This document shows, piece after piece, positions 1 through 49,312 of a stretch of 49,312 nt of DNA (its first letter is position 1; every line of letters starts with the position of its first letter). Source of the stretch: Fragilaria crotonensis (lineage: Eukaryota; Bacillariophyta; Fragilariophyceae; Fragilariales; Fragilariaceae); assembly GCA_022925895.1 (NCBI GenBank), contig JAKSYS010000481.1:1-49312 (forward strand), read 5' to 3'. The notes beneath the pieces were generated by a model. The model was not told the origin of the DNA. It saw nothing but the letters and a program-made list of their open reading frames with translations, and searched no databases. The position numbers and the translations under genes were made by a program.

Positions 1-84
1 AATATCGCGAGTAGACTGTGACACGTTGTCGGTTCCGTCTTGCGCTGTGATTAAAGATCTCCACTCGTATTCATAGTAAAGATC

Positions 85-1318
85 ATGATTCGAAGCAGTC
101 TAGCAGCTGTCGTTGTGTTCCATGCCTGCCTCTTGGGCTTGGCATCTTCTTATGGTAAGGGTAAGGACAACAATCAAGTTAATGTGGATCGGGACCGAGA
201 CTGAGACAGAACGAGAGTCTGATCGTTACTCAGAGACAATCGAGTGTAGTATGATGAACAAGTTGTCAGTGTACATCTTGAGAATTGAGTGTTGAATATC
301 ATGCTCACAGTGGTTTCCATGATGCTTCTCGTCGTATGCACAGGTAATATGCATTTGATACCATCCCGCTAACGTACAGTATCTTTCCCTCATCACGATA
401 AACAGCACCATCATTTGTTCCCAATACCAATCATCACTTGGTTCAGAGTTCCATAATGTCCAAGAATGTTCGTTCCATTTACAGTGGCCATTCCTCTTCC
501 TCATCGACTTCTGAATCAAAGAATTACCATGATGCCCATTGGTGTCCCAAGGTTGCCTATCGTGTTCCAGGATCGCAATCGGCAGATTGGTACGTGGTGC
601 TCGTCGTTATTAGTGTTGTTACTTTTGTTATTGCTGCATGGCTACGCCGATCCTTCTCGGTCGAGTATCCAAGTGCCACATCTTCTTTTGCATCTCTCAC
701 CACTTGGAATACCACATTTCATCCTGCATATCCTAACACTCTCACCAACAATGCCACTCATCATCCAGGGTCGACATTTACAATCGCTTGTACCGCGAAC
801 GCATCATCTTTTGGGTTCCGAAATTGACGACGAACTTGCCAATCAAGTGATTGGTGTCATGCTCTACCTCGATTCCGAAGACTCCTCCAAACCCATTTAT
901 CTCTACATCAACTGCCCCGGTGGATCTGTCATTTCCGGATTGGCCATTTACGATGCCATGCAGCACATCAAATCCAGTCATTACCATCAATTTGGGTCTG
1001 GCCGCCAGCATGGCATCCTTCATTCTGGCTGCCGGCTCCAAGGGCAAACGTTTGGCACTCCCATCGTCCCGCATCATGATCCATCAGCCCATGGGAGGCG
1101 CTCAGGGACAGGCGGAAGATATTAAAGTCGAGGCGACACAAATTATGAGAATTCGTGATAATATTTGTAAATTGTATGCCATGATGACGGGTAGGACAGT
1201 CCAACAGATTGTTCAGGATTTGGATCAGGATAACTTTCTTTCGGCCCAAGAGGCGGTGGAATATGGATTGATTGATCGGGTTTTGGAATATAGTAAGGAT
1301 CAGGATAGTCAACTTTAA
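85..1318 (+). CDS. clpP: ATP-dependent Clp protease proteolytic subunit (ClpP), three exons, frame-disrupted
   Basis: Serine peptidase of family S14, the proteolytic ring subunit of Clp proteases. Proposed exons are 85-154, 485-589 and 769-1318, with GT-AG introns 155-484 and 590-768. The second intron is certain, because splicing rebuilds the conserved [16 protein letters not shown] block. Exon 1 encodes a hydrophobic signal-like peptide starting [12 protein letters not shown]. It joins in phase to a TTTACAG acceptor ahead of MMPIGVPKV, the usual ClpP start, so exon 1 is an inference. The catalytic Ser (GLAASMASF), His (MIHQPMGG) and Asp ([13 protein letters not shown] region) are present. 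The frame breaks near 549-552, 809-812 and 974-976; with these mended the protein has about 242 aa. Plastid import is possible, but there is no Phe after the predicted cleavage site, so the location (plastid, mitochondrion or other) is open. It converges on the tRNA-binding gene downstream. Confidence 0.85.
590..768 (+). other. GT-AG intron 2 of clpP
   Basis: This 179-nt intron begins GTACGTGG and ends CATCCAG. Removing it joins TG|G to restore Trp and the motif ADWVDIYNRL. The intervening sequence gives no ClpP-like peptide in any frame. Confidence 0.85.
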
Positions 1319-1767
1319 AGAAAAGTTGTGGTGGCGAAGACGACGAGGAGGAGGAGATGAGTATAGGGGTGGCGAGTGATGGAGGTGTGAAAGATTTTGC
1401 AATCTGATCAAGGGTGGCAACTCGTTAGAGAATAAGAGACTAGAGAATCAAGGTTTTTCTCAATGGCTCGTATTTCGTTATGGAGGTCATACATATATTA
1501 GTATCATGTGTAGCTGTCGAAGGCCATTGCTGGAATATAGTTTCGAGGCGGAGCGCAACTGATGTGCGGGGGTAGAGAGGCCAGGAGTGTCTACAAAAAT
1601 ACTTGCTCGTCCAAAGATAGCGAAACGCTCCACTTCTTGTTAAACTAAATATTTTTTATATAAATAAATCATTACCTTTGAGGGTGATCCCCATTTCTTA
1701 TTTCGATTGTCATTCATGTCTTGTGTCTGTTCCATTCTTGCCTTCATCACTCACTCACTTATTGCAT
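1319..1767. other. Convergent 3' intergenic region
   Basis: This lies between the stop codons of clpP and the tRNA-binding gene. An AT-rich stretch near 1650-1670 (TATTTTTTATATAAATAAAT) may serve polyadenylation. I see no gene in it. Confidence 0.5.
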
Positions 1768-3322
1768 TCAAGCAACATGTGCATTGGCCATGAGATTAAT
1801 GGCGGCAAGGTTTCCCTGTGGAATGGTGGTCGTATGGGCCACATGGTCTTGTCCGTCGGCGGCAGTGTACACCACCAAACCATTGGCATTGGTGCGAAGA
1901 TTCGGCAATACCTTTTCGACAATTTTTTTCTTGGCCACCTTGTTTTCTGGTTCGGGTTCACCCGTCAGTGTTCCAAATAAGAGGCGTTCACCCGGAATTG
2001 GCAATGTACTAGTAGTAGATGTTGGGCCAACAAATTCCACCTTTTCATGACTGTCATCGGACGCACACAGGACCATGCCATGCGATGGGAATCCAGCAAG
2101 ATTACGACTCTTGAGATTGCAAAGGACGAGTACGTAGCGATCCACAAGGTCCTCCGTTTGATAAAAGGCACGCAATCCTGAAGCAATCTGACGAGGCTTG
2201 TCTTCGCCGACATCGACTTCTTCACAAAAGAGTTTGTCGGATTCTGGATGATGCCATGCCTTGAGAATTTTACCAATCCGAATGTCAAGGGCGGTAATGT
2301 CAATGGCAGGTTCGGGAGTTGCAGTAGGAGCTGTAGGGGCTGCTTTTGGATGCGGCCTTTTTCGCAGCACGCTTGTCAGCAGCAGCCTTTTCTCTTCCTC
2401 CGTCAAGCCGCCACCAGTAGCAGCAGCCGCCGCCGTTGGTGCTGCTACAGTCGCTACCGATGTTGCTGTTGCTGCTTCTGTCCCTTGGTACCCGAAGATG
2501 TCGTCGTGGCGGGTGCTGTCGTGGATGGGAATGATTCTTGTTCGGTTCCATAAAGAAAATGGGCATTGGGATCGTCGTCGTCGTCGTCTTCGTTACAGCA
2601 GCAACAAGTGGTGGCAATTGTTTGGCTCCCAGGTTTGTCATTTGAGCATGAACCGTGGTGATCCATCGTACAATGTTGGGAGTTGTCGTGAAATCCCATC
2701 CATTCGTAGTATTGTTGTTGACCAGACGGAGGAGTGCAACACAAAGATCCATATCGGCCAATGTGGCTTGCGACGAAGGAATCAGGAATGCTCTCGTTTC
2801 CAAATGCTGTTCGAGGTGTTGGAATAGATTTGATTGGAAATTCTCCTCGTCGGCGGCGTTGTTTGCTGTAACATACTTGTCAACATCATGTGCCACCGTC
2901 ATCCAACTTGCCAAGGATGACATGGCAACAACTGACTTTTGAGATCCAGCATTTTGACTGGCAGCACCATGTCCACCCAAGAGAATAAAATCAAGTGCAT
3001 AATGCAAGAATGGTCCTGCCAAGGCTCTCAAAATCGATGCCCGTTGGGTCAAGAGGACACCACTAGAATCACCACCACCACTACTTGTTTCAACATGTTG
3101 TTGTAATGTCAACACATCCTTGTCCTTATTGTTGTTCTTTGGAACAGTTCCCTTCTTTGCATTGGCATTTGACGCCAAAATTCGCTGTTTCACTTGACGA
3201 TCTGATGCTAAATGGAGTACCAATTGCAAGACAACATCTCGTTCCAATACCGATGCAGATGCCGTCAACGTACAAAGCGCAGCGTTTGTCACAATGGCAC
3301 TACTTGTGCTGCCAACTGCCAT
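1768..3322 (-). CDS. Arc1/AIMP1-like tRNA-binding protein (GST-like N-terminus plus EMAPII-type OB fold)
   Basis: A cofactor of aminoacyl-tRNA synthetases expected in the cytosol, where it would dock synthetases and raise their affinity for tRNA. The ATG is at 3322. The N-terminal ~240 residues look like a GST C-terminal helical domain of the Arc1p/AIMP type. A low-complexity Asp/Thr/Ala/Lys linker follows, then TEEEKR. From about residue 350 comes a full tRNA-binding domain: ITALDIRIGKILKAWHHPES, SGLRAFYQTEDLVDR, NLKSRNLAGFPSHGMVLCAS and the C-terminal subdomain ending ANAHVA. The frame changes near 2590 (start of an Asp/Thr repeat) and near 2484 (GGG run). Adding one base at each gives about 518 codons with no internal stop. 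It could instead be the detached C-terminal partner of a Met- or Tyr-tRNA synthetase, but no synthetase catalytic motifs are present. Confidence 0.85.
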
Positions 3323-3783
3323 GGTTTCTGTTGCTGTTGTTGATGTTGTTTATGCTTGGTGTTGTATGATATGTGTGATATCAGGTATAGAATCAATGTG
3401 ACGATAATGACAATGAGGCGGTATGTTGTCGAGTTGTCGAATTGCCAAAGTGTACTGCCGATTGTTGTCAGAAGGAGATACTGTATCATACCCACCTGGT
3501 ACTATGAACTGTGAACATGGCGCACGTATTATACTACAGCACTCGTACAGCATACATGTTTGTGCACTCTACATAATCGCCACAAAGCATCTCATCAATC
3601 ACAAATCCCTTAAAAATCCGTGTACTGAGTACTGTATCCCGTACAAGTACTACTAGTACTCCAGTACAGTACTTTTACACACCGTCTATTCAAACAATTG
3701 TGTGGTCACCGTTCACCTCCACGCGTCATTCGTTGCAGCGGCGTTACAGTGCTGCGATTTTTATTATACTCAGTACTGAGTAC
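3323..3783. other. GTAC-rich intergenic region
   Basis: This is the upstream region of the minus-strand tRNA-binding gene. Between about 3610 and 3680 the tetramer GTAC and the words AGTACT and TACTAGTAC recur many times. The same vocabulary returns in other intergenic stretches of the window. I see no gene. Confidence 0.4.
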
Positions 3784-4016
3784 TACTGTAACTTGAGACT
3801 GCATCTGTACTGGAGTCCGAGTACAGGTACACCGAGTACCATGTTCATGGTCTACTGTCTACCTGGTAGTGGCATGGTAAAGTACCATTTACTAGAGTAC
3901 TACAGTAACTTGAGACTGCATCTGTACTTGAGTCGGGTACCGGTACACCGAGTACCATGTTCATGGTCTACTGTTACTTGGTAGTGGCATGGTAATTTAC
4001 CATTTACTTGTGTCCT
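3784..4016. repeat. Tandem duplication, two units of about 117 bp
   Basis: Unit 1 (about 3784-3900) and unit 2 (about 3901-4016) share long blocks such as AACTTGAGACTGCATCTGTA and the block ending in TGGTAGTGGCATGGTAA, at an offset of 117 bp. Differences are scattered substitutions and small indels. The units are GTAC-rich and non-coding. Confidence 0.85.
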
Positions 4017-4531
4017 CCACCGGAGCGGCGAGCACAACACTTTGAGGAATAGTAGCAGTGAAATTTATTGTGGCATTGAGGGATCTTCTTGCAAGTCACC
4101 AACACTGGTGAATCCACAAACAAAATTTGCTTGCTGCACACTACCAATGCAGCATCACCACTATGATCCTCCTCAGGAAGGAGCAAAATGTGACAAAGTT
4201 TGGTGTACCACCAGCATGCCACTTGAAATATTTCCAAATGAGGATTCACCAGTTCTCACTTGCTGTTGCTGCAAGAGTAAATATGGAAGTGAAAATGAGC
4301 TTGCAGTTTTGCCAAAGTTCAGTGACACCAGCTAGTAGTAGGCAATAATTTTCAGCCAGCAGCAGCAATTCAAACAACCCCAGAAAAGGATCAGCCTCTG
4401 GCTGGCTGCTGGGGACTGTAGAGCGAGACAATGGAAAAATGATAATTTCAACAGCTTATCCTAAGCAGGCAGCATCAGTAGTGGAGCATTGTATTACTTC
4501 TAGCTACTTTTGACCTACTGGCACTTGATAA

Positions 4532-4756
4532 GAGAGTAAAGAAGCAAAGCAGGCATGCTGGTTCTGTGAAGGACAATCATGGTTTGAACATTTTTGTTTC
4601 AACAACAATAACACTTGGCTACAGGCTGTCACACCCCGTGCTGTTTGTGGCATTTGCAATGAGGAAAGATACTGGATCCCTATAAACTGTTGCATCCAAT
4701 GCTCGATTACTAGGGTACGTGGCACATGGCCAGCAGGGATGTCAGTACTCCAATAG
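4532..4756 (+). pseudogene. Cys-rich, zinc-ribbon-like exon or gene fragment
   Basis: An open stretch of 74 codons with no in-frame start at its beginning. It carries paired cysteines spaced like metal ligands: ACWFCEGQ, HFCFN, CGICNEERYW and CCIQCS. The sequence 150-500 bp upstream also has a Cys-rich frame (about 4042-4335, with TCCCCKSKYGSENE). Together they may be exons of one gene or a decayed transposon protein. I do not recognise the family. An AG precedes the stretch at 4530-4533, so it could be a spliced exon. Confidence 0.3.
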
Positions 4757-5744
4757 GAGCAGTAGGCAGTAGCCAGTAGCCTGTAATGAGACTTGGAACT
4801 GAACTATTGCAGTGATGAGAGGTGAAACAGTTGAAGTTACTTCTATGATTGGTGGTCTGTCATGAAGTGCGGAAGAGCACACTCCTACTCTTGACTGTTG
4901 TAATCCTTAACTCTAAAGCCCTAAAACCCTCACCGCCACCGCCTTTTTAAGGTCCAAAAGCTGGCCGGATCGCCTTAATTAACACCCCGGCTCGTGCTCC
5001 TTTCCTTCCAAAAAACGATTCAATCCTGGGTCGCTTACCTGCGACACGTGCCCGCGTGGCACGGACGTGTCGAATGACCTTCGTCAAAACGGGAACATTT
5101 TTTCTATACGAACGACCCTCCGGGAGTCATTTTTGTGCTGTGAGGTCGCTCTTGACGAGGAGGACACTGCCAGATGGCGTCTTTCGATTCTAGTTCGTTA
5201 TAACATATATTCATTCGCAGGGAAAAAAAGGTCATCTTCACAAATCATCAACGCCTATGAATGTCTGAATCTTACCTTGGATGCGGTGTAGAGTGGTACC
5301 TGCCACTATTACAATTATGCCTTGTGACATTCAAATGGCATCAAAGAAATGGGGACATGATAATCGTTTACATAAATGTATTGAATAGAACAGGGGGACA
5401 TTCGGAAACGCGCCTCTGGCAGGTACATTGAACGAGGTAGAAGCTACATCATGAAATCGGATACCACAGTACCGATTCGGTTTTGCAATGACTTGTTCTC
5501 CCTTGCATGTCACGTTGCCAACGCATCGCTTCTGGTACGAAAGACTTTATATAAATGTCTTCCCTTCGGCGACACGTAAATTTATCAAACTTTGGTTTAT
5601 AGTTGATGAAATTGTAAATACAAAATTGCACGCAGTATCGAAGTTCTGATTGATACTGAAGCACCCTATTCGAAGACTTGTTGAACAAGGAGACATTTAT
5701 TTACGAGGACATTGTTTCGGGAAGACATCAATTTCGGGAGACAT
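4757..5744. other. Intergenic region without a recognisable gene
   Basis: I see no supported coding sequence. A 31-nt inverted repeat at 5042-5072 has 8-bp arms CGACACGT/ACGTGTCG and contains a CACGTG box. Its role is unknown. Confidence 0.4.
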
Positions 5745-5990
5745 CTATTGTGTTTGTCCAGCTGTAGAAATGTACTCAACTGGAGGTTGTTTTGAAGTTT
5801 GAGTACCAGACAAATTCATCCGAGCAGCCATAAGAGTGTAGACATTTCGGCCCGCCGTGAAGAGACTTCCTTCTATTGTGTCCGTGCTGTCTTGCTTGTC
5901 GACCAAATTGTCATGTAGATTTTGTACCAGAGACTGCTCATAAGCATTTTGCACGAATTCGCCGGTTGTCGCGTTGGGGTTGATTTTGCA
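5745..5990 (-). CDS. Hypothetical protein fragment
   Basis: An open minus-strand frame of about 81 codons with a balanced composition, containing EQSLVQNLHDNLVDKQDS and GRNVYTLMAARMNLSG and ending in TAG. It is preceded by an in-frame TGA at 5991-5993 and has no convincing ATG, so it would be an exon, a gene 3' end cut by an indel, or chance. I recognise no domain. Confidence 0.25.
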   Translation of the reverse strand, partial: CKINPNATTGEFVQNAYEQSLVQNLHDNLVDKQDSTDTIEGSLFTAGRNVYTLMAARMNLSGTQTSKQPPVEYISTAGQTQ

Positions 5991-6328
5991 TCAAGGTTTT
6001 TTTGTGCAGACCGAGTACACAAATGATGTACTGAACGCTGAGTGCCTGTCGCTATCCTCTCATTTCAGAATTGTTCTGTTTGGTTTGGCAAAAGCTCAAT
6101 CACTCTCTCTTTCCATAGAGATTACACTCCAGTCTTTGCACTCGCACAAAAAGAATCTGGCTTAATCGACGGACAAGTCTTTTGACGACAGTTGTGTTTG
6201 TTTGTGTTGCACATTGCACAGACATTCATAACTTTATCACCTGATCGCCACCAACCCTGATAGAGCTACTCCTCCCATCCACTACTCGCATATAATCATC
6301 ATCACAATCTTCATTCATCCCCGCCATC

Positions 6329-8620
6329 ATGTTTGGTTGGATCAACGATTGTACTGAAAAGCTCGTCATTACCAAATTTGGAATTGACGCATGGCACTCG
6401 ATTAAAGAAAAGGCTGACTGTGCCGTTGTGGATGGTGGATTCGTCCGACACGAGTACTATCCCGATGAGTCCACTGTCAAATTGGTCGTGGCCGCCTCGG
6501 AATTGTTGGGCCTCACTGTCGATCAAGTTCTCGAGGCATTCGGAACATTCTTTATGGAATTCGTTCGAGCCGAAGGATTTGATAACCTATTGCAGTGTCA
6601 GGGCAATACGCTACAAAGTTGGTTGAGCAACATGAATGCACTCCATGATCATTTGCAGTCGAGTTTGCCACCTGGTATGGTCGCACCAGTATTTTGGTGT
6701 GAAAGTGATGATGCAAATGGGGATCCATGATTTTGCATTATTACAGTAAACAGGGTAGCTTGTTGGTGCCACTCGTGGTTGGTGTGGTCAAGGAAGTGGC
6801 TAGGTACCATTTCGATGTTGCTATTGATATGGTCATGCTGACTAAACAAGATGAGGATGGGGCGTCTCATACGAGGTACGTTGCAATTTCAGGAACAATT
6901 TTAACAAAATACGACTTTGAACTCATTTTATTGCCAACCTGCCATCCACCATTTCATTCGGGAATTCGCTTTACTCCCACTCATCAGTTGGACAATCAAG
7001 GCAGCAGATCCCGAGGAAGCTTGGAAAATCACACTCCAAGAGTCGAAGCTTATACCCAAGGCATCGTCATCACAGGCAGAGCCAACTGTCCGTAGGTGCC
7101 CATTCTCTGGGATGACACTCCCATCCCCAGACGTCGCCGTCGACGCTGCAAGGGGGGCTGAAAACGTGGAATCAAAAGATTCGATTCCCGTACAGGTTGC
7201 TGCTTCGTCTGCGTGCCCTGTCGCTGTGAATGATGAAACTAACGTTGACGCGAAGCCAGCCACACCCAAAGAACCATGCATATCAAGTCGCAACATGAAA
7301 AAGATTTTTCCGTACCACATCGTTATCAATGAAACGTTTGATATCATTCAAATCGGAAACTCTCTGCCTCCCCTTATGGGTCAAACTGAAGAAGACCTTC
7401 TGGGCAAGAAGATTGCGGACGTTCTCATCATTTCCAGACCTGTTTTGGGAGCTTGGGAATGGCAGTCGCTCAGGAAACTCGAGGACCAAACTTTCTTCGT
7501 CGATCCAATCGACCAGACTCTGGTACATGTCAAATTCAAGGCCAATACAGTGGTCGTATCAGACCCCGGCGAGGCATATCAAGTCATGTTAGTCCTTTCG
7601 CCAGATGTGAAGAACGTGAAGGAGCTCAGATGCATGAAACTGACAATGTCCGATTTGCCGCTTCATTCCTTTCAACGAGACGCAGTGTTTCTGGGAGAAC
7701 ACATTGCGTCCGAAGTCAAGTCCTCGCTCAAGTTGGATCACTTGTCCAAGAAGCTCCGTCACGAGCAACATCTATCCAAAGTCCTGTTGCATTCCATGCT
7801 CCCCCCGCACGTGGCAAACGAATTGCGAGCGGGCAAACTGGTAGAGCCAGAGCTTCACGAGAATGTGACTCTCTTCTTTTCCGATATTGTGGGCTTTACC
7901 AACATTTGCGAAGACATTTTTCCGTGGGATTGTGTGGACCTTCTCAATCGCCTCTACTGTGTCATGGACTATCTATCCGCCAAATTTGACCTGTACAAGG
8001 TCGAAACCATCGGCGATAGTTACCTCTGTGCGTCCGGATTGCCGAACGCTGATCCGGAACATGCTCGAAAGGTGGCAAATTTTGCAATCGCGTGCATGCA
8101 CTGTTGCCAGCTCGTCATGAATCCGTCGACCGGAGAGCCCATTCAGCTTCGCATCGGCATTCATTCCGGAGCGTGCATGACCGGAGTCGTTGGGATGAAA
8201 ACTCCGCACTACTGTGTATTTGGTGACACGGTCAACACAGCGTCGAGGCACGAGTCGACCAGCGTGGCTGGCAAGATCCAGTGCAGCAGCATCACGTACG
8301 GGCTGCTCAAACACTTTTCTCCCAAGCAAGAATTTGAATTCGTCTCGCGGGGTTTGGTTGACATGAAAGGCAAGGGGTTAATGGCGACGTATTTCCTTGA
8401 ATACGCTACGAATGATAATCCTGATGTCAACCCTGAAGCTTTGGACGTCATTCTGAACGAAGTCGACGAACTATTGCGCGCCCGCAGCTTCAGCAAAAAG
8501 CGTTATTTCAAGCATTACGGCAGACGAGATTCGGAGACATATTTCCGTGGAAGCATTACCGGAAGTAGCACAAGTGACACGTCTCAACCAGACTTGGATG
8601 TGGATGAATTTCTTCAGTGA
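6329..8620 (+). CDS. Haem-sensor (soluble-type) guanylate cyclase: H-NOX, HNOBA, coiled coil, class III cyclase
   Basis: Converts GTP to cGMP, with activity expected to be set by NO or another gas bound to haem. Exons are 6329-6875 and 6988-8620, with a 112-nt GT-AG intron. One base is missing in the G run at 6719-6722; corrected length is 726 aa. H-NOX covers residues 1-183 and keeps the proximal haem ligand as His106 in NALHDHL, aligning with His105 of animal beta1. The haem-propionate motif Y-x-S-x-R reads Y138-x-S140-x-Q142, so the usual Arg is Gln. HNOBA spans about 280-420 and a coiled coil follows. The cyclase domain has both metal Asp residues (FFSDIVGFT, ETIGDSY), the guanine-selecting Glu (KVETIGD) and Cys (HYCVFGD), and the transition-state Asn/Arg (NTASR). 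One chain holds every catalytic residue, so a homodimer could be active. The start ATG has a good context (GCCATCATG). Confidence 0.93.
6876..6987 (+). other. GT-AG intron of the guanylate cyclase gene
   Basis: This 112-nt intron begins GTACGTTG and ends CTCATCAG. Splicing joins AG|T (Ser) and links the H-NOX end (DGASHTS) to WTIKAADPEEAW in frame. Confidence 0.85.
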
Positions 8621-9514
8621 AGCTGGGAGAGGAATTCGATGTTAATTTTTCGTTTATCTAATATTACATGCTGCTTTGGTGAACTAGTAATTCGTGGGCA
8701 TGTGTTAGGTATCATTCACAACTTGCCTGTCCTCTTGCCAATCCCCGTGCTCCCTTTAGTAGGCGGACTCGTATTTACATACATGCAGAACGCAAAAAAA
8801 TGGCTACAAGTACCAAGATTGTTGCATTACTCGTTGGTCGATTTTCCTACCTAAGAACCTGGTTTGGTTGGCATTGTCGCAATGATAGCAGCAACAGCAC
8901 CAAGGCCCGTGAAGCGTGAAGCCAGTAGCCTACCGTCTAGCTAAAATAGAGTCAATGCCAAATAACACAGCTCATCACCGCAATCATGATGAGGTGCGCT
9001 GTCGCGCCTTTTTCTATGAGAAACGAGACCCCACCGCCATGCCCCCTACCCGAACCCAGAAATTTATAGCTATCTTCGATCCGCAAACAAGAATTTTATA
9101 GCTATCTTCGATACGCTTCGAATCCGTCGTTGGTCGGAACATCCGGCAGTGCCAGGGGGGGGAGTTCACAGGTCACAAGTCACAATCAACAGTCGAGCAA
9201 CCACGCAAAGTACGTCGGATTCATGAACGATGACTTCAAGGAGTACAATTCTTATTATTCATTTTATCTGTGTTTAAATAAATTGATTTTCCCATACTCC
9301 GAGTTCTCATGTTTGGGTTCTTTATGAGTACAATTTAATACTCTGGAGTATGCTTGTTTAGAATGTCGGTAAATGATCGTTATTGGCTGCTTGATGTGTG
9401 CTCCAAGTTGATAATTCGACGGAAATATTGCGAAATAACGAATCATTGCTTGATCTTCAATTCATAGTTTTTGCATCAGCTCAAAATTTCGATATAAAGT
9501 GATACGTTCGGGAT
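8621..9514. other. Intergenic region with a small duplicated motif
   Basis: I see no supported gene. The phrase TTTATAGCTATCTTCGAT occurs twice, near 9062 and 9097, about 35 bp apart. Confidence 0.4.
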
Positions 9515-12500
9515 ATGATTATAAAATCCGTGGGCTCCAAGCATACAATGAAGTCACAGTACTCATTGTATGACAACACCGAATACCCATCAAAACCTGG
9601 GCACACGTTTGGCGAGCGGCCTCGCCGTAAATATTTTATTTTTAATTACACTACACCTGCTGAGCACGCATCACGGTCGCTCGTTAGGATCAAAAATCAT
9701 GAGTTTCGTCACGAAAACGTAAGACTCATCGTCATTTCACAAATTGACACCGATGGCAAAATGAATCGATACACAGGTGCACCGCTCGCTGTGCTGAACG
9801 AAGTTTCGGATACCCAGAAGAAGTCGAAAGCGCCCAACGATGCAGATTCTGAAGATACTTTGACCGCGTCTTCCTCTGGTTCCCAGGATGGATGCGATGA
9901 GCAATCAACTTTCGATGAGCAGTTCGTAGCGCAGCCATCATGCGGCGATCGCATCACAATTGAGATCACAGATCCACATGGTCGGTGTGTAGAACTTGTG
10001 AAACAACTGGAGGCGGTCAAGCGAGCCATTGTAGCACCTCTAGAAAACGAGATTGCCAGGATCAAGAACAGTCCTGCCGAAGAACTCGGGTCCCCGGAAG
10101 TCCAAGAACTTGAGACAATTCTCATGCCCACTTTGAGTTTACTGTCAGACCAGGGCAACGAATCATTGGAAGAAGAAAAGGACAATCATGTCAGAGATGA
10201 AAGCGAGGTGTTGCCTGATCCTTTGGTGGACCAATCGCTTCGGCGACACACCGAAAAAGAGTTGCTGGCTATGCGTGAGTCTCTCGAAGTCAGAAAAGAA
10301 TGGAGGGCGTTCTATGCTTATCACCTGGAACGCTTTCGACAGCTGCACGCTGCAGTTGTACTTCAATACCACGACAAGCTTACGGAAGTTGATCAACGAT
10401 GCCGCAACACCGAGGAAGATCTTCGTGTTGCTAATCGTGATTTGGCTCAAATCAGCCAGGTCACTGTCGATAAAACTAAGGAAGTTGTTCGGTTAGAGAA
10501 GGAGAACAAGCGAGTTCATCGAGAGCTGAACACATTCAAACATGAGAGCGCAAAACTGTTGCTCAAGATAGCAAAGGAACATAGGTTGACCAAGGCCAAG
10601 TTGGAGTCAGGTTGGAGGCCGCTTCACAAGAAATTGATTCTTTGGAGGGCGACATCAAGAAGTATGAAGGTTTGAAGAAAGAAAACCGAAGCTCCAAGAG
10701 GCTGAACGCTGTTCTGAACGACAAACTTCGTGTAAAGACGAAGGAAGCCACCGATCTTTTCGCTGAAAATCTGAAGCTGAGAGAGCAAGGCATGCTACTC
10801 CGACGTGATCTGACGAATGCTTCCCAACACATAACATCGCTTACTCAATCCTTAGCGAGTGATCAAGAAGAAAAGGCAGCCTTGTTGGACGAAGTGCAGA
10901 CAGCTAGAAACAGAAGCAGTCTCGAACAAGAAGATTTGCTCCAAGTCAATCATCAACTCAAACTTCGAGTTGACGAAGTGGAGACATTGCTCCAGACCCA
11001 GAACGACGAGTTACAACAGAGGTACTGCGACTTGGAGCTGATGAAAGACGAGATGTCCCAACTTCGTGCTGGAAAGGAGTTCGAACGAGAGGTTAATGAG
11101 GGCCTTTGCGAAACCCTCGAAGGGCGCTGCGAGAGGCTTACGAACAGTGCAAGATCAAGGACGAGGTGTTGTTGGACACCCGTCTATGCCACAATTGGCG
11201 AAACAAGAGCTATCACTGCTTACCGCCGAGTTCGAGTTGGAAAGAGAATGTGCAAATAATCTGATAACTAGTCTTCAGGAACAGCTTTACGAAGCTGACG
11301 TTGTCGGGAAAATGCAGGAGAGTGATTTGGACGAGTCTCAACGAATTCTTTTGCATTTTCTGATGAGGCGGCAGCCTTGAAATCAGATCTCGAATTGGAG
11401 GAGACTGAGTCGCGAAATACAGGAGTCGATTACCCTCAATTGCAAGACGCAGTGGCACGCAACGAAGTCCAAGACGCGCAGATTATGGAATCACAGTCCC
11501 GCAATGACATCCTCGAGGCGGAAAGAGCGAGGCAACATGCAGAAATCGAGGCTCTCAGGGGCAAGCTGCTCAGTTAAGGAAAGATTTAGATTCCCAGCGC
11601 GAGCAATCATCGGTGCTGGTCAACAGACATACTGAGGAGGTGCAGAAGCTACAAGATGCCAATACCTCGCTCCTTGGGCAGCTAGCAGCGATCAAGTCTG
11701 CGTCCGAAGGTGAGAGAGACGCCTCTGTAGAAAATCGAGCCTGAAGATTGAAATTGGTGGACTTCAAATGGACAATCAATTGCTTGAATACGAAATATCT
11801 CAGCTCAAGGCTCACTTGGAAATCGTCATGGAAGAGAACGTCCTCCTCAGTGACAACGCATTTGAAGCTGGTGACTTCGGCGCTCGTGAGCAATCGGAGA
11901 TTGATTTTGGCATGATTATCGCGAGCTTTGATATGGACGATGAAATGGCAATTGTCTCTCCTTGTACAGCAGATGCAGCGCCTCTTTCACATATGATGCG
12001 ATTCGCGTCGCTGTCTCAAGGCGCGATCGATGACAACATTCTGGCGGCGTTTGGCGAACTTGACCAGGCACTTCGCAGCAACGACGCACTTTTGGATCAG
12101 GTTTCAAAAGCTGGACTTACTCCAAAACGGGAACCTCGTGCTAGTCGTATCTCCATCGCTGTCGACGAACTTCGTCTCAAGGAGTCGTCCGTTTCCAAGG
12201 AGGCACCTGCCCCGGATACATTGCTGTCGACAAGATCAGCGGAATACTCAGAAGCGCCTGCACTGAGTTCCACAAATGAACGAGTTCCAGGACCAGGACC
12301 GAACCTCTCATGTGCCTCTGTGTCGCAAATCATCGATTCTGCGACTTTGGTCAACGTGAGTGCGTCCCCAGTCTCAACAGAGGAAGTCACTCTTCGGCAA
12401 TTAGCGGATGTTATCAGCCCCGAACTGCCTCTCAACAAATCAGCGGCGTTGTCCGTGCCTTCAGACGAATACAAATACGTTAGAATCGCGACACCAGATT

Positions 12501-13312
12501 ATGTGGATGGATTGCAAGCATCCTCTGTGACCAAATCAAGCTTGCTATTGGCGGATCATCTCATGGGTGTGCTGGAAGGTAAGGAGGGCAGCGATGACGC
12601 AGTTCTCGAGGAAATGGACAACCTCCGTACATTGTTGTTTGACCTTGAGCACAAAGAGCCACCCTTGGATTTGCCGGCAGACTCTAGCCGTACAGATGAA
12701 TCCACACTAGCAGGTGCCGTGGAAGTCACACTGGATGATTTCATCGCACGCGATCAATGGCATCAACACACCATCGTCATCGATGACACAGTACTGCCTC
12801 TTGTAGAGGACGAATGGTTTGAACGCATGATGCACGATGCCTTGGACTATGACTCTGATTTGAAGGCAGACGACGCGAGCAGAGAGGAATGCCCAGATCT
12901 CACGGACCCACGCCAAGGCGAAGACCGCATTCGAATGGATTTGGGCGAGATCAGTTTCGTCGCTGCTGCTGCTGCGCATCAACGTGAAGGGGAATCGAGG
13001 GAAAATGTTGACACCCATGCTATCGTGGTCACTGAAAACAAGAAACTCTTGGAAGTCTCCATTCTTCCATGTTTCAATAATCCAGACGATTGGAACACTG
13101 GTGCCGTCACCTCAGACACCACGCCAGAGAGCCTGGTTTTGATGCCGAAGGGTGGCAGAGATAACGATGGCGAGAGCACCAAACTCTCGATCGATATCGA
13201 CAAGGAGGACTTTGCCTCGTGTCAATGGCCGACACCCTGTGCGAACGATTCTGGCGATACTCAACCACATCAACTCTGTTGGGAAAATGGGGTAGTTGAT
13301 CACCGTGATTGA
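9515..13312 (+). CDS. Long coiled-coil protein of unknown function, frame-disrupted
   Basis: About 1,260 residues when read through six single-base frame changes (near 10608, 11120, 11190, 11358, 11570 and 11744). None of the joined segments contains a nonsense codon. The N-terminal ~250 residues are polar and low in complexity. From about 10250 to 11880 the sequence is heptad-rich coiled coil, for example RVANRDLAQISQVTVDK and LEGDIKKYEGLKKENRSSKR. The last ~480 residues are acidic and Ser-rich without a recognised fold. An internal ATG at 9761 (MNRYTGAPLAV) is a plausible alternative start, since the first 80 residues look less constrained. Structural roles seen in golgins, kinesin tails or centrosomal proteins would fit, but no motor or other domain is present to decide. 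The C-terminal 99 codons are tandemly duplicated just downstream. Confidence 0.6.
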
Positions 13313-13611
13313 CACTGTATCGTGGTCACTCAACGCAAGAAAGTCTTGGAAGCGTCCCTTCTTCCGTGTTTCGGCATTTCAGACGATTGGAACTCTACTA
13401 CTGCCAACACCGACATGACGTCAGACATCCTGGTTGCTTTGCCAAAGGGTGGCAGAGATCACGCTGTCAAGAGCACCAAACTCTTGATGACTATCGACCA
13501 GGAGGACTTTGCCTTGTGTCAACGACCGACACCCCGTGCAAACGACTCTGGGAGACTCGACCACATCAACTATGTGGGGAAAATGGGTTAGTTGATCACC
13601 GTGGTTAACAT
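13021..13611 (+). repeat. Tandem duplication (297-bp period) of the coiled-coil gene's 3' end
   Basis: Unit 1 (13021-13317) encodes the C-terminus of the coiled-coil protein. Unit 2 (13318-13611) repeats it with divergence: LEVSILPCFNNPDDWN against LEASLLPCFGISDDWN, and LMPKGGRDN against ALPKGGRDH. A degenerate third start follows at about 13597-13670. Unit 2 is in the same frame as unit 1 but lies after the TGA at 13310-13312, and it has its own indel near 13552. Confidence 0.8.
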
Positions 13612-14314
13612 TGTACAGCTACGTAAGAAAACTATAGAAAATCACTTGCAACTGTGTATCATCCTTCAAAGCCTTTCCACGCCCGATCGGCAGTTTGCAA
13701 TGTGTTTTGCACAAGCACTGTAGCATGCAGAAAAATCGGAGTCGCTGGCGATCCATGGTCGCAACAACAGTAGTACCGAGATTACTCCATCATCTTATGA
13801 TATATGTAATGTTCATTCCTTTTTCACGTAACCCCTGCTCCACCGACAACTTCAAGTACTACCGATAGTATGTACTTGTTGTAGTAATGATGATATTCGG
13901 CAAGTTTATATTGCTGTTTTTCTTCCATATTTCATCGCATAGGTCGATGCCTGAGGCCATGAGGAATGAATGCATGCGTCGTTAAACGAACAAGCAGGAC
14001 CAGAAACATCACAGTTATGCACATCATCCTGTGATGCTGCCTGATACTCCGAATAACATCATTCTTGATGGATGATTTCACCAAGCGCCATGACGATATG
14101 GCATGACACTCTATCTGGTGTTTCAATCCCAATCGAAAATCAGCCCTCACACATATATAGATGGACAGCAGACATGGGCGTTTGATGTTGTTTGAGGAGT
14201 TTATGCTGACTACAGAGTAGCTTCTTCTCGTTCACCATATTACCCGTAGATGATAAGCGGAGAACCTAACAATCGATGGGTTTGCACAATCTTCGCGTGG
14301 TTTGCGAACTGGTC
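13612..14314. other. Intergenic region without a recognisable gene
   Basis: It starts with a degenerate third unit of the 297-bp repeat. Beyond that I see no coding signal. Confidence 0.4.
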
Positions 14315-14785
14315 TCATCCTACTGTAACCCACAACAAATAACTATGTTCGGTGTCGACTAATGATTTCGCGTGATCAATAGGTCGTACATTGACGTTCA
14401 ATATAGTACTACTAGAATGGAGAAAAACCGGAAGAGGAAGATGTTCTTCTTGCCATAGTTCCTGTTGTTGTCCTGGAACCTCGTCAAAACTATGGCTCGT
14501 GCCTATTTGATCCCATGAGAAGGCACACGCAGTGTGTGCGTGTGTGAGTTCTCTCGCAACACGAACTAACAAAGTCGTGTATGGGTCAGCATCCTTCGTG
14601 TCGCACAACGAAGGGTGCTCCCACCTCCTCATAGCATTTCGCAGTCTTGAACGGATCGAAATCCGTGGGACTAATGTGACCATCCAGGAATGGACGTCAA
14701 GCACATGATCACTGCCATGGGGCGAGGCGGGGGCTTTTAGTCGTTCGAACTTCTTCACGAAGAAAACTGTGATCAAGCTTCCCAT
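14315..14785 (-). CDS. Hypothetical protein, 156 aa
   Basis: An uninterrupted minus-strand frame from ATG at 14785 to a stop at 14315, beginning MGSLITVFFVKKFERL. Its composition is protein-like, but I find no domain, signal peptide or membrane segment and no homologue I can name. It could be a chance frame, since nothing else in this stretch supports a gene. Confidence 0.25.
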   Translation of the reverse strand: MGSLITVFFVKKFERLKAPASPHGSDHVLDVHSWMVTLVPRISIRSRLRNAMRRWEHPSLCDTKDADPYTTLLVRVARELTHAHTACAFSWDQIGTSHSFDEVPGQQQELWQEEHLPLPVFLHSSSTILNVNVRPIDHAKSLVDTEHSYLLWVTVG

Positions 14786-15210
14786 TCACTTCGTTTCGTT
14801 GCGACAACATGTAATCTTTCTCCGCGGGACAAGCGGACCGTTGTACGTTCAGTCCCACGCGGAGAACGAGTAGTTCTGCTACCATGTACTACTAGTACTA
14901 CAGCTGTACAAGCCGCCACTACCGGTGGTATTTGATAGAGATGTTTCTGTACATCATACATCATACCATCATACCCCACGGAATAAAAACAGATCTTGCC
15001 AAGGCTTATGACTCACGTCTGTAGGTACTGAAGGTATGCCAACACCACGTTTCGATAGATTTTTTGGGTACCGGTACAACTGCTGTAGTATACAGGTGGA
15101 TTGTGTGGACGTTTGGACCAACCTGATGCGATTGCAATTACACCAAGTATACTCTAGTAGAGAGTACCAGGTAGTCCGGTCTATTTGAGCGATGATTCAT
15201 AGATAGAGGA

Positions 15211-18200
15211 TTTTACTTAGTGCTAACCGGTTCACCGAAGTGTCTATCCGGTACTAAAATGCACGATTGATTTCATCTAGGGTTAAGGATTTAATTCGTG
15301 AGTCTCGGTCGGTTTTCAAAACCATGATCCCACAAAAAAGCTCGAACCCGAACACCGTTGCGCTGCAAGACATCTTCACTGCATAAGTGAACTCATTTCT
15401 TCGAGACCGAAATCTACGCACGTCACGCATCTTTTCACATTTGGATACCTTGTGTAAAGTTTAGAAAAAAGAACGCCATGGCCGACGATTTGGAGAAGGG
15501 ACAAGAACCGTCCCCGCCACAGCAGCAGCAGGAGCCTGAGCAGGAGGTGGCGCAGGACCAAGCCAAGCGTCGTCGTACATTTGGCATTGTCATTGCTGTT
15601 TTGATTGCCATTGGGCTTATTGTTGGCCTCTCGGTTGGTCTCACTCGTCCCAGCGGCACTGACTCATCCTCCTCCGCGTCTGTTTCTCAGGGACAAGGTG
15701 ATGGCACCAACAGCACTTCGAACACTTCTGACGAAACTGAAGATGGTACTGCAACAGAGGCAACCACCCGCGTCAAGTTCCAGTCGTCTGGCAGGGCCTT
15801 CAATGTTACCTTGGATCTCCTATCGCCCGACGTTCTCGAAGGATACGATAATGAGGAGGATCTCAGGTCCGATCTTGCCGAGGCAGTGAAGTTTTTCATC
15901 AACGGTTACATCGAGGATCAAATTAAGTACGGCCGCTATGTTTATGTTATGGAAGGTGGTGCAGTAGCAGATGGTGATGATGCGACAGCGGGTGCTGGCC
16001 CATCTGGCGCTGGAGGAAAGGGTGAATCGGCCGCTGGAGCAACAGATTTCGAAACCAACAACCAGGTCGACGGCGTCGATGAGGCTGACATGGTCAAATC
16101 GGACGGTACTTATGTATATGCTGTCTACGGTGATGCAGTAGTGGTTTGGGAAGCTGCCACCGGTGCGTACGTTACCAATTACACTTTGCCGGCCCTTGCA
16201 GAGCCCAATGTCAGAGCCAGAGCATTGCAAGTGGCTACCAATGCTTCCAGCGGTACGGTTGATGGCAACGCTACGGGTGGTGACCCGGGCACTGGTGATT
16301 TCTTCCCGCCATGGATTCCCAAGCCATGGATTACAGGACTGTCGCTCGAGAATGGCAATCTCATCCTCTACGTCGGCGGCTATGGGCCTGAAGTTGTCGC
16401 CGAGAAAAATATCTCGACTGCCTGCTCGTACGATGCGTATGGAACAAGAGTCATGGTCTTCAGCACAACGCCACCGTTGACATTGAAATCGGTTAAAGAC
16501 GTCCACGGGTCGTTCCGAGATGCACGTGCCATTGGAGATGATATCTATCTTGTGACAACCTGTACCTTTGACTTCTACACCATGGTGGATTCGTTGTACA
16601 TCATGAACGACGCGTTTGTCAACATGACGGACGACAATTATAGAACGGCTGCTGCTGCAAAAGGCCGAGCCGCTCGTTGATGGATTTGTGGAGTTGATTG
16701 TCAAGGACATCAACGCCCATGGAACATCCAAGATTCCAAAGATTTCGCTCTGGGGCACTCAGTACGGAAACAACACTGCCGTTGTGGAGCAGGCCAACGC
16801 TGGCGGTGCCATCCAAGCGTACACCAGCTTGATTTCCTTTTCCGTTGCCGACGTGGCCGAAGGAGGCGACATTGAGCTATCTAGTGCAGGTGCGCTTACT
16901 CCATCCAGCTGGGGATACACATACACCATTGACGGGTGGGTTGTTTTTGCAGCCCAGGGATGGGAGTGGAACCGTGATTTGGGAGGAACTAGCCAAAGCA
17001 CCTACTTGTTGGGCTTTAGTATCGACGGAACAACCGCGTCCCCTGCAATCATCGGTTCGTTCCCTGGTTACATCCTCAACCAATACTCTCTCAGCATTTA
17101 CGATGGCTACCTTCGAGTCGCAACTACAATCCAATCCTGGTTTTCGGATGTGGTCGAACCAACTCCCGTTGAATCCAACAGTACCATTGGCAATTCGACT
17201 GGCTCATCAAACGCGACAAGCTCGACGGATGGTGACGTGCCCACGTGGCCTTCGGCTATTTCGATTACTAAGAACCAAGTGATCATCTTGAAGCTTCCTC
17301 TGCGGAAGGCGAAATGATGGAAGAAGTTTCTAGCATCTCCGACCTTGGCAAGGAGGGCGAAAGCATCACGGCTATCAACTACTTTGGACGCATTGCATAC
17401 GCTGGTGAGTTTTACGATTCTGTCGCGTGCTTTGTCGTGCTTGCATTTCCTATGCCACTAACGCTGTTCATCTCTTTCAGTCACCTTCCTCCAAACTGAT
17501 CCGTTCTACGTGCTCGACTTGAACCCATCTGACCCGTCTGTCCTTGGCGAGTTGGTGATCACCGGATTCTCTTCCTACATCCACTCAATCAACGACAACA
17601 ACACCTTGCTGGTCGGAGTCGGGCAGGAAGCCGATGTGAATGGCACAGTCCTTGGACTCAAGATTTCTCTCTTCGACGCGACGAAACCCGCCTCTCCAAA
17701 GGAAATCCAGAGCGCTGCTGTGGAGACTGAGGAAAATTCCTGGTCTTCCACCGATGCCTCGTTCGATTACAAGGCATTCCGCTGGTTGAGTCTCGGTGAT
17801 GGAGTGGGCCTCGTGATTCTTCCGGTCCGCATTGACACTTGGACCCAGACCGGCACTGCATCAACTACCGGAAACTTTGATGGCTTCTACGTGTACAACG
17901 TCTCCCCCGATGGCATCAGCTTGCGATTCAAGATTTCTCACGTCGATTCGGCGGACTTTTACGGGTGCTACTCCGATGCCTATTTGCCCCAGAGAAGTTT
18001 TGTCTTTAACGGAAATGTGACAACACTCAAGGGTCACTCAGTGGTGTCTACGGACCTTGACACTGGCGATCAAGGCTGGAAGTTTGATTTGCCAAAGCCC
18101 GCCAACCCGTATTACTGCGTCGTGTGGTAATTTTCGGTTCCAGGATCAAATGATGGACTCACTTTTATGTTGGATTGAATTGTAGAGAACTTCAGTCGAT

Positions 18201-18270
18201 GCATCAGGAAATACATGTCAAGTTGTCAGCAAACCCAATGAGACTGATTATACACGGACTGCCACAGCTA
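15211..18270 (+). repeat. Segmental duplication, copy 1 (beta-propeller unit)
   Basis: This block matches 24336-27538 in the same orientation, about 9.1 kb away. Homology begins at TTTTACTTAG about 270 bp before the ATG and covers the upstream region, both exons and the 76-nt intron. It ends about 140 bp past the stop (phrases GATGCATCAGGAAATAC and CAGCAAACCCAATGAGACT in both). Confidence 0.9.
15478..18130 (+). CDS. Membrane-anchored beta-propeller-domain protein, copy 1
   Basis: A type II membrane protein with a short polar N-tail, a basic KRRR stop and one membrane helix (about residues 34-56). A large extracytoplasmic part follows, rich in N-glycosylation sequons. The signature NNQVDGVDEADMVKSDG near residue 195 marks the secreted beta-propeller family (Pfam Beta_propel) known in bacteria and archaea and here in a diatom. 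Its ligand is unknown. Exons are 15478-17404 and 17481-18130, with a 76-nt GTGAGT...TTTCAG intron. Two frame changes, in the A run at 16659-16662 and near 17298, are absent from copy 2. Mended length is about 859 aa. They could be assembly errors or could mark this copy as dying. Copy 2 aligns throughout apart from a variable Gly/Met-rich insert and Ser/Thr linkers. Confidence 0.85.
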
Positions 18271-18410
18271 AATGGAACTTATAAGGCCTTTGTGATTACT
18301 TTCCAATGTAGTGACCTTGCTGTCTGATGATCGATCATGAGCATCCTTCGTGAATGTGAGTATAAATGGGGTGGGCGTGTAATGGGTCTTCGAGTAATCC
18401 AGAACATTGG

Positions 18411-18615
18411 AGAGGATCCTACAATATGAGCAAATTCTTGTCATCCTCCCCTGCAACTCATAATTCTACATAACTGTTCCTTGATCAGCTATCTACACTC
18501 CACCTCACATCTTCCGTTTCAACATGTGTCGTCTGATTGCAAACCCGGTGTGGCGACTGCTGCCGTGCTGCCGATTTGCAAAAGTTCATTATGTTGCCGC
18601 CAGATTTCGACTTCG
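18411..18615 (+). pseudogene. Decayed rhodanese-domain gene fragment
   Basis: It resembles 46311-46512, the upstream region and first codons of the third rhodanese gene. Shared phrases include GGATCCTACAAT, ATCTTCCGTTTCAACATG and the region encoding KPGVA-like residues. The reading frame is lost soon after the start. Its place just after beta-propeller copy 1 mirrors the intact rhodanese gene after copy 2. Confidence 0.75.
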
Positions 18616-19350
18616 GGACCTGCCGAGTGACGTCACGTGAATCACGGGCGAAAACCGACTGACGTACGGACGCCATGAGTTCGGATCCAAATCTCACAAG
18701 TTCTCAGTCCATTGCCTAAGAATTCTAGACTCTCCTATTGCATATCATCAATTGCATGATTTGATGTACTTATGCTGAACATTATGTAGTTCATCAGACC
18801 CAGTTTGCCTTCCTGTATCAAATGTTGACTTGTGAATGCATGGCAGCAGAACTGTTGCAAAGATCATTCCCAAGCCTGCAAGGTTACCGACGCCGACGGG
18901 CGTTTCGGGTTGACAGCATTTAGCATATGCTTATTTTGAGCCACCACGAGGCAGTCCTTGACATGCTCAGACTTCAGATTCCGGGCGACAATAAGTCAGA
19001 CATCAACTCGCATTTGTGTACTGAGGGCCAATGACTGGTCATAAGTGATTGTTATCGTGACACGCAACGACTCGTCTTTTTCCAGCAATTGTGCTTTTGT
19101 CAGGAGTCAAGAAGTCAGCCAACACCGGAGTTAAAACTCCATAATTGAGGGCTGCCTCTGAAAAGTTTGGCATGGATTCTGAATCCCTTGCAATGTTCAA
19201 CAAAGCACTTGCAAGCTACACATCCATCATCTGGATGTGACAAGCCCTAGTAAATCGCTGCTCTCATCTGCAGTATCGTTGCCAATGACAAAGCTTAGCA
19301 GGAACTTGCATGTGCACAGGGACAGTGTTGATGGCATATGAAATGCCTTC
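18616..19350. other. Intergenic region without a recognisable gene
   Basis: I see no open frame or RNA gene that I can support. It adjoins the decayed minus-strand gene and may belong to the same old insertion. Confidence 0.35.
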
Positions 19351-20520
19351 TTAGGGTGCAGACACAACATAGTTGTCATGAAAAGTCTTCAATGTAGGTT
19401 GTGCCACCTGCTTCATCCGCCTGTTCCCTTTCAGATGTTTATGGTGGGGGGTTGACAACATGTCGGGGAATCGAACGGAGGTAGTTGAGAAAGTGGATTT
19501 CCAGTCTTGGCAACACTTAGTGGATTCCTTGGATACGTTTGGCTTTGCCGCCTCTGACAAGGTCTTGGAGTCAATCAAGGTCTTATTGTCGTGGGTCTTG
19601 GAACAATGAATGAGATCACTAACAAGTCCGACAAGGAAAGGTGTTGCATCCACGTCTTCACCATGATGCAACTCATTACGTGTTCTGGGTCCCAGGACGG
19701 ACACAGATCTGGTCAAGTGTCAGATCAGAGTTTGTTTTCTTGAAGTATTCATCCAGTTCCTTGGAGGTGACATTCAGACATGAGGTGAATTGGTCACCAA
19801 AAAATCTGCAGCAAGTCGTTGTGCCTGTGTTCTGTCCATGAATTTTTATCATGGTGGTCGATGCCACAGCCGACCAGAGAGTCAACAATGGTAACCCCTA
19901 ACCGTCAAATACCATCATTTCAGCTATCCTTGTGATACCCTCCTCTTGTTCAATCGATAGATTTTTCAAGTTGAACACTGTATTTGTGACCAAATTCACT
20001 ACACCGCCCCGCTGCCAACATTACAATGCACATGTTCAATGTTTTTGTGGAACAAGGATCAACGTTGAATCAGATGAAGGTTGACCGTAGTTGTGAGAGA
20101 CAATTTTCTGATCAAACATTCACACTTATCATCTGGTTGATGGACAGAAACCAGAATCCAACATTGTCAATATTCTGGCGCGCACGCAAACTGTTCCATG
20201 TTGTCTGCAGATGCACATCATGATGATGATTGCCATTGCAAAAAGATGATCGTTTCAGAACATCCACATTGCAATGTTGAGCGTTCAAACGCCCTAAGAT
20301 CTTTGACAGGCGCTCGTTGTCTCAAGTGGATGAGCGCTGTCGTGGTCACTGGCTCTGTCACTGTGACCACTACTACTATCATGTTAAGGGTAGCACCCAC
20401 TAAGGTGAGTCCATATTTCGGCTCTTTGATGGAAACAACTGGATGGACATTATGTTTGTCTGCCAGCTTCGAGTTGGGCTTTAGAACTACTTAACGTGCA
20501 CTTGTCAATCACCAACAAGA
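19351..20520 (-). pseudogene. Decayed protein gene of unknown family (possible transposon protein)
   Basis: Several minus-strand segments read as protein but in shifting frames. One at about 20500-20220 contains KLADKHNVHPVVSIKEPKY. Others at about 19888-19676 contain CCRFFGDQFTSCLNVTSKEL and NSDLTLDQICVRPG. The last, at about 19716-19351, contains HHGEDVDATPFLVGLVSDLI and SKESTKCCQDWKSTFSTT and ends at a stop. The last two join in frame after one indel near 19680. I do not recognise the family. The segment at 22484-22786 seems to be an upstream part of the same gene, separated by the RNase H insertion. Confidence 0.5.
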
Positions 20521-20812
20521 ACACAGCAGGTATCAAAGCATTGCATGCAGCAACTAGCCAGGACCAAAGACAACAAGCAAGGAGATCGCGGCTGATACCC
20601 TACTACTAATATGAAGGGCTTCATTGGGAACACTGTTGGCAGAGGACCATTGCAAACTGCAACCTCAAAGAAAACCAGAGGTCATCTGCTACAATCAGTA
20701 GTAGATAGTAGGCAATGCAAGCAACGTTGTGACGCCTACAAATGGTGAGAACACGATTGCTATCAATGATGCCTTAAATTTTTCGGAGGCATGGGATAAG
20801 GCCAGCAGCTTC

Positions 20813-20870
20813 AGCTTTGAACTGCAATGCTTCACTTCTTACCTTCCCACAAAGAAAATGAGATGACGGG
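20813..20870. repeat. 58-bp direct repeat, left copy
   Basis: Begins AGCTTTGAACTGCAATGC and ends GAGATGACGGG. It is repeated at 22458-22515 with one mismatch. The two copies bracket the RNase H fragment exactly, as a very long target-site duplication would. Confidence 0.9.
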
Positions 20871-22457
20871 CAGGAGAACGAATCGCCACTGGTAATGGTC
20901 CATCAAGAGGAGCAACAGTTAACTCGCATAGAGCCGAATGTAGCGGAATGCTCGCGATACTCAGGTTCTTGATCCGGTTGGCAGAATACACAGGTATGGT
21001 TGGCATATGGGTCGGACGAATTGGGACCGATAGCCAGAGTCTACTCGATCGAGTGTTTCACAAGCACAGCGACAATTGTTATCCAAAAGTATACAGCTCG
21101 ACGTCTCTAAAAGCATTGGATATGTTCGATCTGGAATGGGATCTGTTGAATGAAATTTTAATTACATTGAAATGTCTTCCTGAAGTTACTTTAGAATACG
21201 TTAAGGGACACCAGGATGACCAAGTGGAGTATTCAAGATTACCGTTGATGGCTCAATTCAATGTTAATGCAGATGGACTAGTGACACTCTATCAGCAAGA
21301 GTTTGGATGTATTCGCCCTCAAGTCCTTATGTCAACAAACGCAGGAATTCACTGCATAACGGAACTGGGTACAGTGACGAGCAAATTGGTACCATCGGTG
21401 CGATATCTTTTCTACGGGTCCTTCACTTCGAACCGATCCCAATATGCGAAGTATTAATTGGAAGGTGCATGCAAAGTTTTTGAAAGACAACATTTCTCGG
21501 CGGACACACTTCTTAAAAATGGTTCATGAATGTTTACCAAGTAATAGTATGAGAAATCGGTTTGATTCGGGTAGGCGCCAATGCCCATTATGCCCCTGGG
21601 AACATGACGCACAAGATCAAATATTGAGATGCTCAAATGAGTCAAGAGCGGAGTGGAGGGATAATTTCATGCGCCGACTCGAGGCGTTTCATGCACAAGA
21701 GAATACGTGCCCGTTTCTTTGGCATTTGTTGAAAGAGGCATTGTCTCAGTGGTTTAGCCAGGATGCTGAACGTGACATTATGGTCTCTCCGATATTATTC
21801 CCGATCTATGTTCGGGAGGTAATCCTGCAACAGAATGCGATCGGATGGCGACAATTATTTAATGTCCGGTTTGGACGCAAGTAGAGTCGGGTGCAAAATG
21901 AACACTATGATTGCAGAGAGGATGCGAGACGAAGTGCCAGGCAGATGCATACAGGTGACGAGTGGTTGCTGAAACTCACATAATTGATAGGTGATAGTTG
22001 GCTGGACTTATGGCGACAACGGAATGCAGACATTCACGGCCACAATAGTCAGACACAGGCAGAAGCATAGCGTCGCGAGGTTTCTAGGCAGCTGGAAGAG
22101 ATAAATCGGCAGCGGCTGCAGTCTAAACCTCGAGTGCTGCGGTTAATTCTCCCCGACGTTCAAGAGCACCTTTTCCGACCTACTTGTTGGGTGACGCGAA
22201 ATTGGTTGGCAACGAGCGAATGCAGGGATTTTCCGTGAGAGTAGGAGGAGGGCTAGTAAGGATCGCGCATTACAAGGGGTGCAAACTCTACATGCTTTTT
22301 TTTCGTCGAGACGATAGTTCCCCGAACGCGAGTGATTATTTACTTGACAGTACTCACACAAGCAAGGGTACTGTTTAGTCGTGTGCGTCGATCCTTCCGG
22401 TCAGTGAGGATAGCGGCAGCACGTTGAACGATTTTAAGTTTTTTATGCTTCAAATTT
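20871..22457 (+). mobile_element. Truncated retroelement fragment: RNase H plus zf-RVT-like domain
   Basis: The fragment starts inside an RNase H domain (open from 20879: ATGNGPSRGATVNS, TDSQSLLDRV, YVKGHQDDQVEYSRLP). After a frame change near 21445 it continues with INWKVHAKFLKDN and a Cys/His motif, CPLCPWEHDAQDQILRC, typical of the zf-RVT region after reverse transcriptase in non-LTR elements. A stop at 21882 and further decayed coding (WLDLWRQRNADIHGHN, in a shifted frame) extend to about 22378. The reverse-transcriptase domain itself is missing, so this is a 5'-truncated copy. It ends in an AT-rich tail without a clear poly(A). Confidence 0.75.
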
Positions 22458-22515
22458 AGCTTTGAACTGCAATGCTTCACTTCTTACCTTCCCATAAAGA
22501 AAATGAGATGACGGG
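22458..22515. repeat. 58-bp direct repeat, right copy
   Basis: Matches 20813-20870 except for T instead of C at 22495. On the minus strand it contains GGAAGGTAAGAAG, which resembles a splice donor, in line with its having been part of a minus-strand gene. Confidence 0.9.
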
Positions 22516-22786
22516 ATATGGCGATAAAGATGGTGAGTAGCAAATAGCTTACGACTTCTTCTTCTAGGACGACATGCATTCGGAGTTCTTCCATTGTTTG
22601 ACTAGCTACTATGACCTCCGAGTACTTGAGGTAGCAATCTGTGAGCACCAAGTATTTATCAGTTGTCATTGTCTGATTTCCATTGTTACAAGATCTTTCA
22701 TTGCACAGAAACATTTCAACAAGCAATGTACTTGTAGCAACTGCTGGTACATTTGCACTTGCAACTGTGCTTTGAAAGACCTTCAA
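22484..22786 (-). pseudogene. Upstream part of the decayed minus-strand gene
   Basis: A 100-codon minus-strand frame containing TTDKYLVLTDCYLKYSEVIV and ending inside the right 58-bp repeat. Reading through the repeat into its twin at 20870 leads back to the decayed gene at 20520-19351. This fits one ancestral gene split by the RNase H insertion. Family unknown. Confidence 0.35.
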
Positions 22787-23366
22787 GGCAGAATCATGAA
22801 AGTTGAGGAATGCCCAGTATTGGTTGATGTGGAAAAATCCCCACTAGAAAGCAAAGGCTAGAGATTGTCTGACACTTCCTTCAGGTGCACCTTTCAAAAT
22901 TGAAGATGACAAGGCATCATCAACAGCACCCAGAAGTCTTGCTTGAATGCTCAAACTGTTCTTGTTATTATTGCAATTAATTCCTTCAAGCTAGGCAATG
23001 GTTTGGCCCAGCTGTTGACTTGCAATCACATTTGAGTGGATCAAAGCAACAAGGCATTTGTCAACAAGTCCTTGTCTTCATTGCTGCTGCTGTTGCTACA
23101 AGTATTCCTACTACTAGAATCCAATGAGACTATCGATCATCAAGAATCTCATCCATGAGCAAAAAGCATGTTGTTGCCTCGTGAGGCAATGGCGCTCCAG
23201 AAATTACGTCCGTCGTCTTGTCATGTCGACGTTGTCACACGATTAGTGATATGATTGAAGGTCAAATCGGAGCCATAAAACAATATTTGGCATAGTACTA
23301 CTAAATCACGATCTTCGATCTTCTGATCCTTCCGTGCGCAGTGCGCAGTACAAATTCGGAATCTTA
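22787..23366. other. Intergenic region without a recognisable gene
   Basis: Probably more of the decayed minus-strand unit. No frame or RNA is supported. It ends at the TTA target duplication of the MITE. Confidence 0.35.
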
Positions 23367-24147
23367 GAGCATTCTCTATGGAGGGGTATATTTGAGTAAA
23401 TTTCAACTTTTTTTCATAAAAGCATTCTCTATGAGGGGGTATATTTGACATTTAGGGGGGGTCACAAATATACCCCCCCTGGTCAGATTTCGAAAATCTG
23501 GCCAGATTTTCGAAATCTGACCCCTAGGTATATTTGGGGGGTACATCGTTGCATTTCTCATTCCTCGTGTCAAACTGCGCGTCATCCACTCGAAACCCTC
23601 CTAGTCACACTTCATACTCCTGTTGATACCAGCCAAATCACCACGCCTGGAACTCCGACATCACCTTCGTCTCGACGCTCTCCCCGAAGCAACAAGACGA
23701 AGGCGTCATGTACTAGTATTACTATCATACTACCGGTAGCGCCAACAGTGAATCGGATGCTGTCGGATGAACTCCAACGACACATCCGCCTCGACGCTCT
23801 CCCCAAAACAAGAAGACGGCACGTACCAGTGAAAACAGCGCATCAGACGCTGTCGAACGAACTCCGACATCAACTAGTCTGCCTCAACGCGCTCCCCGAA
23901 GCAAAAAAAGGCACGTAGCCACTGTATGTGTTGTTTTTGTTGTCGGCTCTACGACTTCTCGTCACTTCAATGATGAGATGATGAGACTCGAGAAGTCTGC
24001 CGGGTAGTGTAGGAAAAGACCAGTACGTCAGTAGAAAAGGGGGTCAACGATAGAGAATGCTCAATTTTTCATTTTTTAAAAAGGGTATATTCATCTGACC
24101 CTAGGGTCAGATTTTTGACGTACCCCCCTCAACCATAGAGAATGCTC
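23367..24147. mobile_element. PIF/Harbinger-like MITE, 781 bp
   Basis: Perfect 15-bp terminal inverted repeats GAGCATTCTCTATGG (23367-23381) and its complement (24133-24147) are flanked by TTA at 23364-23366 and 24148-24150. A 3-bp TTA duplication is the hallmark of the PIF/Harbinger superfamily. A second copy of the terminus lies inside at about 23422-23450, so one element may be nested in another. The interior holds a 42-bp perfect palindrome (23481-23522) and three diverged repeats of a CTCGACGCTCTCCCC-type motif (about 23670-23900). No transposase is present. Confidence 0.8.
23481..23522. repeat. 42-bp perfect palindrome inside the MITE
   Basis: Each arm is GGTCAGATTTCGAAAATCTGG or its exact complement, with no spacer. 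Beyond it, AAATATACC and GGTATATTT extend the hairpin imperfectly to about 80 bp. Confidence 0.95.
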
Positions 24148-24335
24148 TTACCTGACAATCATAAAGTCGCTTAGGAATCTTTGTTTTGTTTTTGTTTCAT
24201 TTTGCCCTGCTATGGGCTTCGTACTTCGTATGACATATAGTAGACTATTTCTACTCGCAGCACGATGTGAATGATATACCGATATACGCATATAGACGAC
24301 ATAGCCTAGCACCCTGTCAACTGTCAACTCTCCCA

Positions 24336-27300
24336 TTTTACTTAGAACGAACCGGTTCACAGAAGTGTCCATCCGGTACTAACATGCACGATCGATTCCA
24401 TCTAGAGTTAAGGATTTAATTCGTGGAGTCACGTTCGGTTTCTCCAGAAAACAGTCCCACAAAAAGCTCGAACCCGAACTCCATTGCGTGTCAAGAAAGG
24501 TATCGTCTATTCGGTTATCCCACGTTTATCCGAGACAAATCCGCCCACCGGCTCGCATCCCATCACATTTTACTATTTTTTTTATTGAGAAAGAAAAACG
24601 AGCACAATGGCAGACGACTTGGAAAAGGGACAAGAGCCGCCGCCTCAGCAGCAGGAGCCTGAACAGGTGGAGCTGGACCAAAGGAAGCGTCGTCGTACCT
24701 TCGGCATTGTCATTTTGGTTTTGCTTGTCATTGGACTGATTGTTGGTCTTGTGGTCGGTCTCACTCGTCCCAGCAGCAATGAGTCATCGTCTTCTGCTTC
24801 GCTTGCTCAGGGACAAGGCGATGGCAGCAATAGCAGTCCATCCGAGCCAAGTCCGAGCCCCCCTTCTAGCACTTCAGACGAAACTGAAGATGATACTGCA
24901 TCGGAGACCACCGCCCGTGTCAAGTTCCAGTCGTCTGGCAGGGCCTTCAATGTCACCATGGATCTTCTCTCACCCGACGTACTTGAAGGATACGACAACG
25001 AGGATGACCTCAAGGCTGATCTTGCTGAGGCAGTGAAATTTTTCATCAACGGGTTCATCGAGGATCAAATTCAGTACGGCCGCTACACATATATTTACGA
25101 AGGACCAATGATGGATGTGGGTGCAGTTGCAGAGGGTGATGAAGCAACTGCAGATAACGCGGCAAGTGCTGGCCCACCTGGCGCCGGAGGAAGGGGCGAA
25201 TCGGCTGCAGGAGCAACAGACTTTGAAACCAACAACCAGGTCGACGGCGTGGATGAGGCTGACATGGTCAAATCAGATGGTACCTACGTCTATGCAGTCT
25301 ACGGCGATGCAGTAGTGGTTTGGGAAGCTGCCACCGGTGCGTACGTTACCAACTACACCTTACCGCCAATTGCAGAATCCAACGTGAGAGCCAGAGAATT
25401 GGAGATGGCTGCCAATGCTTCCAGTGGTAGCATGGGTATGGGTGGTGGCAATGCTTTCAACCGTAGCACGGGGATGGGTGATGGCTATGCCACTGACGGC
25501 AGCATGGGCATGGGTGATGCCATGATGCCATGGATTCCCAAGCCATGGATTACAGGACTGTCGCTCGAGAATGACAATCTCATCCTCTACGTCAGTGGCT
25601 ATGGTCCTGAAGTTGTTGCGGAGAAAAACATCACATCTGCCTGCTCGTACGATGCGTATGCAACAAGAGTCATGGTCTTCGGCACAACGCCACCATTGAC
25701 ATTGAAATCGGTGAAAGATGTCCACGGGTCTTTCCGAGATGCACGTGCCATTGGAGATGACATCTACCTTGTGACAACCTGTGGCTTTGACTTCTATTCC
25801 ATAGTGGAACCATTGTACATTATGAACGATGCATTTGTCAACTTGACGGACAGCAATTATCGAGCGGCTGCCGCTAAAAAGGCCGAGCCGCTCGTTGATG
25901 GCTTTGTGGAGTTGATGATCAAGGACATCAACGCCCATGGACCATCCAAGATTCCAAAGATTTCGCTCTGGGGCACTCAGTACGGAAACAACACTGCCGT
26001 TGTGGAGCAGGCCAACGCTGGCGGTGCCATCCAAGCGTATACTAGTTTGATTTCCTTTTCGGTTGCCGATGTGGTCGAAGGAGATGACATTGAGCTATCT
26101 AGTGCAGGTGCACTTACTCCATCCAGTTGGGGGTACACTTACACCATTGACGGGTGGGTTGTATTTGCAGCCCAGGGATGGGAGTGGAACCGTGATTTGG
26201 GAGGAACCAGTCAAAGCACCTACTTGCTGGGCTTTAGCATCGACGGAACAACCGCGTCCCCTGCAATCATCGGTTCGTTCCCTGGTTACATCCTCAACCA
26301 ATACTCCCTCAGCATATATGATGGTTACCTTCGAGTCGCAACTACAATCCAGTCCTGGTTTTCGGATGTGGTCGAACCAACCCCTGTTGATTCCAACAGT
26401 ACCGTTGGCGATTCGACGGGATCAACAAACGTCACGGGCGCAACAACGTCGACGAACGCAACAAACTCCACTGATGGCGGCACGGTATCCGCTCCAGGCG
26501 GTTTCGCGTGGCCTGTACCTCTTTCCATTACTCAGAACCAAGTGATCATCTTGAAGCTTCCTACTGCGGAAGGCGAACTGTTGGAGGAAGTTTCTCGCAT
26601 CTCCGATCTTGGCACGGAGGGCGAAAGCATCACGGCTATCAACTACTTTGGACGCATTGCATACGCTGGTGAGTTTAACGATTCTGTCGCGTGTTTTGTC
26701 GTGCTCGCATTTTCAATAACGTTAAACTTGTTCTACTCTTTCAGTCACCTTCCTCCAAACTGATCCGTTCTATGTGCTCGATTTGAACCCATCTGACCCG
26801 TCTGTCCTTGGCGAGTTGGTGATCACCGGATTCTCTTCCTACATCCACTCAATCAACGAAAACAACACCTTGCTGGTTGGAGTCGGGGAGGAAGCCGACG
26901 AGAACGGCACAGTCCTCGGAGTCAAGATTTCCCTCTTCGACGCGACGAAACCCGCCTCTCCAAAAGAAATCCAGAGCGCTGCTGTGGAGACCGATGCGAA
27001 CTCCTGGTCATACACCGATGCCTCGTTCGATTACAAGGCATTCCGCTGGTTGAGTCTCGGAGATGGAGTGGGCCTTGTGATTCTTCCGGTCCGCATTGAC
27101 ACTTGGGACCCAGACCGGCACTGCATCAACTGCCGGAAACTTTGATGGCTTTTTCGTGTACGATGTCTCCCGCGATGGCATTAGCTTGCGGTTCAAGATT
27201 TCTCATGTCGATTCGGCAGACTTTTATGGATGCTACTCCGATGCATATTTGCCCCAGAGAAGTTTTGTCTTTAATGGAAATGTGACAACACTCAAGGGTC

Positions 27301-27538
27301 ACTCAGTGGTGTCTACGGACCTTGACACTGGCAATCAAGGGTGGAAGTTTGATTTGCCAAAGCCCGCCAACCCGAATTACTGCGTCATGTGGTAATATTC
27401 TATTCCAGGATCAAGCTACGCGCCCCCGTTAGGGTTGCATTGACTTGTGGAGAACCTCTATGGTAGTCGATGCATCAGGAAATACGTGCGACTTCATCAG
27501 CAAACCCAATGAGACTTATTATACACGGACTGTCATAG
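24336..27538 (+). repeat. Segmental duplication, copy 2 (beta-propeller unit)
   Basis: Partner of 15211-18270. The upstream regions share runs such as CACAAAAAGCTCGAACCCGAA and AAGGATTTAATTCGTG. The downstream region is also shared for about 140 bp past the stop. Confidence 0.9.
24607..27395 (+). CDS. Membrane-anchored beta-propeller-domain protein, copy 2
   Basis: The better-preserved paralogue of the gene at 15478. Exons are 24607-26668 and 26745-27395, with a 76-nt GT-AG intron at the same place and of the same length as in copy 1. The only frame problem is an extra G in the run at 27105-27107, where copy 1 reads GACACTTGGACCCAG. Removing it gives 903 aa. It has a basic KRRR stretch, a single membrane helix at about residues 31-53, a Ser/Pro-rich stalk and the signature NNQVDGVDEADMVKSDG. 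It also has a Gly/Met-rich insert (about 25430-25525, repeats of the type SMGMGDG) that copy 1 lacks. Predicted to face the secretory lumen or cell surface. A rhodanese gene follows 605 bp downstream. Confidence 0.88.
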
Positions 27539-28000
27539 CTTAATTGAGCTAAAATGTTCTTTTGCTTAGGTCACTGTATCTGATCGATTAAAGCATCGGA
27601 TTCATGATGATTACGGTATACTGTCGCATCATACTTCAGTAGGGATCACTGCTTACTGCTTAGCGAAGCAGCCGGCCCGAGGCCCGAGTAATAATCGGGC
27701 ACCAGGTTCTATACTTGGAACACTCTCTCTCCAGTTTCCACTTAACTCGAGTAGTCGGAGTACTCTAGGACTGGTAGTACGAGTATGCGGATACACTAGT
27801 ACTGGAGTACCAGGTTCTTGGAGTACGGGTACGTATTGCAATCAAGCCCAAAAAGAGGATTCTACCGTACTCATTGTTTATCCTTTATCCTATCCCCCGC
27901 GTACTTTGACGTTCTTTCTGCAAGAATCTTTCCCTCGGTTGCTGTTGGTGCTCGATCTCCCACTTCTACTCCATCACACTCACATTCTTTTCGATTCAAC
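27539..28000. other. GTAC-rich intergenic region upstream of rhodanese gene 1
   Basis: Between about 27740 and 27840 the words AGTAC, GTACT and TACTAG are dense (for example ACACTAGTACTGGAGTACC). The AGTAC words are absent from the 60 bp just before the ATG. Confidence 0.4.
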
Positions 28001-28381
28001 ATGTCTTCTGGCCGCAAACCGGGTGTGGCGAGTGCTGCTGAATTGCAAGAATTCATTGCAGCAGCCGGCGACAAACTCATCATTGCCGATGTCCGCAATC
28101 CAAATTATGACGTGGAACCTGGGGACGCGAAATCTATCTCTCTATCCCCACTTCCCACTCCCGAGACTCGACCCCGGGCGCAGCTACTGACCTTTGATCG
28201 AAACACCAATACCATGCCCCTGCCGGATGTTGATGAGGATACCTATATCATTACTCACTGCGGAGCCGGATCACGAGGAAACGAGGCTAAGAAATTCTTG
28301 GAGCAGCATGGGTTTAAGAATGTCATCAATGGAGGTGGACCGAAGGAGAAGGAGCTCTGGGCGCTTTATGGTGACAAGTAA
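28001..28381 (+). CDS. Single-domain rhodanese-like protein, paralogue 1
   Basis: 126 aa in an unbroken frame starting MSSGRKPGVASAAELQEF. A rhodanese fold with the active-site loop HCGAGSRG, where the Cys would carry the persulfide, followed by EAKKFLEQHGFKNVINGGGP. Rhodaneses transfer sulfane sulfur from thiosulfate or a protein persulfide to an acceptor. The true substrate here is unknown. There is no signal peptide or membrane segment, so it is probably cytosolic. An in-frame extension upstream to about 27818 exists, but its sequence is not shared with the paralogues, while the chosen ATG is. Two close paralogues (45183 and 46441) and a relic (18411) lie in this window, with flanking homology after the stop as well. 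Confidence 0.88.
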   Translation: MSSGRKPGVASAAELQEFIAAAGDKLIIADVRNPNYDVEPGDAKSISLSPLPTPETRPRAQLLTFDRNTNTMPLPDVDEDTYIITHCGAGSRGNEAKKFLEQHGFKNVINGGGPKEKELWALYGDK

Positions 28382-31360
28382 ACTATAAAAGCGTGCTCTG
28401 CAATCTGGAATCCAGCTGTTGTTGTCCTCGGACTACCGGTAGGTTGTGTGTCGGGCTTACGCTATCAATGTGATGTTGTCGTTTTCGTGACTGTCGTCGA
28501 ATCTTGGAAGGTATCGATTCGTGCAAACTGCGAATCCTTTTAAGGTATACACCGTGTGTATACAAGTGGACATCTTTGAGTACGTGCAGTACGAGCACCG
28601 AGACAAGGAGCGGTGCCGTATTTCCATTTCCAATCTCACACGGATGGAAAGGGAAACGCCTCGGTTGCATGTTGCGCTCGTAATGGCTTAATCTGTCGCG
28701 CTATGTTAAGCACTACTATCGGTAGTAGGTCTAATACCAGCAGGTGATAACTAAACTTTGCTTCCATGGTCTCAAAAAGAAAATAGGATAGTTGATGCCG
28801 ATGATTGATGCTGCATGGACGATGGGCACAAAGTGACTTATTGGTGGTACTTCACACTGTTTGGCCTAAGTGGCAGATGTACACGAATACAAATGGTGAG
28901 GCACAAGTACGCTGGTCTCCTCGTGGTAGGGAAAATGGAATCCACTCCAGGATTCGTGAAGAATGTTTCCCAGTGTTGGTTAGGGTGGTTTTCTTATGTT
29001 AACTCTGCATTCATTTGGCTATAAACATCAATTTCCAAACTTGACCGACCTTGTTGGTACAGTGAAAGGTTGCATGCTTTGAAGGTGAATGCTCAATGCA
29101 TGATGGTCACAAGGTTTGAATATATTTGCTTAAGATATCAACGTCCAAGGAGTCTTCAATGAGAACAGATGTTGCAGGGAGGCTATAACAGAACTGTATA
29201 ACATCATTTTTGAGTGTTATAATATTAGCCTACCCTTTCGTGAAAAATGGATGGGGTTCATAAAGGCGGCCCCTCATTGATGAACTGGTTGTAGAACACT
29301 GCTTGCCTGCATTCGTCACCATCATGAACATCACAGATGCAATTCGACTTTGTAAACTGTATGGTCTTGGTCCTCTTGCAGGCAAGAATCTCAGCTGCTG
29401 CCTGGCTTCTGTTGTACGTCAACATTTATCACTCATCATCACCGATCATACCATACATCACCTCATTATGTTTTTCACTTTACCCTACAAACCGAGTACT
29501 ACCACAGCCCTATGCCGAAATGGTTTGGTTAAAAGTTAAACACGAATCAACGTTACTAAAAACACTTTGTTAAAAGAACCTCCATCAGCCTCCAGCCCTT
29601 TCGGTTTTGCCAATGTAGGCATCATACCTGTAGATGGACATGGGCGTACCTGTACTCTGTAGCTACTAGTAGAGAGCTATAGTAATCTGTAACGTTCAAA
29701 TGTGTATGGCTGGTTTCACCATCAACACTCCCGAGGTAAGATGTGGTACAAATCCTACGGTTGTTCAATAAGTTCGATAGTAGACGTCACCAAACTTTCC
29801 TGCGATTTGTTGTTGCGATTGCATAGTGTGTGTGAGATCGATGCACCGTTGTTTCACATTGGCGGTCGTTGTCACAATGGATTGCTCAATCGTTATAGCA
29901 TGCTTTATTGCATTCCATCGATAAGGTTGCCTTGAACAAGAAATGGTTGAAGTTGTGTGCGTTGACCTTTTTCTGAAATCATTCGACCTCTGAGTGCAAG
30001 AGTTCCTGTTGCTTAGCAGTGTTCACGATTGCTTCCGCATGACAAGTTCTTGGATTTGTTCCTGACGCGGCTAGTTTCAAGAGCTGTTGACCTATGATAT
30101 CATGCATGCCTGTAATGTAAGCAGCTCGTGCGAATGCATTGGTCCGTTACGTTCTTGCCGCAACAAACTTCTGAACCCTCATTCCTCTGAAGAATTGGGA
30201 AGTAGATGTGTGTTGCACAAGCATTTGCTGTCGTGATCATGTGATCGCAACCGCAGTTTCCTCGGATGGATGAGGGGAATATGCTCTTGAATTGTGGATT
30301 ATGTAGATGTGTGGTGTTCCGTTCTTAGCATCATCTTGTTGTTCGTGGTGATAACGAACGCGCAAATTATTCAACATGCGAGGAGGTGGAGTATGTTGGT
30401 ACAGAAATCACTGCGCAACTGTATCTTCTACTGCTGCTCGATTGATTTAAGGCTAATGCTGTCACTGCCAAACTCTTCAGCGCGTCCACAACACAAAGGA
30501 AGATCTTTGGCGTGGACTTTGCTTACTACAATGCCTTCATCACCCACACTTCCCACTATCACTTGGTACTAGCGGATAAGATCGATGGTGATTTTATGCC
30601 TCGTATCGATGGGGGGGGATGTATGGTGTGCTTGCTCGCTTCCTCTTCACGGGATATTTCCCATGATAAGGAATGAGAAGTGCATGATAAGTATTGCGAC
30701 GGTGGAGAAGCAGTCCATCATGATCCCTCGTCAACGCCGGTGCAGCCCTTCTTATTTCCGGTTGCGCTGCTCAAGTTCGATGCGCATACGATGATTTAAA
30801 GTGCTAATTCAACTAGTACTACGCATCTTTAGTTGTTTGATTAATAAGACTGTCCTTTTCTACAAAAGGTACGGTGCACTTGACGTATCCATGCAACACT
30901 GCTGCATTCTCGTGCTCGTTACTGTGAGCTTGTTGTCACATGCAGCAGCCAGTAGCAAACACCTTGTCGTGACTGCCACCAACCGTACTCGCCCTTCTTG
31001 TCCACAACTTGCACAATAAGTGTGTGTGGTTTAATCTTCTTTGCAAAGTTGACTTATGCATCTGCCTTGCTGATGATACCTGCCTTTGCCAACGCTGCAA
31101 CCCATGTCATGGACGGTGGTTATCAATTGCACAGTCTGTTCCTAAGTCTTGGAACAATTCAGCACAAAAATTGACGATGACTTGTATGGTCTATACATCC
31201 AACGGACTCACTAGTTCATTCTCACAGCAGAGGAGGAAACAGAGAGATATCTCATTGTGCTAGTTGCTTCCTCGGTCGTTGAAACGGAGTATCAGCACAA
31301 TCTTCATGACGCATGTGCCGCACCTTGTATCATCGAAATTTGAGAGGCAAGACTTTTGAG
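28382..31360. other. Gene-poor region with decayed fragments
   Basis: The first ~330 bp after rhodanese gene 1 are shared with the regions after genes 2 and 3 (for example GTCGAATCTTGG near 28496 and 45661). Beyond that I can support no intact gene. Weak coding-like pieces occur, one of which (30446-30676) is listed separately. Confidence 0.4.
30446..30676 (+). pseudogene. Protein-like fragment, possibly from a transposon
   Basis: An open frame of 76 codons between two stops without a start codon. It contains RKIFGVDFAYYNAFITHTSH and YHLVLADKIDGDFMPRIDGG, which read as real protein. I cannot name the family, and its neighbours give no help. Confidence 0.3.
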
Positions 31361-31433
31361 ATAGCCTGACTCACTCATACCTCTCGATTTCTAAGTCAAT
31401 GATAAATACAACGGTTTGGGTGAGTCAGGCTAT
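31361..31433. repeat. Inverted repeat, 14-bp perfect arms
   Basis: ATAGCCTGACTCAC (31361-31374) is complementary to 31420-31433. The next seven bases pair at five positions, giving a 21-bp imperfect stem with a loop of about 31 nt. It lies about 180 bp outside the left LTR of element A. I see no flanking duplication. Confidence 0.8.
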
Positions 31434-31609
31434 GGCTACAAGTGCAATGATTCCGAACGCGTTCAATCTCATCGTCGAGGCTCTTGCTTTCATCGAGTAA
31501 AATTGTGTGCTTCGTCGGCTCGGAAGACAAATTGTACTTAAGAGAATACTTCCCGCTGTACAAAACGTATTAAGGTCTACCTCAGGATTCTCGAAGGTGA
31601 AACCAGCCA

Positions 31610-31776
31610 TACGTAACGGCCGTCTCTTACCTTGGATAAGACGAGATAAACGATAAAGCAGTAACACGAGAGGCGTACGAAAGTAGTAAACGATAAACTT
31701 GTGTCTACGTCTGCTCAAGTCTCTGGTTACTACCGTACTAGCGGTTTCCGTACCGTATCGTCCGTATTCAAACGGT
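31610..31776 (-). repeat. Element A 3' LTR (167 bp)
   Basis: Identical over its whole length to 38098-38264 at an offset of 6,488 bp. Beyond 31610 and 31776 the two copies diverge at once. Confidence 0.9.
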
Positions 31777-31937
31777 CCCCGTAAATCATGAATTCGCCTC
31801 GTGACAGAATGATTTATCCCACGTTCCACCTTGTCCTCAAAACGACCTGGTATTAAAGCCCGCGGACTGTTATCCGCTCCAGGGGGTAAACAACCTCGCC
31901 CATGCAACGGTCGATAACCCAGGGCATGCCCTTCTTC
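31777..31937 (-). other. Element A 3' untranslated segment with polypurine-like tract
   Basis: This lies between the pol stop and the 3' LTR. On the minus strand it ends TTTACGGGG immediately before the LTR, a short G-rich tract that could prime plus-strand synthesis. Confidence 0.5.
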
Positions 31938-34900
31938 TTAATACATAATGTGACGACATAGTGCTCGACGACGGTCTGCAGTGAGTACCTTCGTAAATAG
32001 GTCGGCCAAGTTAGTCATGCCGTCCTCTTTTCCCACACGTATAATCTTCGCGGCAACAGCCTCGCGTACTGCATGATAATTGATTGCATTGTGCTTCTTT
32101 GCAAGCATCGATTCGGGAATAGTTGTGTTTTTCACGACACCGTTATTGTCGCAGAATATATTGGCCGGACCATCAATTGGCACGCCAAACATTCGGGAGC
32201 TTATATCGCAACGCGACAAGCATGTCCTTCGCAGCTCGAAGCGCAACAAATTCACTCCCAAAACTGGAGGATTCAACGGTATTTTGCCGTTTCGAAAACC
32301 AAATGATCGGCGCGTTCTGAACGTAAATGATAATCCCAGTGTGCGATCTTCGAGTAATGACATTCCCTGCGTGATTCGCATCAACAAAACATGATATATT
32401 CACACATTTACCTTTTGGTTCTGGCATGTTCGGGGGTAGCTCCTCACATACGTCCCCGTAAAAGTCTCGCCAATCGGCATCAGAGTTGAACACACGTTCA
32501 TCGATATCAGGGGTTTTCGGATCGAAAACAATTCGAGCTCCGTTCTCATGCTTCTTCAAGTATGCGAAGATGTGATATAATGCCTCAAGGTGACCGCGCC
32601 GTGGCAGTGCCTGATGTTGGGACAATTGTGATACTTCGACAAATATGTCGAGGCGTCCGAGTTCAATTGCCCATCGCAGTATTCCAATTAATTGAAGGAA
32701 ACGCGACCCCATCTCGTCATTAAGTTCAGAAGTTACATCCAGCTCGGGCTTATAGCCGCTGGGGAATGGATTCCTCGCCGTTGACTTCAACTTTGCTTCC
32801 GGATCGTCTTCTGCAATTAATGCTTCGACAACTTTGATGGCGTTCTTGACATAAGTCTTACTGCCCATGGCCCATTCCACTTTACCATTCGGCAATTGGA
32901 CCTTCTCCATATTGGCTCCAAGATATATATCGGGCTCGTGGACACTTTCCGGTTTGAGCTCGTACAACTTGCCCAGTTCGTCCATTGTTCGTTTTGGTTC
33001 CTTCGCGAATATCAGGATGTCGTCAACGTATACCAACACCATATCATAGTGCGTTCCGGCACTCCGAATCCATACATCGGGATCTGCCTGTGTTGATGTA
33101 AAGTTCATATGACACAGCGTTGCCGCCAAGTCCGCACGCCAGGCAGCGCCTGATGATTTGAGTCCATATAGCGCACGCGTTACAATCAAGACTTTACCTC
33201 GGTCTTCGCCAGTTTCAATGCCACCCTCGAACCAAATTTTCTCACGGCACGATGCATTTAAGTATGCGTTAGTTACATCCCCCGCCAGCACGTCGAGGTC
33301 GTTCAGACCAGCAATCAGAAACGCCAGGCGTACACTGTCGCGTGATACCACGCTCGAGTAAGTTATCGATCCTGGCGTGTCGGTCGTGTGCCCTCCGGCA
33401 ACAAACCTTGCCTTCCGTGTGAAATCCATTTTAACGTCGAATATCACATGACATCGAATTTCTTGGAAGCCAATCATCGATGGCTCCTTTCCGCTTCGTG
33501 CTTGCGCGGGTGATATTCCGTCAGCGTTTTTCCACGCGACTTTCACCTTTGACATCTCCTTTCCTAGTGCTTTGCGCCAGAAGTCGGTTCCAGTCTCTTC
33601 GTCAATCGTCAGGGCTTCTTCGACTGTCTTCGGCACACGTATGCCGAATTTGTGGGTCGTGCGCCAATAGCGTTTGACCTTCGCAACAATGCGATTTCGC
33701 TTCCGCAGGACCGTATGTACCCACCAGTTAAACGCTGGCTCATTGGCAATTTTGTTTGCCGCTGCATATTCAGCAACTTGAACGGGATAGGCGTCTTTTA
33801 AATCCTTCAATGGTAGCCAGTCCGACGATCCGTCCTTCCACGAGACCAAAAGAGACCAGCCTCGGGTTGTCGACTTCGGGATACGATTCCCATTACGACT
33901 TGTGATGAATCCATCTGCGATTTGAATCGCCGAGTTGTCAGACCTGTGGTCAGTGATCTCGCTCAATAACTGATACTGATTTCCTTCAGAGTCAACCTGT
34001 GCATACATGCACTCTGCAATCACATTTGCGAAGTAGTTCTCAGTGGATCCATCGGTGAACTCCACGACGTATTCTCGGGTATCGAACAGGGGGTTGGAAT
34101 GTGCACGACCAATCGGTTCGCCAGAGGTACCCTTTGCACGTTTGACCACACGGCCTTTGCGTTCGCTGCCGGTACCGACATCGAATATTAGCTCTGCATT
34201 CAAATACTTGTCAATCACGTCGTCGTTGATGTCATCGGCATCCAACGTGTCAGGGGTATCCATATCACCATAATCTTCATCGGTGCGTACGGCGCCACTC
34301 GGCACCTCATCAAATTCGTCTTGGATATAAAATCCGTCAGCTGCATTGACCATAAAGTTCTGATCTGACAGACGCTCGTCAACTGCGCGGTCGAAACTCT
34401 CGATTTCGGTTTTGACATCATTGTTCAGGTAGTCGTCACGTACGACATGTTGTACCGTAGTTCGGGCAATTACATTGCCAGATTCAAGTAGTAACCAATA
34501 GCATAGGTCGCTTCCAACCCGGTGGGCAACGCCAAGCCATCGCGCGAGACGCCGCCCGCTGCCGTCGATTTCAATTTTCTTCTGGTCGTAGTACCATACG
34601 CGATCGTAAAACTCAAAGTCGATCCACTCGGATATGTCTGGTGTCTCACCGGTGACAATTTCAATCCCGGTGCGCAGTTGTTGGCCGCGAGGAATTCTGT
34701 TCAGAATGTTAGTCTCATAGACCAGGCCATAATCCCACAGACGAGGTGGGACCTTCCGCTTGAGCATGCGATTCCTCCATCGCTTCTTGAGCTCGCCGAT
34801 TTCTCTCTCGGCCGCATAATTCTGATTCGATCGTCCAACCTCAGACCGCTTCAACCTGATCTTCAAACGATTTACCTCCTTCATAAAGTCGGTCTTAGGA

Positions 34901-36051
34901 CCAACAATTTCGGGAGCTCCATCAGACAATAAGGAGTCGGGAATGCCAACATCGTCGGCAAATTCGGTCAACGCCCGAGCGACTTTCGATTTCGAATCGA
35001 GAGGATGGACAGTGGTGAATGATCCGTTAGTGAATACTTGCGCGCACGTGTTACCCTGGATTGATATGACCTTCGAGAATAAGGTATCAGTGAACCAGTC
35101 CCCGTTTAGGCGTCGCCGGTTCAGGTGTAAGTGATCAACACGATATCTTCGATGCAACGGGTGAACCGCCGTTCTTACCCCGCGCTGGGTAGTTACCTGA
35201 AGGGTTCGCTTGGCCGTCTCGAGGCCAATATTCCATTTGCGACTTAGATTCTCAAAGGTTACAATCGAGTGTCGTTGGCTCGTGATCGTTGCGCTTATCC
35301 CACCGTGCGTCCCCGTAAGCGCAGAGGACACGAGAATAGCATTCGCATACAAAGAAGACACGCAACGCGGGTCAGAAGTGGGGAAGATCGCCGTCGGGGG
35401 TGCAGTCGAATGGGACCATATATCCCGTCTAGCGGTCGATATACAGTCGACGGCACGCGTTGGATTCCGACGCGGTGCAGACATGTGCATGTCCGCGGGA
35501 TTCCAAGTCGGCGAAGTAATTTCGACAATCGGTAGATTCGACATTTCCCAATCAGTGGGAACGCGTGACTCGAATGAAAGATTCGGTCCCGAAACGGTAA
35601 GGGGAATAAAGATGGTGTCCAAATCAAGGCCAATCGGCCGATGCGGATCCCATGGATCGTCACAAACGCCGTAACCATGGGCTCGGATCTGATGTGGGTT
35701 GATTAAGGAGCAGTGTAAGTCGTTGCCAAACCACAACACTTGGTCAGCGACCAGGACGACAGAGTCGCCGGTTGTGGGGCACGTGTACGCCGTAGCACAC
35801 TTTGCAATCGGGACGTCTGGCTTCGGTTGATACTCCGCAGAAAAGGGAGAAACATTGCAGTACTCGCCTGAAAGTTCGAGCAAACGCCAATTCGGTCCAG
35901 CACACGTGGTGTCGGCGTGGTTATCGATCTCATTGATGGCAATGTTGCCAGGAGTTGGTTCAGTGGGCTTATGATGTGTGGGGCCCGTACGCCTTGCACT
36001 TGAAATTAACGCGTGTGCCTGCGCCTGGCGGGTACCACTGGCCTCTGCGAG
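31938..36051 (-). CDS. pol: Element A pol polyprotein, frame-disrupted
   Basis: Follows gag in the same frame after one UGA at 36052-36054. The aspartic protease has INEIDNHADTTCAG. The integrase has a pre-integrase region KWNIGLETAKRTLQVTTQRG with no CC pair of the usual HHCC finger. Its catalytic residues are D (WFTDTLFSK), D (LLSDGAPE) and E (NYAAEREIGELKKRW). Next is a chromodomain-like stretch (RGWSLLVSWKDGSSDWLPL). The reverse transcriptase has VLVYVDDILIF. The RNase H has CFVDANHAG and FGSEFVALRAAKDM, and after a frame change near 32170-32200 continues with RMFGVPIDGPANIFCDNNG to the stop. One indel separates a domain otherwise free of nonsense codons over 1,236 residues. The element could be competent if that indel is an assembly error. 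Confidence 0.88.
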
Positions 36052-37596
36052 TCAGGTGTTATACGCGCCGCGGCCGAAGCTACGACCGTTTTGGGAGCCA
36101 CGCTCCGTTATGTCGGACACAACCGACTGGTCGGCCGGCGCACTAGATGTGTTCGTCGTCTCGTTGGAGTTCGGGTTCGCTGCAGATACACTGCTAGTCG
36201 TTCGATTTGTATTGCTCCCTTGGTAACTCTGATCGCCTCTTCCGCGGCCACCACGGCCGCCTTCTCGCAACTGTATGACGTAGGAGCGCATAGATCCTAG
36301 ACGCTCCCATTCATCGGAAGTGAAATTCCGGTGAGGGTCAGTGATGTCGACGTTATTCGCATATGTTCTGCGTTCGTTGCCACGCCCGCGTCCGCGACCG
36401 TCTCGTCCCCGCCCGTTGCTGCGACCACCGCGTTGGCCACTACGACCGCCGCCTTGGCGAGCCCTGCCACGTCCGCCACGCTGATCATTAGATCCCATTG
36501 CGCTGACATATCGGCGTTTGTTGCCCGAGTGGCGGTTGGCATAATCCAACTGGGCTGCGGCATGAATGCTCGAAATTAGCCCAGACAAGAACTCAACGGC
36601 CTTATCGAAGTTGGCGCGATAGTTCTGATAGACGTTGACTTTTGCAGACGTGATACTTGCGTCCGTAGAACGGATACCAAGAAGCATCTTGTCAACCATC
36701 TGCTTCTCGGTTAATTCCTCGCTCTTATCTTTTGACAATACGTGGAAGTTTTCCTTGAGCTTCGTGGCGAATTTCTCAAACGGAAACACCTTTTCGTCCT
36801 TATAATGCAAGCGGAGATCTCTTCCTTAGCTTTTCAACACGTTTGTTTAACTCTCCCGTGCCATCGTAATGCGCAACAAGCGCCAACCATGCATTTCTGC
36901 CATTCGCAGTGCGATCGTAACTTTGAATCCATGTCCAGGCATCGGACTTAATACAAGCCGATTTCAATATCTGGAATACCAGTTTGTTGTCGCGCTTGAA
37001 GTTTTCGCCTTCTAGTGGCATCTGGAAGCGCCTCATCTCATCATCGTCGAGAAACAACTCGTCGGTGTAATCCCATTCGGGCGTACGACATAGTCGATCG
37101 GGACCTTTGCGGCTCCCATGATTGCGCTTAGCTTGTTCACAAAGCCGATCTGCCAGTTGTCCCAACCAGCATCGGTCTGGCACTTGCCAGGGTCAATTAT
37201 GTCGATGTCAACCTTATCAAGGTTATGGTCAGATTCCTTTCTCGCCATTGCTGCCAACATGACTTCTCGAGTCCACATCTCAGGCTGTGCCTGTAGGCCG
37301 CGCTTGTCGTGGTCTTTCACCCAATAGACTAAGGCCTGAAGCCTTTTGATTTGCATCGTTCCAAGGATTACTCTCCCAGTGGCAGATGGCCTCGAGGCCA
37401 TCCGTTTAGCCATCTCCGAAACATCGGAGTCACCGTTCATGGAGGCAAACGCTTCCATGGAGTCGAGTCCCTCAATATTAATAAACGTTTCGCGACTAGC
37501 AGCACTTGCAATACCACAAATGGTAAGTACTTCATGGACAGGGTTTGGTGGTTCGGGTTCAGCAACAGCTGCGACGACAACGGGTTCAGCATCCAT
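36052..37596 (-). CDS. gag: Element A Gag, frame-disrupted
   Basis: Nucleocapsid/capsid precursor starting at ATG 37596 (MDAEPVVVAAVAEPEPP). The capsid-like part contains LFLDDDEMRRFQMPLEGENF and KSDAWTWIQSYDRTANGRNA. The C-terminal part is rich in Arg-Gly repeats (GGRGRARQGGGRSG), which would bind RNA in place of a CCHC knuckle, which I do not see. The frame shifts near 37080 and again near 36805-36825. Gag ends at a UGA directly upstream of pol in the same frame. Confidence 0.8.
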
Positions 37597-38097
37597 CTGC
37601 GTATGAACATCGTTCGAGTTAGCACCTAGGTGTACATTGCGTTTGTCCTCCGGGCCGTACCACTATGGGTAGGTTGTGAGGCGGGTCACATTCCGGTCGG
37701 TACAGGGTGATCAGTCCTGACCTCATCGTGTGGTGCCTCACGGGGCCAACGGCCAATTATAGAACGTGGGCAAACAGTACCGATCGCTGACGCCCGCCAT
37801 GTGGCCAAACAAGTTACGAACAGCGTATATCGAGTACCTCAAGTACGTGTCGAGGAGCAAAGTAAAGCGAGTACCATAAGGTACGTAATGGAGTAAAAGA
37901 TACGCTTCTACGAGTTCCGCTGTAGACCGTGGTATAAATATTTTCGGTAATCGTCGAAAGTGCAACGAATTCGCGAGAAGGTCAAGGTACGAAATTGACA
38001 ATGCCCATGAGAATTGTGCCCGCCGCTTCCGTCGCACTCGTTCGTTCAAGTCCTTTCTTTCGCCCTCCGGTTGGGTCTGATAAACCGTTCAAATGTG
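37597..38097 (-). other. Element A leader between 5' LTR and gag
   Basis: Untranslated leader of about 500 nt. Near its start (plus-strand 38072-38086) is the primer-binding-like GTTTATCAGACCCA shared with element B. Confidence 0.5.
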
Positions 38098-38264
38098 TAC
38101 GTAACGGCCGTCTCTTACCTTGGATAAGACGAGATAAACGATAAAGCAGTAACACGAGAGGCGTACGAAAGTAGTAAACGATAAACTTGTGTCTACGTCT
38201 GCTCAAGTCTCTGGTTACTACCGTACTAGCGGTTTCCGTACCGTATCGTCCGTATTCAAACGGT
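38098..38264 (-). repeat. Element A 5' LTR (167 bp)
   Basis: Identical to 31610-31776. On the minus strand it starts ACCGTTTGAATACGG and ends GGCCGTTACGTA. Confidence 0.9.
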
Positions 38265-38420
38265 AAGCTCTCACATTCCATCATCAATGTCGTCCGAAAC
38301 GAGCACCTTGAGAATTCAAACGCGCACCACGGTAACCATCACACATGCTGCAGTACTATGCAACGCTACTGTAGTACCTGGTACTCGTAAAATTGTTTAT
38401 CCAAGAAGATCTGACGACAA

Positions 38421-38588
38421 TGATTAAAGTGACACGATAAAACTATGATACGTACGGTATGAATTGGGTACAGTGTGCGAGGCACCGTACCGATAATTAC
38501 GATGTGCGACTGAAGTGCGACTGGGTGTTTTACATCGTTTATATTTCGAGATGTCGTTACTTTACCGTCTATCGTACGCTTTTAGTCA
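38421..38588 (+). repeat. Element B 5' LTR (168 bp)
   Basis: Starts TGATTAAAGTGACACG and ends TTTTAGTCA. It matches 44860-45027 except at two positions (T/G at the tenth base and G/A further in). Confidence 0.95.
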
Positions 38589-38602
38589 GTTTATCAGACC
38601 CA
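38589..38602 (+). other. Element B primer-binding-site candidate
   Basis: GTTTATCAGACCCA begins immediately after the 5' LTR. The same 14 bases occur just inside element A's 5' LTR although the LTRs are unrelated, which suggests a common tRNA primer. TATCAGA recalls the initiator-Met PBS core (TGGTATCAGAGC) of plant copia elements. Confidence 0.6.
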
Positions 38603-39094
38603 TCAACAACTTGTTCGACATCGCCTCGTGCACGCACTGGACGCTTGCGTTTCGTACATATTGCTGTGGGACTTGCCTTCCCGCAATATGAGCATCAATT
38701 GTTGATGTAACATTCAAGAAATCGGCTGTGCGCCTGGGCACGCTTCGAACTGCCTACCACCAGTGACCCATCGCACGCATGATGGCCGTGTGGCCTGGTT
38801 GGTGCCTTCAATGGTGTACCTGACCCTGAATGCATTGGATCGGCGAAACCGACCCACCGGAGGCAACGGGGCGCCATTGCCTCCATACCTGCGCCATCAC
38901 AGGAAGAATTATTTGTCCAAGATTCGTTGTATATTTTTATGTCTTTCTATGACATGATATACTATATATCGATTTCCGGCAGTCACGTTTGTTCAACGGA
39001 CCGTCAGTTACAACCGACACGTTTTTTTATCGAGCGACCGTATTACTCTTTTCGATCTCTTTCGTTTTTTGCTGTTCTGCTTCCTTTTTCTGCC

Positions 39095-40599
39095 ATGAAC
39101 AACGCTGTTATGCGCGGGGTTATGACCCGTATTGGATTTTCCGAGGCCGCTGCTCAGGCCCTTGTCGAGGAACAAGGCATGAACGAACTCGAGGAGATCA
39201 GGCTTTTGAGCGACGATGAAGTCGAGAGCCTTTGCAAGGTTATCCGCCGTCCAGGTGGGACGATCCCGAATCCTGCTGGAGGTCCACCCATTCCAGCCCC
39301 TGGTGTGCAGGTAAACCAGCGTGCCGAAGGACACCTCAAGCTCCTTGCGTTTTATTTGCGACATCAGGAGCGTGTTAGTCGCCCCGTCAATGCACCTGAT
39401 CTTACGCTCGCGACGATCCGCACGGTGCGCGAACTACGTGAGTTCGAGTCCACGTATAAGGACCCCAGTACGGACCTTCCGACCATTAATATCAAAGACT
39501 GGCCAAAGACGATGGAGGCAATCGAGGAATACCTCCGTTCTATCTTGGGAGAACGAAAGATCCCATTGGCCTACGTCGTTCGCAAGAACGAGAACATACC
39601 GGAGGCGGGAGAGGACCCCTCCACGTCTTATCCCACGAAGCAGGATGAGATGATCGCACGGGCACCACATTATTCAATTGATGCGGATGGGCATAAGATT
39701 CCAGATCCTGTCTACCTTGTCAACAGGGAAAAGGTCTGGGAAATTATAGCTTCGATTACTCGCGACAAGGACGCGTGGACTTACGTCAGGCCAGCACAGA
39801 AGCACCGCGACGGTCGCGCCGCTTTTCAGAATCTGTTCACCCATTTTCTTGGGCCTAACAATGTGGACAATATGGCGACGCTTGCTGAAGACAAGCTTAA
39901 GTCAACAGTGTACCACGGCGAACAGCGCCGTTGGGACTTCGAACGGTATGTAAATGTCCACAAGCAGCAACACTCCGTGTTAGAAGGTTTGGTCGAACAC
40001 GGCTACGCTGGGATTGACCCCAGATCCAAGGTTCGATACCTTCTTGACGGTATTAAAACCGACAAGTTTGATGCCGTAAAGACTCGGATTATGTCCGAGG
40101 AACGTTTACGTAACGACTTTGACTCCTGCGTCACCTTGTACCAGGATTATATTCGCCAGACGTCGAAATCGAAGACCGCTGCGAACACGGTCAACATCTC
40201 CGAGTTGAAGACCGGAAAGCGTAAGTTCGAACAGGTTGAGGACAGGTACTACACGAAAGAAGAGTACGCCTCCTGACTCCAGATCAAAAGAAAGAGCTTG
40301 CATCGAAGCGCACGAAGCGCGGCCACAAACCTGGCGACAAAGACAGTAAGGTGGTCAGCAAGGCAAAGACGAAGACGACGAAAGATGTCATTCATAACAT
40401 CAAGAAAGTGGTCAACCGTCAAGTCGCCCAGCTCGCGAAACAGATGAGTAAAACGGCTGTGGATGATGAGACGGCCGATTCCACTAACTCTATTGCATCG
40501 CAGGAGAACTGTAATGGCAAATGTGCCAACGGTGGGAATCGCAGCAACCCTTCGTTGACACGCCAGAAGAAGAGCCAGACATCCGATACGAAGAAGTGA
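39095..40599 (+). CDS. gag: Element B Gag, one frame change
   Basis: Starts at ATG 39095 (MNNAVMRGVMTRIGF) after a 500-nt leader. The capsid-like part has LPTINIKDWPKTMEAIEEYL and DKDAWTYVRPAQKHRDGRAA, resembling element A Gag at the same point (SDAWTWIQSYDRTANGRNA). The frame breaks near 40270 and then continues as a Lys-rich tail (LTPDQKKELASKRTKRGHK) to a UGA at 40597-40599. No CCHC knuckle is seen; the basic tail probably binds RNA. Confidence 0.85.
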
Positions 40600-43500
40600 C
40601 ACTTGCTGACAGGCGTCGCTGCGGTCCGTGTACTTGGATCTCTGGATGTGTCCGTTGCGAACGAGTCCCGAACGGACCTTGACTCGCATGCGGATCAGTG
40701 TGCAGTCGGACGTAACTCGTTACTAGTTCACGATTACGACCGACCTATTAACGTTTCCGGTTTTCACCCTAGCGGCCCCGTGTCTAACAACCTTCGCCAA
40801 GTATCGGCCGCCCTCGCGTACGACGATCCGTACACCGGTGAAACGACAATATTAATTGTCCATCAAGCCATATACGTGCCGGAATTGGAACATAACTTGC
40901 TCTCGACGATGCAAGTCCGTCTGAATGACGTGCTGATAAGCGACACGCCTCGCTTCCTCACCGAAAATGTCACGGACTTGACTCATACGATCGCAATTCC
41001 GACCGATGATCCGGCGGCCCCTTATGTGATTCCTCTTTCTCTTCATGGCGTCACCTCGTTCTTCCCGACTCGGAAACCGACCCCAGAAGAGTACGAGTCA
41101 CTCCCGCATTTGGCCTTGACGAGTGACGAACCCGAGTACGACCCCCATGATTGTACCTACGCCTCGCAAGAGGCCGTTTTTACGCAAATGGTTTTGGACA
41201 CAGGGGACCGGGTTGGAGCATCGCCTCCGTCACGTCGACTTTGCTCCGTGGCCAAAACCCTTTCCCATGCTACCATGCTCGGCACAGGGAAGGACCTGGC
41301 ATCGATTTCGCTCCTCGCGACGACTCCTACGTTGAATGACGGTTCGTTCGGTGCGGAGTTGAACCGTTCGGTTAACGTTTTCAAGAGAACCGCGACCGGT
41401 CGTCAATTTGACCCAGACATGCTGGCACGCAACTGGGGAATCGACAAAGCTACTGCATTTCGAACGGTTAATGCGACTACGCAACGTGGGATACGAACAC
41501 TCCTACACCCGACTCTCGCGACGGTTCCGTACGAACGATCGTCAGCTACGTTATCGGAGACTACCCGTCGACTGTTTTACTGACACCTGCTGTCGAAGAC
41601 AGCATCGAGGCGCAACAACAGGTACGCGCAAATTTTGCGACCGCAGACGGTTGGTGTCGGGCCTATCCGATGAAGTTAAAGTCCGAAGCTCATGAGGGCT
41701 TATCGTTGCTCTTCCAAAGAGAGGTGTTCCTAGCACCATGGTCATGGATGGAGCGCAGGAACAGGTACAGGGGACTTTCCGTAAGAAATGTCGTGAGGCT
41801 GGCGTACATGTGAAACAGACGGAACCACATTCTCCTTGGTCGAACGCTGCCGAAGCCGCAATCCGGGAATTGAAGAGAGGAGTCGGACGCCAGATGGTCC
41901 GCTCTGGTGCCCCGAAACGTCTTTGGGACGACTGCTTGGAACGTGAGGCTTATGTCCGTTCGATGACGGCACACGACATATACAAGCTCAACGGACAGGT
42001 CCCGGAAACAATCGTCAGTGGCGAGACTGCGGACATCTCCCCCTTCGCCCTGTTCGCGTGGTACGAATGGGTGATGTTTAGGGACACATCTGTCTCGTAC
42101 CCCGACGACCCGATGGTCCTTGGTAGGGATCTGGGTCCTGCAATTGATATTGGGCCCGCAATGACTCGCAAGATCCTCAAGGCGAACGGGAAAGTTGTTT
42201 ATCGTTCCACCGTTCGTTCCCTAAATCCCGACGAGTTAGCCGATGAAACTATGAAACGTAAACGCAAGGAATTTACCGACAAGGTGAACTCGGCTTTAGG
42301 GGACGGTTTCAAGTACGAGGATTTTGTGAACGATCCCGAACTTGAGCATCTTGGGACACCGATTTACCAATCGTACGCCGATGAAGACGGCGACGAATTT
42401 CCCCAAATGGCTGAGGCTGATGATGAGCCGTCGGAGCCCGACGCTGATACGTACGATCAGTATGTCGGCGCCAGTGTCAGTCTCCCAATTGGAAATGAAC
42501 TCGTTAACGCCAAGGTTCTTGGGCGAAAACGCATGCTTGACGGCAGCATCAGCGGCAAGGCGAACAAGAACCCTATCCTTGACACAAGGGTCTATGATGT
42601 TCAGTTCCCTGACGGGCAGATCGCGGAATATTCTGCGAATGTGATAGCGCAGAATATGTACGCAATGTGCGACACCGAAGAATCAGTACCTACTACTGTC
42701 TGGTATTGTGGACCACAGGAAGGAAGAAACCGCCCTTGGTCGTGAGGATATGTATATCAAACACGGCTCGAACAAACAGCTCAAAAGGACGACAAAGGGT
42801 TGGAAGCTCTGTGTAGAGTGGAAGGACGGCAGCACCTCGTGGGAGAGACTGGCCGACCTAAAGGAGTCGAATCCCGTGGAACTGGCGGAGTACGCAGTCG
42901 CACGCGGAATTGACACTGAACCGGCGTTCGCTTGGTGGGTACCGTTCACACTGAAGCGACGTAATCGTATAATTGCGGCTGTGAATAGTCGCTACCACAA
43001 ACGCACCCACAAGTTTGGCATCGAAGTGCCAAAGACATGGGACGACTGCGTTCGACTGGATGCCGAAAATGGCAATACGTTATGGCAGGACGCTGTCAGG
43101 AAGGAAATGTCGAAGGTGAGGGTAGCATTCCAGGTTTTGGATGATGACGAATCGCCCCCGCCAACGTTCCAAGAGATCCGTTGCCACTTGGTCTTCGACG
43201 TTAAGATGGAAAATTTCCAACGAAAGGCCAGGCTGGTAGCGGGGGGACACACAACAGAAACGCCCGCGTCGATCACTTACGCAGGTGTTGTATCCCGCGA
43301 ATCTGTAAGGATAGCACTCACATTAGCCGCCCTGAACGACCTTGAGGTCAAGACGGCCGATATCGAGAATGCTTACTTGACGGCTCCTGTTGGAGAAAAG
43401 ATTTGGTGTCGACTTGGCTCGGAGTTCGGCAGTGACTCAGGCAAGAAGGCATTGATAGTCCGTGCTTTGTATGGTTTGAAGTCGGCAGGCGCGTCGTTTC

Positions 43501-44731
43501 GCAATCACCTGGCCGACTGCATGCGGCATCTCGGTTGGACATCGTGTATGGCCGACCCGGATGTGTGGTTGAAGCCGGAAATCCGAGCGCTTGATGGACA
43601 CAAGTACTACGCGTACTGTCTCTTGTATGTCGACGACATACTTGTCGTCCACCACGATGCGTTGCGTTCGCTGAAAGAGATTGACCACTTCTTCAAGACG
43701 AAGGAAGGCTCGATCGGCGACCCTGAGTTTTATCTTGGGGCCAAACTCCGTGGGACGACATTACCCAACGGAGTTCACGCGTGGTCCATGTCGTCCAGCA
43801 AGTACATCCAAGCGGCGGTTGCTAACGTAAAGGCATACCATCGACAGAATTACCCGAACTATCAATGGACCAAACGAACGAGTGGCCCATTTCCGATCAA
43901 TTATGCACCTGAACTGGATACGACGCCAGAACTCAGTGCAAAGGACGCAACGTTTTACCAATCGCAAGTTGGTGTGTTACGTTGGTGTGTTGAACTGGGA
44001 CGGATCGATATAATCACCGAAGTATCCGAACTTGCTTCCTTTTTAGCGTTACCCAGACAAGGGCACTTGGAAGCGGTATTTCATATGTTCAACTATCTGG
44101 AAAAGAAACACAACGCACGCATTGTCTTCGATCCTAGCTACCCGACTGTGGACTTGACGGTGTTCAAGGAATGCGATTGGAAAGCGTTCTATGGGACGTG
44201 AAAGAAGCGATACCGCCCAATGCACCTACTCCAAGAGGAAAGGATGTAGATCTTCGTATGTTCGTTGACTCCGATCACGCAGGTGATAAGAAGACACGAC
44301 GTTCACGAACTGGGTTCCTGATCTACCTCAACATGTCACCTATTACCTGGTACTCGAAGAAACAGGCGACGATTGAGACTAGTGTCTTCGGGGCGGAATT
44401 CGTAGCCATGAAACAGGGAATGGAAGCACTCCGTGGAATACGGTACAAGCTTCGAATGATGGGTGTGGAGTTGGCTGGTCCCTCATATATCTACGGGGAC
44501 AACATGTCAGTCATTCATAATACCCAGCGACCCGAATCGGTTTTAAAGAAGAAATCGAATGCCGTTTGCTACCATGCCGTGCGTGAGGCGGTTGCAATGG
44601 GCGAGTGCCTAACTGGACATGTCTCTACGCATGACAATCCGGCTGACATCTGCACGAAGATAATCCCAGGTGGACAGAAACGCGATCACCTGGTGGGATT
44701 GATCTTATATGACATTACCGATCACAATTGA
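40600..44731 (+). CDS. pol: Element B pol polyprotein, frame-disrupted
   Basis: Continues in the Gag frame after the UGA. The protease has TDLDSHADQCAVG. The pre-integrase region is NWGIDKATAFRTVNATTQRG. The integrase has its first Asp in DCFTDT, its second in TMVMDGAQEQ and its Glu in NAAEAAIRELKRG, then WYEWVMFRD. A chromodomain-like stretch (KGWKLCVEWKDGSTSWERLA) is followed by reverse transcriptase with LLYVDDILVVHH, then RNase H (FVDSDHAGDKKTRRSRTG, YIYGDNMSVIHN), ending at TGA 44729-44731. Frame changes lie at about 41520-41740 (several), near 42690 and near 44190. Within each open segment there are no stops. Confidence 0.88.
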
Positions 44732-44859
44732 TGACCCCCTCTAAGAGGTTCGCAGGTTACTATGGGTTCCCTTGTTGTTAATTAGAACAACTAAATGTCA
44801 TTGTGAGTCGATCGACGACCTAACGTTCCCATCTAATGCGCTCGTTAGATCGAGGGGAC
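44732..44859 (+). other. Element B 3' untranslated segment with polypurine-like tract
   Basis: It ends AGATCGAGGGGAC directly before the 3' LTR. The GAGGGGA run is the plus-strand primer candidate. Confidence 0.55.
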
Positions 44860-45027
44860 TGATTAAAGGGACACGATAAAACTATGATACGTACGGTATA
44901 AATTGGGTACAGTGTGCGAGGCACCGTACCGATAATTACGATGTGCGACTGAAGTGCGACTGGGTGTTTTACATCGTTTATATTTCGAGATGTCGTTACT
45001 TTACCGTCTATCGTACGCTTTTAGTCA
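44860..45027 (+). repeat. Element B 3' LTR (168 bp)
   Basis: Starts TGATTAAAGGGACACG and ends TTTTAGTCA, followed by ACAA, the target duplication. Confidence 0.95.
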
Positions 45028-45182
45028 ACAAGGAAGGATCCCAACACATGGGCATTGAGCACATGCCCCTTGTGATCCTCCCTGCGACACACAATTCACA
45101 ATTCCATCGCTCCCTGCTACTAGCTTGCTCGATCTACTACTTCAACTCCGTTCACTCTAGCATTCCTTTTCGTTTCACAAAC

Positions 45183-45563
45183 ATGTCTTCGGAACGCAGA
45201 CCCGGTGTGGCGAGTGCTGCCGAATTGCAAGAGTTTATTGCTGCCGCCGGTGACAAGCTTGTTGTTATCGATACTCGCAATCCAAATTTTGATGTGGAAC
45301 CGGACGACGAGGCGACTGTTGCAGTAGCACCACTTCCCAATCCCGAGACTCGTCCTCGGGCACAGCTACTGACGTTTGATCGTACGACCAATACGTTGCC
45401 CCTGCCAGATGTGGATAAGGATTCCTATATCATTACCCACTGTGGCGCCGGAGGACGGGGAAACGAGGCCAAGAAGTATTTGGAGGAGCATGGGTTCAAG
45501 AATGTCATCAACGGAGGTGGACCGAAGGAGAAGGAGCTTTGGGAGCTATATGGTGACAAATAA
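45183..45563 (+). CDS. Single-domain rhodanese-like protein, paralogue 2
   Basis: 126 aa, unbroken, starting MSSERRPGVASAAELQEF. It keeps the active-site loop with Cys (HCGAGGRGNEAKKYLEEHG) and the NVINGGGPKEKELWELYGDK tail. This is a close paralogue of the gene at 28001, with conserved sequence on both sides, so the duplication included regulatory DNA. Element B sits 155 bp upstream of the ATG. An in-frame extension into the LTR exists but is not shared by the other copies, so I start at the conserved ATG. Confidence 0.88.
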   Translation: MSSERRPGVASAAELQEFIAAAGDKLVVIDTRNPNFDVEPDDEATVAVAPLPNPETRPRAQLLTFDRTTNTLPLPDVDKDSYIITHCGAGGRGNEAKKYLEEHGFKNVINGGGPKEKELWELYGDK

Positions 45564-46440
45564 GCTATAAAAGTGCGATTTGCAATCTGGAATTCAGCTC
45601 CTGTTGTTTCGACTAGGTTGAGTGTCGTGTTACTCCATCATGGCGCTGTCGTTGTCCTCGTCGAATCTTGGGAGGTGTCGATTCCTGTTGATTGCTGCGG
45701 ATCCTATTACGGTCTACTTGGTGTGAATACAATACATAGGACATCCTTAGAACTCGTAAGAGTACCGAGGCAAAGAGCAGTGCTGTATTTCCAGTGCCTA
45801 TCTCACGCGGAAGGCAAAGGGAAACTCTTTGGTTGCGTCGGTGATGACTTAATGCAGCGCGACGGCGCGACGCGTACTACGAGTACTGGTAATAGGTCTT
45901 GCAGCAGGTGGTGACAACTTTGATACATGTACTCGGAGCGGTGGAAGGTGCAAGATAAGACGCGCCCAAGATACGATCATGATTGCTACAGTATCGAGTA
46001 CATGTATGATATGAGATATGTATATCATAAACCTACGCCAAGCTACAAGTCTACCGTATGGACAATCACTTACCAGTATACTCCGTATACAGTACTCCGG
46101 AATACCGGAGTATGTACATATCTACGGGTAGTACTACTCATCTACTGTGGTACCCGAGTACTTGTACTCATCATCTCATCAGATCGCAAACCCATCGACA
46201 TCATGAAAACGAGAACACTGATGCTTTTGTGGAATACTCCAGTGCATTCAACTCCTCCAACCTGCAACAGAGGCTTGTGATCTTCTCGAGGAAACTGGCA
46301 ATCGGCTATCCAGAATATTGGAAAAAGAGAAAGGATCCTACAATTTGAACATGTTCTTATCATCCTCCCTACGACGCATTATTCCATCTACAGCTGCTCG
46401 TGCTGCGACTTACACTCCGTCTCAAATCTTCCGTTTCAAC
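45564..46440. other. Intergenic region between rhodanese genes 2 and 3
   Basis: The first ~350 bp are shared with the regions after genes 1 and 3. The stretch 46060-46180 is rich in GTAC words (GGAATACCGGAGTATGTAC, GTACTACTC). The last ~130 bp match the relic at 18411. No other gene is seen. Confidence 0.45.
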
Positions 46441-46824
46441 ATGTCGTCGTCGGATCGCAAACCTGGGATGGCAAGTCCTTCCGAATTGCGAGAGTTCATT
46501 GCTGCCGCCGGCGACAAACTCGTCATTGTCGATGTCCGCAATCCAAATTTTGATGTGGAACCGGGAGACGCGAGATCTGTCGCACTAGCACCACTTCCGA
46601 ATCCCGAGACTCGACCCCGGGCGCAGCTACTGACCTTTGATCGAAACACCAGTACCATTCCCTTGCCGGATGCTGATAAGGGTGCCTATATTATAACACA
46701 CTGCGCAGCCGGATTCCGGGGAAGCGATGCCAAGAAGTATTTGGAGCAACATGGGTTCAAGAATGTCATCAATGGAGGTGGGCCGACGGAGAAGGAGCTT
46801 TGGGAGCTATATGGTGACAAGTAA
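46441..46824 (+). CDS. Single-domain rhodanese-like protein, paralogue 3
   Basis: 127 aa, unbroken, starting MSSSDRKPGMASPSELREF. The active-site loop is HCAAGFRGSDAKKYLEQHG, with the Cys retained but the loop changed from GAGSRG or GAGGRG to AAGFRG. This loop sets substrate preference in rhodaneses, so its specificity may differ from that of its two sisters. It is 877 bp downstream of paralogue 2, same strand. The relic after beta-propeller copy 1 is closest to this copy. Confidence 0.88.
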   Translation: MSSSDRKPGMASPSELREFIAAAGDKLVIVDVRNPNFDVEPGDARSVALAPLPNPETRPRAQLLTFDRNTSTIPLPDADKGAYIITHCAAGFRGSDAKKYLEQHGFKNVINGGGPTEKELWELYGDK

Positions 46825-47701
46825 GCTAGAAAAGTGCGATCTGCAATCTGAATTACAATCTTTTGTCGAGTTATGCATCGTGGTGGTGTCACTGTTTTTG
46901 TGACTCTCGTTGAATCTTGGGAGGTGTCGATTCGTGTTGGCTGCTGCGGATCCCATTGAGATCTACGCCGCGTGTGTGCAGTTGTATCCTTGGAACACGC
47001 TCGAGTACCAAGGCATGGAGCGCTTAGCAGTATTTTCAGTTCCTATCTCCGGCGGATGCCAAGCGAAACTCTTCGGTCGCAGGTTGCGTTGGTTTTGACT
47101 GTATCTGTGGCTCAATGTTGAGTACTTCGACCGGTAGTATGTCTAGTAGCAGCAGGTGCTACCTAAACAATGCTTCCATTGTTCCCTCGCAGTCGAAAGA
47201 TGTATGATAGAATGATAGATGATGTCGATGATTGATCATGGACGAAGTGCACGATGGAACAATGACATCCTGGTAATGCCAGCACCCAATTTGCTCAGTG
47301 TATCATACGTATGATATTAGCAGTTGTTAGTAATGGTACCTGGTACCTGGTAGCAATTCACAGCAACGATAGCATACTCGTGCATTGGGGTCTACCTGGT
47401 ACTGTGGTATTGTTTAGCATGTCAGAGAGTATCATACAATCATACAGTACCACAGGTCAGAATTTGAATTTTGAATTCTTTATATATATATAGGTACAAG
47501 TGAATCGTGAATTAATCGACGCGCATGGAGGGATATGGAACATGCATGCACAATGCACACTGTATGCCTCGCGCTTAGATTCGTGCAAGATTTCAAGTTA
47601 AGATTTCGTTGTCATTTGTTCCTCGCATGGCATTCCCGAGACGACCTTTGTTGAACTTCCATCCAACACACAACACGCCATCGAATAGAGTATAAAACAA
47701 A
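46825..47701. other. Intergenic region upstream of the ankyrin gene
   Basis: The first ~350 bp carry the 3' flank shared by the rhodanese paralogues. GTAC words recur at 47330-47460 (GGTACCTGGTACCTGGTAG). A TATATATATATA run lies at about 47482-47493. No gene is seen. Confidence 0.45.
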
Positions 47702-49312
47702 ATGACTGCACTAACGTATAAAGATAGACAATTGCTCTCGAACGCCGAAGATGGGAATGTGGACGGCGTTCGTAGGCTATTGCAAAACGGCGCCAATGCG
47801 AATGCCAAAGATAAACACGGGTTCACACCGCTATATTTGGCCTGCCTGTTTGGCCACGTTGACGTTGCTCGCGCATTGTTGGAACATGAAACTGTGGACG
47901 TGAATGCAACATCTAAAAAGAATGGTAATACTCCCCTTATGCTGGCCAGTTCTGGTGGTCACATTGAAATTGTTTGCGAATTGTTGAAGCAAGATTCGAT
48001 CAATGTGCATGCCAAGAATAACGACGGAATCACTTCCTTCATAACAGCCTGCGCTGGTGGTCACCTGGATGTTATCTGCGAATTACTAAAACAAGAGAAT
48101 TTGATTGCCAGTGCGAAATGCAATGGAGGGATGACATCGCTCATGATGGCCAGCGCTCATGGTCATGTTGCCGCTGTTCGCAAATTGTTGCAACAAGAGG
48201 GTGTGAATGTGAATGACAAGTGCAACAGTGGTGACACTGCTCTTATGTATGCCAGCATTGTCGGTCATGTAGACGTCGTTTGCGAATTATTGAAACACAA
48301 GGATCTGGATGTACATGCAAAATCAAGTCACGGAAGGACACCCCTCATGGTGGCCAGCTCTCACGGCCGTCTTGAAGTTGTCCGCAAATTGATAAGACAA
48401 GAGACTGCTGACGTGAATGACAAAACGGAGGATGGCCTCACATGCCTCATGTTGGCCTGCCAGGGTGGTCATGTTGACGTTGTTTGTGAACTGCTAAAGC
48501 AAAAGAACATCGAAGTCAATGTCAAGTGTCCTAGTGACGGCACCACGTCCCTCATGTTGGCCAGCGCTGGCGGTCATCATGCCGTTGTTTGCGAATTGTT
48601 GAAACACGAGCACATTGACGTGAATGCTCAAAATCATAGGCGGAGAACAGCCCTCGCAATGGCATGCACTTTTAGCCCGTGGAATGTTATTTGCGAACTG
48701 TTGAAAGACGAGAGAGTAGACGTCAGTGTCCGAGATCGATTTCGTTTCGCATACTGTTTTCATTTGGCTTGCAAAGGCGGTCATTTGGAAACTGTTCGCG
48801 AATTACTGAAACGTAAAGCAGTGGATGTCAATGGCAAAACACCACTCAACACGATGCCCCTGCTGCATTTCGCATTGGAGTCTGAAAACTTGGCAGTGTT
48901 CTGTGAGTTTTTGAGACACGACGAGGTTGACGTGAATGTCAAAGATCGAAACGGTGACACTCCCCTTATCATTTGCAGCAAAAGTGGTCGCCATGATGTG
49001 GTTTGCGAGTTGTTGAAACACGAGCGGGTGGAAGTGAATGCCAAAACTACGAAAGGCAACACCGCCTTGATCGAAGCCAGCAGAAATGGCCATTTGAACA
49101 TTGTTTGTGAGTTGTTGAGACACAACAACGTTGACATCAATGCCTGCAATGACCTGAACGAAACAGCCCTTCATTTGGCTAGTGTATTGGGCCATCTGGG
49201 GATTGTTGGCGAACTGTTGAAGGCTAAGAATTTGGATGTGAACGCTGCCAACATACACCGCGAGACCGCTCTTTTTGTGCCGTCAAGGGCGGCAATGGTA
49301 GTGTTGTTCGTG
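47702..49312 (+). CDS. Ankyrin-repeat protein, 3' end beyond the window
   Basis: Open from ATG 47702 to the window edge, 537 codons. After a short N-terminus (MTALTYKDRQLLSNAEDG) there are about 15 ankyrin repeats of 33-34 residues, such as NTPLMLASSGGHIEIVCELL and DTALMYASIVGHVDVVCELL. Almost every unit keeps the phrase VCELLK or VRKLL, so the array is homogeneous and likely expanded recently. Ankyrin arrays bind proteins; no catalytic or membrane domain is visible in this part. A one-base loss near 49278 (GTGCC where repeats predict GTGGCC) spoils the last repeat. There is no signal peptide, so it is probably intracellular. Confidence 0.88.
   Translation, partial: MTALTYKDRQLLSNAEDGNVDGVRRLLQNGANANAKDKHGFTPLYLACLFGHVDVARALLEHETVDVNATSKKNGNTPLMLASSGGHIEIVCELLKQDSINVHAKNNDGITSFITACAGGHLDVICELLKQENLIASAKCNGGMTSLMMASAHGHVAAVRKLLQQEGVNVNDKCNSGDTALMYASIVGHVDVVCELLKHKDLDVHAKSSHGRTPLMVASSHGRLEVVRKLIRQETADVNDKTEDGLTCLMLACQGGHVDVVCELLKQKNIEVNVKCPSDGTTSLMLASAGGHHAVVCELLKHEHIDVNAQNHRRRTALAMACTFSPWNVICELLKDERVDVSVRDRFRFAYCFHLACKGGHLETVRELLKRKAVDVNGKTPLNTMPLLHFALESENLAVFCEFLRHDEVDVNVKDRNGDTPLIICSKSGRHDVVCELLKHERVEVNAKTTKGNTALIEASRNGHLNIVCELLRHNNVDINACNDLNETALHLASVLGHLGIVGELLKAKNLDVNAANIHRETALFVPSRAAMVVLFV

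Follow-up and report, generated by a model that had tools for sequence, protein, structure and literature searches.

A soluble guanylate cyclase-type gene in the diatom Fragilaria crotonensis whose haem-propionate motif differs between two assembled copies

Does this locus encode a diatom guanylate cyclase of the soluble (sGC) type whose haem-propionate motif, Y-x-S-x-R, has been changed to Y-x-S-x-Q, or does the change belong to one assembled copy of the gene? The question arises from an earlier note, made from the letters of the window alone (by the window we mean the whole stretch of 49,312 nucleotides analysed here), which described one gene joining an H-NOX domain, an HNOBA domain and a complete cyclase domain, and which proposed on the strength of the Gln that the protein might hold haem more weakly or answer to a different gas or redox cue. 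Taken as a whole, the data are quite probably best explained by an ordinary single-chain diatom sGC with the canonical motif, assembled as two haplotypes, with a consensus error having broken the frame of the copy in the window.

The gene in the window and its second copy

The gene is a real member of the sGC type (H-NOX, HNOBA and class III cyclase) with one inferred intron. Pfam matches to HNOB, HNOBA and Guanylate_cyc follow one another in that order within 6335-8401 of the window, and to this extent the earlier description stands; what it left out is that the frame is broken and that an intron has to be inferred (Table 1). The ATG at 6329 opens a frame of 133 residues, which stops just upstream of the haem motif; the letters of the motif belong to another frame, which is open from 6727 onward. 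The HNOB match is split in the same way, with 6335-6718 in the start-codon frame and the remainder in the frame from 6727, where the second fragment scores 20.2 bits, below the cut-off of 25.5. A third open stretch, past the inferred intron, holds HNOBA and Guanylate_cyc and reaches 8620. As assembled, the window does not hold the gene intact: its frame shifts by one base at 6719/6720. The proximal His, which had been said to be kept, is indeed in place; an excerpt of PMC8196705 gives it as the haem ligand. Elsewhere in the window, at 47702-49312, an ankyrin-repeat frame runs off the window end.

Table 1. Positions of the features of the cyclase gene in the window
Feature	Position	Strand	Remarks
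Exon 1 (H-NOX domain)	6329..6875	+	Lacks 1 base relative to C59; frame broken
Proximal (haem-ligating) His codon	6644..6646	+	Residue 106 in the C59 copy; aligned to LHDH in sGC beta-1 of human and moth
Frame break (window and C59 differ by one base in length)	6719..6720	+	Pairwise alignments
TGA ending the start-codon frame	6728..6730	+	After 133 residues
Y-Y-S-K-Q at the Y-x-S-x-R motif	6739..6753	+	Last codon (6751-6753): CAG here, CGG in C59
Inferred intron, GT..AG	6876..6987	+	112 bases here, 115 in C59; inspection and homology
Exon 2: linker, HNOBA, cyclase, C-terminal tail	6988..8620	+	Open to the stop
HNOBA	7280..7825	+	Pfam; two matched stretches, 7280-7504 and 7574-7825
Guanylate_cyc catalytic domain	7844..8401	+	Pfam
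Cyclase Asp codons	7883-7885, 8015-8017	+	Alignment
Cyclase Glu codon	8003-8005	+	Alignment
Cyclase Cys codon	8213-8215	+	Alignment
Cyclase Asn codon	8234-8236	+	Alignment
Cyclase Arg codon	8246-8248	+	Alignment

Our Pfam searches covered the whole assembly (62.1 Mb in 881 contigs), in which the window lies on contig C426. HNOB and HNOBA matches occurred at two loci only, the window and a locus on contig C59, and a DNA search of the assembly with exon 1 likewise gave C426 and C59 as its sole matches, with no third copy of the gene. The window is collinear from end to end with 60 kb of C59; the alignment falls into four main blocks (97.3, 97.9, 98.1 and 99.2% identical), which are separated by insertions on either contig. 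The largest insertion, of about 15 kb (window 29692-45039), is missing from C59 except for one match of 165 bases; two of the four frames tested within it match the RVT_2 reverse transcriptase (32173-35544, minus strand, and 42750-44201, plus strand).

Once spliced, the C59 copy gives an uninterrupted protein of 726 amino acids, in which HNOB (133.4 bits), HNOBA (96.8 bits) and Guanylate_cyc (205.9 bits) each exceed the Pfam cut-off and the haem motif is the canonical Y-Y-S-K-R. Of the seven coding SNPs that separate the two copies, five are synonymous; those that change an amino acid (C59/window) are Arg142/Gln and Gly269/Val, the latter falling between domains. The two copies are most likely the two haplotypes of one diploid locus, to which a recent duplication is formally an alternative.

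The frame break and the Gln codon

How far the window can be believed at the break depends on the quality of its consensus. Window and C59 show 74 one-base length differences, the window being the shorter at 36 and the longer at 38, and these are very unevenly spread. Losses and gains in the window number 6 and 1 at 1-1999, 3 and 0 at 2000-4099, 21 and 3 at 4100-11600 (the stretch that contains the gene), 3 and 3 at 11601-23300, 0 and 28 at 23301-27900, and 3 and 3 beyond. All 28 one-base indels of 23301-27900 are thus losses in C59, and that stretch has only 2 SNPs. The two-sided binomial values, 2.8e-4 for 4100-11600 and 7.5e-9 for 23301-27900, are descriptive only, the borders having been drawn after the list was viewed. 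Within 4100-11600, 18 of the 24 one-base indels sit in runs of at least two equal bases.

A gene with a Beta_propel domain occurs twice in the window, at 15210-18279 and 24335-27550, the two being about 83% alike. At 12 sites of 23301-27900 a comparison could be made with a related copy in the window, 83% identical; it agrees with the window, which has the longer form, at 10 of them, though two of those 10 look misaligned, and the other 2 oppose a reading as errors. Open frames also differ between the contigs. A minus-strand frame at 2300, with the same start on both, is cut at 340 amino acids in the window and runs to 520 in C59, and the region of C59 that corresponds to the 718-amino-acid window frame at 24607 is without any frame above 188 amino acids. 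The window frame of 400 amino acids at 15478 (673 in C59) lies outside both one-sided stretches, and there the window has an extra base, at 16658; the gene around 9515-13312 is interrupted in the window and C59 alike. The indel pattern is as expected of an unevenly corrected consensus. Because the one-sided losses point to such uneven correction, a consensus or assembly error in a poorly corrected stretch is, to us, the likeliest origin of the break at 6719. Frames in window 4100-11600 and 23301-27900 are not to be trusted from a single copy.

One can also envision a genuinely broken, pseudogene-like allele in the window, with the Gln as a passenger change on a haplotype without selection on the gene. 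The break and the sole amino acid change within a conserved domain do occur on one and the same copy, at a distance of 33 bases, and the difference at 6719, unlike those 18 indels of its stretch, is not a plain change in homopolymer length. We nevertheless think such an allele unlikely, given that 21 of the 24 one-base indels around it are window losses, that the mirror pattern in the other stretch suggests that the assembly has errors of this kind, and that the copy otherwise looks conserved, with five of its seven coding SNPs synonymous. A bypass of the break, whether by programmed frameshifting or by splicing of an extra intron, would account for homology on both sides in two frames, and in a scan of the GT-AG pairs lying across the break, 77 of 234 would indeed restore an open frame. 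However, the C59 copy requires neither device. None of the 77 has its acceptor before 6746, so that all of them would delete the motif tyrosines (6739-6744), and 70 extend to 6752 or past it, into the Gln codon; if an extra intron were used, there would therefore be no Y-x-S-x-Q in the protein. No slippery heptamer of the form X XXY YYZ was found at 6641-6728 in any frame. We rejected the extra intron for the loss of the tyrosines and for the unbroken frame of C59, and programmed frameshifting for the want of a heptamer and because C59 has no need of it; a bypass of either sort is barely credible.

This leaves the Gln itself, a one-copy difference 33 bases downstream of what is most likely an error. 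The motif Arg is present in the aligned human and moth sGC beta-1 chains and in six of the seven bacterial loci found, the seventh match stopping short of the motif. The Arg and Gln codons differ by a transition at a CpG, where genuine mutations of this type are frequent. Whether a heterozygous SNP or an error, the Gln does not define the gene on the sequences compared. We consider a true heterozygous SNP at least as likely as a substitution error, and favor it because the worst stretch of C59 holds 28 indels against 2 SNPs.

A further step would be to regard the Gln as a real and functional heterozygous variant on an allele that is otherwise intact, giving two sensors of different haem affinity. 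SNPs do separate the copies in this gene, the scarcity of substitutions where C59 is badly corrected (2 SNPs, 28 indels) speaks for a real change, and so does its being a CpG transition; but Arg is found in the other copy and in every examined relative whose match covers the motif, and the window copy as assembled is unable to make the protein. We regard a functional variant as improbable. Little credence, too, can be given to the picture that would go with it, of a strain heterozygous for a canonical haplotype and an intact Gln haplotype with weaker or redox-shifted haem, in which mixed dimers tune the response to NO. It would require both that the frame break is an assembly error and that the Gln is real and expressed.

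An altered haem motif as a property of this gene is therefore not supported by the sequences. The letters of Y-x-S-x-Q are there, as reported, but they are off the start-codon frame; the C59 copy has Arg, and the copy with Gln is broken 33 bases upstream, so that the weaker haem binding or different gas once proposed for the gene loses its footing. The underlying chemistry, in which the Arg pairs with a haem propionate, was sound. Y-x-S-x-R is described as stabilizing the haem propionates, and as missing from the moth alpha chain, in the sections available of PMC8196705, and in an excerpt of PMC3212528 a T110A mutant is said to resemble an earlier R139 mutant in its apo form and its response to porphyrin.

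Catalysis, gas sensing and known relatives

The claim that one chain carries all the catalytic residues, Glu and Cys included, is borne out by alignment (Asp482, Glu522, Asp526, Cys592, Asn599 and Arg603 in C59 numbering). E522 and C592, which form the guanine-specifying and not the adenine set, align with both sGC beta-1 and alpha-1; D482 and D526 align with the Asp residues of alpha-1, beta-1 having Gly at D482; and N599 and R603 align with the Asn and Arg of beta-1. We take D482/D526 to be the metal-binding Asp residues, N599/R603 the active-site or transition-state pair and E522/C592 the residues of guanine recognition. On these assignments, the single chain has a complete catalytic set. 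HNOBA accompanies only those of the 24 cyclase matches in the assembly that lie at the window and C59 loci, and an HNOBA search of the assembly for a partner chain of the alpha type gave only the two copies of this locus, although gaps or weak matches may hide others. It seems likely that the protein acts as a homodimer, as had been suggested, since one chain has the full catalytic set and no other HNOBA locus was found.

Compared with sGC beta-1 (human 6jt0_B and Manduca sexta 6pas_B), the diatom chain has the same domain order, proximal His, Glu/Cys and Asn/Arg, and the C59 copy has the same Y-x-S-x-R. Beta-1 has Gly for the first metal Asp and pairs with an alpha chain, whereas the diatom chain has both Asp residues; it also has a longer linker and a C-terminal tail.

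Which gas the protein might sense can be approached through the distal haem position. In the alignment this is a non-polar residue, Leu149, in the C59 copy, where human beta-1 has Ile and the bacterial relatives have Met (five of six) or Phe (one of six). Tyr at this position marks O2 binders. The residue points with low certainty to an NO-type rather than an O2-type protein, the certainty being low because the atypical animal enzymes bind O2 without a distal Tyr. Cys124 stands at the position of human beta-1 Cys122 and Val79 at that of Cys78, which are presumably the two cysteines of interest for NO sensitivity. Two cysteines are tied to NO sensitivity in the available portion of PMC1435932.

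We imagine that a gas, most likely NO, would bind to haem held by His106 and the canonical Y-x-S-x-R in the H-NOX domain, and that the signal would be relayed via HNOBA and the connecting helix to the class III cyclase domain. Two identical chains, which can form two sites because each has the metal-binding and transition-state residues, would then make cGMP at two active sites.

Our own comparison with Chlamydomonas was with PDB entry 3et6_A alone, which we take to be CYG12. Both CYG12 and CYG11 are H-NOX cyclases of an alga in which, as in the diatom protein, a single chain carries the whole catalytic set. Excerpts of the published work describe the CYG12 catalytic domain as a dimer in the crystal (PMC2576301) and CYG11 as active as a homodimer (PMC8728061). 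Unlike the diatom protein, as excerpts of the same two papers have it, CYG11 has two H-NOX domains and responds to CO, and CYG12 has 991 residues with an extra C-terminal domain (PMC2576301, PMC8728061). Among the atypical animal sGCs, Drosophila Gyc-88E and Manduca MsGC-beta3 are single-chain active homodimers that respond weakly to NO or are insensitive to it, the fly ones being O2 sensors, according to parts of PMC1435932.

At the level of annotation, this kind of gene is already known in diatoms. An extract of PMC5485032 lists a "Soluble guanylate cyclase 88E" of Pseudo-nitzschia multistriata (PSNMU-V1.4_AUG-EV-PASAV3_0051110.1) as 6.3-fold up in both mating types during sex. That gene takes its name from the same animal family, and its likeness to the present one is at the level of annotation. 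No characterized diatom H-NOX cyclase was among the literature matches listed, only this annotation; many of those matches were to the word "diatomic."

Genome context and implications

The assembly has 19 silicon transporter matches, 18 of them above the cut-off, and one of 14 control genomes was matched, below the cut-off; this set is consistent with, and supports, a diatom origin. A single match to NO synthase falls in a frame that runs for 1483 residues from its ATG (L010 905-5356, minus strand; C210:51404-55855), with oxygenase, flavodoxin and FAD/NAD parts and an N-terminal region of about 500 residues without a Pfam match. The best solved relative is an NO synthase of 1468 residues, perhaps the globin-fused cyanobacterial type; its match to the frame begins at residue 284, well ahead of the oxygenase domain, which lies at 521. 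No globin domain was found in the frame by Pfam up to E = 10. NO synthases have been reported in diatoms, according to a passage of PMC4648414. PDEase_I gave 12 matches and cNMP_binding 31, counted per exon and per assembled copy, and cNMP_binding is a common domain, matched also in 10 of the 14 control genomes.

The altered haem motif falls away as a lead and ought not to be quoted as a trait of diatoms. A caution also follows for the use of this genome: both copies of the locus are retained in the assembly, some stretches of which seem to be unevenly corrected, so that any residue change or frame break found in a single copy needs comparison with the other. With an NO synthase, an H-NOX cyclase, phosphodiesterases and cyclic-nucleotide-binding domains in one genome, a diatom route from NO to cGMP becomes testable.
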